Under the pieces are notes generated by a model. The model saw only the letters and a list, made by a program, of their open reading frames with translations. It had not been told where the DNA came from and made no database searches. 64,000 nucleotides of DNA from assembly GCA_947631455.1 (NCBI GenBank), contig CANRLH010000003.1, positions 1 to 64,000 on the forward strand, read 5' to 3'. Every line of letters starts with the position of its first letter. The stretch's first letter is position 1. Origin of the DNA: an uncultured Clostridia bacterium (GTDB taxonomy: Bacteria; Bacillota; Clostridia; Oscillospirales; Ruminococcaceae). Below are positions 1 to 64,000 of this stretch, piece by piece. The position numbers and the translations under genes are program-made.

Positions 1-193
1 TTATCATTTAATCCATGATAATTTATAGTTATCTGTAGTTGAAATCTAATGGAATATGTATTTATAAAAATAGCAATGCTATTTTGAATTTTTGTAATCA
101 ATCAATTTTATATCAATAACATTACTGATTTAGGACTCATATAAAAATTTGTGAGTCCTTATTCTATCAAAAACCCCATTACCGAAAAGTGAA

Positions 194-460
194 ATGCACC
201 CAAAAGGAGTGCCAAACAAAAGGTACACAGGAGAATTTAAGCAAAAGGTTATAGAAACAATGAAGTGGGAAGGATTAAGCTATCGGGAAGCGGTAAGGAA
301 ATATGAAATTCCTGACCACAAACTTACCACTTTCATTGACCTTGACTGTCCGTGGCGACCTTCCTATGTCGGACGGATTTTGCGGACACTTTTAATGAAG
401 GATGTAATATTTCAGAATGTGTCGTTGGCTGAGACGAAGCGAATTACAGTCTTGCGGTAG
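194..460 (+). pseudogene. IS3-family OrfA-like transposase N-terminal fragment
   Basis: Translation KRYTGEFKQKVIETMKWEGLSYREAVRKYEI resembles the IS3 OrfA helix-turn-helix; the similarity stops after about 45 aa and no OrfB follows. Confidence 0.55.
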
Positions 461-551
461 ATTTTCTCACATTTGTATGCTATAATACTTTGCGTTGAGG
501 TAACAAATCGGCGATTAATTCCGGATTTTTCGTTAGTCTATACTATAGAGA

Positions 552-1487
552 GTGGAGCACAAATATCTTATGAATTGTAAAGAAGCAACTACAATATTTG
601 AAAACATTACAAAAAAGAGTGTCGTTCAAATAGAGCGGTGCGGCGTTGGTATTGCTAACTATGTTTTCTCCGTCTTCACTGCTGCTGAAAAGTTTATTCT
701 CAGATGCAGTAAAGAAGAGGATGCCTATAAAGACACCGTTTATTGGCTTAGCAAGTTATCTGTATGCGAAATTCCAATACCTATTGTGTTATCGAAAGGA
801 ACCTATAGAGACTATTCATATTTTATTCTTTCATATATTCCTGGGGACGATATTGGAAATATCTACAATGAATTAAATGACAGTGAGAAAAAACAAATTG
901 CCAAAGAGGTCGTTAAGATACAGCAAAGGGTATCAAGGATCGATATATCAACAGATACGGAGTGGACATGGAACAGCTTTATTGATGAACTGTTGAATCG
1001 TGCAGAAGAGAGAATAAAAAGAAAACACTACTTTGACACTGACAAAATACATATTATAAAAAAATTGCAACAAGAAATAAAGGAATATTTGGATGCGGTT
1101 CAGCCAATACCATATTTGGATGATATCAGCACAAAAAATTTATTGATTTATAATGGAAAAGTATCTGGGGTAATAGATATTGATTGGATAGGTTTAGGCG
1201 ATATGCTTACCTTTGTTGCGCTAACTAAGGTTGCATTACTCAATATGGATTTGGATACCAAGTATATTGATTATCTGTTAGATGAAATTCACCTTAACAC
1301 GATAGAGTACAAAGCGTTTGTATTCTATTGTCTGCTTTATTGTGTTGACTTCATGGGAGAAAGAGGTATGCAATTCCTTGATAAAAAAATTCCAGTAAAT
1401 GAGAGTATAATCCAGAAGTTAAATGATATATTTAACATTCTTATGGAAGAATGGAACGAATGCTGTAAACGGCAAATTCCCGTTTAA
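552..1487 (+). CDS. Aminoglycoside/choline phosphotransferase-like (APH fold) protein
   Basis: 311 aa, GTG start; catalytic-loop-like YLDDISTKNLLI and IDIDWIGLGD resemble the APH Brenner and DxD motifs. Confidence 0.65.
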   Translation: MEHKYLMNCKEATTIFENITKKSVVQIERCGVGIANYVFSVFTAAEKFILRCSKEEDAYKDTVYWLSKLSVCEIPIPIVLSKGTYRDYSYFILSYIPGDDIGNIYNELNDSEKKQIAKEVVKIQQRVSRIDISTDTEWTWNSFIDELLNRAEERIKRKHYFDTDKIHIIKKLQQEIKEYLDAVQPIPYLDDISTKNLLIYNGKVSGVIDIDWIGLGDMLTFVALTKVALLNMDLDTKYIDYLLDEIHLNTIEYKAFVFYCLLYCVDFMGERGMQFLDKKIPVNESIIQKLNDIFNILMEEWNECCKRQIPV

Positions 1488-1523
1488 TCGCTAAATAAAA
1501 CCGGCACAATATCAATAGTTGTT

Positions 1524-1790
1524 TAAAAAAAGAAAAAATGAAAAAATACATGCAAGCAGCTACCGACAGGTGGCTGCTTGTGTGTTATAGTGGTGTTAGT
1601 GAGAAAAAATATGTAAAATACGATTTCTGAAGCGTTTAAAATTTTTGTAACCGTAAGCGTTTCTTTTAAGGACTTTAATTTTGTCGTTACAGCCTTCTGT
1701 GAGACAGTTTGTAACCCGGTTAAGAAAATTAATTAATAATGCCAGTATACCTATTACGCATTGTTTTGGCGCATCTTTTATAACTTCGTT
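1524..1790 (-). mobile_element. ISL3-like insertion sequence remnant (copy 1)
   Basis: DNA closely similar to 45790-46050, including gcagct(a/g)ccgacaggtggctgcttgtgtgttatagtggtgttagtg and gtaaccgtaag(c/g)gtttc; the copy at 45.8 kb reads as an ISL3 transposase C-terminus. Confidence 0.55.
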
Positions 1791-2051
1791 CTTTTCGTGT
1801 AAACTTCTTAAATAACTTGTTAGGTAATGTCCGTACCGTTCAGGTGAAATATCTATAGTTATTTTGTTTACATGGCAGATTAATATATTGATGTTTTTTC
1901 ATAATATGAGTATAGAGCATATTGGTTCCTCCGTTCAATGGCTTGTATCATTTCCATTTTAACGGATTTTTACCAAATATGCTCTACTTTTTTCTATCTT
2001 TTTTCGTAGCTCTGCATGGTTACACCAACTTTTAGTATATAGCTAATAAAA

Positions 2052-2091
2052 CAAAAACGCCGGAAACAATGACTTTGCATCATTTCCGACG
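2052..2091 (-). terminator. Rho-independent terminator of tRNA-Leu
   Basis: Minus strand cgtcggaaatgatgcaaagtcattgtttccggcg followed by TTTTTG. Confidence 0.7.
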
Positions 2092-2100
2092 ATAAGCTTC

Positions 2101-2188
2101 TGGTGCCGCTAACCGGACTTGAACCGGTACGCTGTTGCCAGCGAGGGATTTTAAGTCCCTTGTGTCTGCCTATTCCACCACAGCGGCA
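2101..2188 (-). tRNA. tRNA-Leu (anticodon UAA)
   Basis: Minus strand tgccgctgtggtggaataggcagacacaagggacttaaaatccc...ggttcaagtccggttagcggcacca; 7-bp acceptor stem, long variable arm, encoded CCA, anticodon TAA. Confidence 0.93.
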
Positions 2189-2332
2189 TAATTTTACTGA
2201 AATATTATACTACAATTCATGTTTTTTGTCAAGAATTTATTGCAGTAATTGTGCAGAATTACAAAAAAAAGCTTGCCAGTATAAAAAATAAGGGCGATTT
2301 TTACAAAGTATTTTTACAAATAAGTTTTTTTC

Positions 2333-2361
2333 TTGAAAATAATTAATAATTATGGTATCAT
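2333..2361 (+). promoter_or_regulatory. Sigma-A-like promoter of the atp operon
   Basis: TTGAAA (2333-2338), 17 bp, TATCAT (2356-2361), upstream of atpI. Confidence 0.6.
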
Positions 2362-2434
2362 ATATAGTAAAGTTTAAAAGTAATATGTGGTAATTATAGG
2401 CAAATACCTTTATATATCTGCGGGAGAGTGAAAA

Positions 2435-2863
2435 ATGTCAAAATTAAAGGATAATCCGCTCAGACCGTTTCTTAAAAAGCTTTTATTTAAAATGTCAGTA
2501 CTGCTTGTTATAACGTATATAATAACAGCTTTAATAAGCTTCAGCTTTGATGTCAAAATGATCGCGGGGCTGCTTGTAGGGTACGCTTTCATGATAGCTT
2601 CAAACTTTTTTATGGCTGACTGTATGTATTACGGCGTTATGTTGAATAGACTTCATGCGAAAAAAATAATCGTCGGAAGCTATTTTCTCAGATACATTCT
2701 GCTGTTTTTGATATGCGTTTTTGGATATAAGTTTGTTGGGATCAATCCGTTCGGTGTACTTATACCGCAGTTTTATCCAAGAATAGCAATGACTTTTGAC
2801 AATCTGTTTAAAAAAGGAGTGAAGAACAATGCCGATTCAGCAGATAAGCACGGCAGCGCTTGA
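2435..2863 (+). CDS. atpI: ATP synthase subunit I-like small membrane protein
   Basis: 142 aa hydrophobic protein directly upstream of atpB; RBS gggagag. Confidence 0.6.
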   Translation: MSKLKDNPLRPFLKKLLFKMSVLLVITYIITALISFSFDVKMIAGLLVGYAFMIASNFFMADCMYYGVMLNRLHAKKIIVGSYFLRYILLFLICVFGYKFVGINPFGVLIPQFYPRIAMTFDNLFKKGVKNNADSADKHGSA

Positions 2864-3575
2864 TATTCACGGCCCGAAGATCGTATTCACTATCCCCGGG
2901 ATCAACTGGAAAATAACCGAGACCGTTGTTGTAGGCTGGATAGTTATTGCATTTATACTTGCTCTGTGCATTTTTCTGACCAGAAATCTTAAGAAGACGC
3001 CCAGTACCAAGCGTCAGGTAATAGCAGAGTATATTGTAAGCTCTGTAAATAATCTGGTAAAACAGAATATGGGCTCAAAGTATATGAGGTATGCTCCGTA
3101 TATAGCTACGCTGATAAGCTATGCCGCTCTGGGAAGCCTTGTGAGCCTCATCGGACTCCGTTCGATAACCGCAGACGTCAATACTACCCTTACATGGGGA
3201 GCTATGACGTTTATTTTGATAACTTATGAAAAATTCAGAGCAAACGGCTTTTTAGGATATTTCAAGTCTTATACGCAGCCGGTTCCGGTAATAACCCCGA
3301 TCAATATAATAAGTGAGGTGGCGACTCCTGTATCCATGGCGTTCCGTCTTTTCGGAAATATAGCCGGAGGAATGGTAATAACGGGAATAATTTATATGGC
3401 TCTTGCCGCTGCGTCGTCGGCGCTTCACTTAAGCTTTGCAATCGGTCCGTTTTCGATAAATGTGCTTCAGGTTGGAATCCCAGCCGTTTTAAGCGTATAT
3501 TTTGACCTGTTTGCAGGATGTATTCAGGCGTATATATTTGCAACGCTTACAATGGTAAACGTGGCGCAGGATTAG
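2829..3575 (+). CDS. atpB: F0F1 ATP synthase subunit a
   Basis: FRLFGNIAGGMVI and the C-terminal FAGCIQAYIFATLTMVNVAQ motif of subunit a. Confidence 0.95.
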   Translation: MPIQQISTAALDIHGPKIVFTIPGINWKITETVVVGWIVIAFILALCIFLTRNLKKTPSTKRQVIAEYIVSSVNNLVKQNMGSKYMRYAPYIATLISYAALGSLVSLIGLRSITADVNTTLTWGAMTFILITYEKFRANGFLGYFKSYTQPVPVITPINIISEVATPVSMAFRLFGNIAGGMVITGIIYMALAAASSALHLSFAIGPFSINVLQVGIPAVLSVYFDLFAGCIQAYIFATLTMVNVAQD

Positions 3576-3594
3576 GTAAGTTTTGACATTTTAG

Positions 3595-4191
<597 letters not shown>

Positions 4192-4232
4192 TTTCTTAGT
4201 AAACCATTAAACACTAAAACCGGGAGGTAAAA

Positions 4233-4748
4233 ATGGCAAGTATTATTTTAGCTGAAACTCCTTTTTTCTCTATTGATTATCAAACAATAATCCCCGTACT
4301 TTGTAATACGCTTATTTTATTTTTGTCGTTAAAGCATTTTCTGTTTAAGCCTGTAAACAGAGTCCTTGATGCTCGCAGGCAGGAGGTCGAGGACGTTTAC
4401 GCCAACGCGCATGAGGCTGAGAGCAGCGCCAAAAAGCTGGAAGCTGAGTACAGCGCAAAAATGGCCGGTGTAAAGGAAGAGTCGGCGAGAATTTTACAGA
4501 CCGCCACTGCAAAGGCTAATACCCGCAGCGACGAGATCATAAGTGATGCTAAAAATCAGGCGAAGGGTATTATAAGCCGTGCTAATGAGGAAATTGAGAC
4601 CGAGAAAAAGAGAGCGGTAAATGAAATAAAAACTGAGATCACAGGCATCGTGTTCAACGTAGCCGAAAAAGTGGTGAATAAAAATATTTCTTCTGCCGAT
4701 AATGAAAAGTTCATTGAAGAGTTCATTGACAATGTAGGTGAGCTGTAA
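4233..4748 (+). CDS. atpF: F0F1 ATP synthase subunit b
   Basis: One N-terminal TM helix then a long charged coiled coil; position in operon. Confidence 0.92.
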   Translation: MASIILAETPFFSIDYQTIIPVLCNTLILFLSLKHFLFKPVNRVLDARRQEVEDVYANAHEAESSAKKLEAEYSAKMAGVKEESARILQTATAKANTRSDEIISDAKNQAKGIISRANEEIETEKKRAVNEIKTEITGIVFNVAEKVVNKNISSADNEKFIEEFIDNVGEL

Positions 4749-5290
4749 TGAACGGTTCATATGTTAACAATTATGCAGAGGCATTGTTTGAGCTTTCCTG
4801 TGAACAGGACTGCCTTGAACAAACCTTTGGTGAGCTTGGTGCGCTTGCTGAGGTTTTCAGACTGAATCCCGACCTTGTAAAATTTTTTAATCTGCCAACG
4901 GTTGAGTGGCAGGAAAAGGAACAGGTCATAAAGGAAACTCTCAAGGACAGGCTGAGTGTTCTTACGTATAATTTTTTAAGCGTTGTTGCGCTTAAGGGAA
5001 GAAGCGGCGGATTCTGTGAGATATATTCTGCTTTTAAGGAACTGTATAATAAAAAGATGAACATTTTAGAGGTAACAGTTTCAACTTCAGAACCGTTGTC
5101 GGAAAGACTCAGAGAAAAGCTTACACAAAAGCTTTGTTTGGTTTCCGGAAAAACGATTAAACTTAACGAAAAGACGGATAAAAGCATATTAGGCGGAATA
5201 GTCCTTTCCTATAATAATACTGTTTTGAGCGGAAGCATTAAGGACAGGCTTGATAAGCTAAAAGCGCAAATAGATTCTATTGTAGTATAG
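4748..5290 (+). CDS. atpH: F0F1 ATP synthase subunit delta
   Basis: 180 aa, typical delta N-terminus (YAEALFELS) and C-terminal LGGIVL...GSIKDRLDKLK. Confidence 0.92.
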   Translation: MNGSYVNNYAEALFELSCEQDCLEQTFGELGALAEVFRLNPDLVKFFNLPTVEWQEKEQVIKETLKDRLSVLTYNFLSVVALKGRSGGFCEIYSAFKELYNKKMNILEVTVSTSEPLSERLREKLTQKLCLVSGKTIKLNEKTDKSILGGIVLSYNNTVLSGSIKDRLDKLKAQIDSIVV

Positions 5291-5317
5291 AATTTAGAAA
5301 GGTATGGTAAAGTACTT

Positions 5318-6838
5318 ATGAATTTACGTCCTGATGAAATTACGGGTATTTTAAAGGAGAAAATCAAAAATTATAAGGCAGAACTGTCTCTTGACGATGT
5401 CGGAACAGTTGTTACTGTCGGTGACGGTATATCAAAGATTCACGGACTTGAAAAATGCATGGCCGGCGAGCTTTTGGAGTTTGAGGGCGGAGTTATGGGA
5501 ATGGCTCAGAACCTTGAGGAGGAGTTTGTCGGTGCTGTTTTATTGGGCGATGACGACAATATAAAAGAGGGAAGTCAGGTAAAGAGAACCGGAAAAATCG
5601 TATCTGTACCTGTCGGCAGTGAACTCCTGGGCAGAGTAGTAAACGCTCTGGGAGAGCCTATTGATGGCAAGGGACAGATCTTTACGACTGAGACACGTCC
5701 GATTGAGTCACCGGCGTTTGGAATCATTACCAGAAAATCAGTAAACAGACCGCTTCAGACTGGAATTAAGGCAATAGATTCTATGATTCCTATTGGCAGG
5801 GGACAGAGAGAGCTTATAATAGGCGATCGCCAGACGGGTAAAACCACGATCGCTCTGGATACTATTATAAATCAAAGCGATAAGGACTGTATTTGTATAT
5901 ACGTTGCGATAGGTCAGAAAAACTCAACCGTTGCAAACGTGGTCGAAACTCTTGAGCGTGCGGGAGCAATGAATTACACTATCGTTGTATCTGCTTCTGC
6001 AAGTGAGAAAGCGCCTTTACAGTATATGGCGCCGTATTCCGGCTGCGCAATGGCTGAATACTTCATGCTTCAGGGCAAGGATGTACTTATAATATACGAC
6101 GATCTTTCAAAGCACGCAGTGGCATACAGAACAATGTCTTTGCTTTTGCAGCGTCCGACTGGCCGTGAGGCTTATCCGGGTGACGTTTTCTACCTGCACT
6201 CAAGACTTTTAGAGCGTGCCTGCAACTTGAATGAAGAATATGGCGGAGGCTCGATAACCGCGCTTCCTATTATAGAAACTCAGGCGGGAGATGTTTCCGC
6301 TTACATCCCCACAAACGTGATCTCGATCACTGATGGACAGATATTTTTGGAATCTGAGCTTTTCTTCTCGGGAATCCGACCGGCGGTAAACCCTGGTATT
6401 TCAGTATCCCGTGTTGGAGGATCTGCTCAGATAAAGGCGATGAAGAAAGTATCAGGTTCCTTAAAGCTTATGTATTCTCAGTACAGAGAGCTTCAGTCGT
6501 TCGCGCAGTTCGGCTCTGATCTTGATAAGGATACAAAGGAAAGACTTGAGCAAGGCGAGAGGATAGTTGAAGTTCTTAAGCAGGGAAAGAGCTCACCTTT
6601 AAGTGTTGAGGATCAGGTCATTATCATATATGCCGTTACAAACGGTTATCTTAAGGAGATTCCGGTATCGGCAGTTTTAGATTTTCAGTCGGCATTGTTC
6701 AGTCATATCCACTATTCACACCCGGAAATCGCGGAGTCTATTGTTAAAACCAAGGATCTGACTGAGGAAAATGAAAAAGAGCTTATTAAAGTTTTAGAGG
6801 ATTTTGTTGAGAAATACAAGAAAGAATCACTTTCATAA
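5318..6838 (+). CDS. atpA: F0F1 ATP synthase subunit alpha
   Basis: [18 protein letters not shown] Walker A; full-length alpha. Confidence 0.98.
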
Positions 6839-6854
6839 GGGAGGTGTCTCCTAA

Positions 6855-7763
6855 GTGGCATCAGCCAACATAAAAGACGTAAAGCGTCGCATCAGAAGCG
6901 TTGAAAGCACTATGCAGATAACAAAGGCTATGGAGCTTGTAGCTTCTTCTAAGCTTAGGCGTGCAAAGGAAAGAGCAGAACAGTCTCAGCCGTACTTTAA
7001 TACTTTGTACGAAACGATAAAAAGAATTTCAAAGGACAGTGCTTTTAAGGGCATTTCAAAAAGTCTGAAGGAAAGACACGCTCTTATGATTGTCATTGCA
7101 GGAGACAGGGGCCTTGCCGGCGGATTTAATCACAATGTTCTTAAAATGGCTGTTGAGAAGATAAAGGCCTTAGAGTCTGATGGCTACAAGGTATCTGTCA
7201 TGCCGGTAGGTAAAAAGGCTGTCGAGTATTTTCACAGATATAACTATCCGGTCTTCAGAGAATATCAGCAGGTTGCAGAGACTATTACGGCATTTGATTG
7301 CATTGAGCTTAGTGAAGAACTCGTTTTGAAGTATACAAGAGGAGAGTTTGGCATAATAGAACTTTGCTACACCACATTTGTAAACACTCTGTCTCAGTTG
7401 CCTAAATCGGTTCGGATACTGCCGCTGAGCATCGACGAGGAGACAAACGATACTAAAGAAGATAGCAGCGGTGATTCTGATACTAACCGCAAAAAGTATT
7501 CAGCTTCTGTTTTATATGATCCATCTCCGGAAGAGGTTTTTGAACTTTTGCTTCCTAAATACTTTGCTGGAATTTATTTCGGAGCTGTGGCCGATTCTTA
7601 TGCAGCGGAACAGGCAGCAAGGCGCACCGCTATGGAATCCGCCAGCGACAACGCACAGGAAATGATTGATAATTTATCTCTGCTATATAACAGAGCAAGA
7701 CAGGCGCAGATAACTCAGGAGCTTACTGAGATAGTGTCAGGCTCTATTAAAAACAGCGATTAG
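6855..7763 (+). CDS. atpG: F0F1 ATP synthase subunit gamma
   Basis: IKDVKRRIRSVESTMQITKAMELVASSKLRRAKER and C-terminal NRARQAQITQELTEIVSG. Confidence 0.97.
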   Translation: MASANIKDVKRRIRSVESTMQITKAMELVASSKLRRAKERAEQSQPYFNTLYETIKRISKDSAFKGISKSLKERHALMIVIAGDRGLAGGFNHNVLKMAVEKIKALESDGYKVSVMPVGKKAVEYFHRYNYPVFREYQQVAETITAFDCIELSEELVLKYTRGEFGIIELCYTTFVNTLSQLPKSVRILPLSIDEETNDTKEDSSGDSDTNRKKYSASVLYDPSPEEVFELLLPKYFAGIYFGAVADSYAAEQAARRTAMESASDNAQEMIDNLSLLYNRARQAQITQELTEIVSGSIKNSD

Positions 7764-7772
7764 AAAGGGTGA

Positions 7773-9179
<1,407 letters not shown>

Positions 9180-9190
9180 GTGAAGCTTAA

Positions 9191-9613
9191 ATGAATTCAT
9201 ATAAGCTTAAAATAATCACCCCGGAAAAGACTTTCTTTGACGGAATGGTGACTCAGATTGTTGTGAGAACATCAGAGGGTAACGCCGGATTTCTGGCAGG
9301 GCATATTGACTATGTATCGAATATAGTAAGCGGTCCGCTCAAGGTGAGAGTCGGTGAGGAAAAAGTATATAAGACAGCAGCTGTTTCAGACGGCATAATA
9401 ATAGTTTCAGGCGGTGATATTACTATTTTGCCCGAGTCAGCCGAGTGGTCTGATGAAATAGACCTTGAACGTGCCGAAAGGGCAAAAAAAGCGGCTGAGG
9501 AAAGAATTAAAGCGTCCAAAAAATCTGACAGTGAGTTTGACATGGCGCAGATAAAGCTAAAGCGTGCGCTAACAAGAATTTCCGTATACAATCAGACTCA
9601 TACTCAAAACTGA
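9191..9613 (+). CDS. atpC: F0F1 ATP synthase subunit epsilon
   Basis: 140 aa, KIITPEKTFFDGMV, GFLAGH, alpha-helical tail; last gene of operon. Confidence 0.93.
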   Translation: MNSYKLKIITPEKTFFDGMVTQIVVRTSEGNAGFLAGHIDYVSNIVSGPLKVRVGEEKVYKTAAVSDGIIIVSGGDITILPESAEWSDEIDLERAERAKKAAEERIKASKKSDSEFDMAQIKLKRALTRISVYNQTHTQN

Positions 9614-9623
9614 GAAATAATTA

Positions 9624-9654
9624 AAGCGGAGTAGGTTTTCTGCTCCGCTTTTTT
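9624..9654 (+). terminator. Rho-independent terminator of the atp operon
   Basis: agcggag-taggttttctg-ctccgct followed by a T run. Confidence 0.85.
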
Positions 9655-9834
9655 GCTTTGTGTTGTCTTTTTGACTTTCTGTACTTTTAGATGATTTGTT
9701 GCCTTGGCATTGGTGTTCCATATTTCCTTTATAATTCCATGATAACCCCCAAATGCATATTGAACTGGCGGCAGGCGATCGGACTGGCAGTAAGCCCGAT
9801 TATCGTATATTCAGCACAGTATTTTGAGATCATT

Positions 9835-10344
9835 CTAGCTGTGCTTTAGTACGAGGGAAAAGACATAATCGTCCATCACGAATCCGCTGCCGATATCAGT
9901 AACTTCACTTCTTATTATTTTCATACCCATCTTCTTGTAACCCGCAATAGCACGGTGATTTTGCTTGTTGACCGTAAGCCAGATACTGTTTAAGCCTTTT
10001 TCTTTTGCATAGCCCTTTAAAAAGTCAAAGGTTTTTTTAAGATAGCCTTTTCCTCTTTCTTCCTTTATCAGATATAACTTTGACAGAAAAAGAGTGTTGT
10101 CGCTTTTCGGACATATAGCGGTAAATCCGATATTTTTGCCGTTGTCACGAAGATAGTAATATTCGTATCCGTCCTTCATTGAAGCGGCAATTGCGACCGG
10201 GGACAGAAATTTTTCAAGCATATACTCAATTTGTTCAATAGTCAGAAGTTCTGAAAATGCTTCGTGCCATATATCACTTGCAAAGGATGCAAGCTCTGCG
10301 ATCTCATCACCTGTTTTTACAAGTTTTTGATCCATATGTATCAC
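9835..10344 (-). CDS. GNAT-family N-acetyltransferase
   Basis: LYLIKEERGKGYLKKTFDFLKGYAKEKGLNSIWLTVNKQNHRAIAGYKKMGM matches the GNAT acetyl-CoA binding region. Confidence 0.88.
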   Translation of the reverse strand: MIHMDQKLVKTGDEIAELASFASDIWHEAFSELLTIEQIEYMLEKFLSPVAIAASMKDGYEYYYLRDNGKNIGFTAICPKSDNTLFLSKLYLIKEERGKGYLKKTFDFLKGYAKEKGLNSIWLTVNKQNHRAIAGYKKMGMKIIRSEVTDIGSGFVMDDYVFSLVLKHS

Positions 10345-10399
10345 CTCAAAATAATTATAAAACTTAAATCCATGCTTGTCAATATTTGTGTTTTTACAC

Positions 10400-10428
10400 T
10401 TGAAAAAACAGTCAAAGTATTATATAAT
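10400..10428 (+). promoter_or_regulatory. Sigma-A promoter of glyA
   Basis: TTGAAA (10400-10405), 17 bp, TATAAT (10423-10428). Confidence 0.75.
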
Positions 10429-10459
10429 TAAAATATATTATTTTAGGAGGACGAATCAT

Positions 10460-11704
10460 ATGGAAATGATGGACACTATCGGTTATGTTAAAAAGTATGA
10501 TGCCGAAGTCGGAGAGGCTATGGATAAGGAGCTTGCACGCCAGAGAAGAAATCTTGAGCTTATTGCAAGTGAAAATATAGTTTCGGGCGCCGTTATGGCC
10601 GCTATGGGAAGTGTTTTGACAAACAAGTATGCTGAGGGTTATCCCTCAAAGCGTTATTACGGCGGCTGTGAGTGCGTAGATGTAGTTGAAAATATTGCTA
10701 TTGACCGTGCGTGTAAGCTTTTCGGAGCAAAGTATGCAAATGTTCAGCCGCACTCAGGAGCTCAGGCGAACACAGCGGTTTACTTTGCGCTGGTAAACCC
10801 CGGAGATACTATTATGGGAATGAGTCTTGCTCACGGCGGACACTTGACTCATGGAAGTCCCGTAAATATTTCCGGAAAATACTTTAATTTTGTTTCTTAT
10901 GAGCTTGGTGACGATGAAAGAATTAACTATGATGAAATAGAAAGAAAGGCTAAGGAGTGCAAGCCAAAGCTTATAGTTGCCGGAGCAAGCGCGTATCCGC
11001 GGATCATAGATTTTGCAAGGATAGGTGAAATCGCAAAGGAAGTCGGCGCATACTTTATGGTGGATATGGCTCATATCGCGGGGCTTGTTGCTGCGGGTGA
11101 GCATCCTTCTCCTGTGGGTATCGCAGATGTTGTAACTACAACAACTCACAAGACCTTAAGAGGCCCAAGAGGAGGACTTATCTTAACAAACGACGAGGAG
11201 CTTGCAAAGAAGATAAACAAGGCTATATTCCCGGGAACACAGGGAGGGCCGCTTGAGCACGTTATCGCAGGTAAGGCTGTGTGCTTTGGCGAAGCGTTGA
11301 AGCCTGAGTTCAAGGCATATCAGCATCAGGTAGTTTTAAATGCCAAGGCTCTTGCCGAGGGGCTAGTAAAGAGAGGCTTCAGACTGGTGTCAGGAGGAAC
11401 GGATAATCACCTTATACTTGTAGATCTCCAGCCGTTTAACATAACGGGTAAGGAGCTTGAGCACAAACTTGATGAGGTCTTTATAACGGCAAATAAAAAT
11501 GCAATTCCAAATGATCCGCAAAGTCCGTTTATCACAAGCGGTATCAGAGTCGGAACTCCTGCCGTGACGACAAGAGGATTAAAGGAAGAGGATATGGATA
11601 TCATTGCAGAGTGTATTTATCTTGCGGCTACTGACTTTGAAAACAAGGCTGATGAGATAAAAGAAAAGGTTTCTGCACTATGTGCTAAATATCCGATTTA
11701 TTGA
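10460..11704 (+). CDS. glyA: Serine hydroxymethyltransferase
   Basis: [12 protein letters not shown]...[18 protein letters not shown]...[17 protein letters not shown] 10460 follows AGGAGG. Confidence 0.97.
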
Positions 11705-11734
11705 TTCTGATTTATGAAAGGAGCCTGAACCGAT

Positions 11735-13000
11735 ATGCACAAGCCTTTGGCGGACAGGATAAGGCCTTATGAGCTTGACGATGTTGTCGGTCAGGCTCAT
11801 CTTTTAGGTAAGGACAAGCCGCTTCGAAGAATTATAGAAAGCGGTAGTATTCCTAATATGATCTTTTACGGTCCGTCCGGAACGGGAAAGACGACTGTTG
11901 CGCGGATAATTGCGGACAATACAAATCTTAAAATGTATAAGCTTAACGGAACCAGCGCTTCAGTATCCGACATTAAGGAAATAATTGCCTCTACCGATAC
12001 TTTTGAGGGCTATAACGGAATACTTCTTTACCTAGATGAGATACAGTATTTAAACAAAAAGCAACAGCAGTCACTGCTTGAATATATAGAGAACGGCAAG
12101 ATAACGCTAATAGCATCAACAACTGAAAACCCATACTTCTATGTGTTCGGAGCGGTAATTAGCCGGTCCACTGTTTTTGAGTTTAAGCCTGTTTCATGGG
12201 AGGAAACGGTGCCCGCAATCAAGCGAGCTTTTCAGATACTGGCTGACGAAAACAAGGTTAAGCTTTCTCTTGATAAGGGTGTTGTCGAGCATATTGCAAA
12301 AGGATGCGGCGGAGATGTGAGAAAGTCTCTTAACACGGTCGAGCTTTGCTTTTTGTCAGCGGATAAGGCAGAAAATAAGCTGTTTGTTTCAATGGAAAAC
12401 GCAAGACTGCTTACACAAAAAAGCAATATGCGCTATGACAAGGCAGGGGATGAGCATTACGATATTCTCTCGGCGTTTCAAAAGTCGATAAGGGGAAGCG
12501 ATGAAAACGCAGCGCTTCACTACGCAGCCCGACTTATGGAGGCGGGAGATCTGCCATCGCTTTGCAGGCGGCTTCTGGTCGTTGCGGCTGAGGATATAGG
12601 TCTTGCTTATCCTATGGGAATAGTCGTTGCAAAGTCAGCGGTTGACGCCGCCTTGCAGCTCGGGCTTCCTGAGGCGAGAATACCCTTGGCCGAGGCTATA
12701 ATATTGCTTTGCACTGCGCCAAAATCCAACAGTGCCATTATGGCGGTTGATTCTGCTATTTCAGATGTTAAAGCGGGGCTTTCGGGAAGTATTCCCAGAC
12801 AGCTTCAGAACAAGCATTTAGACGGCGCTGACGTTAAGGTAAAGGGACAGCATTATCTATATCCGCACAGCTTTGAAAATCACTGGGTAGACCAGCAGTA
12901 TCTCCCGGACAGTTTGAAAGACAGGGTGTATTACGAGTTCGGCGACAATAAGCAGGAGCAGACTGCACTGGAGTATAGAAAGAGAATTAAAGGCGAATAG
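11735..13000 (+). CDS. rarA: Replication-associated recombination protein RarA/MgsA (AAA ATPase)
   Basis: PLADRIRPYELDDVVGQAHLLG...MIFYGPSGTGKTTVARIIA; C-terminal MgsA domain. Confidence 0.93.
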   Translation: MHKPLADRIRPYELDDVVGQAHLLGKDKPLRRIIESGSIPNMIFYGPSGTGKTTVARIIADNTNLKMYKLNGTSASVSDIKEIIASTDTFEGYNGILLYLDEIQYLNKKQQQSLLEYIENGKITLIASTTENPYFYVFGAVISRSTVFEFKPVSWEETVPAIKRAFQILADENKVKLSLDKGVVEHIAKGCGGDVRKSLNTVELCFLSADKAENKLFVSMENARLLTQKSNMRYDKAGDEHYDILSAFQKSIRGSDENAALHYAARLMEAGDLPSLCRRLLVVAAEDIGLAYPMGIVVAKSAVDAALQLGLPEARIPLAEAIILLCTAPKSNSAIMAVDSAISDVKAGLSGSIPRQLQNKHLDGADVKVKGQHYLYPHSFENHWVDQQYLPDSLKDRVYYEFGDNKQEQTALEYRKRIKGE

Positions 13001-13054
13001 GATAACTGTAATAATTTTATGAATTTATCATAAAGTAAAAGCATAAAGGAGTGT

Positions 13055-13087
13055 TAAAAAAGCTGTTACGTTTGTAACAGCTTTTTA
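13055..13087. terminator. Bidirectional terminator between convergent genes
   Basis: aaaaagctgttacgtttgtaacagctttttaa. Confidence 0.8.
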
Positions 13088-14002
13088 AAATGTAGTTATA
13101 ATTTTTCGTGAAGATTCCTTTGTCGAATATTCCCACTCGCTGATGTTTCCCGACGTTATGTAATAATCAAGCGTTTTGTCTACCTCGGCATCATCAAACA
13201 CATCCACTATAATGAGCTTTACCTTCATTTTCTCAGGGATTATCGACTTTATGTATACGGATGTCTTCTGACCTACGCTTACGTTATCACGGCTTTCAGC
13301 GAGTCCGGCAAGATTCGGTTTAAGCTCAATAAATATACCATAGCTTTCAATAGAGCGAACTATTCCTCCGACTGTCTGACCGGGCTTAAATAACCTGGCG
13401 TTTTCGTCCCAGGTTCCCAAAAGCTCTTTGTGAGAGAGAAAAATTCTGTCATCCTCCTGAGCTTTAACAACTACCGTTATATCCTGACCGTTATAAAATC
13501 TGTCTTTTGGGTGAGATATTCTGGAAACTGATATTGCGTCTATGGGAATAAGCGAAGCTATTCCGCAGCATATGTCAACAAAGCAGCCAAACTGTTCTAA
13601 GTGTGTGACTCTTGCGGGAATTATGTCACCGGGCATCAGCTTGCTTATATAGTTTTCTCTGGCTTCAAGCTGTGCCTCACGCCTTGAAAGAATTGCGGTG
13701 GTTTCGCCGCCTGTCTCCTCAATTGACAAAACCTTAAAACACACGGGCTTATTCACTCTTGACAACAGAGCGATGTCTCTTGTTGTTCCGTCGTCTATGC
13801 CGATTGCTCCCTCAAATCTGGGTATAACACCTCTACAACAGGGAAGATCAACGATGAGATTGTGGTCTGTATCACAAAGTATAGCTTTAGCCTCTAATAT
13901 CATGCCGTCCTTTTTAGCGTCACTGAGACTGCTAAGGCTTCTTATAGCCTGTTTATTTGAACTCTGTGCAATAAGCTTGCCTTCAGGATAATACTTGTTC
14001 AT
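13085..14002 (-). CDS. S1 RNA-binding domain protein (ribosomal S1-like)
   Basis: Two S1-like repeats (GDIIPARVTHLEQFGCFVDI..., GQTVGGIVRSIESYGIFIELKPNLAGLAE). Confidence 0.85.
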   Translation of the reverse strand: MNKYYPEGKLIAQSSNKQAIRSLSSLSDAKKDGMILEAKAILCDTDHNLIVDLPCCRGVIPRFEGAIGIDDGTTRDIALLSRVNKPVCFKVLSIEETGGETTAILSRREAQLEARENYISKLMPGDIIPARVTHLEQFGCFVDICCGIASLIPIDAISVSRISHPKDRFYNGQDITVVVKAQEDDRIFLSHKELLGTWDENARLFKPGQTVGGIVRSIESYGIFIELKPNLAGLAESRDNVSVGQKTSVYIKSIIPEKMKVKLIIVDVFDDAEVDKTLDYYITSGNISEWEYSTKESSRKIITTF

Positions 14003-14162
14003 TTTTGCCTCCTTAAGTGTCTTTGAATCTCTTTTTAACTATATTCGCAACAAAGGAGGAATATTCTGCCTAAAAAGTATTTGCCTTTTAGCTTTTGATA
14101 TGTTATAATTGAATCCGTAGGTTATTTAGCAAAATAAATATCATCATTTTTTGGAGGATATT

Positions 14163-14339
14163 ATGGATGTCAGACCTAACGATATACTTGTGATGAAGAA
14201 AAAACACCCGTGCGGGGATAATAAAATGCTGGTGTTGCGCTCCGGAATGGATTTTAAGCTGCGCTGTGTCGGCTGTGGAAGAGAATTTATGATCCCCAGA
14301 TCAAAGGCGGAAAAAAATATAAAGAATATACTGCGCTAG
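14163..14339 (+). CDS. DUF951-family small zinc-ribbon-like protein
   Basis: MDVRPNDILVMKKKHPCGDNKMLVLRSGMDFKLRCVGCGREFMIPRSK. Confidence 0.8.
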   Translation: MDVRPNDILVMKKKHPCGDNKMLVLRSGMDFKLRCVGCGREFMIPRSKAEKNIKNILR

Positions 14340-14360
14340 CTTAAGTTAAGGAGATTATTT

Positions 14361-15437
14361 ATGTTTGAAAGGCTCAAAGAGCTCGAGGAAAAGTACGAGC
14401 AGATCAATAACGATTTAATGGACCCTGAAATCATTTCGGATAATAAGCGTTATGCATCATTGATGAAGGAGTATAAAAATCTTACGCCGATAATTGAAAA
14501 GTTTCGTGAGTACAATAAGGCAAAGGACGCTTTTGATGAGGCAAGTGAGCTTTTAGAGGCAGGCGGTCTTGAAAAGGATTTCAAAGAAATGGTCCAGATG
14601 CAGCTTGAGGAATCAAAAGAACAGACGGCAAAGTGTGAGGAAGAGCTTAAAATAATGCTTTTGCCTAAAGATCCCAACGACGATAAGAATGTAATTATTG
14701 AAATTAGAGGCGGAGCAGGCGGAGAGGAAGCGTCTTTATTTGCGAACTCGCTTTATAGAATGTATACTATGTATGCAGATTCAAAGGGATGGAAGCATGA
14801 GGTTATGAACGCCAATGAAACAGAGCTTGGCGGTTATAAGGAAATATCCTTCAGCGTTGAGGGGGAGGGTGCATATTCGCGACTTAAGTACGAGAGCGGT
14901 GTTCACCGTGTTCAGCGTGTGCCTGAAACTGAGTCACAGGGAAGGGTTCACACTTCTACCGTTACGGTAGCGGTTTTGCCTGAGGCGGAAGAGGTCGAGT
15001 TTGAAATAAACGAAGCGACCGATCTTAAAATAGATGTGTTCAGAGCAAGCGGCGCCGGAGGTCAGCATATAAATAAAACTGAGTCTGCGGTGCGTATAAC
15101 TTATCTTCCCACAGGGCTTGTTGTTGAATGTCAGGACGAAAGAAGTCAGTTTAAAAATAAGGAGAGAGCGCTTAAAATCCTTCGCTCTAAGCTATATGAG
15201 GAGCAGCTTCGTGCGCAGGAAAATGAGATCGCAGCCCAGAGAAGATCACAGGTAGGAACGGGTGATAGATCTGAGCGTATACGGACTTACAACTTCCCTG
15301 AGGGTAGAATAAGCGACCACAGAATCGGGCTTACGATATACAGACTTGAGCAGTTTTTGAACGGTAATCTGGATGAGGTTATCGATGCTCTCGCAACGGC
15401 TGATCAGGCGGCAAAGCTGTCGGCTCAGGCAGAGTAA
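14361..15437 (+). CDS. prfA: Peptide chain release factor 1
   Basis: [28 protein letters not shown] (GGQ motif); 358 aa. Confidence 0.96.
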
Positions 15438-15450
15438 AGGAGAGCATTTT

Positions 15451-16470
15451 ATGTTTGATACAAAGCTGCTTTGTCCCACGCGTGAAAACATTTCCTATTG
15501 TGCTGAGCTTATAAAAAACGGTGATGTGGTCGGAATGCCTACCGAGACGGTTTACGGGCTTGCGGCGGACGCCTTTAACGAGGCTGCTGTAAAAAAAATC
15601 TTTGAAGCAAAGGGCAGACCTGCTGATAATCCGCTTATTGTCCACATTTCAGATATCAGTATGCTAAAAACTCTTAGCAGCGATGTGCCTTCGCTTGCGT
15701 ATGATCTTGCCTGGCGGTTCTGGCCGGGGCCTCTTACAATGGTACTGCCCAAGGCTGATAAGATCCCTCTTATCACAAGCGGCGGACTTGACACTGTGGG
15801 AATACGAATGCCCAAAAGCACTTTAGCGAGGGAGCTTATAGACGCGTGCGAAGTGCCGCTTGCGGCGCCCTCTGCAAATCTTTCGGGAAGCCCAAGCCCA
15901 ACTTCGGCAATGCACGTTTTTAACGATTTAAACGGTCTTATCCCTGCGATTTTAGACGGCGGTGAGTGTGAGGTCGGCATAGAATCCACGGTTATTTCGT
16001 TTGAGCAAAGCGGTGTGCGTATTTTGCGTCCGGGAATTATCACAAAAGAAGACCTTATGGCGGTATCCAGCACTGTGCTTATTGATGAAGGAGTTTTAAG
16101 CGAGGTAAGTAAAGACCAAAAGGCTGCGTCGCCTGGCATGAAGTATAAGCATTATTCGCCAAAGGCAAGAGTTGTGCTCGTTGACGGATCTTTAGACAAA
16201 TTTTTAGATTACGCAAAATCACACGCCGATGAGAATACCTATCTTATGTGCTTTGACGGTGATGAGATCCCAGATGATTTTAATGCGGTTTTTTATGGAA
16301 AGCATTCTTTCGAGCAGGCAAAGAGACTGTTTAAGGTTTTAAGAGAGCTTGACGACTTAAACGCAAAGACCGTTTTTGCAAGAGTTCCTGAAAAAAGCGG
16401 CGCAGGTCTTGCGGTATATAACAGAATACTTCGTGCGGCTGCGTTTGATATAATAAGGGTTGGTGAATGA
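15451..16470 (+). CDS. L-threonylcarbamoyladenylate synthase (Sua5/YwlC)
   Basis: GDVVGMPTETVYGLAADAF...KGRPADNPLIVH; ATG 15451 with RBS aaaggag is preferred over the longer ORF. Confidence 0.93.
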   Translation: MFDTKLLCPTRENISYCAELIKNGDVVGMPTETVYGLAADAFNEAAVKKIFEAKGRPADNPLIVHISDISMLKTLSSDVPSLAYDLAWRFWPGPLTMVLPKADKIPLITSGGLDTVGIRMPKSTLARELIDACEVPLAAPSANLSGSPSPTSAMHVFNDLNGLIPAILDGGECEVGIESTVISFEQSGVRILRPGIITKEDLMAVSSTVLIDEGVLSEVSKDQKAASPGMKYKHYSPKARVVLVDGSLDKFLDYAKSHADENTYLMCFDGDEIPDDFNAVFYGKHSFEQAKRLFKVLRELDDLNAKTVFARVPEKSGAGLAVYNRILRAAAFDIIRVGE

Positions 16471-17075
16471 TAATGCCTGCTTTAGTCGGACTTACCGGAC
16501 AAAGCGGAGCCGGAAAAAGTACCGTTTCTGATATATGGAGAGATAGCGGAGTAAGCGTTATCGACTGTGACAGGGTCGCAAAAAAGGTTACTGAGGACAA
16601 TAGTGACTGCAATAAGGAGCTTAGTAAGCTTTTCCCTGAGTGCTTTGATGAACGGCTTCACCTTGACAGGCGGAAAATGGCGGACATAGTGTTTTCCGAT
16701 AAGCAAAGGTTAAAGGAACAAAACGACATAATTTTTAAGTATATTACAAAGTGTATAGATGATATTTTAAAAAGCTATGATAAAAGCTTTATCGTGCTTG
16801 ATGCGCCAACGCTTTTTGAAAGCGGCATTTATAAGCGCTGCAGGTTAATTGTCAGCGTTTTGGCTGACGAAGAAAAGAGATTTGAAAGGATCATCGCTCG
16901 TGATAAGATATCTGCGGATAGTGTAAAACTGCGCTTTTCGTCACAACAAGACAACAGTTTTTTTATAAAAAACAGTGATATAATAATTACAAATCACGGC
17001 GATTTTTCTGAGCTTAAAAGTAAGGCTTTGAATGCTCTTGAGCAAATTAAGGAGATAATTTATGGCAAAAGCTAA
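16467..17075 (+). CDS. coaE: Dephospho-CoA kinase
   Basis: LVGLTGQSGAGKSTVSDIWRDSGVSVIDCDRVA. Confidence 0.93.
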   Translation: MIMPALVGLTGQSGAGKSTVSDIWRDSGVSVIDCDRVAKKVTEDNSDCNKELSKLFPECFDERLHLDRRKMADIVFSDKQRLKEQNDIIFKYITKCIDDILKSYDKSFIVLDAPTLFESGIYKRCRLIVSVLADEEKRFERIIARDKISADSVKLRFSSQQDNSFFIKNSDIIITNHGDFSELKSKALNALEQIKEIIYGKS

Positions 17076-17661
17076 GAGAAGAATAAAACCTCTGGGCTGG
17101 CTTGTGATTTTTATACTTACGGCATCTGTTCTGTTTGGAATAATATACTCGGTGGCAAAGTTTATGCCGCTGATTTCTAAGAAGTATTTTTATCAGCGAC
17201 ACTATAAGGAATATGTCGAGAAATACAGTGAAGAATATAACTTAGACCCGCTTTATGTATACACTGTAATAAAGGTGGAAAGCAACTTCAATCCTGATGC
17301 TCAGTCATCAGCGGGAGCGAGTGGGCTAATGCAGATAATGCCAATTTCTTTTGAAGAGGTCAGTGTAAAGCTCGGCGAGCAGGACAGCGTGTCATATGAA
17401 GATATGAAAGACCCCGACTGTAATATAAAATACGGTTGTTTTATTCTTAGACAGCTTTTGGACGAGTTTGGGGATTGGCGTATCGCCTCAGCCGCATTTA
17501 ACGGAGGCATAGGAAACGTACAGTCTTGGCTTAACGATGGGGTTATTTCTTCTGAGAATTTTGACTTAGAGGAAATACCGATCGATGAAACGAGACATTA
17601 CGTCAGAAAAATTGCAAACACCTATGAGTCATACATAAATCTATACGAAGGAGAATACTGA
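17062..17661 (+). CDS. Lytic transglycosylase (SLT domain)
   Basis: LYVYTVIKVESNFNPDAQSSAGASGLMQIMP...AAFNGGIGNVQSWL with N-terminal TM segment. Confidence 0.92.
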   Translation: MAKAKRRIKPLGWLVIFILTASVLFGIIYSVAKFMPLISKKYFYQRHYKEYVEKYSEEYNLDPLYVYTVIKVESNFNPDAQSSAGASGLMQIMPISFEEVSVKLGEQDSVSYEDMKDPDCNIKYGCFILRQLLDEFGDWRIASAAFNGGIGNVQSWLNDGVISSENFDLEEIPIDETRHYVRKIANTYESYINLYEGEY

Positions 17662-17663
17662 AA

Positions 17664-19064
17664 ATGAGTTCAAAAAAAGAAGCAAAGGCTCTTAAGGAGG
17701 AGCTTTTTACGAAGAAAAAGAACGCCTGTCTGGTGCTTTCGGATAAGGATATAAAGGCGGCAGACGATTTTTGCGAGGACTATAAAAAGTTTCTTGATGA
17801 TGCCAAAACAGAGCGTGAAGCTGTAAAGACTGCCGTCTTACTTGCAAAGAAAAACGGATTTAAGGAGTTTAAGTTTTCAAAAAAGCTCAAGCCGGGCGAT
17901 AAGGTATATACTGTAAACCGTGATAAGGCTGTTTTGCTTGCTGTTATCGGAACTGACGATATTTCAGAGGGCGTAAGAATTTCAGCAGCGCATATTGACA
18001 GCCCGAGAGTTGATTTAAAGCAGAATCCTATCTATGAAGACGGTGAGCTTGCGCTGTTTAAAACCCACTACTATGGCGGAATTAAAAAGTATCAGTGGAC
18101 AACTGTTCCGCTTTCGCTTCACGGAGTGGTATTTTTAAAGAGCGGCAAGAAGGTCGAGATCGTTGTAGGTGAAAGCGAGGACGACCCGATTTTTTGCATA
18201 ACCGATCTGCTTCCGCACCTTGCGCAGAGTCAGATGAAGAGAACGCCTCCGGAACTTATTAAAGGTGAAGAACTCAACATTCTTATCGGCTCTCGTCCTT
18301 TCAAGGATGATAAAGAGTCCGAAAAGGTAAAGCTTAACATAATGAAGCTTTTAAACGATAAGTACGGAATTGAGGAGGACGATTTTGTCTCGGCGGAACT
18401 TGAGGCTGTTCCTGCCTACAAGGCTAAAGACCTGGGCTTTGACAGAAGCATGGTAGGAGCTTACGGGCAGGATGACCGTGTATGCGCTTATACGGCTTTA
18501 AAGGCGATACTTGATATTGAAAATCCAAAGAAAACCGCCGTTACCGTGCTTACGGATAAAGAGGAAACGGGAAGTGACGGCAACACCGGTTTAAACAGTG
18601 CATATCTCTCGTATTTTTTAAGCGATCTTGCAGAAAATCTCGGAGGAGTACCAAGGCACGTTATATCGGCGTCTGAGTGTCTGTCAGCAGACGTAAACGC
18701 CGCGGTAGATCCGACATTTCCTGACGTAACTGAGGCTAAAAACGCGTCTAAGATAAACTACGGAGTAGTCGTTACAAAGTTTACAGGCTCAAGAGGAAAA
18801 GCCGGTACAAGCGACGCTTCCGCGGAATACGTTTTCAGAGTAAGAGATCTTCTTGACAAAAACGGAGTTGTATGGCAGACCGGAGAACTTGGCAAGGTCG
18901 ATCTCGGCGGCGGAGGAACGGTCGCACAGTATATAGCAAACCTCAATATAGATGTTATCGACGTAGGCGTACCAATTCTATCAATGCACGCGCCGTTTGA
19001 GGTCGCATCAAAGGTAGACACCTATATGGCATACAGGGCGTTTAAGGTGTTTTTTGAAGATTAA
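17664..19064 (+). CDS. M18-family aminopeptidase
   Basis: RISAAHIDSPRVDLKQNPIYE, GQDDRVCAYTALKAIL, TDKEETGSDG. Confidence 0.92.
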   Translation: MSSKKEAKALKEELFTKKKNACLVLSDKDIKAADDFCEDYKKFLDDAKTEREAVKTAVLLAKKNGFKEFKFSKKLKPGDKVYTVNRDKAVLLAVIGTDDISEGVRISAAHIDSPRVDLKQNPIYEDGELALFKTHYYGGIKKYQWTTVPLSLHGVVFLKSGKKVEIVVGESEDDPIFCITDLLPHLAQSQMKRTPPELIKGEELNILIGSRPFKDDKESEKVKLNIMKLLNDKYGIEEDDFVSAELEAVPAYKAKDLGFDRSMVGAYGQDDRVCAYTALKAILDIENPKKTAVTVLTDKEETGSDGNTGLNSAYLSYFLSDLAENLGGVPRHVISASECLSADVNAAVDPTFPDVTEAKNASKINYGVVVTKFTGSRGKAGTSDASAEYVFRVRDLLDKNGVVWQTGELGKVDLGGGGTVAQYIANLNIDVIDVGVPILSMHAPFEVASKVDTYMAYRAFKVFFED

Positions 19065-19084
19065 CTGAATATTTTTTACACAAA

Positions 19085-19126
19085 GCTGCTGCATATATCC
19101 TTGGGATATGTGCAGTGGCTTTTTTA
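19085..19126 (+). terminator. Rho-independent terminator after the M18 aminopeptidase
   Basis: gctgctgcatatatcc-tt-gggatatgtgcagtggc followed by T6. Confidence 0.75.
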
Positions 19127-19128
19127 TA

Positions 19129-19157
19129 TTGACAATAAATATGTTTACCTATATTAT
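19129..19157 (+). promoter_or_regulatory. Sigma-A promoter of the recombinase gene
   Basis: TTGACA (19129-19134), 17 bp, TATTAT (19152-19157). Confidence 0.7.
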
Positions 19158-19227
19158 GAAATTACAGCAGGCTTTAATAATTTGCATCAAAAGCCTTGCC
19201 AGTAATCCATATATGGGGGAATTTTTA

Positions 19228-20070
19228 ATGTCTGAAATCAAATTAAAACAAAGTCTCGTAAAATCCTTTGAGCAGCATCTTTATGAGGAAGAGAAGAGCA
19301 GTGTGACCATTGACAATTACACCCGTCATGTCAGAGAATTCATTGCTTATGCGGGGGAGGCACCGCTTACTAAGGATCTTACGGTTGAATATAAAAATAC
19401 ACTTATTAATAGTGAAAGGTACGAGATCGGAAGCATAAATACAATACTTGCATCAATTAACAGCTTTTGTCGCTATCTTGGATGTTATGACTGCACGGTA
19501 AAGATTTTAAGAATGCAAAAAAAGACTTACCGCGACGAGGAGAAGGAGCTGACAAAGTCAGAGTACTTGAAATTGTTAAATGCGGCAAATGATCAGCCCC
19601 GACTAAAGCTTATCGTTGAGACAATATGCGCAACGGGAATAAGAGTATCAGAACTAAAATATTTTACGGTAGAATCAATAAAAAGCAACGAAATAGTTGT
19701 CAGCTGTAAAAACAAAACACGAACAATACTTGTACCGGGAAAGCTGAAAAACAAGCTGTTAAAATACATAAAAACTAACGGTATCAAATCCGGAGTGATA
19801 TTTCGTACAAGCCGGGGAAATCCTGTAAACCGCAGCAACATATGGCTGTCAATGAAAAAGCTGTGTAAGGATGCCGGCGTAAATCCATCAAAGGTATTTC
19901 CCCACAATCTGCGCAGACTTTTTGCTCGAACATTTTACGGAATCGAAAGAGATATTGTAAAGCTGGCGGATATTTTAGGGCATAGCAGCATTAACACCAC
20001 AAGAATTTATATTATGACAACGTATACTGAGCATTTAAGACGAATTGAACGTATGGGACTTGTGACGTAA
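19228..20070 (+). CDS. Tyrosine site-specific recombinase (XerC/D-like), candidate invertase
   Basis: SAM-like N-terminal domain; ATGIRVSEL, HNLRRLFARTF, LGHSSINTTRIYI catalytic boxes. ATG 19228 follows gggga. Confidence 0.92.
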   Translation: MSEIKLKQSLVKSFEQHLYEEEKSSVTIDNYTRHVREFIAYAGEAPLTKDLTVEYKNTLINSERYEIGSINTILASINSFCRYLGCYDCTVKILRMQKKTYRDEEKELTKSEYLKLLNAANDQPRLKLIVETICATGIRVSELKYFTVESIKSNEIVVSCKNKTRTILVPGKLKNKLLKYIKTNGIKSGVIFRTSRGNPVNRSNIWLSMKKLCKDAGVNPSKVFPHNLRRLFARTFYGIERDIVKLADILGHSSINTTRIYIMTTYTEHLRRIERMGLVT

Positions 20071-20085
20071 AAAAACAAAAAACGA

Positions 20086-20109
20086 CATTATTTACATAAT
20101 GTCGTGAAG
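20086..20109 (+). repeat. Left inverted repeat of candidate invertible element
   Basis: cattatttacataatgtcgtgaag, the exact reverse complement of 20368-20391. Confidence 0.93.
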
Positions 20110-20139
20110 CACATATTTCTCAACTCTAAATCCTAATAA

Positions 20140-20168
20140 ATTTTATCAAACATTTTAATAAAAGTCAA
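20140..20168 (-). promoter_or_regulatory. Sigma-A-like promoter inside the invertible segment
   Basis: Minus strand TTGACT (20163-20168), 17 bp, TAAAAT (20140-20145); points left in the sequenced orientation. Confidence 0.65.
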
Positions 20169-20298
20169 GTCTTTTTCATTGAAAATTGAGTTAAAATTTT
20201 ATAATCTGTTAAAAAGAACTTTTTCTTGTAAAAATATGCATAACAAATTAGTCCTCATTACATTTTTTTACTATATTTTGTGTGAGGGCTTTGTTCTC

Positions 20299-20330
20299 GT
20301 GTCCGTTATACGGGCACTTTTTTTATTTTT
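20299..20330 (+). terminator. Rho-independent terminator inside the invertible segment
   Basis: GTGTCCGT-tat-ACGGGCAC followed by a T-rich run (tttttttattttttt). Confidence 0.8.
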
Positions 20331-20367
20331 TAAAATACCTATATTAAAATATCGTATTTAAATACAT

Positions 20368-20391
20368 CTTCACGACATTATGTAAATAATG
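20368..20391 (-). repeat. Right inverted repeat of candidate invertible element
   Basis: cttcacgacattatgtaaataatg, the exact reverse complement of 20086-20109. Confidence 0.93.
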
Positions 20392-20440
20392 AATATTTGA
20401 CCTATCTGCACTCTGAATCCAAATTGTTTGTGTAACGTTT

Positions 20441-23125
20441 ATGAGAGAGGTGAGTGCGGTGTTTAAACTGTTTGAACACAATCAGGCTGCTTATGATTCT
20501 GTTGTTGAGATGCTGTCTCAGACAGGCAAGGCAGCGGTTATTCACCCCACCGGCACGGGCAAATCCTTCATAGGCTTTAAGCTGTGTGAGGACAATTTGG
20601 ATAAAACCGTATGTTGGCTTTCACCGTCAGAGTATATATTTAAAACCCAGCTTGAAAATCTTAAGGCTTCGGGCGGAAAATCTCCCGATAATATAAAATT
20701 TTTTACTTATGCAAAGCTTATGCAGATGTCACAAAGCGAACTTCATGAGATTAAGCCCGCATATATAATTCTTGACGAGTTTCACCGCTGCGGAGCTGAT
20801 ATGTGGGGCAAGGGCGTTAACAAGCTTCTGACTATGTATAACAAGGCTTTTGTTTTAGGACTTTCGGCTACTTCGATCCGCTATCTGGATAATCAGAGAG
20901 ATATGGCTGACGAACTTTTTGACGGCTGCATAGCTTCTGAAATGACACTTTCTGAAGCTATTGTCCGTGGAATTCTCAGCACACCAAAATACGTTTTGTC
21001 AGTATTTTCATATCAAAAGGATCTGGAAAGATTTGAGGCGCGTATAAAGCGCTCAAGAAATAAAGCGGTCGCAAATGAAGCGGAAAAATATCTTGAAGCA
21101 TTAAAACGTGCTCTTGAAATGTCAGAGGGCTTGGATGAGGTATTTTTTAAGCATATGACCGACCGTACCGGCAAATACATTGTGTTCTGCGCAAGCAGGG
21201 AGCATATGGAGGAGATGATTGGCAAGGCCTATGAGTGGTTTAAAAAAGTCGATCTAAATCCTCACATATACTCTGTGTATTCTGATGACCCAAGGGCGGG
21301 CATTTCGTTTGATGCCTTTAAAAATGACAGCGACAATGATCATCTCAGGCTTTTATACTGTATTGACGCTCTTAACGAAGGCATACACGTAGAAGGCGTC
21401 AGCGGTGTAATCCTTTTAAGACCTACAGTTTCTCCAATTATTTTCAAACAGCAAATAGGTCGGGCGCTATCAGCGAGCAAGGATAAAAAGCCTGTTATCT
21501 TTGATATTGTAAATAATATCAGCGGCCTGTACAGCATTTCAACACTTCAGGATGAAATGCGTGAAATTGTCCGTTATTATCAATATCTCGGAGAGGATCA
21601 CCGTATCGTGAATGATTCTTTTGAGATTTTTGATGAGGTTGAAGAGGCTCGTCGCCTTTTTGACGAGCTTGAGGAAGTCCTGTCTGCATCGTGGGACGCG
21701 ATGTTTGCAGAGGCAAAGCGCTACTTTGATGAATATGGTGACCTTTTGCCGCAGCAGAGCTATGTTACGCAAAACGGAGCAAGACTTGGTCAGTGGATAG
21801 TGACACAGCGAAACAACTATCGTAAGGGATCAGGTATTTCTCCTGCACGGGTAAAGAAGCTTGAATCTATTGGCATGAGCTGGCTTACGCTTCACGAGCG
21901 CATGTGGGAGGATGGCTTTAAGCTCGCAGAGAGCTACTATGAAAAATACGGTAATTTGGATGTTTCACCTCAAAATTCTTCAAGGCTCTCTTTTTGGCTA
22001 ATAAGACAGAGACAGAAATACCGCAAGGGGCAGCTTACCGAAGAACAGTTTAAGCGCCTGTCGCAGCTTGGAATGGTGTGGGAGTCTGAAGATTCGTGGA
22101 ATGCAAAATTTGCTGAGGCAAAGAAATATTTTGAGAATAACGGAAATCTGGATATACCCTCAACGTATACGACCGATGATGGAATCGCACTTGGCGCATG
22201 GTACAGAAGCGTTAAGGATCAGTATCGTACAGGTACTCTTTCAGATGAACGCATACAAAAGCTTGAGTCTATCGGAATGAAATGGACTTCGGTTACAGAC
22301 AGAAACTGGCAGAATTATTTTAACTTGGCCAGAGATTATTTTAAAACTTACGGGAATTTGAATGTTCATGCCGGATATACTGCATCCAATGGCGCTAAAC
22401 TTGGCGTTTGGATCTCCACTCAGAGAAACAGATACAAAAACGGGAAGCTTTCTGATGAGCAAATAGCGATGCTTGAATCAATTGGTATGTCATGGCAGCG
22501 TTTTTTTAGCAAATGGGACGAAGCATACGGTTATGCAGAGGAATATTACGCTGAGCACAAGGATATAAACCCGGCTGCGGGGTTTATTACAAATGACGGT
22601 TTTACGCTTGGCGCGTGGATAGCATCTCAGCGAAGAAAATTTAGCGCAGGAAAGCTCAGCAGAGGCAAAATTGAAAGATTAAACAAGCTTAACATGATAT
22701 GGAATCCGACTGATGCCAGATGGAAAGAGGGATATGAGCATGCTGTTCAATATAGCTGTGCGCATGGAAATCTCAATATTCCATTAACATTTATTTGCGA
22801 TGACGGATATATGCTTGGATCTTGGATAGCGAATCAGCGGACACGACACAGAACAGGCAAGTTGTCAGAAGATAGGATAAAACTGCTTGATAGTCTTGGA
22901 ATGATCTGGAGTGTACAGACAGAAAAGTGGAATTCAGGTTACGATCACGCATTGCAATACTGTGTTGACGGAGGGGGAGTACCTATTCCGAAAAGTTATA
23001 TATCCGGTGACGGATATCCGTTGGGTGAGTGGATCCGCTCACAGGAGAGAAGCTATAAAAAGGGAGTGTTGGATATCGGCAAGGTACAAAAGCTGGCGGA
23101 GATAGGCATTGAATTTGAGACATAA
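20441..23125 (+). CDS. DEAD/DEAH-type helicase with seven C-terminal helicase-associated (HA) repeats
   Basis: Walker A HPTGTGKSFIG, DEFHRCG (DExH), motif III-like LSATS, QQIGRALS motif VI; seven tandem W..(F/Y)..A..Y....G.L.....(Y/F)....G..LG.W...QR..Y..G.L...(K/R)...L...GM.W units. GTG 20459 after agaggtgag is an alternative start. Confidence 0.9.
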   Translation: MREVSAVFKLFEHNQAAYDSVVEMLSQTGKAAVIHPTGTGKSFIGFKLCEDNLDKTVCWLSPSEYIFKTQLENLKASGGKSPDNIKFFTYAKLMQMSQSELHEIKPAYIILDEFHRCGADMWGKGVNKLLTMYNKAFVLGLSATSIRYLDNQRDMADELFDGCIASEMTLSEAIVRGILSTPKYVLSVFSYQKDLERFEARIKRSRNKAVANEAEKYLEALKRALEMSEGLDEVFFKHMTDRTGKYIVFCASREHMEEMIGKAYEWFKKVDLNPHIYSVYSDDPRAGISFDAFKNDSDNDHLRLLYCIDALNEGIHVEGVSGVILLRPTVSPIIFKQQIGRALSASKDKKPVIFDIVNNISGLYSISTLQDEMREIVRYYQYLGEDHRIVNDSFEIFDEVEEARRLFDELEEVLSASWDAMFAEAKRYFDEYGDLLPQQSYVTQNGARLGQWIVTQRNNYRKGSGISPARVKKLESIGMSWLTLHERMWEDGFKLAESYYEKYGNLDVSPQNSSRLSFWLIRQRQKYRKGQLTEEQFKRLSQLGMVWESEDSWNAKFAEAKKYFENNGNLDIPSTYTTDDGIALGAWYRSVKDQYRTGTLSDERIQKLESIGMKWTSVTDRNWQNYFNLARDYFKTYGNLNVHAGYTASNGAKLGVWISTQRNRYKNGKLSDEQIAMLESIGMSWQRFFSKWDEAYGYAEEYYAEHKDINPAAGFITNDGFTLGAWIASQRRKFSAGKLSRGKIERLNKLNMIWNPTDARWKEGYEHAVQYSCAHGNLNIPLTFICDDGYMLGSWIANQRTRHRTGKLSEDRIKLLDSLGMIWSVQTEKWNSGYDHALQYCVDGGGVPIPKSYISGDGYPLGEWIRSQERSYKKGVLDIGKVQKLAEIGIEFET

Positions 23126-23168
23126 GTCATAAAGAATAGGTAATTTGTAACAGATAGTATGTTATAAG

Positions 23169-23930
23169 TTGGTTGTAAAAAAGAAAGGAACTGATGACAA
23201 GGTGTCTAAAGAAATTACAGCAGTTGTTCAGAACGATGCAGTATCGGTTGAGCAGGCAGTTTTGGATGGGACTTTAGTTACAGATATAGTTAATAATGCT
23301 TTACTTAAGCCCCGCGAGTATATTAGTTTTAAGAAAAAGCCGGTATATGATTTTTTTAAGAGAGTATTTGACATTGTTGTTTCGTTGATATGTCTTACCG
23401 TCGGACTTCCGATTTACATAATAATTGCCGCTGTAATAATGATAGACGATTTTGGAAATCCGCTGTTTATACAGGAACGTGTCGGTAAGAAAGGCAAAAT
23501 ATTCAGAATGATTAAGTTCAGAACGATGTATGTGCATTCTGACAGTATGAAGGAAAATTTAATGTCACAAAACGAATATGAGAGCGTTCATTTTAAAATA
23601 CATAATGATCCTAGAATCACGAGAGTTGGTCGGTTTTTGCGCAAGACCTCATTAGATGAGATCACACAAGCTGTCAACCTGCTGACAGGCTCTATGACAA
23701 TAATAGGTCCCAGACCATTTGTAAAGTCGGAACAGGATCAGTTGTCACAGGACAGGCTTTGTGTAAAACCCGGGTTATCAGGTTACTGGCAGATAACGGA
23801 CACAACGCAAATGACAAAAGAAGAACAGTTGGAGCTTGATTATAAATACATAAGAGAAAGATCATTCAAGACAGATATTTCAATTATTATCAAAACGGTT
23901 ATGGTGGTTATTAGACATAAAAACTACTGA
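23169..23930 (+). CDS. Bacterial sugar transferase (undecaprenyl-phosphate sugar-1-phosphate transferase)
   Basis: FFKRVFDIVVSLICLTVGLPIYI...RVGKKGKIFRMIKFRTM...LDEITQAVNLLTGSMTIIGPRPF. Start uncertain (TTG 23169 or GTG 23202). Confidence 0.93.
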   Translation: MVVKKKGTDDKVSKEITAVVQNDAVSVEQAVLDGTLVTDIVNNALLKPREYISFKKKPVYDFFKRVFDIVVSLICLTVGLPIYIIIAAVIMIDDFGNPLFIQERVGKKGKIFRMIKFRTMYVHSDSMKENLMSQNEYESVHFKIHNDPRITRVGRFLRKTSLDEITQAVNLLTGSMTIIGPRPFVKSEQDQLSQDRLCVKPGLSGYWQITDTTQMTKEEQLELDYKYIRERSFKTDISIIIKTVMVVIRHKNY

Positions 23931-23957
23931 TTTTAGCTGTTAGATGGGAGAAACGAA

Positions 23958-25892
23958 ATGAAGGATGTGGAGATATTTGTTCCGGGTAGGCTTTGCTTGT
24001 TTGGAGAGCATTCTGATTGGGCTGGTAGATATACGTTAAACAATCCAGATGTTCTGGCAGGAAAAGCAATAGTTACGGGAATAAATCTTGGCATATATGC
24101 CAATGCACGCACTCATGACAAATTCTCGATAATTTCCATAGATGAAAGTGGAAATACCGTTTCATTTTCGTGCGAAATGAAGTTGGACGTTTTAAAAATG
24201 CACGCAAAGCAGAGCCATTTTTTTTGTTATGCATGCGGAGTAGCTGCATATATGCTTGAGCATTACAAAATAGGCGGTGTGTCAATTAAAATAGACAAGG
24301 TAACTTTGCCTATAAAAAAGGGTTTGTCGTCAAGCGCGGCTATCTGCGTTTTAACTGCAAGGGCGTTTAATGAGCTTTATCATCTTCACATGAGTGTAAA
24401 CGGTGAGATGAATGCTGCTTATAGAGGCGAACTTCTGACAAATTCGCGATGCGGCAGGTTGGATCAGGCCTGTGCATATGGGATACAGCCTGTTTGCTTG
24501 GAGTTTTCAGGCGATGAGATTTCTACAGAAATATTGAAGGTCGGCAAAGATCTGTTCTGGGTTTTTGCTGATTTGAAATCAAAGAAAAATACAAAAAAAA
24601 TTTTGTCAGACTTAAACCGTTCTTATCCATTTCCGCAGACCGAACAGGATATAAAGGTCCATGAGGCTCTGGGTAAGGATAATCATGAGATTATATCAAA
24701 GGTGATCAAGGCTTTGGAAATTGGAGACGCTCAGGAAATCGGTCTTCTGATGACAGAGTCTCAAAGAATTTTTGATGAAAAGATAGCACCAAACTGTTCT
24801 TCTGAATTAACAGCTCCTAAATTGCATTTCGTGCTGAATGACGACACAATAAAAAAGTATTCATATGGCGGAAAAGGCGTTGGTTCACAGGGGGACGGAA
24901 CTATTCAGTTTATTGCAAAAGACCTTGAGTCACAGCACAAGTTGATAGATTATTTAAACGATAAATTAGGATTAAATGCGTATGCGTTTACTTTGCCCTC
25001 AAGCAGCAAAGTGTCAAAGGCAATTATTCCTGTTGCAGGATTTGGAACAAGAATGTATCCGGAAACAAGGTTTGTAAAAAAAGAGTTTTTGCCTGTAGTA
25101 GACAGTAACGGTTTTGCAAAGCCGGTAATTATGTATCTGCTTGAAGAAATAGAGGCTTCCGGAATAGAAGAAATTATATTGATAGTAGGTAAGGACGAGA
25201 TTGAGCAATTTCAGGAAATCTTTAAACCGTTGAGCGAGGAACACCTGAGCAAGCTTCCCCAGAGGGTCCAGGATTATGAAAAGCTGATCGCACGCATCAG
25301 TTCAAAAATTAAGTACGCCGTTCAGGAAGAGCGCCGAGGATTCGGACATGCAGTGTATCAGGCTAAGAAGTTTATTGGTAATGAGCCTGCATTGCTTATG
25401 CTCGGCGACTTCATATACAAAAGCAATCTTAATATAAGCTGCACAAAGCAAACGCTTAATGCTTATAGAAAATCCGGCGGAAAACTGATAGTGTCCATTA
25501 GGGAGACACCTATTGATGACGTTGTTCATTACGGAGTGCTTTTCGGTAAATTTGACACTTATAGAAAGTATCTTATGAATGTTACTGAGATGGTCGAAAA
25601 GCCGAGTGTTGAATATGCTGTGGACAACCTGGGAGTTAAAACGGTAGGTAATAATGCTAAGTACTACAGTACATTCGGTCAATATGTGCTGACACCTGAT
25701 GTTTTTGACTATCTGGAAGAGGATATCAAAGAGCATGACAATAAAAAGGACGATTCAGAAATCCAGCTGACATCAGCGTTGGTCAAGGCGTTGAACAACA
25801 AAGGAATGGTTGGAGTTTTAGTAGACGGAACAAGCTATGATGTCGGTATTCCGAAAGCATACAAAAAGACGATAAGTGAATATGGTAAATAA
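23958..25892 (+). CDS. Fusion protein: N-terminal GHMP sugar kinase and C-terminal UTP-sugar-1-phosphate uridylyltransferase
   Basis: N-term PGRLCLFGEHSDWAGRYT and LPIKKGLSSSAAICVLTARAFN (GHMP motifs); C-term AIIPVAGFGTRMYPETRFVKKEFLPVVD (GalU-like). Confidence 0.88.
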   Translation: MKDVEIFVPGRLCLFGEHSDWAGRYTLNNPDVLAGKAIVTGINLGIYANARTHDKFSIISIDESGNTVSFSCEMKLDVLKMHAKQSHFFCYACGVAAYMLEHYKIGGVSIKIDKVTLPIKKGLSSSAAICVLTARAFNELYHLHMSVNGEMNAAYRGELLTNSRCGRLDQACAYGIQPVCLEFSGDEISTEILKVGKDLFWVFADLKSKKNTKKILSDLNRSYPFPQTEQDIKVHEALGKDNHEIISKVIKALEIGDAQEIGLLMTESQRIFDEKIAPNCSSELTAPKLHFVLNDDTIKKYSYGGKGVGSQGDGTIQFIAKDLESQHKLIDYLNDKLGLNAYAFTLPSSSKVSKAIIPVAGFGTRMYPETRFVKKEFLPVVDSNGFAKPVIMYLLEEIEASGIEEIILIVGKDEIEQFQEIFKPLSEEHLSKLPQRVQDYEKLIARISSKIKYAVQEERRGFGHAVYQAKKFIGNEPALLMLGDFIYKSNLNISCTKQTLNAYRKSGGKLIVSIRETPIDDVVHYGVLFGKFDTYRKYLMNVTEMVEKPSVEYAVDNLGVKTVGNNAKYYSTFGQYVLTPDVFDYLEEDIKEHDNKKDDSEIQLTSALVKALNNKGMVGVLVDGTSYDVGIPKAYKKTISEYGK

Positions 25893-25928
25893 ATTACACG
25901 GGGCAACGGGCCTAAAAGAGGTTTTGTT

Positions 25929-26912
25929 ATGGCAATTTTGATCTGCGGCGGAGCAGGGTATATAGGAAGTCATATCAATAAATTATTGTCAAATAGCGGA
26001 TATGACACTATTGTTTACGACAATCTAATTTACGGTCACAGAGAATCTGTAAAATGGGGTAAGTTTATCAATGCAGATTTAGCGGATACTGAGGCTTTGG
26101 ATAAGGTTTTTTCAGAAAATGATATTGATGCAGTTTTTCATTTTGCAGCATTTGCATATGTTGGCGAAAGCGTTGAAGAGCCATCAAAATATTATGTAAA
26201 TAATGTGTGCAACACAATTAATTTACTTGAAGCAATGCGAAAGTATGGCTGTGATAAAATTGTTTTTTCCTCTACATGTGCTACCTATGGAGTTCCAGAA
26301 AAACTGCCGATTACCGAGGATATGCCACAGAATCCTGTTAATCCATACGGCGCAACAAAGCTTATGGTTGAGCGTATTTTTAAAGATTACAACGTGGCGT
26401 ATGGTTTAAAATTTGTTGTTTTAAGATATTTTAACGCTGCAGGTGCTGATCCAGATATTGAAATAGGTGAGAATCACACTCCTGAAACACATATTATTCC
26501 TTTGGTGATAGATGCTGCTTATAATAAGCGTCCTGACATAAAGGTTTACGGATCGAATTACCCGACTCGTGACGGTACATGTATACGTGATTATATTCAT
26601 GTTACTGACCTTGCTCAGGCACATTTGCTAGCACTTAAGTATCTTGAGCGCGGTGGTAAAAGTGACTTTTTCAATCTTGGAAACGAAAACGGTACATCAG
26701 TACTTGAAGTTATTGAGTCAGTAAAAAGAATCACAGGAAAAGATTTTAAGGTTACGCTGACAGACAGACGAGCAGGTGACCCTCCGATGCTTGTGGGAAG
26801 CAGCAGAAAAGCCAAAGAAATACTTAGTTGGAAGCCAATATACACTGATATTGATACTATTGTTTCACATGCTGTTAGATGGCATAAAAAACTTAATGGA
26901 TCAGAAGAGTAA
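25929..26912 (+). CDS. galE: UDP-glucose 4-epimerase
   Basis: CGGAGYIGSHINKLL, STCATYGVPEKLPITE, NPYGATKLMVERI. Confidence 0.93.
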   Translation: MAILICGGAGYIGSHINKLLSNSGYDTIVYDNLIYGHRESVKWGKFINADLADTEALDKVFSENDIDAVFHFAAFAYVGESVEEPSKYYVNNVCNTINLLEAMRKYGCDKIVFSSTCATYGVPEKLPITEDMPQNPVNPYGATKLMVERIFKDYNVAYGLKFVVLRYFNAAGADPDIEIGENHTPETHIIPLVIDAAYNKRPDIKVYGSNYPTRDGTCIRDYIHVTDLAQAHLLALKYLERGGKSDFFNLGNENGTSVLEVIESVKRITGKDFKVTLTDRRAGDPPMLVGSSRKAKEILSWKPIYTDIDTIVSHAVRWHKKLNGSEE

Positions 26913-26934
26913 AACGGGAGTTGAAGAAATAGAA

Positions 26935-27927
26935 ATGAATATTGTCTATGCAAGTGATGATAATTATGCGGATATTCTCGGAACGTCAATGCTTTCTTTG
27001 TTAGAAAACAACAAAGAAAGCGAGAGTATAGATGTGTATATTCTTGATGATGGTATAAAGGCTGACAACAAAAAAAAATTGCTGTCAATAGCAGAAAAGT
27101 ATAACCGCAAATTGATTTTTGTTTCTATACCAAATCTCCATGCACTTGCGGGAGTAGAAATCCATACAAATGAGAGATGGTCGCTGAGTACATTTTCGCG
27201 TCTTTTCCTTGAAGGACTTCTACCCCAAGAAGTCGAACAGGTAATTTATCTTGACTGTGATATTCTAGTAAATTCTTCGTTGGAGGAGATGTATAACACA
27301 GACTTAGGAGATTACTATTGCGGTGGGGTTGCCGATTGTCTGAGCGATGGTCACAAGGCTAATGTTGGTCTTTCTTCGGACGACTATTATATAAATGCAG
27401 GTGTAATGCTAATTTCACTTAAAAACTGGCGGAAGGCAAAGCTATGCGAAAAATTTATTTCATTTTTGAACAAATACGGTGGAAATACACCTTATGTTGA
27501 TCAGGGAGTCATTAACGGAATAATAGGAAAGAATATTATGCCGTTAAGCCTTAAATATGATGTTTATACTGCTATATTTGATTTTTCTTACAATGATCTT
27601 ATAAAGTATCGTAAACCATCTAAATATTATTCAGAGAAAGAGGTATATGATGCTAAAGAAAATCCAGTAATTATACATTTTACAACGAGTTTCTTATCTC
27701 TTCGTCCGTGGATCGAAAATTGCAATCACCCATATGTCTCAGAGTGGCTTAGGTATAAGGCAATGTCACCATGGGCAGATGCTCCTTTAAGAAAGGACAA
27801 TCGTTCAAAAATTAAGAAGTTAGCAATTGGTATTTATAAATTGTTGCCAAATAGTGTGGCTGTTTGTTTAGCAGGTTTTTTACATGCCAATATCGTGCCA
27901 ATGATCAGGGGATGGAAAAGAAAGTGA
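26935..27927 (+). CDS. Glycosyltransferase family 8 protein
   Basis: MNIVYASDDNYADILGTSMLSLLENN; LDCDILVNSSLEEMY (DxD). ATG 26935. Confidence 0.9.
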   Translation: MNIVYASDDNYADILGTSMLSLLENNKESESIDVYILDDGIKADNKKKLLSIAEKYNRKLIFVSIPNLHALAGVEIHTNERWSLSTFSRLFLEGLLPQEVEQVIYLDCDILVNSSLEEMYNTDLGDYYCGGVADCLSDGHKANVGLSSDDYYINAGVMLISLKNWRKAKLCEKFISFLNKYGGNTPYVDQGVINGIIGKNIMPLSLKYDVYTAIFDFSYNDLIKYRKPSKYYSEKEVYDAKENPVIIHFTTSFLSLRPWIENCNHPYVSEWLRYKAMSPWADAPLRKDNRSKIKKLAIGIYKLLPNSVAVCLAGFLHANIVPMIRGWKRK

Positions 27928-28403
27928 TGGTTTTTAAGATTATATATCATATTAGGTCAGCTATATATGAAATAATATTAAAAATAATTTATAGGTCAAG
28001 GTTTAAGATCGGTAAACAGGTTACATGGAGAAAAGGATTTTCGTTGATGATTTCCGATACCGGTAAAGTAATAATCGGTGATAATTGTTTTTTTAATAAT
28101 TACTGCTCAATAAATTGCATGGAGTCAGTAGTAATTGGAGCAGGGGTTATTATGGGTGAAAATGTTAAGATATATGATCATAATCATATATATTCAGATG
28201 CATATGTGCCTATAAAAAATCAGGGTTATACAAAAGCTCCGGTTAAAATAGGTAATCATTGTTGGATTGGGAGTAATGTAACAATATTAAAGGGCATTAG
28301 CATTGGAAACAATGTTGTTGTCGGTGCAAACTGTTTGATTTATAAAGATATTCCGGACAACAGCGTTGTAATGTCAAGCGAAAAGTTAATTTATAAAATG
28401 TAA
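27927..28403 (+). CDS. Hexapeptide-repeat acyltransferase (LbH/CysE-like)
   Basis: Hexapeptide repeats (IGDNCFFNNYCSINCMESVVIGAGVIMGENVKIYDHNH...IGNHCWIGSNVTILKGISIGNNVVVGA). Confidence 0.88.
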   Translation: MVFKIIYHIRSAIYEIILKIIYRSRFKIGKQVTWRKGFSLMISDTGKVIIGDNCFFNNYCSINCMESVVIGAGVIMGENVKIYDHNHIYSDAYVPIKNQGYTKAPVKIGNHCWIGSNVTILKGISIGNNVVVGANCLIYKDIPDNSVVMSSEKLIYKM

Positions 28404-28480
28404 CATAATGCAGAAGAAAAAAGTGAGTAATTTCTAGAACTAGACAATTATGTTTTTGATTTTTTAAGGTGTTTTAAAAT

Positions 28481-29620
28481 ATGGTAAGTAAAACAATTGT
28501 TCAAAACAACGTGAAAAAATGCGGATTTAAAAGCTTAGTAGAAAACTTGCCTTTTGCAAATAGGCTCATTCTTATTAGTATTATTCCGCTTAGTATTTTT
28601 GTCAAAATAGTTCAGTACAATTTTTTACCTTCAAAGTATTTTTTTGACAGCGGTAGAATATTGAGACTGATGTCTAATAGAGGGGTTAATGCAATAAGTT
28701 TTTCAGGAGACGCATTTAATAATTCTGCTTTGTTATTTAAAAATATAAATTTTTTTAACCTAACTATACTTCTTGAATGGAGTATTTTAATAGCATTTAT
28801 TACAGATATATTTTTATTATATTATTTTCTAAGAAATAAAATCAACAGTAAATTTGAACTAATTGTTACATATAGTTTCTTGGGGCTTTTAAATCTTTAT
28901 GTGTTTAATTTATCAAAAGAAATTATACAGTTTGTCATATTTACATTTATATGTTTAGTTATTAAGAACGAAAGAATTAAGATGCAAATGAAATATGCAC
29001 TAATATGTATAATGCTTATACTTGAAAGTGTATTTTTCAGAACTTATTATGTTTTAATGGCAGCATTATTCATATCTATTTCAATAATATTTTATGTGTC
29101 TTTTAAATCTGACCGTAAAACAGGATTTAGCAAAATATCGTTCTTAGTGATAATAGCTTTAATTGGTATTTATATATTTCTTATAATTTGTGAGTATTTA
29201 ATGCCTGAAGAATATCAGGAACTCTTACAGGTAAGAAACCATATGACATTAGGTAGAATAGGTGATGATTCAGCACAAACATTAATTCTAAATTTGATTC
29301 CTGATAACGGAAATAAGCTATTATTCATTGTAAATTATTTCATCAATTTTGTTCGTATCTTATTTCCTGTTGAGTTAATAGTTAAAGGAGTTTATTACTG
29401 GATTTTTATTGGTTTTCAGTTGTTATGCACATACTGTTTATTTAAAAAATTAAAGTATTATAAAATTCTTTCGGTGAAAGAAAAAATGTGCTTATGCTTG
29501 ATACTTGCATATTATGTTACCGGTGTTTTTTTTGAGCCCGATTTTGGATCTTTTGTAAGGCATGAAGCTGCTACTGCGCCAATATGGTTTGCGTTAGTAA
29601 ATGGCATAAGAGAATTTTGA
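28481..29620 (+). CDS. Multi-pass membrane protein, candidate Wzy-like polysaccharide polymerase
   Basis: 379 aa with many hydrophobic segments in a polysaccharide cluster; no family motif recognised. Confidence 0.55.
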   Translation: MVSKTIVQNNVKKCGFKSLVENLPFANRLILISIIPLSIFVKIVQYNFLPSKYFFDSGRILRLMSNRGVNAISFSGDAFNNSALLFKNINFFNLTILLEWSILIAFITDIFLLYYFLRNKINSKFELIVTYSFLGLLNLYVFNLSKEIIQFVIFTFICLVIKNERIKMQMKYALICIMLILESVFFRTYYVLMAALFISISIIFYVSFKSDRKTGFSKISFLVIIALIGIYIFLIICEYLMPEEYQELLQVRNHMTLGRIGDDSAQTLILNLIPDNGNKLLFIVNYFINFVRILFPVELIVKGVYYWIFIGFQLLCTYCLFKKLKYYKILSVKEKMCLCLILAYYVTGVFFEPDFGSFVRHEAATAPIWFALVNGIREF

Positions 29621-29643
29621 AATATAATGGATGGATATATAAA

Positions 29644-30384
29644 ATGATACCTAAAATTATACACTATTGCTGGTTTGGCAATAACCCTTTGCCTGAGTTT
29701 GCACGTAAGTGTATTGAAAGTTGGAAAAAATATTGTCCCGGATATAAAATTATTGAGTGGAATGAAAAAAATTTTGACATAAATTGTATACCATTTGTAA
29801 AACAGGCTTATGAAGCTAAAAAGTGGGCTTTTGTAACTGATTATGCTCGCTTAAAAATAGTATACGATAATGGTGGCGTTTATTTTGATACAGATGTTGA
29901 ATTAATAAAAGGAATTGATGATTTAGTTAAATTAGACGCTTTTTTAGGAACAGAAGAAGACGAATTAATAAATACCGGATTAGGATTTGGTGCTAAAAAA
30001 AATCATCCTATGATAAAGGAATTAATGGAGGATTATCATTGTAGAATTTTTAACTTTACGGATAAGAACCTTTATGAATTAGCTTGTCCTATCTTAACAA
30101 CTCAAATTTTTGAAAAATACGGATATGTTAAAAATAATTTATTTCAAGTTATTAAAGGTGTGGCTGTTTTTCCTAAAGAATTTTTTGCCCCTATGAGCTG
30201 CCAAACATATGAATTGAATATTACCAACAATACATACTCAATACATCACTATACTGCAAGTTGGAAACCGTTAAAATATAATTACTTAAGAAAGGCTATC
30301 AAGTTATCAACAAGGATATTAGGCAAAAATAACACATTGAAGCTAAAGGAAATAGTGAAGTCAATTCTAAACAAAAATGAATGA
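29644..30384 (+). CDS. Glycosyltransferase with DXD sugar-binding region (Och1/Gly_transf_sug-like)
   Basis: IPKIIHYCWFGNNPLPEFARKCIESWKKYCPGYKIIEWNE...YDNGGVYFDTDVE. Confidence 0.9.
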   Translation: MIPKIIHYCWFGNNPLPEFARKCIESWKKYCPGYKIIEWNEKNFDINCIPFVKQAYEAKKWAFVTDYARLKIVYDNGGVYFDTDVELIKGIDDLVKLDAFLGTEEDELINTGLGFGAKKNHPMIKELMEDYHCRIFNFTDKNLYELACPILTTQIFEKYGYVKNNLFQVIKGVAVFPKEFFAPMSCQTYELNITNNTYSIHHYTASWKPLKYNYLRKAIKLSTRILGKNNTLKLKEIVKSILNKNE

Positions 30385-30625
30385 TTAGATAATGTTTTAA
30401 TTATTATTATTTGTGTTCTTTTAGAGTAGCAGAATTTAGTAATTCGTACGTAAGTAAAAAATACAAATGAGATTTAATAATTTTCTGAGACGATAAGAAA
30501 AGTAAGATATTATCAATTGTCACAGGTCATTAATTTAACTTGTTTTTTGTGTGATATAACTATCTTAAAATGGTTATTAACGTTGCAAATATTTGTTATT
30601 AAAATAGGATTTATGGAGAGAAAAT

Positions 30626-31849
30626 ATGACAAGTGATTTTAAAAGAAAATCTAGTACTTTCAAAAAATTGTTTTATATTTTGCGCGAAAGCTTGTGTTTA
30701 CATACGATTAACAAAAATAGAGTATTGTTTTATAGCTTCGACGGTATGTATAATGATAATCCAAAATATATCTCGGAAGAATTACATGCGCAGCGTCCCG
30801 AAGTTGAGATTGTTTGGGTACATTCATCCAAATGCCACGATAAATTACCTGACTATGTGAACTGTGTAGAATCCAAAACAAGTGCTTATTACAAAGCAAT
30901 TTTTAGTGCAAATGTTGTTGTGGATAATTATACTGGGCTCAGGGCTGGTTTTTCAAGTAAAATAAATTTGTTACGAAGGCTAATATGTGTTTTATATAGT
31001 CGCAGGTTCAAAGGGCAGTATAATATATCAACTTGGCATGGAACACCCTTAAAACACTTAGATTTGGATCAACCAGGTATTAATCGTAAAAGAATAAAAT
31101 ATTATTCTGGTTCAGATTATTTTATTGCAGGTTGTGAGCATACAAAGAAAGCGTTGATAAGTGGGTTTAGCCTGAATGTGCCTTTTAAACTATACGGCAC
31201 ACCAAGAAATGATATTCTTTTTAGAATGGACATAGATACAAAAAAAATCAAAAAAAAATTATCACTTCCGTGTAATCAAAAAATTGTTCTGTTTGCACCA
31301 ACATTTCGAGAAAATGTAGAAATGAGTGGAGTATCACAGATGAGTAGTTTAAATTTTGCTAAATTGATTGAATCATTGAAAATGAAATTTGGTGGACTAT
31401 GGTGTTTTGTTGTAAGAGTACATCACAGCGTAATGCAGAAAATCAATACGGCTGAATTAATACAAAAGTATAGAGGTGTGCAGATCGTCGATGGTAATAT
31501 TGGCGATGATATGGCGGAATATCTGGCCTGCACCGATGTTTTGATTACTGATTACTCTGGTTCATTATTTGATTTTGCTCTGACTAAGCGACCATGTTTT
31601 CTGTATGCTCCTGACAGGGAACAGTATGAAAAGGTAGAAAGAGGTTTTTATATGGATTATGATGCGTTGCCATTTCCTAAATCGTACACCGCTGAGGAAT
31701 TGGTAAAAAATATTGCATCGTTTGATGAAATCAGGTATGGGCAGAAAGTGGAAAAATTTCTTGAGGATATTGGCAATGCAGAAGATGGACATGCTTCAAA
31801 GAGAGTGGTACATGATATACTTCGTTTCTTGGATACGTGTATGAAATAG
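30626..31849 (+). CDS. CDP-glycerol:poly(glycerophosphate) glycerophosphotransferase-family (TagB/TagF-like)
   Basis: WHGTPLKHLDLD, LFAPTFRE, DVLITDYSGSLFDFALTKRPCFLYAPD. Confidence 0.88.
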   Translation: MTSDFKRKSSTFKKLFYILRESLCLHTINKNRVLFYSFDGMYNDNPKYISEELHAQRPEVEIVWVHSSKCHDKLPDYVNCVESKTSAYYKAIFSANVVVDNYTGLRAGFSSKINLLRRLICVLYSRRFKGQYNISTWHGTPLKHLDLDQPGINRKRIKYYSGSDYFIAGCEHTKKALISGFSLNVPFKLYGTPRNDILFRMDIDTKKIKKKLSLPCNQKIVLFAPTFRENVEMSGVSQMSSLNFAKLIESLKMKFGGLWCFVVRVHHSVMQKINTAELIQKYRGVQIVDGNIGDDMAEYLACTDVLITDYSGSLFDFALTKRPCFLYAPDREQYEKVERGFYMDYDALPFPKSYTAEELVKNIASFDEIRYGQKVEKFLEDIGNAEDGHASKRVVHDILRFLDTCMK

Positions 31850-32018
31850 AAGAAATATATTAAGATATCTAACGTTGCTTTTAGAGAAGTTTATCAATAA
31901 AATTTTAACAAATGATAAGATATTAATTATTTTTAATAGAACCATTACTATCTATCAGGAACAAATTAGTATGTTGAGAAATTACTTTATAAGAAGAGAA
32001 AATGGAGGAGATCGAAAA

Positions 32019-33044
32019 ATGAGTGGAGATAAATGTTTCATTGTTGTTCCGGGAAATGGGTTTCCTAAGTATACGTATGAGGATATACATAAAGATGATA
32101 GAGTGCAGTTTTTAAACAGTACAACCGTAAGATGTCCCAGAAGTAAATTCCTTTCAACGTTGAAAAAACTGCACTGTAGCACGAAAATTAACCAGATTGT
32201 AAATCTTCCACTAAAACGGCTGATATGGGGATTTTCATTAGATAAAATTGATTGGGATCCGAATAAGCAGTATTATGTATTACTAATAGGACCAAAACCA
32301 ATGACTGCAAAGTATATGAACGAATTAAAAAAGAAACATAACATTAAATATGTGATAATGACAGCGGTTCCTTTAGGAGAAAATACTGAGTTAGGATACA
32401 ATAAATATTTGCTCGACTTTATATCTGCAGTCGATATAGATTATCTGTTTTCTTCTGATGTGGGGAATGTCGAAAAATACGGTTTTACATTTAATTATTG
32501 TCCATATTCAGTGTTCAATAAAAAAACAGATCAGATTGAGTATGATCTGTATTTCGCGGCAACCCCTAAAAAAAGAATAGATAATTGTTTGAAGCTATAT
32601 GAAGATTCACTCAAAAATGGCGTAAATGCAAGGTTTAGATTAACAAATGTGGTAAGTGTAAAACAAAAAGATTATGGAGAAGGAGTAATATATAATAAAT
32701 ATATAGAATATCCAAGCTTAATAGACGAAGTGCTTAAAAGCAATTGTATTCTCGAAATAGTTAAAGTTGGGCAAAGGTGCAACACTCTTCGCTATTATGA
32801 GGCTGTCTGCTATAACAAAAAGCTACTTACAACAAATAAAAATGTTGTAAACCTGCCATTTTATGATCCAAGGTATATGAAGGTTTTTGAAAAACCAGAG
32901 GATATAGACTGGGAGTGGGTAAAAAAACGCGAACCGATTGATTATCATTACGACGGAAGATTCTCACCAACTCACCTTATAGATAAAATAATAGAGCTTG
33001 AAGAAGAAAAAAAGAAAGAAGGCAGAGGATTTGCCGAGGAGTAG
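32019..33044 (+). CDS. Putative glycosyltransferase-like protein of polysaccharide cluster
   Basis: LRYYEAVCYNKKLLTTNK resembles GT1/GT4-like C-terminal regions; ATG 32019 chosen within a longer ORF (31875). Confidence 0.45.
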   Translation: MSGDKCFIVVPGNGFPKYTYEDIHKDDRVQFLNSTTVRCPRSKFLSTLKKLHCSTKINQIVNLPLKRLIWGFSLDKIDWDPNKQYYVLLIGPKPMTAKYMNELKKKHNIKYVIMTAVPLGENTELGYNKYLLDFISAVDIDYLFSSDVGNVEKYGFTFNYCPYSVFNKKTDQIEYDLYFAATPKKRIDNCLKLYEDSLKNGVNARFRLTNVVSVKQKDYGEGVIYNKYIEYPSLIDEVLKSNCILEIVKVGQRCNTLRYYEAVCYNKKLLTTNKNVVNLPFYDPRYMKVFEKPEDIDWEWVKKREPIDYHYDGRFSPTHLIDKIIELEEEKKKEGRGFAEE

Positions 33045-34443
33045 GCTTATAGATTTCTTTAAAAACATATCGTACACGTTCACATCAAATATATTGTCGA
33101 TGTTAATATCTGCGATAATAATACTTGTTGTTCCCAAATTCATAAATGTAGAGCAATACGGGTATTATCAGCTATATGTTTTCTATACCGGATATGTTGG
33201 AGTGTTGGCTTTTGGATGGTATGAAGGGATTTATCTGCGAGAGGGCGGAAAGTATTACAAAGACTTGGATAAGCCGTTATACTCCACACAATTTCGTTTA
33301 TTAGGGCTATGTGAAGTTTTCATTTATTTACTTATATTTATCTGCTCACTGTTTATTGTAGATGATAAAAACAAACATTTTGTAATCGGTTGCACCTGCA
33401 TAGTTGCAGTTTTTATGTGTTTAAGGTGGTTCATAACATTTATACTTCAAGCAACAGGGAGGATAAAAGAATTCGCTATAGTTACTATTTCCGAGAAAAT
33501 TATTTTAGTAATACTGGCTATATTGCTGATATTAACAGGCTACAGACAATTTCATTTACTAATATGTTCAAATGTCTTAGCTGTATTTGTATCGCTGTGT
33601 ATTGGCATCTGGTACTGCAAGGATCTGTTTTTTTCAAGTTGTATAAGTATAAAAAATACAGTTGGAGAGATAAAGGAAAACATCTCAGCAGGCTCTAAGC
33701 TTTTAATGTCAGGACTAAGTAGCTTGCTTATCATTGGCGTAGTCAGATTCGAAATAGAGCGTCACTGGGATATATCAACCTTCGGAAAAGTATCACTTTC
33801 ATTAAGTATTTCCAATATGGTGGTTACAGCGATAAACGCAATATCAGTGGTAATGTATCCAACGCTTAGAAGAACAAGCCAAGAGAGATTACCGGAAATA
33901 TACAGTGTAATGCGAATAATACTTATGGGACTGATATTCGGTGTACTTACGATGTATTATCCGATGATGAAAATACTATCGGCGTGGCTTCCTCAGTATT
34001 CCGAGAGCTTAAGATATGCGGCAATTCTGTTTCCTGTATGCGCATATGAGAGCAAGGTATCAATGCTTGTAAATACATACTACAAAAGCCTCAGGATGGA
34101 AAACGTTTTGATGAAATGCAATATGGCTTCATTGGCGTTAAGCGTTGTATGTACACTTATCTCAACAGTGGTGCTTAACAGCGTAACAATGGCGATACTA
34201 TCAATACTTTTTGTACTGATATTCCGTTGTGTGATATGTGAGTTGTTTCTTTCAAAAAGAATACCCATTCACGTAACAAAAGATATTATCATCGAAATAT
34301 TAATGACGATAGCATTCATAATAAGCAACTGGTTCTTTGGTTTTTGGGGAATGCTTGCATACATTCTTATGTATTTAGGATATCTGTACATAAAGAAAGT
34401 GGATATAAAAGAAGCAATAAATTTTGTAAGATCAATGAGGTGA
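32998..34443 (+). CDS. Wzx-like oligosaccharide flippase
   Basis: About 12 TM segments; NILSMLISAIIILVVPKFINVEQYGYYQLYVFYTGYVG is typical of polysaccharide biosynthesis flippases. Confidence 0.87.
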   Translation: MKKKKRKKAEDLPRSRLIDFFKNISYTFTSNILSMLISAIIILVVPKFINVEQYGYYQLYVFYTGYVGVLAFGWYEGIYLREGGKYYKDLDKPLYSTQFRLLGLCEVFIYLLIFICSLFIVDDKNKHFVIGCTCIVAVFMCLRWFITFILQATGRIKEFAIVTISEKIILVILAILLILTGYRQFHLLICSNVLAVFVSLCIGIWYCKDLFFSSCISIKNTVGEIKENISAGSKLLMSGLSSLLIIGVVRFEIERHWDISTFGKVSLSLSISNMVVTAINAISVVMYPTLRRTSQERLPEIYSVMRIILMGLIFGVLTMYYPMMKILSAWLPQYSESLRYAAILFPVCAYESKVSMLVNTYYKSLRMENVLMKCNMASLALSVVCTLISTVVLNSVTMAILSILFVLIFRCVICELFLSKRIPIHVTKDIIIEILMTIAFIISNWFFGFWGMLAYILMYLGYLYIKKVDIKEAINFVRSMR

Positions 34444-34447
34444 TAAA

Positions 34448-35761
34448 ATGCCCCAGAACAGCAGGAAGTATCTGCTAAAAAGGATAGCGGAAAAGAACCG
34501 GGAAATAAAAGTGGAAATGAAAAAAACAGAACTGTCTGATTGTGGCAATTGGTACTATGATGAAAGCAAGGGAGAGATACGAAATTACGACGGCAGCTTT
34601 TTTCAGATAAAGGGCATACAAAAATATGAAGGCGGACAAGCTGTTATGGAGCAGCCGGTAATTATACAGAATGAAATAGGATACTTAGGGATCATACGCA
34701 AAAAGATAAGCGGAGAAATGCATTACTTGATGCAGTATAAGATTGAGCCGGGAAATATAAATAAGATACAGATATCACCGACAATTCAGGCAACTAAGTC
34801 TAATTTCACACAAAAACACGGTGGTAGAAAGCCAGCATATCTTGAATACTTTGTAAATGCGGAAAAATATAAAATAATCGTTGACCAGATACAGTCTGAG
34901 CAATCATCAAGATTTCTTGCCAAGAGAAATCGGAATATAATCATAGAAATTGACGAGGATATAGAAGTCCTGCCAAGCCATGACTGGATGACGTTAAAGC
35001 AGATAAAGGAGCTTATGCGATATGACAATCTGGTCAATATGGATACGAGGACAGTTATTTCCTGCCTACCGCTTTGTGATGAGGAGTACTTAAGTGAGAT
35101 CACCGATGACAGCTTTAAACGGTCGGTGACTGGTGATGGTAAAAACAGATTGCCTGAAATATATCGGTACATAAATAATTACAAGATGTTTGAAGATACC
35201 GAAAAGAGGCTAGTTCCGCTGTATTCTCTGAAAAGCTGGGAAATGAAAAACGGTGAATTTGTATGTAAGGAACCTTACAGCTTCAAAGTGGTATTCTGCG
35301 ATATTGAAATTGAGGGCAGAGAGGTAAAGCATTGGACACAGCCGCTTTTTGAAGCATCTGGGATAGCGACCTTTGGACTTATGACAAGAATACATAAGGA
35401 CGCATATGAATTTCTTGTAAGGGCAACGCCGGAGATCGGCTGTTTTGACAAGATAGAACTCGGTCCTACTGTTCAACGAGAGTATGTTCATAACCATAAG
35501 CTCAATGAAGTGGACAGGCTTTTTGATGATAAGCTAAAAAGAAAAGAAGGGGTAGTGTTTGACACACTTTTGTCAGAAGAAGGCGGAAGGTTTTATCACG
35601 AGCAAAACAGAAATGTCATAATGAGAATAAGCGAAGAAGACTTAACTAAGCTGCCGGAGGGATATTTCTGGGTCGACTATAAGACGCTAAATATGTTGGT
35701 TCAGGTAAATAACTGTTTAAACATTCAGCTTAGAAATCTGCTTTCGGTATTGGAGTGGTGA
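34448..35761 (+). CDS. NDP-hexose 2,3-dehydratase (EvaA/TylX3-like)
   Basis: GGQAVMEQPVIIQNEIGYLGII...YLMQYKIEPGNINKIQISPTIQATKSNFTQKHGGRKPAYLEYF with a degenerate internal duplication (LVRATPEIGCFDKIELGPTVQREY). Confidence 0.8.
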   Translation: MPQNSRKYLLKRIAEKNREIKVEMKKTELSDCGNWYYDESKGEIRNYDGSFFQIKGIQKYEGGQAVMEQPVIIQNEIGYLGIIRKKISGEMHYLMQYKIEPGNINKIQISPTIQATKSNFTQKHGGRKPAYLEYFVNAEKYKIIVDQIQSEQSSRFLAKRNRNIIIEIDEDIEVLPSHDWMTLKQIKELMRYDNLVNMDTRTVISCLPLCDEEYLSEITDDSFKRSVTGDGKNRLPEIYRYINNYKMFEDTEKRLVPLYSLKSWEMKNGEFVCKEPYSFKVVFCDIEIEGREVKHWTQPLFEASGIATFGLMTRIHKDAYEFLVRATPEIGCFDKIELGPTVQREYVHNHKLNEVDRLFDDKLKRKEGVVFDTLLSEEGGRFYHEQNRNVIMRISEEDLTKLPEGYFWVDYKTLNMLVQVNNCLNIQLRNLLSVLEW

Positions 35762-36777
35762 GATTGGAAAAGCTAAGAATCGGAATAATCTGCCCGTCAG
35801 AAATAGCTTTCAGGCGTTTTATGCCGGCAATACAAAAATGCGACGGAGCGAAATACATAGGAGTTGCGCACGCAAGCGCAAAAGAGTGGTTCGGAGATAA
35901 AGAGGCGGACAGCACGGTAATAGATAACGAGGCAAAGAAGGCTCAGAGCTTTGAAGACGAATATGGCGGAAAGGTATTTTCGAGCTATGGGGAGTTACTT
36001 GAATCTTCAGAGATAAATGCGGTTTACTTGCCGTTGCCGCCAGCACTGCATTTTAAGTGGGCAAAAAAAGCTCTTGAGAACGGAAAGCATATATTTCTTG
36101 AAAAGCCGTCAACTACCAGTGCCGGTGACACAAGAGATCTTTTGGAGATAGCAAGAGAAAAGGGGCTTGCAGTGCATGAAAACTATATGTTTCAGTTTCA
36201 TAATCAGATAGAAGAGATACAGGATATAGTAAAAGGCGGGAGGATAGGCGATGTAAGACTTTATCGAATAGCGTTCGGATTTCCGCAACGTCAGAAAAAT
36301 GATTTCAGATACAATAAGGAGCTTGGCGGCGGAGCGCTGCTAGACTGCGGAGGTTACACCATAAAGCTTGCGTCAATGCTTCTGGGAAAGACAGCACAGC
36401 TTAAATATTCTAATCTTAATTATACAGATGAGTTTGATGTTGATATCTACGGCAGTGTTGCAATGGTAAATGACAAAGGAGTTACAGCACAGCTGTCATT
36501 CGGAATGGATAACAGCTATAAATGTGAGCTTGAGGTATGGGGAAGTAAAGGGTTTATTCGCACTGGAAGGATACTGACAGCGCCGGACGGCTTTGAGCCT
36601 GTTGCTGAGGTAACAGTGGGGAACGAAACAGAAATTATAAAGCTATCGGCAGACGATACATTTAAAAAGTCAATAGAAAAGTTCTGCCGGTGTGTAAATG
36701 ATAAAGAGCAGAGAGAAGAAAATTACAAGGCTATATTAAGACAGGCTGAGCTTGTCGAAGAGGCGAGAGGAGAATAA
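35755..36777 (+). CDS. Gfo/Idh/MocA-family oxidoreductase, likely NDP-hexose 3-ketoreductase
   Basis: AVYLPLPPALHFKWAKKALENGKHIFLEKPSTTS; position next to the 2,3-dehydratase. Confidence 0.82.
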   Translation: MVRLEKLRIGIICPSEIAFRRFMPAIQKCDGAKYIGVAHASAKEWFGDKEADSTVIDNEAKKAQSFEDEYGGKVFSSYGELLESSEINAVYLPLPPALHFKWAKKALENGKHIFLEKPSTTSAGDTRDLLEIAREKGLAVHENYMFQFHNQIEEIQDIVKGGRIGDVRLYRIAFGFPQRQKNDFRYNKELGGGALLDCGGYTIKLASMLLGKTAQLKYSNLNYTDEFDVDIYGSVAMVNDKGVTAQLSFGMDNSYKCELEVWGSKGFIRTGRILTAPDGFEPVAEVTVGNETEIIKLSADDTFKKSIEKFCRCVNDKEQREENYKAILRQAELVEEARGE

Positions 36778-36779
36778 AA

Positions 36780-37352
36780 ATGGCTAACTTAAAAATAACG
36801 GAGCTTGAGCTTTCTGGAGTAAAGATAATTGAACCTACATACTTTGAAGATTATAGAGGGTATTATTGTGAAACCTATTCTTCAAGGACTATGAGCGAAT
36901 ATGGACTTGACGTTAAGTTCGTTCAGGATAATCACAGCTTGTCATTAAAGAAAGGAATAATCAGAGGTATACATTTTCAAAATAATCCAAAGCCACAGCT
37001 GAAGCTCGTTCGCTGCACAAGGGGCAGGGTTATGGATTATGCTGTTGATTTGAGAAGTGATTCTCCTACATACAAAAAGTGGGTAGCGGTAGAGCTTTCA
37101 GCTGAGAACAGGAAACAGATATGGATACCGTCCGGATTTGGTCATGCGTTTATTACTCTTGAGGATAACTGTGAGGTACAGTATAAGGTAGACGAATGGT
37201 ATTATCCGGAGCTGGACAGAGCTATAGCGTGGAACGATCCTGAAATCGCGATAGATTGGGGAACCGATTCACCGATAATATCTGTAAAGGATACCAAAGC
37301 ACCGACACTTGCAGAAAGTGACGTAAATTTTACAGTAAAGGAAAACGGATAA
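36780..37352 (+). CDS. rfbC: dTDP-4-dehydrorhamnose 3,5-epimerase
   Basis: FVQDNHSLSLKKGIIRGIHFQNNPKPQLKLVRCTRGRVMDYAVDLR. Confidence 0.93.
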   Translation: MANLKITELELSGVKIIEPTYFEDYRGYYCETYSSRTMSEYGLDVKFVQDNHSLSLKKGIIRGIHFQNNPKPQLKLVRCTRGRVMDYAVDLRSDSPTYKKWVAVELSAENRKQIWIPSGFGHAFITLEDNCEVQYKVDEWYYPELDRAIAWNDPEIAIDWGTDSPIISVKDTKAPTLAESDVNFTVKENG

Positions 37353-38257
37353 TGAAAAAAGCAATAGTGACGGGAGCAGGAGGATTTATCGGCGGAGCGC
37401 TGACAAAAGTGCTCTCTGAAGATAATCTTGTTTATGCGATTTTATTTAGTGATAAAGAGAAGCTATCTCTATTTAAATCTCCGAACATAATTCCGATAGT
37501 AGGGGATTTAAACGATTGGGAGATGATTGCAAAACAGATAGATGCAAGCGAAGAAATAGATATTTTTTATCATCTTGCATGGGGAGGTATTTCCTCTGCG
37601 GCATATAAAGACATAGAGATTCAAAAAGAAAATATCACTATGTCTATCAACAGCGCAAAGCTTGCTAAATTACTTGGATGTAAAAAGTTTGTGTTTGCGG
37701 GAACGAATCAAGAATATCTAATGTCACAATCTTTACTTGACAATACAGTTACTAATGCAAGCGTTTATGGTATATGTAAAATGTGCGCAAGAAACGTTTG
37801 TCAGGTTATGTTAAAGGATGTAATGGAGTTTAATTCAACAGCTTTCACAAATGTATTTGGAGTTGGAGATTTTTCAAAAAGGACGGCGAATTTTTTCATA
37901 AGCAAACTAATGTCAGGAGAATCACTAAATCTTGTAGAAGGAAATAACAAATATGACTGGATATATATTGATGATGCTGTAGAAGGACTGATAGCAGTTG
38001 GAAATAAAGGAATAAACGGTAAGCAGTATTATATAGGGTCAAGGGTAATTCCAACATTCAAGGAAATACTTAATAAAGTAAGGGATATAATTTTTCCGGA
38101 AGCAATACTTAATTTTGGTGCATATAACGATGATACATATACAGACTATTCAAAATTTGACCTTGACGCCCTCTATAACGACACCGGCTTTGAATGTAAG
38201 GCAGACTTTAAGGAAAGTGTTTTAAAGACAGCAAAGTGGATAAAAGAAAACTTATGA
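37352..38257 (+). CDS. NAD-dependent epimerase/dehydratase, candidate NDP-4-ketosugar reductase
   Basis: Rossmann VTGAGGFIGGALTKVL; extended SDR with YGICK. Confidence 0.82.
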   Translation: MKKAIVTGAGGFIGGALTKVLSEDNLVYAILFSDKEKLSLFKSPNIIPIVGDLNDWEMIAKQIDASEEIDIFYHLAWGGISSAAYKDIEIQKENITMSINSAKLAKLLGCKKFVFAGTNQEYLMSQSLLDNTVTNASVYGICKMCARNVCQVMLKDVMEFNSTAFTNVFGVGDFSKRTANFFISKLMSGESLNLVEGNNKYDWIYIDDAVEGLIAVGNKGINGKQYYIGSRVIPTFKEILNKVRDIIFPEAILNFGAYNDDTYTDYSKFDLDALYNDTGFECKADFKESVLKTAKWIKENL

Positions 38258-38270
38258 AATGAGGAATAAT

Positions 38271-39449
38271 ATGGGCAGAATTATTGTAGTCGGAACAGGC
38301 TTTTCGGGAAGTATTTTAGCCAGAAAGATAGCAGAAGAGTGCAATAGAAAGGTTGAAGTAATTGAAAAGCGTCCGCACATCGGCGGAAATATGTTTGATG
38401 AGTATGATGAAAACGGAATACTTATCCAAAAATACGGACCGCACTTTCTGAACACAAATAAATATTTTATCATTGAGTTTTTAAAGCAGTACGGAGAACT
38501 CTTTCCGCACTGCACAAAGCTTTTAAGCTATCTGGACGGTGAATATATACGGTTGCCGTTTAATTTTGAGTCGGTTCAACAGTTACTTGGAGCCAAAGCA
38601 TCCGAAAGCCTTATAAACAAGCTGCGTGCTGCTTTTTACGGGCGGGATAGAGTGCCGGTTTTGGAGCTTGTTGATCATGAAGACAAAGAGATAAGAGAAT
38701 TTGGCACACTTCTTTTTGAAAAAGCTTTCAAAACCTATACATCTAAGATGTGGGGTATAGGTGTTGACGAAATCGATAAATACGTTCTTGACAGGGTTCC
38801 GATGGCAATGAATTATGACGAACGGTACTTGAATAAGGACTTTCAGTATCTGCCGGTAAATGGATTTACAGAGATATTTAAAAATATGCTTGATCATCCG
38901 AATATAGATGTTAGTCTGAATACCGATGCGCTTGAACATATAAAGTTTGATAATGAAACTCACACGGTAATGTATGATGGAAAAAAGGTTGATCTGTTGG
39001 TGTTCACCGGACCAATTGATGAGTTATTCAGCTACAAATACGGTAGTCTTCCATATAGGTCACTTGAGATTCGTTACGAGTATTTTAACAACGACAGTGT
39101 GCTTCCTGCTGAGATAATTTCTTTTCCTCAGGCAAAAGGCAAAACTCGCAGTACAGAATATCGTAAGCTAATGTATAGTGACAAGAATGTAAGCGGCAGT
39201 GTCGTAGCGACAGAATACCCTATGTGGTACGATAAAAACTCAGATACCGGCAATATACCATATTACCCTGTGGTAACAGAGGACAGTAACGAGATATATG
39301 CCAAATATGTAAAAGAAGCGGAGCAATACGGAAACATTGTGCTGTGCGGAAGGTTAGCGGAATTTAAATATTACAATATGGACATTTGTATAGAGCACGC
39401 ATTAGAAAAATTTGAAGCGATAAGAGAGCGTCTGGAGGAACAAAAGTGA
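38271..39449 (+). CDS. glf: UDP-galactopyranose mutase
   Basis: IIVVGTGFSGSILARKIAEECNRKVEVIEKRPHIGGNMFDEYDENGILIQKYGPHFLNTN. Confidence 0.93.
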   Translation: MGRIIVVGTGFSGSILARKIAEECNRKVEVIEKRPHIGGNMFDEYDENGILIQKYGPHFLNTNKYFIIEFLKQYGELFPHCTKLLSYLDGEYIRLPFNFESVQQLLGAKASESLINKLRAAFYGRDRVPVLELVDHEDKEIREFGTLLFEKAFKTYTSKMWGIGVDEIDKYVLDRVPMAMNYDERYLNKDFQYLPVNGFTEIFKNMLDHPNIDVSLNTDALEHIKFDNETHTVMYDGKKVDLLVFTGPIDELFSYKYGSLPYRSLEIRYEYFNNDSVLPAEIISFPQAKGKTRSTEYRKLMYSDKNVSGSVVATEYPMWYDKNSDTGNIPYYPVVTEDSNEIYAKYVKEAEQYGNIVLCGRLAEFKYYNMDICIEHALEKFEAIRERLEEQK

Positions 39450-40324
39450 AGGGTATAATACTGGCAGGAGGAAAAGGAACAAGACTATATCCGAATACAA
39501 TAGCAGTATCAAAACAGCTTTTGCCGATATATGATAAGCCGCTGATATATTATCCGTTATCAGTGCTTTTGCTTGCGAATATAAAGGAAATTCTGCTGAT
39601 TTCAACACCTGATGACATAGGAAATTATGAGAAGCTTTTGGGAGACGGAAGCAGGATAGGCGTGCATATAGAGTATAAGGTACAGGACAAGCCCAGGGGA
39701 CTTGCCGATGCGTTTATACTTGGCGCTGATTTTATCGGTTCAGACAGTGTTTGTCTTGTTCTTGGAGACAATGTGTTTTACGGACAGTATTTTTCAACAA
39801 TTTTGTCACAGGCAAGACAGCAGGCGGAAGAATACGGCGCGGCGATATTCGGCTATCCCGTAAAAAATCCAAAGGAGTTCGGAGTAGTTGAGTTTGATGA
39901 AAACAATAGGGTTATATCTATTGAAGAAAAGCCTAAAAAGCCTAAATCCAATTATGCGGTTCCCGGACTGTATTTTTACAATAATGAAGTAGTTGATATA
40001 GCAAAAAGCGTAAAACCATCAAAGCGTGGAGAGATAGAGATAACTTCGATAAACAACAGCTATCTTGAGAAAGGCAAATTGCATGTTACCCTTATGGGTA
40101 GGGGAATGGCGTGGCTAGATACAGGCTCGCCCAAGGGAATGCATAAGGCAAGCGGCTTTGTCAAGACCATTCAGGAGATGCAGGGCTTTTACATATCGTG
40201 TATAGAAGAAATAGCGTGGAGAAGAGGCTATATATCTACCGAGCAATTAAAAATAATAGGCGAAGAGTTAAAAATGACCGACTACGGAAAATATATCATA
40301 TCTCTAACGGAGGAAAATCAATGA
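39446..40324 (+). CDS. rfbA: Glucose-1-phosphate thymidylyltransferase
   Basis: KGIILAGGKGTRLYPNTIAVSKQLLPIYDKPLIYYPLSVLLLA. Confidence 0.96.
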   Translation: MKGIILAGGKGTRLYPNTIAVSKQLLPIYDKPLIYYPLSVLLLANIKEILLISTPDDIGNYEKLLGDGSRIGVHIEYKVQDKPRGLADAFILGADFIGSDSVCLVLGDNVFYGQYFSTILSQARQQAEEYGAAIFGYPVKNPKEFGVVEFDENNRVISIEEKPKKPKSNYAVPGLYFYNNEVVDIAKSVKPSKRGEIEITSINNSYLEKGKLHVTLMGRGMAWLDTGSPKGMHKASGFVKTIQEMQGFYISCIEEIAWRRGYISTEQLKIIGEELKMTDYGKYIISLTEENQ

Positions 40325-41340
40325 CCATAATCGTCACCGGAGGAGCCGGATTTATAGGAAGTAACTTTATATTTCATATGTTAAAAAAGCATCCTAGCTA
40401 CCGTATAGTTTGTCTTGACAAGCTGACATATGCGGGAAATCTTTCAACGCTTGAATCGGTAATGAATAATACAAACTTTCGATTTGTAAAGCTGGATATA
40501 TGCGACAGAGAGGGAGTATACAAGCTTTTTGAAGAAGAGCATCCGGATATAGTGGTAAACTTTGCCGCAGAAAGCCACGTTGACCGCTCTATTGAAAACC
40601 CGGAGGTGTTTTTGCAGACGAATATCCTTGGCACACAAGTTCTTATGGATGCCTGCAGGAAGTACGGAATCACAAGATATCATCAGGTTTCAACAGATGA
40701 AGTATACGGAGATCTTCCGCTTGACAGTCCGGGTATGTTTTTCACAGAGGAGACGCCTATCCATACAAGCTCACCGTACAGCGCATCAAAGGCAAGCGCT
40801 GATTTGCTGGTTCTTGCGTATCACAGGACATACGGGCTACCAGTAACAATAAGCCGATGCTCAAACAACTATGGGCCTTATCATTTTCCTGAAAAGCTGA
40901 TACCGCTTATGATAGCGAATGCCTTAAATGACAAGCCTCTTCCGGTATATGGAAAGGGAGAGAATGTGAGAGACTGGCTTTATGTTGAAGACCACTGCAA
41001 GGCGATAGATCTGATAATCCACAAGGGACGAGTGGGTGAGATTTACAATGTCGGCGGACACAACGAGATGAGAAATATTGACATTGTAAAGCTTATCTGC
41101 AAGGAGCTCAACAAGCCCGAGAGCCTTATAACATATGTCACAGACAGAAAGGGACACGATCTGAGATACGCGATAGACCCGACAAAGATTCATAATGAAC
41201 TTGGCTGGCTGCCTGAGACAAAGTTTGAGGACGGAATAAAGAAAACTATACGGTGGTATCTAGACAACCGCGATTGGTGGGAGGATATCATATCGGGTGA
41301 GTATGTGAGTTATTACAGAAAACTGTATGGAGATATGTAA
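40321..41340 (+). CDS. rfbB: dTDP-glucose 4,6-dehydratase
   Basis: IIVTGGAGFIGSNFIFHMLKKHPSYRIVCLDKLTYAGNL...YSASKASADLLV; ATG 40321 (the track start 40198 overlaps rfbA). Confidence 0.96.
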   Translation: MTIIVTGGAGFIGSNFIFHMLKKHPSYRIVCLDKLTYAGNLSTLESVMNNTNFRFVKLDICDREGVYKLFEEEHPDIVVNFAAESHVDRSIENPEVFLQTNILGTQVLMDACRKYGITRYHQVSTDEVYGDLPLDSPGMFFTEETPIHTSSPYSASKASADLLVLAYHRTYGLPVTISRCSNNYGPYHFPEKLIPLMIANALNDKPLPVYGKGENVRDWLYVEDHCKAIDLIIHKGRVGEIYNVGGHNEMRNIDIVKLICKELNKPESLITYVTDRKGHDLRYAIDPTKIHNELGWLPETKFEDGIKKTIRWYLDNRDWWEDIISGEYVSYYRKLYGDM

Positions 41341-41373
41341 AGCTATAATGTATTATCTGAAAGGAACTATCTT

Positions 41374-43380
41374 ATGAAATCCCTAATTTTAAATTCAGGA
41401 ACAGGAAGCCGTATGGGCGTGCTGACAACTGAGCATCCAAAGTGTATGACGGAAATCACATCAAAAGAAACAATACTTAGCCGTCAGTTAAAACAGCTGT
41501 GTGATGTGGGAATAAATGAAGTAGTTATCACCACAGGAAAGTTTGACAGCGTTCTGGTGAATTACTGCAACAGTCTTAATTTACCTATACATATCACCTT
41601 TGTAAATAATGCGTTGTATGAAGAAACGAACTATATATATTCGATTTATTGTGCCAGAGAATACTTAGATGATGATGTAATACTGATGCATGGAGATCTG
41701 GTATTTGAAAACGAAGTGCTTGATAAGGTGATGGTCAGTGAAGATAGCTGTATGACAGTTAGTGCTTCCGTGCCGCTTCCGGAAAAGGATTTTAAGGCAG
41801 TGGTTAAGGATGGTAGAATATCAAAGGTTGGTATTGAGTTTTTTAATGATGCTGTAGCTGCTCAGCCTTTGTATAAGTTGAAACACGACGACTGGAAGGT
41901 ATGGCTTGATAAAATATGTGATTATTGTGAGTCCGGTAATACAAAATGCTATGCTGAAAATGCACTTAATGAGATCACAGATAAATGCAAAATATATCCT
42001 TTGGACATAAAGGAGTTGCTTTGCAGCGAGATTGATACTCCAGAGGATCTGGCAGTGGTTTCCTCTAAGGTAAAGGAGATAGAAAACCGACTGGTATATA
42101 TGTGCTTTTCTACAGATATTCTTCACAGCGGTCATATTTCGATAATTAAAAAAGCAGCGCGCCTCGGTAAGCTTATCATAGGCGTTTTGTCAGATGAGGC
42201 AGTGGTGAGCTACAAAAGGTTTCCGTTGTTACCGTTTTCAGAACGCAAAACGATGTTTGAGAATATAAGCGGCGTGTATAAGGTTGTGGAGCAGAAAACA
42301 TTGAGTTATCGTGAAAATATCGAGAAATTTCATCCTTACTGCGTAGTTCATGGCGATGACTGGAGGACAAGCTTTCAAAAGCCGATAAGAGACGAAGTGG
42401 TCTCTGTGTTAGCGAAATATGGGGGAAGGCTTGTTGAATTTCCATATTCAAACGATGAGAAATATAAAGAGATGGAAAAGCGCGCAAGGGCCGATTTGTC
42501 AACATCTGACGTAAGACGGTCAAGACTTAAGAAAACGATTTCCATGAAAGGTACTGTAACAGCAATAGAGGCACACAGCGGCTTAACAGGCCTTATAGCA
42601 GAAAATACGGTAGTTTATCAGGATGGTAAAGCAAGACAGTTTGATGCAATGTGGATAAGCTCACTGTGTGATTCTACTGCGAAAGGAAAGCCGGATATAG
42701 AGCTTGTGGATATGACGTCAAGGTTCAGAACCATAGACGATATAATGGAGGTTACGACAAAACCGATTATTTTTGACGGTGATACAGGCGGACTTACAGA
42801 GCACTTTGTATATACTGTAAGAACACTTGAGCGTATGGGCGTGTCAATGGTGATAATAGAGGATAAAACGGGACTTAAAAAGAATTCACTGTTTGGCACT
42901 GAAGTAAAACAAACACAGGCAGATATACCAGAGTTTTGCGAAAAGATCATGGCAGGGAAAAAGGCGCAAAAGACCAAGGACTTTATGATATGTGCAAGAA
43001 TAGAGAGTTTGATTCTTGAAAAAGGCATGGACGATGCGCTGAAAAGAGCATTTGCATTTGTGAAAGCGGGAGCAGATGCAATAATGATACATAGCAGAAA
43101 GAAGGATCCTTCGGAGATTTTTGAATTTGTAGAAAAATTCCGTAATGAGGATAGAATAACGCCGGTGGTAGTGGTTCCAACATCGTTTAACACTGTAACG
43201 GAAGAGGAATTTAAGGAACGAGGAGTTAATGTTGTCATTTATGCTAATCAGCTTACCAGAACGGGATTTCCTGCAATGCAAAATGCAGCAAAAATGATTC
43301 TTGAAAATCACAGAGCTAAAGAATGTGACGATATATGTATGCCATTTAAGGATATCATTCGATTGATTCCGGAGGAATGA
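41374..43380 (+). CDS. Three-domain fusion: MobA/PntC-like nucleotidyltransferase, TagD-like cytidylyltransferase, phosphoenolpyruvate phosphomutase
   Basis: NTase LNSGTGSRMGVLTTEHPKCM; TagD-like FSTDILHSGHISII with HSGH; PepM EDKTGLKKNSLFG (EDKxxxxxNS) at about 42859-42897. Confidence 0.9.
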   Translation: MKSLILNSGTGSRMGVLTTEHPKCMTEITSKETILSRQLKQLCDVGINEVVITTGKFDSVLVNYCNSLNLPIHITFVNNALYEETNYIYSIYCAREYLDDDVILMHGDLVFENEVLDKVMVSEDSCMTVSASVPLPEKDFKAVVKDGRISKVGIEFFNDAVAAQPLYKLKHDDWKVWLDKICDYCESGNTKCYAENALNEITDKCKIYPLDIKELLCSEIDTPEDLAVVSSKVKEIENRLVYMCFSTDILHSGHISIIKKAARLGKLIIGVLSDEAVVSYKRFPLLPFSERKTMFENISGVYKVVEQKTLSYRENIEKFHPYCVVHGDDWRTSFQKPIRDEVVSVLAKYGGRLVEFPYSNDEKYKEMEKRARADLSTSDVRRSRLKKTISMKGTVTAIEAHSGLTGLIAENTVVYQDGKARQFDAMWISSLCDSTAKGKPDIELVDMTSRFRTIDDIMEVTTKPIIFDGDTGGLTEHFVYTVRTLERMGVSMVIIEDKTGLKKNSLFGTEVKQTQADIPEFCEKIMAGKKAQKTKDFMICARIESLILEKGMDDALKRAFAFVKAGADAIMIHSRKKDPSEIFEFVEKFRNEDRITPVVVVPTSFNTVTEEEFKERGVNVVIYANQLTRTGFPAMQNAAKMILENHRAKECDDICMPFKDIIRLIPEE

Positions 43381-44448
43381 TTGATGAGTCAAAAAATCTT
43401 AAGAGGATTAGAGTCCATAAAATCAGTAATTGAAGGCAAAAAATTTCTGCTGGTCAGAGATGAAGCATATGATCATTTGAAGATAAAGGAATTTTTTGAT
43501 GTTATTCCTCATTTGGAGTTTTCTGAGATCACTCCAAATCCATTGTATGAGCAAGTATGCAAAGGAATAGAGCTTTTCAATCGTGAACAATGTGAACAGA
43601 TTGTTGCTGTCGGCGGAGGGAGCACTATAGATGTTGCCAAGTGCATTAAGCTTTATTGTAAGATGGACAGCAGTATAAATTTTCTAAAGCAAAAAGCATT
43701 TGATTCCGGTGTTCAGCTGATCGCAATACCAACTACAGCGGGAACGGGAAGTGAATCAACGCAGCATGCTGTGATTTACTATGATGGGGTAAAGCAGTCT
43801 GTTTCACATAAGAGTATAGTGCCTGATTTTGCTGTTTTGGAACCGTCAGTTTTAGAGACTCTGCCTGTTTATCAAAAGAAATGTACGATGCTGGATGCTT
43901 TGTGTCAGGCCATTGAGTCTTTCTGGTCGGTTAATTCAACGGATGAAAGCAAAAAGTATTCACAGAAAGCTATTATAGCTATTAAAGAGAATTGGATAGG
44001 ATACATATTTGAAAACATGCCGGAGGCTAATGAAAAAATTATGGAAGCTGCAAATCTTGCAGGACGTGCTATAAATATTACTGCAACCACAGCTCCACAT
44101 GCAATGAGCTACAAGCTCACGAGCCTTTATGGTATTCCACACGGTCATGCTGTTGCGGTGTGTTTGCCTGAGGTGTGGGAATATATATCGAAGCATATAG
44201 ATGATTGTATAGATATAAGAGGAGCACAATATCTAAAGGATACAATGGCTCAACTTGCCAAAATTATTGATATTGATTTTTATAAGGAAATGATGAAAAA
44301 GATGGAAATAATTTCTCCTTGCACAAATGACAAGGAGAACGACCTTGATATTCTTACACAGGCAGTTAATCCTGTGAGGTTAAAAAACAACCCGGTGGCT
44401 TTGGATGCGGAAGTATTGAAGGGTATGTACAGGAGGATTTTAAGATAA
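43381..44448 (+). CDS. Iron-containing (group III) alcohol dehydrogenase, candidate phosphonoacetaldehyde reductase
   Basis: AVGGGSTIDVAKCIKLY, IPTTAGTGSESTQHAV, GIPHGHAVAVCLP; sits between PepM and phosphonopyruvate decarboxylase. Confidence 0.85.
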   Translation: MMSQKILRGLESIKSVIEGKKFLLVRDEAYDHLKIKEFFDVIPHLEFSEITPNPLYEQVCKGIELFNREQCEQIVAVGGGSTIDVAKCIKLYCKMDSSINFLKQKAFDSGVQLIAIPTTAGTGSESTQHAVIYYDGVKQSVSHKSIVPDFAVLEPSVLETLPVYQKKCTMLDALCQAIESFWSVNSTDESKKYSQKAIIAIKENWIGYIFENMPEANEKIMEAANLAGRAINITATTAPHAMSYKLTSLYGIPHGHAVAVCLPEVWEYISKHIDDCIDIRGAQYLKDTMAQLAKIIDIDFYKEMMKKMEIISPCTNDKENDLDILTQAVNPVRLKNNPVALDAEVLKGMYRRILR

Positions 44449-45572
44449 TGAAAGCGGAGGAATTTGCAGAAATCATAGGTGCTGATTTTTATACAGGCGT
44501 ACCAGATTCTCAACTCAAAGCTCTATGCGATTATTTAATGAATACTTATGGGATTGATGCTAACCATCATTTGATAGCAGCGAATGAAGGCAATGCTGTA
44601 GCAATAGCAGCAGGTTATCATCTGGCGACGGGAAAAACACCTGTAGTTTATATGCAAAACAGCGGTGAGGGAAATATCATAAATCCTGTCGCGTCACTTC
44701 TCAACGAAAAGGTTTACGGCATACCGATGATTTTCATAATCGGATGGAGAGGAGAACCGGGAGTTCACGATGAACCACAGCATATCTACCAGGGCGAAGT
44801 AACGCTAAAGCTTCTTGAGGATATGGACATCGCCTACTTTGTCATCTCAAAGGAAATGACCGATAACGAGCTTGCTGAAAAGATGGCAGGATTCGTAGAA
44901 ATTCTCGCAAAGGGAAAGCAGGTTGCGTTTGTCGTAAAAAAAGGTGCATTGGAGTTTGACGGCAAGGTCAAGTATGAAAACAACAATAGTATGATTAGAG
45001 AGGAAATAATAAAGCACATTGTAGAGTTTACCGGCGATGACCCTATAATTTCTACCACAGGAAAGGCAAGCAGAGAACTGTTTGAAATTCGTGAAGCCAA
45101 TGGACAGAGTCACAAATATGATTTTTTAACTGTTGGCTCAATGGGTCACAGTTCTTCAATTGCGCTGGGAGTGGCGGTAAATAAACCTGATGCTAAGGTT
45201 TGGTGCATTGACGGCGATGGTGCAGTTCTTATGCACATGGGGGCAATGGCTGTTTTGGGAGCAAATTCACCGAAGAACATGATCCACATTGTTATTAACA
45301 ATAGCTCGCACGAGACAGTCGGCGGTATGCCGACGGTTGCGGGAAAAATTGATCTTGTCAAAATTGCAAAGGCTTGCGGTTATCCTAGTGCGGTATGCGT
45401 GGAGACCTTTGATGCTTTAGATGAGGAGCTTAAATCGGCAAAGGCACGAAATCAACTAAGTTTTATTGAAGTAAAGTGCGCTATCGGAGCAAGAGCAGAT
45501 TTGGGTAGACCTACTACGACTGCTTTGGAGAACAAGGAAAAGTTTATGGAGTATCTGTGCAGTTTACAGTGA
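44448..45572 (+). CDS. aepY: Phosphonopyruvate decarboxylase (ThDP enzyme)
   Basis: FYTGVPDSQLKALCDYL, ANEGNAVAIAAGYHLATGKTPVVYMQNSGEGNIINP, WCIDGDGAVLMHMGAMAVLG. Confidence 0.92.
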   Translation: MKAEEFAEIIGADFYTGVPDSQLKALCDYLMNTYGIDANHHLIAANEGNAVAIAAGYHLATGKTPVVYMQNSGEGNIINPVASLLNEKVYGIPMIFIIGWRGEPGVHDEPQHIYQGEVTLKLLEDMDIAYFVISKEMTDNELAEKMAGFVEILAKGKQVAFVVKKGALEFDGKVKYENNNSMIREEIIKHIVEFTGDDPIISTTGKASRELFEIREANGQSHKYDFLTVGSMGHSSSIALGVAVNKPDAKVWCIDGDGAVLMHMGAMAVLGANSPKNMIHIVINNSSHETVGGMPTVAGKIDLVKIAKACGYPSAVCVETFDALDEELKSAKARNQLSFIEVKCAIGARADLGRPTTTALENKEKFMEYLCSLQ

Positions 45573-45676
45573 TAGGTGCGATAAACAAAAGTTTGAACTA
45601 GATATGATAAGGTAATATTATTAAGTATAGATTAGGATTTTAATAAAATGAACAAAACAGATAATCACAATCAAAT

Positions 45677-45710
45677 CAGCCTTTGAAGTCATCGCTGACC
45701 TCAAAGGCTG
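45677..45710. terminator. Hairpin terminator (copy 1 of a duplicated sequence)
   Basis: cagcctttga...tcaaaggctg 10-bp stem; near-identical copy at 55312-55345. Confidence 0.7.
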
Positions 45711-45738
45711 TGTTATTTCAGTCTAAACACACCCGGTT

Positions 45739-45775
45739 TTACTGAAGTGACCCCAAAAAGTTAGACAAAGTTTTG
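45739..45775. mobile_element. IS3-family terminal inverted-repeat remnant
   Basis: ctgaagtgaccccaaaaagttagacaaagttttggtt resembles IS3/IS150-group ends (tgaccccnaaaagttagac). Confidence 0.4.
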
Positions 45776-45864
45776 GTTCAATGTCAATAGTTGGGGTAAA
45801 AGTTAAAATGAAAAATGTATGAGAGCAGCTGCCGACAGGTGGCTGCTTGTGTGTTATAGTGGTG

Positions 45865-46320
45865 TTAGTGTGAAAAAATATGTAAAATACGGTTTCTGAA
45901 ACGTTTAAAATTTTTGTAACCGTAAGGGTTTCTCTTGAGGACTTTAATTTTGTTGTTACAGCCTTCTGTGAAACCGTTAGTAACAGGTGAAGAAAATGAA
46001 TTAATAATACCGGCATACCAATTACGCATTGTTTTGGCGTATCTTTCAAATTGCGGTATACCACAGTTCTCGGCATTTTCTATCCATTCTTTCATAGATT
46101 TTTTTGCATATTGAGGATTCTTAAAACTGAGTATCTTTAAAAACTCTTCTTTGTACCAATATGCTCTGCTTATGTTTACCGAGTAATAAAGCATAACATT
46201 AACTTCCTGTTTCTGCTCTTCATCTAAACTATCAAAACGCTTTATGAGCAGAGATTTAGATCTCTTAAAATATTTTCTAAGTTCTTGACATAGTTTTTTC
46301 TGTTCTTCTTTTCTGATGAT
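45865..46320 (-). pseudogene. ISL3-family transposase C-terminal fragment (copy 2)
   Basis: VNISRAYWYKEEFLKIL...AKTMRNWYAGIINSFSSPVTNGFTEGCNNKIKVLKRNPYGYKNFKRFRNRIL; the frame stays open upstream to about 46320 without a start. Confidence 0.8.
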
Positions 46321-46327
46321 ATTACGT

Positions 46328-46400
46328 TGGTGCTATCATTGTTGCTGAAATCGGTGACTTTTCTCGCTTTGACAGTCCCGACAAAATTATTTTTTTATTG
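46328..46400 (+). pseudogene. IS110-family transposase fragment
   Basis: ggtgctatcattgttgctgaaatcggtgacttttctcgctttgacagtcccgacaaaatt encodes GAIIVAEIGDFSRFDSPDKI, the conserved Transposase_20 motif; degraded on both sides. Confidence 0.6.
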
Positions 46401-47943
46401 GTTGCTCGTTTTCTACATATCAATCAGGTCAACTGTATTCCTCTCAAGCTAAAATGAAAAAACAGGGTTCTATATATCATTGCTGGAATTTAATCAATGA
46501 TACTAAGTAAGCTTACAATTGGAAACAAATTTTGCTGCATATCTTTAGAAGAAGAGTTACGAATTTATGACTACTATGTTGTTTTATCTCATACGGTAAA
46601 GTAACTTGTTAGGCTTTTATATTATCTGAAGTCACTGGTGTGATATACGTATCTTAGTCTTACAATAATAATACTTTTTTTCAAGGTATCCTCTGGATGT
46701 CTGCTTTGCTATATCTGTTTTTCTTATTTTATAAGTCTTTTTAGGACTTGACTTTTTATAGTTAGTCTCCTAGTATAAACACAGACTTTTAGTTTTTTGT
46801 GTGTCTATTCTAAGGGTATTATATCAGTTTAGATCCTTTTTTGTTGTATAAACGACTGGTTTTGACATTATTCTTAATGCAGCAAAATTTCATGTTAAAA
46901 TTTAATTGTTTTTAACTTTCATATAAAGGTTTTTATGTTAGCAAGTGTAATGTCATAGAGCGAAATGTAGTAGAAAAACATCTATTGAAGATAAAATAGA
47001 AAAAGTTGAACTCTTCTGCCCGCCAACTATAAAATGGCCTAAACATCGCGTTTATGCCGTTTTTCTGTGCATTTATTAAATATGACATGCGTTATGTTTT
47101 AAATTTGTACTCGCAATGAAAGCGTCAATTTTCGTATTTGGTTTCAACTTATATGTAACGGTTTTATATCAAAAAAAGCATCAAATAATATGATTTGAAA
47201 ATAGAATTAAACTATGTAAAAGATACTTATCAAAAGTAATTAAGAAACAAATTAAATAACAGAAATAATAGTCACCAACTAGACATTAAAATTAAAACAT
47301 AAAGTTATGATACCAGATAATTATTTGTTTTGCTATTAATTAACAGGTGGTGAATAATTATATGCTCTTGAATACTAATTTGTATAATGAAATCAAAGCA
47401 ATTTATCAGTATTAATATGGAATGTAATTAATAGATTGTTTATCGAAGATTACGGATGTAACCAAAAAAATTTGAGATATTGGTTGTGGTACATATAATA
47501 TTGTTTATTTTCTTTTGTTCTTGTATTAGCATTCTGGCAGTATAGTTGGTGTTAATCATGATACAGAAAATGCTTTAGACAGTCCCAATAGTGTTGTGGT
47601 TAATAAAAGTAAATTTAATTTCTATATGCTAATATAGCAGGTAGATTATAGCTTTATAATCTAGTCTTAATGATCCGCAGGATATTGTAGGATTTAAAGC
47701 GCAAGTAATGATATTCCTAACGATCTATTTTTTGATTATTAATCTTTTTATAATATACTTTTACTTAAATTCATTTGTTCAAATAAAAAATATGTAAATT
47801 ATTGTAAATTAACGAATTTAATAAAATTATATAAATTTTTATATTATAGAAATACGAAACAAGATGTTAAATATTAAATATATAATTCTAACATTAATCT
47901 ATAATTATAATAATTTTTTTATTAAAATGGAGGAAGCTAATAT

Positions 47944-48267
47944 ATGAATTCGGAAACTTACTATCTTAACATATTAAATAATCGCGGAAATATACTTTAT
48001 AATTTGCATAACTATCTTAAGACAAATGATGGTAAAGGATATTTAAAAATAATCAAATTATGTTTTAATAAACCATTATTCACTAAACTCATTAATTATC
48101 ATTCTTTTTACTCGAATGAATTTAATTGTACCATTTGTGACTTAATCAACCTACAACATTTAAGTTTAAAACAAATTGCTTTGTTTTTTTCTGCATTATG
48201 TAATATAGAGAAAGAAAACATTAATGGATTCTTATTACTAAAAAAAAGTTTGAATATTATGTGTTAA
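47944..48267 (+). CDS. dtcA: N-terminal part of Detocs-like sensor kinase (DtcA), out of frame with 48240-51167
   Basis: ATG with GGAGG RBS; ends ...FLLLKKSLNIMC* just after an A8 tract. The -1 frame gives a seamless KKFEYYVLIKNYSDACDTLGK. Confidence 0.6.
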   Translation: MNSETYYLNILNNRGNILYNLHNYLKTNDGKGYLKIIKLCFNKPLFTKLINYHSFYSNEFNCTICDLINLQHLSLKQIALFFSALCNIEKENINGFLLLKKSLNIMC

Positions 48268-51167
48268 TAAAAAACTATAGTGATGCTTGTGATACTTTAG
48301 GAAAAGTATATAAAAAATATGGGATATCTTTATGGTTGATTGATTGTGTTTCAATATTGCAGTCATTTAATAAAGAAATAACCAATTCTTTAGATAAAAT
48401 ATGTAATATAAAAGATAATGATTTTTATTTTAATTTTTTTAGATTAAAAAATAATTTCAGTACCAAGCATAACTACTACCTTAAACAAATGGATGGAATA
48501 TTTAAGGATGATAGTTCATTGTCAATTTATCTTAAATATATATTGTTTGTGTCCATTCCTGACAATGAAGAAAACTGGAAAAAAATTTTACTTTTATCAT
48601 CCAAATATTCTATGATAGATATGTATATTTGTTTGACAGATTATTTACAAAGTATTTATTGTAATGGTAAAAAATTAGATTCAAAGAGTCTGATTTGTCA
48701 AATTTATTTAAAAGATTTAAATACAAGTAAAATTAATATTACATTTGATCTGTATAATGAGAAAACAGATTATGATTTTAATGATAAAACGGTTTTAGAT
48801 TTGATAGATGCATTTGAATTATATAAATATGACAAAGTAATAAATTATTTTAATAGTAATGAATTCAAAAGATATGATTCCATTAGCATGTATGTGCTTA
48901 CATCAATATCATATCTCTTTTTGGATAATGTACCTGAGAGCAAAAGTTCTGTTTTATATAATATAATTTTGGAACTGATGTATGAGATTCTAAAAAGAGA
49001 TGAAACAGATGCAATATCTGCTATTTATAGACTTGCTACAGTTGCACGAATTCTAAAGAGTTTTGATATACATAAAGGAATATGTGGGTTTCTACTTTTA
49101 GTGGCAAATTATCAATTAGGCTATAATATTAACGAAATGTTTTCTACAGTTACCGATATTATAGTTAATCAATACGAAGAAAAATCCAGAAATTATTCCT
49201 TAGTTCCATATATAAGCAAGAGAATTAAACTAGATGAGAAAATCATTAATAATTACATTAATTTATATGAAAATAGTAGACTACCCAATTATACAAATAA
49301 GTCAAATATTTATTGCAAAGAAGGTTATATTTCTCTACTTTTTGAGAAACTGATTCAAGAAAACGATATTGATGAAGCAACAGCACTCTTTGTTAATGCT
49401 TACACAGAAAACAAACTTCTAGTTTATGTGATTGATGTTAGTGCAATAATCAAAAATATTAAAAATAAGTATACAAATCGAACTCCTTTAACACTGGAAG
49501 AATTATGTTACGTTTTTATTGATATAAATATGAAAGAGTTTAGAGAAGACTGTTTACTTGATTTATTTGATGACTTTAAAGGTCTATCTCCACTTGAAAT
49601 TGTTAAACAAATTAATTCTTCAGATGGTGTAATAAAGTATTTCTTATATAAAATATGCAATACAAATAGGCTTTCTACGATATATCAATTGTTTATATCT
49701 GGAGAAGCTGCAGAAGATTATAGAATAAAAATATGTAATTACTTATTAAATAATACTGATTTCTCAGATAAAAAGCTCATAATGGATGAAATTGAAGATA
49801 TAACAAAACGTAGAACACTATCAAAGAAAATAAAAAAAATCGATGAAAGTAAATTGATAATTAATGCAGATTCTTTAAAAGCAAAATGCAATGATTATAT
49901 AGCGGAAAAAATAGATTTATTCAATAATACAATTCAATATACACAAATTAAAATGGATGTAGATAGTTCTGGTAATAACATAGTTAATGTATATGACAAT
50001 CATCGTGAAATTCTTGAAAGTATATACAATATATATTGCAAAGAATTTTGTTTCGGAAATTCAGGGCTTGATATATCGTTAAGCACCCGAGTTAGGCATG
50101 GTACACTTAAAAACCAGTTATTAAAAGTGTTTTCGGATAATGAATTGGTGTTTAACGGACATGGAAGTAATGAATATTTTGATAATTTTTTTAAAACAAA
50201 TAGTATTGATAAAAATGCATCTATAGTTTTCGGGGAGTTCTACTTAAATATAAATAAGATTCTTGATTATTTTGTCAAAAACATATTAAAAGTGTTTATT
50301 GATACGCCAATTGAAGGTGCTATATTTAACTATGCATACGATTGTAATGAATATAATAAAATATTTGGAAGCATAAATCAGAGCGATAAAATTTCTTCCG
50401 ATGAGGTTATTATGCTTATTAATCATTACATCATCGAAAAAACCAATGGTTATTTAAATATAATACGTAATGAAAAGATAAAATCCTTAGGAGATGAATT
50501 GTTAAAAGAATTGGATAACTTATCAGATAGAATAATTAAATATCAAATGGATAAAGAATTAGAAAAAGATTTAAGAAGAAAAATTGTTACATGTAAAACT
50601 GAGATTCAAAATGAATTGAAAAGTATAAAAAATTGGTTTGTTTTATCAGAATATAATAATTGGGATTCATTTACCTTTGAGGAATTAATTCAAACGAGTA
50701 TTGAAATTGACAAGAGTCTATTCTCTGGGTTTGAGAAGGTTAAAATAAATATTGATCAACAAAATAAAATATATCTAAAAGGAAATTATTTTAGAGAATT
50801 TGTTGATGTAGTTTTAATTATCTTTAATAATGCAATTATTCATTCCGATTATAAAGATTCTCTTTCTGATTTAGAAATCACCTGCACTTTTACAGAAGAT
50901 ACAAATAATTATTATTTATCTTTTTCTAATAATCTAAACGATAGTATAGACGTTAATGAATTGGATAAAATAATAAATAGGATAAATAATGATTATAAAA
51001 GTAAAAAATATCTTCAGTTAAATGTAAGACAAGAAGGAGGAATGGGATTATATAAAGTAATGCATATAATTTTTTCTATTATGCAACAAGGGAATTCGTT
51101 TTATATATATAGAAATGACAACATATTTAGTATTGAATTACATTTAAAAAAGGAGATATCTGCATGA
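48240..51167 (+). CDS. dtcA: Main part of Detocs-like sensor histidine kinase (DtcA): helical/TPR-like region plus HATPase_c
   Basis: C-terminal HATPase N box (DVVLIIFNNAIIHSDY) and G box (QEGGMGLYKVMHIIFS). Only a GTG (48261) is available as in-frame start; the frame has a stop at 48222-48224. Confidence 0.75.
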   Translation, partial: KKKFEYYVLIKNYSDACDTLGKVYKKYGISLWLIDCVSILQSFNKEITNSLDKICNIKDNDFYFNFFRLKNNFSTKHNYYLKQMDGIFKDDSSLSIYLKYILFVSIPDNEENWKKILLLSSKYSMIDMYICLTDYLQSIYCNGKKLDSKSLICQIYLKDLNTSKINITFDLYNEKTDYDFNDKTVLDLIDAFELYKYDKVINYFNSNEFKRYDSISMYVLTSISYLFLDNVPESKSSVLYNIILELMYEILKRDETDAISAIYRLATVARILKSFDIHKGICGFLLLVANYQLGYNINEMFSTVTDIIVNQYEEKSRNYSLVPYISKRIKLDEKIINNYINLYENSRLPNYTNKSNIYCKEGYISLLFEKLIQENDIDEATALFVNAYTENKLLVYVIDVSAIIKNIKNKYTNRTPLTLEELCYVFIDINMKEFREDCLLDLFDDFKGLSPLEIVKQINSSDGVIKYFLYKICNTNRLSTIYQLFISGEAAEDYRIKICNYLLNNTDFSDKKLIMDEIEDITKRRTLSKKIKKIDESKLIINADSLKAKCNDYIAEKIDLFNNTIQYTQIKMDVDSSGNNIVNVYDNHREILESIYNIYCKEFCFGNSGLDISLSTRVRHGTLKNQLLKVFSDNELVFNGHGSNEYFDNFFKTNSIDKNASIVFGEFYLNINKILDYFVKNILKVFIDTPIEGAIFNYAYDCNEYNKIFGSINQSDKISSDEVIMLINHYIIEKTNGYLNIIRNEKIKSLGDELLKELDNLSDRIIKYQMDKELEKDLRRKIVTCKTEIQNELKSIKNWFVLSEYNNWDSFTFEELIQTSIEIDKSLFSGFEKVKINIDQQNKIYLKGNYFREFVDVVLIIFNNAIIHSDYKDSLSDLEITCTFTEDTNNYYLSFSNNLNDSIDVNELDKIINRINNDYKSKKYLQLNVRQEGGMGLYKVMHIIFSIMQQGNSFYIYRNDNIFSIELHLKKEISA

Positions 51168-51604
51168 TAAATAAATTATTAATTGTGGATGATGACAACT
51201 ATAAAACAATGAACATTAAGAAGTTAATTGCTAATGTTAATAATAATATTGAAATTATTATGGAAAAAGCGTTAAATCCAGGGCTGAGAAGAATACGTTC
51301 AGAAGGATTTGATATTGTTATTTTAGATATGAGTTTACCGCTTTTTGATGTTTCAGAATCCTCAAACTTTAATGCGTTTGGCGGTATCTCTTTTTTGAAG
51401 GAAATGAGAAGAAGGCGGATAACTATACCTACTATTATAGTTACACAATATGAAATTTTTGGAGAGGGAAAATCACAAAAAACTTCAGAAACGATTGATA
51501 AGCAGTGTAAGGATGAATTTGAAAATTATAGAGGAATTATAATATACTCATCAGGTAACAACAAGTGGAAGGAACAGTTGGTGAAAAAGATAGGAGTAAT
51601 ATAA
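51164..51604 (+). CDS. dtcB: Stand-alone response-regulator receiver protein (DtcB-like)
   Basis: LLIVDDDNYKT, VILDMSLPLFD, TIIVTQYE; no output domain; ATGA overlap with the upstream kinase. Confidence 0.82.
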   Translation: MINKLLIVDDDNYKTMNIKKLIANVNNNIEIIMEKALNPGLRRIRSEGFDIVILDMSLPLFDVSESSNFNAFGGISFLKEMRRRRITIPTIIVTQYEIFGEGKSQKTSETIDKQCKDEFENYRGIIIYSSGNNKWKEQLVKKIGVI

Positions 51605-51605
51605 A

Positions 51606-52823
51606 ATGGTAAGTATTTTATTTGTAGATGACAATCTTGACCGTATTAGAAGTATAAAATCCACTCTTCCAGAAGACAAGGTTAAAATTGAATATGTTAC
51701 AACCAAGAATGAAGCTTTAAGTAAATTTGTTAACAAGATTTATGATCTAGCAATTATTGATATAATGCTTCCCGATAATCTTGATGCACAGAATCCAAAC
51801 CAAAAAGCTGGGATTGAATTAATACAGTCTTTTGATAGAAGGGGAACAAACCCTCCCAATTATATTATCGGAGTAACATCGGATGAGGAAACATTTTCTG
51901 AATATGAAGAGTTTTTTAATAATAGGTTATTTCCTATTATTAAATGGAGTCCTACAGATAATTTTGCTTGGAAAGATAAAATAAAAAACAACATAGAGTA
52001 TTTGTATTCAGTAAAATATAAGAATAAAAGAAATTTAAATGTTGATATAGCTATAGTTACAGCTGTAGAGGATGAATTTAATGCAGTTAAGAATTGTTAT
52101 GAAAATTGGGAAGAGTTGAACATAGTTAATGATCCAGGTACATACTTTTTAACATACTCTACAAGTAAAAGAGGTAAAAAATATTCAATAGTATTATCAC
52201 TTATTCCAGAAATTGGACTAACTTCTGCTTCGAATTTGACTACAAAAATCATTAATAAATTTTCTCCTAAAAAAGTATTTATGGTCGGTATATGTGGTGG
52301 TATAAAGGGAATCGTCAAATTGGGTGATTTAATAATAGCAAATACTACTTGGGACTATGGAAGTGGAAAAATTAAACCAGTAAACGGAAAAGATGGACAT
52401 TATTATGAATTTGAGCCATCTCCACACCAAATATCTATTAATCCAAATTTTACTAATTTAAAATTTTCAACAGATTCTATTATGGAAGAAATTATAAGAA
52501 ATTGGAATAGCCGACATGTGGACAAGCTTATGTACCCTAAAATTCATATAGGACCAATGCCATCTGGATCCTCAGTTATTTGTGATGAAGCCATATTTAA
52601 AGAAATAATTAAGCCTCAACATAGAAAATGTTTAGGACTTGATATGGAAACTTATGGCGTTTATTATGCGTGTACTAACTCATCAAATTCGCCGATAGAA
52701 TTTCTATCTATAAAGTCAGTTTCAGATTTTGCAGATGAAGAAAAAAATGATGATTATCATGAATTCTGTTGTTACTTAAGTGCGAGTTTTTTGAAAAAAT
52801 GTATTGACAACGAATTAGTGTAA
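51606..52823 (+). CDS. dtcC: Receiver domain fused to nucleoside phosphorylase (PNP) effector (DtcC-like)
   Basis: Receiver ILFVDDNLDRI/AIIDIMLPD; PNP VDIAIVTAVEDEFNAV, VFMVGICGGIKGIVKLGDLIIA, GPMPSGSSVI, LGLDMETYGVYYA, SVSDFAD. Confidence 0.88.
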   Translation: MVSILFVDDNLDRIRSIKSTLPEDKVKIEYVTTKNEALSKFVNKIYDLAIIDIMLPDNLDAQNPNQKAGIELIQSFDRRGTNPPNYIIGVTSDEETFSEYEEFFNNRLFPIIKWSPTDNFAWKDKIKNNIEYLYSVKYKNKRNLNVDIAIVTAVEDEFNAVKNCYENWEELNIVNDPGTYFLTYSTSKRGKKYSIVLSLIPEIGLTSASNLTTKIINKFSPKKVFMVGICGGIKGIVKLGDLIIANTTWDYGSGKIKPVNGKDGHYYEFEPSPHQISINPNFTNLKFSTDSIMEEIIRNWNSRHVDKLMYPKIHIGPMPSGSSVICDEAIFKEIIKPQHRKCLGLDMETYGVYYACTNSSNSPIEFLSIKSVSDFADEEKNDDYHEFCCYLSASFLKKCIDNELV

Positions 52824-53228
52824 AATATATTAATTAAATAATGGGTTATTTATCAAATTGATGATGCTTTGCTTATTTAAAATATAAAAATTTGATTTAT
52901 TAGATCTGTTCAGTTAAATTCAGAACGTACAGCATTATAAGATGAGTGTAGTGATTAGCTAAAGGAAAACGGCTTACACAGTTTGGTACTCTAGCAGGAG
53001 CATAAGACATGATAAATTTTTATAATCGGTTATATAACTAAGGAAGAGAAGGGAACAGCATCAATAAATCATAAAAGGAAATATTTATGTTATAAAATTC
53101 TCGCAAGCTTCTTGACAATTTAATTTGCTAATATCATTACAAATTTCGACAGTCGTTTTAATGCTGCGTACTGAGGGTTCAAATTTTTCTGCATCTGCCA
53201 TGTCGCCGCTGACATTGTATTATTCGCG

Positions 53229-53252
53229 ATGACTTTTCTTTTGAAAAGTCAT
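53229..53252. repeat. Perfect hairpin inside a locally GC-richer segment
   Basis: atgacttttc-tttt-gaaaagtcat; 10-bp stem. Confidence 0.7.
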
Positions 53253-53735
53253 ATGCTCACTCACGCTGTCGTTCTTCATCTCCGAAAAAAGTCAAGCTTG
53301 CGATACGGTTACGCCATTGTAAACGAGGGCGTAACGCTTCCGCTTGTTTCCAACTTTTTGCGGTTTTGGATCACGGGGTGCGCATGCATACGGTTTTATG
53401 CGCTTTTTCACTGTCGTTTTGGGGTCGGCTGCCACGTTCTGAAAATCCGCTTTAGCGCCAAGAAAAGGGTATTTTTTGTCCGTTGTAACTATTTGTAATG
53501 GTTACAACTGGTATATGATCAAAAAAAGCTTCAATTTTTAGGAAAAATTTAAGATATAATCATGTTAAAGTTGTAGGAAATTAAAAACAAGATCGAGACA
53601 CACTGAAAGATACTACCTATAAATCTATGACAAATGATGAATGGACGTAGTTGATTTTGAATCGTCCTCCTAACTTCATGATAATCGTTATTCTGCGCCT
53701 TTATTAACAATTCCAATATTACACATTTTATTGCT

Positions 53736-54902
53736 CTATTCAATAGCACTTTTTATTTTTTTAGCTTTTTCTGTAAGCGACTTCATATTTTTTAAAAGAA
53801 ATTTGTAAAAGGCTTTGACATCAATATCATTCAAAATATAATAAACTTGACTATTTTTTAATGCAATTTCAAATAAAAGCTCCTTTTCGTCAGCAGTCCA
53901 CTTTTTATATTTTTGCAATCCACTAATAATTGTATGTGTTGCAGCAAAATTTCCGCTACTATCCAATGCATTGATTAAATCTTTTTTGTTCTTTTCTTCT
54001 TCGCTGCTTTGCTTGTCTGTTTCTATACGTTCTATTTGACACTCGTTTTGAATTTTAATTAGAACCTCATTTGCAGCTGTTCTGTCAATTATGGATTTAA
54101 CAAGAGAATCCAATTCCGTACCATCGGAGTAATCTGCCGGAGCATAGTATTTAATTCTGTTATCACGCATCATTTTATGTACTTTAGTTTTGTCCTTAGT
54201 TACTGTGTTGTAAACACCTATTGAATGTCCCCCATAGGAATTTACCAACTTCATGCATGGTATATCTGTATCACTGTCTCCTATATACACTATATTGCGA
54301 AAAGGAACGCGAATTTCCTCCGGTTTAAATGACTCATTAACTCCTGGATCGTTCACATCCAAAACACCCTTTTCTATTCTGAATAAGAATTGAGTCTTAT
54401 TTGTATAGTTAACAACTTGTGCCGGCCACTTTGCTACGCCGCGATCATTATAATAAAATGAACTGGCATATATTTTTTCAAATGCTCCGTTTTTAGCAAC
54501 TGATGTTCCTTCAATCATTTCTTTGAGTCCCGATGAAATTATATAGTGTTCAACAACAACTCCTTTTTCTGTACCGTAATTACGAATTCGTTCAAACCAA
54601 TCTTCTACACCAGGAAATAGTTGCACTTTAGATCCGTAGTCTTCTAATGTTTCTTTGTTTAAAATCAGATTGCCCTCTGCCTCTTGAATCATCTTATACA
54701 TATATGCTAAGTTTTGATCCATGTCATTATTCTCGGCAAGATCGTTGGATTCTGTCCAAAAATCACCTACATCATATCCGACAAATTGAATATAACCTTG
54801 TGCTTGCATATCGTCGGGCGACAATGTTTTATCAAAATCATAACAAATAGCTAATACGGGCTTATCACCTTTTGTTTTCCTTTCAAATACATTTTTACTC
54901 AT
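53736..54902 (-). CDS. HAD-superfamily hydrolase with C-terminal extension
   Basis: ICYDFDKTLSPDDM (motif I), IISSGLKEM (motif II), VYIGDSDTDIPCM (motif IV); about 110-aa C-terminal helical extension. Confidence 0.82.
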   Translation of the reverse strand: MSKNVFERKTKGDKPVLAICYDFDKTLSPDDMQAQGYIQFVGYDVGDFWTESNDLAENNDMDQNLAYMYKMIQEAEGNLILNKETLEDYGSKVQLFPGVEDWFERIRNYGTEKGVVVEHYIISSGLKEMIEGTSVAKNGAFEKIYASSFYYNDRGVAKWPAQVVNYTNKTQFLFRIEKGVLDVNDPGVNESFKPEEIRVPFRNIVYIGDSDTDIPCMKLVNSYGGHSIGVYNTVTKDKTKVHKMMRDNRIKYYAPADYSDGTELDSLVKSIIDRTAANEVLIKIQNECQIERIETDKQSSEEEKNKKDLINALDSSGNFAATHTIISGLQKYKKWTADEKELLFEIALKNSQVYYILNDIDVKAFYKFLLKNMKSLTEKAKKIKSAIE

Positions 54903-55184
54903 TTTTTCACCTCATCCAAGATATCTTACATTAAGCATTTTATGATTCTAATTTTGCTCCATATATCCGTGTAAGAAATATAATAAAATTATTACTGAGA
55001 GATAAAATCGATTATCCCTCATATACTTTCAATATAGAGTAAAATATTCTTTTATCACAATAGAATGTACTATAAAACTTAATTTATATGTAAAATGTAA
55101 AAAAAAGTAATATTATAGCAAAAAAAGTAATTAGGCAATGCCAATCTGATACAATAAACAAATTAATAAATTGATGTAAAGCTT

Positions 55185-55298
55185 AAGGACGGAATAAAGA
55201 AAACTATACGGTGGTATCTAAACAACCGCGATTGGTGGGAGTATATCATCTCGGGCGAGTATGTGAGATATTATGAGAAAATGTATAAAAACAGATAA
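55185..55298 (+). pseudogene. rfbB: 3'-terminal fragment of a second rfbB copy
   Basis: Reads KDGIKKTIRWYLNNRDWWEYIISGEYVRYYEKMYKNR*, near-identical to the intact rfbB C-terminus EDGIKKTIRWYLDNRDWWEDIISGEYVSYYRKLYGDM*. Confidence 0.93.
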
Positions 55299-55311
55299 TC
55301 ACAATCAAAAT

Positions 55312-55345
55312 CAGCCTTTGAAGTCATAACTGACCTCAAAGGCTG
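55312..55345. terminator. Hairpin terminator (copy 2 of a duplicated sequence)
   Basis: cagcctttgaagtcataactgacctcaaaggctg; matches 45677-45710. Confidence 0.75.
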
Positions 55346-55366
55346 ATTTATTACATATCCGCTTAC

Positions 55367-55615
55367 TTAGTCTTTTATCGCCTCTTTAAGAGCCTTGGCA
55401 AGCTGATCCGGACAGGATGTTCCACGCCCGTTACAGTTAATACCCTCTAACAGCTTTATGACCTCGCTTACCTTTCGGCCCTTCGTAAGTGATGCCACTC
55501 CCTGAGTGTTTCCGTTGCAGCCTCCGGTAAACTTTACCTCTTTGATGGTATCACCGTCTATCTCAACGGTTATTTGTCTGGAACATACGCCTTTTGGTGT
55601 GTAATTTATTGTCAT
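55367..55615 (-). CDS. TSCPD domain-containing protein
   Basis: 82 aa ending GRGTSCPDQLAKAL; GGCNGNTQGVASL. Confidence 0.9.
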   Translation of the reverse strand: MTINYTPKGVCSRQITVEIDGDTIKEVKFTGGCNGNTQGVASLTKGRKVSEVIKLLEGINCNGRGTSCPDQLAKALKEAIKD

Positions 55616-55617
55616 AA

Positions 55618-56799
55618 TTAAACCTCCTTGATTCTTGCAACGCCGCTTTTGATAGCAGCCTCCGCCACAGCTTTTGAAACCGCCTTTGGGATCTTTCTGT
55701 CAAATGAGTCAGGAAGAATGTAGTCCGCACAAAGCTCGTCGTCTGTGACGCAAGAAGCGATCGCGAACGAAGCCGCAAGCTTCATTTCCTCGTTTATATC
55801 CTTTGCTCTTACAGCCAGAGCGCCCTTAAAAATTCCCGGAAAGGCAACGACGTTGTTTATCTGATTCGGAAAATCGCTTCTTCCCGTGCCAACGATAAAA
55901 GCGCCAGCCTGTTTAGCTTTATCGGGCATGATCTCCGGAGTAGGATTTGCCATAGCAAAAACAATAGGCTTGTCGTTCATGCTTTTAATCATATCGGCAT
56001 TTACTAGACCGGGTTTTGAAACACCCACAAAAGCGTCTGCGCCTTTTAGAGCGTCTGCAAGCGAGCCTTTTATGTGATTTTTGTTTGTGATCTTTGATAT
56101 CTCTTTGTGCGCGTCGCTTAGATTTTCATCGCCCTCGCAGATTATCCCGTTAATGTCTACCATAATAACATTTTCGACCCCGAGAGATATCAGAAATTTT
56201 CCTATTGCCGTTCCGGCGGCGCCCGCTCCGTTTATTACAAGAGTTAAATCGCCAAGTTTTTTATCTGCTACTTTACAAGCGTTAATAAGAGCTGCGCCTA
56301 CGACTATTGCTGTACCGTGCTGATCGTCGTGAAATACGGGAATATCAAGCCGCTCCTTCAGTTTTTTTTCAATTTCAAAGCATCTTGGCGCGGCAATGTC
56401 CTCAAGATTTATTCCGCCGAAGCTGTCAGAGATAAGCTCAATGGTTCTGACTATCTCATCGGTGTCTTTGGATTTTATACAAAGCGGAAAAGCGTCAACG
56501 TCGGCAAATTCTTTAAAAAGAGCGCACTTGCCCTCCATAACAGGCATGCCCGCAAGACCGCCGATGTCACCAAGCCCCAGAACTGCCGTTCCGTCAGTAA
56601 TTACCGCTACAAGATTAGCGCGCCGTGTAAGCTCATATGAAAGCTTAGGATCTTCCTTTATTTTTAAGCAAGGCTCGGCTACTCCCGGTGTATAGGCAAC
56701 GCTCAAAGATTCTCTGTCGTTAATTTTTGCCCTTGAAACTACTTCGATTTTTCCGTTTATCCGCTTGTGAAATTCAAGCGCTTTTTGCATTATGTCCAT
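55618..56799 (-). CDS. NAD(P)-dependent malic enzyme
   Basis: SVAYTPGVAEPCLKI, ITDGTAVLGLGDIGGLAGMPVMEGKCALFKEF, FHDDQHGTAIV. Confidence 0.95.
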   Translation of the reverse strand: MDIMQKALEFHKRINGKIEVVSRAKINDRESLSVAYTPGVAEPCLKIKEDPKLSYELTRRANLVAVITDGTAVLGLGDIGGLAGMPVMEGKCALFKEFADVDAFPLCIKSKDTDEIVRTIELISDSFGGINLEDIAAPRCFEIEKKLKERLDIPVFHDDQHGTAIVVGAALINACKVADKKLGDLTLVINGAGAAGTAIGKFLISLGVENVIMVDINGIICEGDENLSDAHKEISKITNKNHIKGSLADALKGADAFVGVSKPGLVNADMIKSMNDKPIVFAMANPTPEIMPDKAKQAGAFIVGTGRSDFPNQINNVVAFPGIFKGALAVRAKDINEEMKLAASFAIASCVTDDELCADYILPDSFDRKIPKAVSKAVAEAAIKSGVARIKEV

Positions 56800-56809
56800 A
56801 TTTAAACCT

Positions 56810-57658
56810 CTATTTCGCAGAGTTTTTACTGATAAGTTCCAGAATTCTGTTTATGTTTTCCTCGTTTGTTGTTTTACTTCCTATGTATGTGGGCTGCATG
56901 TTGTAAAGGCCGTGAAAGTCAGAGCCGCCCGTTACTATAAGATCGTATCTTTTTGCGATGTCAATAAGCCGTTGTTCCTGGTTTTTATTTGCTGAAAAAT
57001 GATAGACCTCAATTCCGTCAAGCTTTCCCTGCTCGGCAAGCTCTTCACAAAGCTCTGTGTTGTCGTAAAGACAGGGATGAGCCATAACTGCGATCCCACG
57101 TGAAGAGTGTATAAGGTCGAGAACAAAGTTTACGCTGGGATAACGTCTTATAACAGAGCAGATGCCTTTTTTTCTGTCGAACAGCCTGTCGTTCACCTCG
57201 CCGTAAAATTCGGTCGCGTAGCCGTAATTTATCAGAGCTCGCATAATGTGCTGTTTAAAGATGCTCTTGCAGCTTTTGGTGTATTTTAAAACAGCCTCTG
57301 TTGTTATCGGGTAGATCGCTTTTACCTTTTCGATCATATCGTTAGCACAAAGCTTTCTTATCTCGCACGATTTCAAACAAAGCCCCTCGAGTCTGTCAGG
57401 CTTTTGCGGTGCATAGCAGAGAATGTGAACCTTGCAGTTTCTCTCCTCGTCCCAAGCTGAAAGCTCGACGCCTGGAATGATTTTTACACCGTATCGCTCG
57501 CCGAGGATGTGTGCGCGGTTTGATGACGACAGGGTGTCGTGATCGGTTAATGAAAGGTAATCAAGACTCATTCGTTTTGCCTGAATAATAACCTCCTCGA
57601 TTCCGAGGGAACCGTCTGAGAGGGTAGTGTGGCAATGTAAATCTCCAGTTACACTCAT
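56810..57658 (-). CDS. PHP-domain phosphoesterase
   Basis: GDLHCHTTLSDG, LSLTDHDTL, IAVMAHPCLY, GGSDFHG. Confidence 0.92.
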   Translation of the reverse strand: MSVTGDLHCHTTLSDGSLGIEEVIIQAKRMSLDYLSLTDHDTLSSSNRAHILGERYGVKIIPGVELSAWDEERNCKVHILCYAPQKPDRLEGLCLKSCEIRKLCANDMIEKVKAIYPITTEAVLKYTKSCKSIFKQHIMRALINYGYATEFYGEVNDRLFDRKKGICSVIRRYPSVNFVLDLIHSSRGIAVMAHPCLYDNTELCEELAEQGKLDGIEVYHFSANKNQEQRLIDIAKRYDLIVTGGSDFHGLYNMQPTYIGSKTTNEENINRILELISKNSAK

Positions 57659-57755
57659 AATAAACTCCTGCGTTACACTAAAAATTGTATACAGATGCTT
57701 AACCGCACTCTATATGGTGATAATTATATCACAAATACGAAATAAAATCAACTGT

Positions 57756-58709
57756 TTATTTTGAGAACAATTTTTCCACAAACCAAGGCATTTTTGACAA
57801 AAACTCTTTGCCGTTAAGATATCCGAGTATTCCGCAGTCTTTGGAAAAATCAAATTTTATGCGGTGTGCGCACAAGGCCTGAGTTTTAACGTGATACCTT
57901 TTGTTTTCATCATTTCTTCCGTATTTTCCGTCTCCGAGAAGCGGATGTCCGATCGAAGCCATATGCGCTCTTATCTGGTGTGTCCGCCCCGTAATGAGAT
58001 CTATTTCTACAAGAGACAGTTCGTCCGTTTCCCTGATGACCCTGTATCCTGTAACGATACTTTTAGCATTTTTATTAGGTGAAGACATAATTTTTACAGT
58101 ATTGCTTTTTTCGTCTTTTAAGAGGAATGCAGATATTTTATCTGATTTTTTTTTGAATTTTCCAAGACACACGCAAAGATATTCTTTCTTTACTTCACGT
58201 TTTTTGATCTTTTCGTTTAATATCCTCAGGCTTTCCGCATTTTTAGCGCATATGACAAGGCCCTGAGTGTTCCGGTCTATTCTGTTACAAAGCGCGGGAG
58301 CAAAGCTGTTTTCTCCGTCAGGGTCATATTCACGCTTTTCAAAAAGGTATTTTTTTATGCGGTTTATAAGTGTATCGGCAGAGCAGTCGTTGTCCTCGTG
58401 AACCACCAGCCCCACTTTTTTGTCAGCGATCAAAATGTTCTCGTCCTCATAAACGATGTCTAAAGACGAAGATGCGCTGAGAAAGTCCGATGCTTTATTT
58501 TCGTCAAAGAACTCATCGTTTATGTAAAGGGATAAAACGTCACCTTCACAAAGCTTAGTTTTAATGTCGCATTTTTTACCGTTTAGTTTGATCCGCTTAA
58601 GCCGGATATACTTATACATAAGCGAAACGGGAAGTCTTTTGACCGCTTTTGTAAGAAATTTGTCCACCCTTTGACCGGCGTCATTGTTATTTATGATAAA
58701 CTCTCTCAT
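57756..58709 (-). CDS. RluA-family pseudouridine synthase
   Basis: CNRIDRNTQGLVICAKNAE, LITGRTHQIRAHMASIGHPLLGDGKYG; S4-like N-terminus. ATG 58709 preferred over 58766. Confidence 0.92.
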   Translation of the reverse strand: MREFIINNNDAGQRVDKFLTKAVKRLPVSLMYKYIRLKRIKLNGKKCDIKTKLCEGDVLSLYINDEFFDENKASDFLSASSSLDIVYEDENILIADKKVGLVVHEDNDCSADTLINRIKKYLFEKREYDPDGENSFAPALCNRIDRNTQGLVICAKNAESLRILNEKIKKREVKKEYLCVCLGKFKKKSDKISAFLLKDEKSNTVKIMSSPNKNAKSIVTGYRVIRETDELSLVEIDLITGRTHQIRAHMASIGHPLLGDGKYGRNDENKRYHVKTQALCAHRIKFDFSKDCGILGYLNGKEFLSKMPWFVEKLFSK

Positions 58710-58830
58710 TAAATACACCTCAGTATTGCTTTTTAACAGTATAACACATTTTTTACAAAATTGCACTTTACTTTAGAGATTTTATGTAGTATGATTTTAT
58801 GTAGTACAAAAAAGTTTATCCGGAGGTAAT

Positions 58831-59535
58831 ATGGAAAGTGAGATCAAGTCGCCGTCAGAAATTCATAAGGGACACCGACAACGGCTGAAGGAACGATTTC
58901 TGCAAAAGGGGATAGAAGCGCTTGAGCCGCACGAGGTTCTTGAACTTTTACTGTTTTACACAATACCGCAGAGGAATACTAATGACATAGCTCACGATCT
59001 TATAAATAGGTTTGGAAGTCTCACGGCGGTTCTTGATGCGCCGGTAAAATCTCTTTGTGAGGTCAAAAACATCAGCGAAAATGCAGCGGTATTGTTAAAG
59101 CTTATACCGCAGATGCTTAGATACTATCAGGTTACGCCTGATGACAAGCTGTCAATGGACAACTATGATTTTGTATTAAAATATTTCAGTTCTCTTTATA
59201 TTGGAGTTAAAAATGAGGAATTTAGGGTATGCTGTCTTGACAATAATCTTCAGGTAATTTCTTGTAACACGCTTTCAGTAGGCAGCTCGTGCGAAGTTTC
59301 GGTAAATGTCAGAATGGTTGCTAAGGCGGCATTTGATGCGAATTCAAATTTTGTAATATTATCTCACAATCACCCGGATACATACCCTAAGCCGTCGAAA
59401 GAGGACGTAAAGCTGACTACTGAGATAATTACGGGCTTAAGGCCAATAGGCATACAGGTTCTTGACCACATAATTGTGGGAAAGGGCGAGGTGCTTTCAA
59501 TGCGCAAGTGCGGAGCAATAAGCGTGCTTGCATAG
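58831..59535 (+). CDS. radC: RadC-family JAB/MPN domain protein
   Basis: GHRQRLKERFLQKG, LLFYTIPQRNTNDIAHDLINRFGSL, FVILSHNHPDTYPKPSKEDVKLT (JAMM). Confidence 0.93.
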   Translation: MESEIKSPSEIHKGHRQRLKERFLQKGIEALEPHEVLELLLFYTIPQRNTNDIAHDLINRFGSLTAVLDAPVKSLCEVKNISENAAVLLKLIPQMLRYYQVTPDDKLSMDNYDFVLKYFSSLYIGVKNEEFRVCCLDNNLQVISCNTLSVGSSCEVSVNVRMVAKAAFDANSNFVILSHNHPDTYPKPSKEDVKLTTEIITGLRPIGIQVLDHIIVGKGEVLSMRKCGAISVLA

Positions 59536-59590
59536 AGAGTTATTTATGTCATCGAGACTGACAATATATTTTGAGAAAGAAGGTAATTTT

Positions 59591-60874
59591 ATGAAAGATT
59601 ACAACATCGACACTAAATGCGTACAGGGCGGTTACACACCGGGAAACGGCGAACCGCGCCAGATACCGATAATTCAGTCCACCACGTTTAAGTATGCTAC
59701 CAGTGAGGAGATGGGCAAGTTATTTGATCTTGAGGCAAGCGGTTATTTTTACACTCGCCTGCAAAACCCCACAAACGATATGGTAGCTGCAAAGATATGC
59801 GAGCTTGAGGGTGGTTCTGCCGCAATGCTTACCTCGTCGGGACAAGCGGCTAATTTCTATGCAATATTTAACATTGCCAACTGTGGCGATCATGTTGTAG
59901 CAAGCTCTACTATATATGGAGGTACTTACAATCTGTTTCACGTGACCATGAGAAAAATGGGAATTGATTTCACGTTTGTTGATCCCGACTGCACAGAGGA
60001 GGAGCTTTTTGCTGCATTCAGACCTAATACAAAGGCTGTCTTTGGAGAAACCATAGCAAACCCCGCACTTACGGTGCTTGATATCGAAAAATTCGCAAAA
60101 GCGGCACACAGTCACGGCGTACCGCTCATTGTGGACAACACATTTGCAACGCCTGTCAACTGTCGTCCGTTTGAGTGGGGCTGCGATATTGTTACTCACT
60201 CCACCACTAAATATATGGACGGACATGGCGCCGGGGTAGGCGGCTGTATAGTTGACAGCGGAAAATTTGATTGGCTGGCTAATGCAGACAAATTCCCCGG
60301 ACTGACCACACCGGATGACAGCTATCACGGCGTTACCTATGCTGAAAAATTCGGTCTTGGAGGTGCATTTATCACAAAATGCACAGCACAGCTTATGCGT
60401 GATTTCGGTTCTATTCAGTCACCGCAAAATGCTTTTCTTTTAAATCTCGGACTGGAGAGTCTTCACGTGCGTATGCCTCGTCACTGTGAAAACGGTCTGG
60501 CGGTTGCAAAATATTTAAAAAATCACCCAAAGATTTCGTTTGTCACATATCCGGGCCTTGAGGGAGATAAATATTATAGTTTAGCTAAAAAATATATGCC
60601 GTCCGGCACCTGCGGAGTAGTTTCATTTGGTTTTGCAGGCGGGCGTACCGCAGCAGAGACCTTTATGAAGCATCTCAAGCTTGCGGCAATCGAAACCCAT
60701 GTGGCTGATGCCAGAACCTGCTGTCTGCACCCTGCGTCGGCGACTCACAGACAGATGAATGACAGTGAGCTTGTAGCTGCCGGGATAACACCGGACCTTG
60801 TGCGTATGTCCTGCGGACTGGAAAATTCCGCCGACCTTATTGCCGATATTGAACAGGCGCTTGAACAGATATAA
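59591..60874 (+). CDS. Cys/Met metabolism PLP enzyme (O-acetylhomoserine sulfhydrylase-like)
   Basis: DTKCVQGGYTPGNGEPRQIPIIQSTTFKY, VTHSTTKYMDGHGAGVGG (PLP lysine), RMSCGLENSADLIADIEQAL; ATG 59591. Confidence 0.93.
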   Translation: MKDYNIDTKCVQGGYTPGNGEPRQIPIIQSTTFKYATSEEMGKLFDLEASGYFYTRLQNPTNDMVAAKICELEGGSAAMLTSSGQAANFYAIFNIANCGDHVVASSTIYGGTYNLFHVTMRKMGIDFTFVDPDCTEEELFAAFRPNTKAVFGETIANPALTVLDIEKFAKAAHSHGVPLIVDNTFATPVNCRPFEWGCDIVTHSTTKYMDGHGAGVGGCIVDSGKFDWLANADKFPGLTTPDDSYHGVTYAEKFGLGGAFITKCTAQLMRDFGSIQSPQNAFLLNLGLESLHVRMPRHCENGLAVAKYLKNHPKISFVTYPGLEGDKYYSLAKKYMPSGTCGVVSFGFAGGRTAAETFMKHLKLAAIETHVADARTCCLHPASATHRQMNDSELVAAGITPDLVRMSCGLENSADLIADIEQALEQI

Positions 60875-60986
60875 CTTTTAGTCTAATGGCGGATTTGCTC
60901 AGTTGATTTTTTAATTAAACTTAATGATAACTTTTATTTGATGAGCATTACCATAGTTTTGTTTTTAGAGAGGAGACAATTTATTA

Positions 60987-62954
60987 TTGGATCATTTCAA
61001 ACTACACGCTCCATATAAGCCTACGGGTGATCAGCCCGAGGCAATAGATGCCCTTGTTAAAGGCATAAACAAAGGGTATAAGGAGCAGACCTTGCTTGGT
61101 GTTACCGGCTCTGGAAAAACCTATACAATGGCAAATGTTATAGAAAGGGTGAATAAGCCGACGCTTGTTTTGGCGCACAATAAGATACTTGCGGCACAGC
61201 TTTGCTCTGAGTTTAAGGAGTTTTTTCCTGAAAACGCAGTCGAATATTTTGTCTCCTATTATGATTATTACCAGCCGGAGGCGTATATCCCCAGCAAAGA
61301 CGTGTATATTGAAAAGGACGCTTCTATAAATAACGAGATCGACAAGCTGCGTCACTCTGCCACCTCTGCTCTTGCAGAGAGGAGAGATGTGATAATAGTC
61401 GCGTCTGTTTCCTGCATATACTCTCTGGGTGATCCTGAGGAGTACAAGTCTATGGTAGTGTCTATAAGACAGGGAATGGAGCTTTCTCGTGACGCTCTGC
61501 TTACAAAGCTTGTGTCATTGCAGTACGAGCGGAATGACATAGCGTTTGAGCGTAATAAGTTCAGAGTTCGGGGTGATGTTGTCGAGATATATCCGGTAAG
61601 CTATACCGATAAGGCGATAAGGGTGGAGTTTTTCGGTGATGAGGTCGACAGGATAAGCGAGATCGACATAATAACGGGAGATATAATAAGCACCTTGAGC
61701 CATGCGGCGATTTTTCCTGCGTCGCACTATATTGTGGGGCAGGATAAAATGTCGGGCGCGATAGATGAGCTTAAAAGAGAGCTTGATGAGAGAGTAAAGT
61801 ATTTTACCGACAAAAACCTTCTTATTGAAGCGCAGAGGATAGCCCAGCGCACGAATTATGATATAGAAATGCTTCAGGAAATAGGCTTTTGTTCGGGAAT
61901 AGAAAACTACTCAAGGGTTCTGGCGGGAAGAGAGCCGGGTGCGGTGCCATATACGCTGCTCGACCATTTTCCGAAAGATTTTTTGCTGTTTATAGATGAA
62001 TCCCACGTATCGGTTCCTCAGGTAAGGGGAATGTATGCCGGTGACAGAGCGAGAAAGACAACGCTCATTGACTATGGATTCAGACTGCCGTCTGCGGCCG
62101 ACAACCGACCGCTTAAGTTTGATGAGTTTTACGAGCGGCTCAATCAGATAGTTTTTGTTTCCGCAACACCGGGCGATTTTGAAAGGGAGAGATCAAGGCA
62201 GATAGTTGAACAGGTGATCCGTCCGACGGGACTTTTAGACCCCCTTATCGATGTACGACCCACTTCCGGACAAATCGACGACCTTTTGTTTGAAATAAAC
62301 GGAAGGGTAGAGCATAACGAGCGTGTACTTGTTACAACTCTCACCAAGAAAATGGCTGAGGATCTCACCGAATATCTGAAGGGCTATAATATAAAGGTCA
62401 GATATATGCACCACGATATAGACACTATTGAGCGTATGGAGATAATGCGCGATCTTCGCCTGGGTGAGTTTGATGTTCTTGTCGGAATAAACCTTTTAAG
62501 AGAAGGACTTGATATTCCGGAGGTTTCGCTTGTTGCGATATTGGATGCGGATAAGGAAGGCTTTTTGAGGAGTGAAAGCTCACTTGTTCAGACGATCGGA
62601 CGAGCCGCGAGAAATGCAAACGGCAAGGTAATAATGTATGCCGACAGCGTTACGGGTTCTATGGAGAGAGCTATATTTGAGACTGAGCGAAGAAGAAATA
62701 TTCAGATGAAATATAATGAAGATCACGGTATCACACCAAAGACTATAATAAAGGATATCCGTGATGTTATAGAGATTTCTACAAAGGAAGAGGTCGAGTA
62801 TACGGCAAGGCAAAAGAGCAAGCTTTCAAAGGCGGATACAGCAAAGCTTGTTGACAAGCTTACACGTCAGATGAAAGAAGCAGCTAAATTGCTTGAATTT
62901 GAGCATGCTGCGTTTTTGCGGGATAAGATCGCCGAACTCAAAGGAGAAAAATAA
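60987..62954 (+). CDS. uvrB: UvrABC system protein B
   Basis: [41 protein letters not shown]-terminal UVR motif; TTG start. Confidence 0.97.
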
Positions 62955-62966
62955 ATATAAAAGGGC

Positions 62967-62995
62967 TTGACAAAAGAACTAATGTTTGTTATAAT
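62967..62995 (+). promoter_or_regulatory. Consensus sigma-A promoter of uvrA
   Basis: TTGACA (62967-62972), 17 bp, TATAAT (62990-62995). Confidence 0.85.
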
Positions 62996-63003
62996 ATAAT
63001 TAA

Positions 63004-63015
63004 GAACAATCGTTC
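63004..63015. promoter_or_regulatory. LexA (SOS) box upstream of uvrA
   Basis: GAACAATCGTTC matches the Gram-positive core GAAC-N4-GTTC and lies 8 bp after the -10. Confidence 0.72.
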
Positions 63016-63063
63016 ACAGAGCTGTTTAGTTAAGTTGAAAAACAAAAGGGAAGTAGAAAATCA

Positions 63064-64000
63064 ATGCAGAAAAATGAGATCGTGATAAAGGGCGCAAGAG
63101 AGCATAATCTTAAGAACATAAGTCTTACGCTGCCCCGTGACAAGCTTATCGTCATGACCGGGCTTTCGGGGTCGGGAAAGTCGTCCTTGGCGTTTGATAC
63201 GATTTTTGCGGATGGTCAGAGGCGATATATGGAGTCGCTTTCGTCCTATGCGAGACAGTTTTTGGGACAGATGGAAAAGCCTGATGTTGACTCTATAACC
63301 GGGCTGTCACCGGCGATCTCGATCGACCAGAAAACCACGTCAAAAAATCCCCGGTCGACGGTGGGAACTGTAACTGAAATATACGATTATTTAAGACTAT
63401 TATATGCAAGAATAGGCATACCGCATTGCCCTGTCTGCGGAAAGGAGATAAGACAGCAGACGGTGGATCAGATAGTTGACAAAATTTCCGAACTGCCCGA
63501 GGGGACGAAGATCCAGCTTTTAGCGCCTGTTATAAGAGGGCGGAAGGGCGAGCACCAGAAGGAATTTGAAAGAGCTAAAAAAGCGGGATATGTCCGTGTC
63601 CGTGTGGATGGGAGCATATATGATCTTTCTGAGAAAATAACTCTTGAGAAGAATAAAAAGCACAATATTGAGATAGTAGTAGACCGCCTTGTGATAAAGG
63701 ACGGCATAAAGTCACGTCTTACCGACAGTATTGAAACTATAATGCACATAACAGGCGGACTTGCCGCATGTGACGTTATCGGCGGGGAGGAGATTTTGTT
63801 CTCGCAAAACTATGCCTGCCCCGACCATGACTTTTCAATTAGTGAGCTTACTCCGAGAATGTTTTCGTTCAATAATCCATATGGTGCATGTGAGCATTGT
63901 ACGGGCCTCGGGGTTTTTGAGGTGATAGATCCTGAGCTTATACTTCCCAATAAGGAGTTAAGTATTTTAGAGGGCGCCATAAAGGCAAGCGGATGGAACT
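63064..64000 (+). CDS. uvrA: UvrABC system protein A (truncated by window end)
   Basis: [76 protein letters not shown]; absent from the ORF track because it runs off the window. Confidence 0.96.

Follow-up and report, generated by a model that had tools for sequence, protein, structure and literature searches.

Does the short segment between a tyrosine recombinase gene and a helicase gene in this clostridial DNA invert, and would its inversion switch the genes downstream on and off? An earlier note on the window (the whole stretch of 64,000 nucleotides analysed here) had described a 24-bp sequence shortly after the recombinase gene and its exact reverse complement further on, and we find this inverted repeat to be exact in letters and position, with 258 nt between the arms (Table 1). 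The left arm begins 15 bp past the stop codon of the recombinase gene (which ends at 20070) and is embedded in a longer palindrome, 20082–20105, followed by a T-tract on the minus strand. No second copy of the 24-bp arms was found in the organism's own genome, where the repeat is unique, and an Rfam search of 19000–21000 returned no known RNA element.

Recombinase and layout of the locus

The recombinase combines the PF00589 domain with the R-K-H-R-H/W-Y residues by which tyrosine site-specific recombinases are recognized; its catalytic residues (R139, K163, H226, R229, H252 and Y261) are all present and are invariant across 13 relatives. It scores below the cut-offs of the NCBIfam model NF007370 for FimB/FimE-like tyrosine-type DNA invertases (22.9 bits, cut-off 221) and of the chromosome-dimer XerC and XerD models TIGR02224 (96.2 against 335 bits) and TIGR02225 (99.7 against 330 bits). 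The closest named invertase that we met is PsrA, a streptococcal tyrosine-type DNA invertase with 30.5% identity to the window recombinase, whose substrate – hsdS coding sequences, according to the available text of the source (PMC11709252) – is unlike the promoter here. The promoter of the recombinase gene itself (19129–19157) lies outside the invertible segment, and its TTGACA region is conserved in the two nearest relatives, L034 and L035 (93% and 80% recombinase identity), which have also kept the arms (exact), the invertible promoter and the terminator.

Table 1. Coordinates of the features of the switch locus within the window
Feature	Position	Strand	Remarks
Recombinase-gene promoter, sigma-A-like, TTGACA-17-TATTAT	19129..19157	+	11/12 consensus matches
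Tyrosine recombinase, 280 aa, ATG 19228	19228..20070	+	Pfam PF00589, E 1.3e-23
Leftward intrinsic terminator (left site hairpin, -11.1 kcal/mol, and T-tract)	20070..20105	-	predicted
Left recombination site, palindrome ACGACATTAT-TTAC-ATAATGTCGT	20082..20105		
Inverted repeat, left arm	20086..20109	+	24 nt, 100% complementary to right arm
Invertible interior, 258 bp	20110..20367		inversion as judged from relatives
Invertible promoter, sigma-A-like, TTGACT-17-TAAAAT, extended -10 TG	20140..20168	-	points left (OFF)
Hairpin AGTCCTCA...TGAGGGCT then TTGTT, -12.6 kcal/mol	20250..20290	+	repeat of the ACACCCTY...RAGGGTGT type
Intrinsic terminator GTGTCCGT-TAT-ACGGGCAC and T-tract	20299..20330	+	predicted rightward action, OFF
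Inverted repeat, right arm	20368..20391	-	outer half not palindromic, no T-tract
Helicase, DEAD/ResIII and 7 helicase-associated (HA) domains, GTG start	20459..23125	+	Pfam HA, E 6.9e-125
Exopolysaccharide genes, presumed controlled operon	23169..45572	+	putative extent

Family distribution and evidence for inversion

A search with the recombinase against genome contigs yielded 71 loci, 70 of which were examined for a repeat. An inverted repeat lies directly 3' of the recombinase in 43 of these 70 relatives, with arms of 15–65 bp and interiors of 187–492 bp; about 18 relatives with enough flanking sequence gave no repeat, and these are mostly distant Bacilli at 31–38% identity. A palindrome of the form ACATAAT-NNNN-ATTATGT is common to most sites; its central 4 nt vary between loci and agree between the two arms of one locus, as expected if strand exchange requires identical cores. 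A cultured relative, Hespellia stercorisuis DSM 15480 (L045), carries the cassette in the ON state. The same layout is found in plasmid-collection records of named strains, of Monoglobus pectinilyticus (L135) and of Subdoligranulum variabile, which has two switches; these (L137 and L138 of Subdoligranulum variabile TSDC17.2-1.1) carry different site cores, and one is apparently ON and the other OFF. Sites doubled at one or both ends, about 30–55 bp apart, were seen at L039, L042, L043, L080 and L137, and such doubling would make two inversion lengths possible.

Both orientations occur among the relatives: at least eight loci are ON, with the promoter facing the cargo, and most are OFF. The segments of L087 and L091 are identical at 291 of 348 positions when one is inverted (same-orientation score 26, shuffled maximum 31), L087 and L063 agree at 348 of 446 positions after inversion, and L066 matches L065 at 230 of 258 and L064 at 226 of 259 positions, L065 and L066 doing so only after inversion; further, weaker pairs of opposite orientation were also found. 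In the opposite pairs the recombinase end is 92–98% identical and collinear, and the interior alone is turned. The comparison of related strains proposed in the earlier note has thus revealed both orientations with collinear flanks, and its reading of the element as an invertible ON/OFF switch with a dedicated recombinase is supported. Sequence comparison therefore establishes inversion for the family; within the genus, the window copy, L034 and L035 are all OFF, and screening the genus at the DNA level for an ON copy recovered no locus beyond L034 and L035.

Contig ends lie on the 3' side of the recombinase in 10 cases vs 4 on the 5' side. One contig (L014, G026 contig 19) is palindromic about such a switch: two identical copies of the recombinase lie on either side of the midpoint of its inverted duplication, and the switch has probably misled the assembly here. 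This contig and the excess of 3' breaks fit mixed orientations in the samples.

Invertible promoter and terminators

The minus-strand promoter that had been read at 20168..20140 inside the repeat is present and has an extended -10 TG besides; in both L034 and L035 its -35 is a perfect TTGACA. Inverted repeats here flank a promoter beside the regulated gene, which is the layout that characterizes invertons. Of the 38 non-redundant interiors of the family, 16 contain a promoter scoring at least 11.5, where dinucleotide shuffles would lead one to expect 0.24; the -35 sits 55–80 nt inside the arm in 19 of 29 good promoter cases. We also considered a plus-strand TATAAT at about 20200 as a second promoter and dropped it, since it has no conserved -35 in the alignment.

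A plus-strand terminator had likewise been claimed for the interior, and was found as a hairpin at 20299–20317 (-11.5 kcal/mol) with its T-tract; stem and T-tract are retained in L034 and L035. Together with the hairpin at 20250–20290 it forms a tandem of plus-strand hairpins with T-tracts in the OFF orientation. The sequenced orientation is indeed OFF, as had been proposed, in that the promoter points left and the plus-strand terminators stand on the rightward path. Inversion in silico gave the predicted opposite state, with the promoter facing the helicase gene and zero plus-strand terminators left between the recombinase and helicase genes. Over the family, the bias of interior terminators to the OFF strand is weak to moderate (18.3 vs 13.7 kcal/mol on the other strand, p=0.023), because several of the hairpins are palindromic. 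The predicted rightward terminator is well supported at the window locus and only partly general in the family. An inverted repeat ACACCCTY-N(about 26)-RAGGGTGT recurs in many relatives about 55–80 bp upstream of the -35 of the invertible promoter, sometimes nested in a longer outer stem (GCATAAC...GTTGTGC); a terminator, an operator or a recombination accessory site are its candidate roles.

A predicted feature that the earlier note had missed, and that is stronger in the family than the rightward terminator, is the terminator formed by the left site. Across the family, an outward-reading intrinsic terminator is predicted for the left site in 28 of 38 loci and for the right site in 5 of 38 (p=5e-6). 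The A-tract at the sites is one-sided (6.5 vs 2.9 A of 10, p=5e-7), and that behind the recombinase genes is richer than those behind 589 other ORFs (p=1e-8). We incline to the view that the recombinase-side site of the family doubles as an intrinsic terminator, which would dead-end the OFF promoter, keep antisense transcription out of the recombinase gene and insulate both states. If this is true, one site serves both DNA recombination and RNA termination, and does so only at the end where it is useful.

Presumed controlled genes and their context

The first controlled gene had been taken to start at ATG 20441; this start most likely gives way to GTG 20459, which lies behind AGAGGTGA, is conserved in L034 and L035, and is preferred because L035 lacks the upstream ATG. 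The genes that follow the helicase gene (23169..45572) encode a priming sugar transferase, a GalU-like protein, an epimerase, glycosyltransferases and a polysaccharide export protein. HA-type helicases stand behind the switch in about 10 loci, and the next genes of other loci encode surface proteins, including proteins with LRR, VWA, Cna_B and SLH. At two loci, tandem pairs of HA-domain helicase genes come straight after the switch (L087:9303-14391 and L091:9576-14818). The window also encodes, at 23958-25892, a 644-aa fusion of GHMP-kinase-like (galactokinase-like) and GalU-like nucleotidyltransferase domains.

Close relatives of the recombinase and of the helicase co-occur in the same 3 of 15 genus genomes, and the preceding M18 peptidase gene is present in 15 of 15, so that switch and cargo appear to travel as an island. 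In two genomes (G007 and G005, loci L129 and L130) the genes after the M18 gene are homologous to the window genes at 55.6–58.8 kb and have the opposite orientation. The stretch from the recombinase to the polysaccharide genes (20000-55000 of the window) looks like an inserted island.

Proposed mechanism and alternative explanations

We consider it highly probable that the element is a switch that makes surface polysaccharide phase-variable through site-specific inversion. The sequence itself supplies the parts, both orientations among relatives, the conserved position of the promoter and the left-site terminator; from these we infer that the window copy inverts, that the adjacent recombinase inverts it, that the promoter and terminators are functional, and that the operon extends as far as the polysaccharide genes. 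The recombinase, made from its own promoter (19129), would act on the sites around 20082-20105 and 20368-20391 and flip the 258-bp interior. In the OFF state transcription from the leftward promoter would end after about 60 nt, at the left-site terminator and before the recombinase gene, and rightward transcription, including read-through from the recombinase gene, would be halted at 20299-20330. In the ON state the promoter would face the helicase and exopolysaccharide genes with no rightward terminator between, and the operon would be transcribed from the switch promoter, perhaps also via recombinase read-through; the right site, kept free of a T-tract, would let the ON transcript pass.

It is possible, though in our judgement not the better reading, that the element is purely an invertible promoter, the plus-strand hairpins serving only to end the recombinase transcript in the usual way or to bind a protein, with no bearing on ON/OFF control. 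The weak rightward bias over the family and the recurrent ACACCCTY...RAGGGTGT repeat, often without a T-tract behind it, fit this simpler reading; against it, the three nearest loci have retained the GTGYCYGT...ACGGGCAC stem together with its T-tract, and a terminator that moves with the switch cannot end the recombinase mRNA in the ON state. A similar objection may be raised to the left site, whose terminator could be a by-product of palindromic sites and of an A-tract serving DNA bending or recombinase binding, with no part in transcription. A-tracts do bend DNA, and palindromic recombinase sites are expected anyway. We nevertheless find this explanation rather doubtful, given that the one-sided A-tract falls on the side that needs the leftward T-tract and that the right sites, which the ON transcript would have to cross, are without it.

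That all three genus loci are OFF would also suit a decayed or locked switch, one that the recombinase of this genus has ceased to invert and that stays OFF; this is improbable in view of the intact catalytic residues, the exact arms in all three loci, the interior promoter that has been kept and the even better -35 of the nearest relatives. Tyrosine recombinases serve as integrases too, and the repeats might on that ground be taken for the remnant of a transposon or prophage and not for a regulatory switch. We give this very little credence: adjoining transposon or phage genes are absent, the position between recombinase and surface genes is constant in dozens of genomes, only three weak matches were found among 50,697 phage records, and the pairs of opposite orientation make it unlikely. 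We retain the inversion switch as the preferred reading. Gut Clostridia would gain with it a self-contained cassette – recombinase, sites, promoter and terminators – for the phase variation of surface polysaccharides and proteins. Its ON or OFF state can be read from sequence and, because the sites and promoters are recognizable, metagenome reads that already exist could be used to count the two orientations in many species that have never been cultured.

Comparison with known systems

The combination of promoter and terminator in one invertible segment had been put forward as new, which it is not: fimS of E. coli already unites the invertible promoter of fimA with a Rho-dependent terminator whose target is the mRNA of fimE, the recombinase gene upstream (PMC9993118, PMC2784873). 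The present element resembles fimS in its segment of about 300 bp, in the tyrosine recombinase encoded alongside, and in its promoter and predicted terminator on the upstream recombinase mRNA; the layout and the in silico prediction fit the fimS type, in which that mRNA meets a terminator in the OFF state that is removed in the ON state. In contrast to the Rho-dependent terminator of fimS, the terminators here look intrinsic; the fim system uses two recombinases with IHF, Lrp and Fis, whereas one recombinase is found here; and, unlike fimS, the present element has palindromic sites of greater length, and its recombinase-side site includes a predicted terminator.

The cwpV and cmr switches of C. 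difficile (RecV) are similar in being clostridial, in depending on a tyrosine recombinase and in their surface-related genes (PMC2784873, PMC8844915). According to the available text of the sources, cwpV forms an intrinsic terminator in the OFF orientation, with no recV in the vicinity and a promoter external to the switch (PMC2784873), cmr has an invertible promoter (PMC8844915), and neither is described there as joining both elements (PMC2784873, PMC8844915). We rule out a switch of the cwpV type, since the main promoter here lies inside the invertible element and that of cwpV-type switches outside. The capsule switches of Bacteroides (Mpi) share an invertible promoter before a capsular polysaccharide operon; they differ (in part according to PMC11892184) in having one distant invertase for many loci, another promoter consensus, and a first gene of the UpxY type where an HA-domain helicase stands here. 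The accessible part of the same source, which presents the hCom2 catalogue, lists Firmicutes_A inverton groups 125 and 139 from Clostridia with previously unpublished repeat motifs, group 139 lying near tyrosine recombinases and including read-proven flipping (Clostridium sp. D5, 26-bp arms, interior of about 205 bp) (PMC11892184). Some members of groups 125 and 139 may belong to the same family as the window switch.

The element is thus best classed as a family-wide clostridial version of the fimS-type switch; what sets it apart is the one-sided terminator site, which suggests that selection shapes the insulation of transcription in invertible switches.
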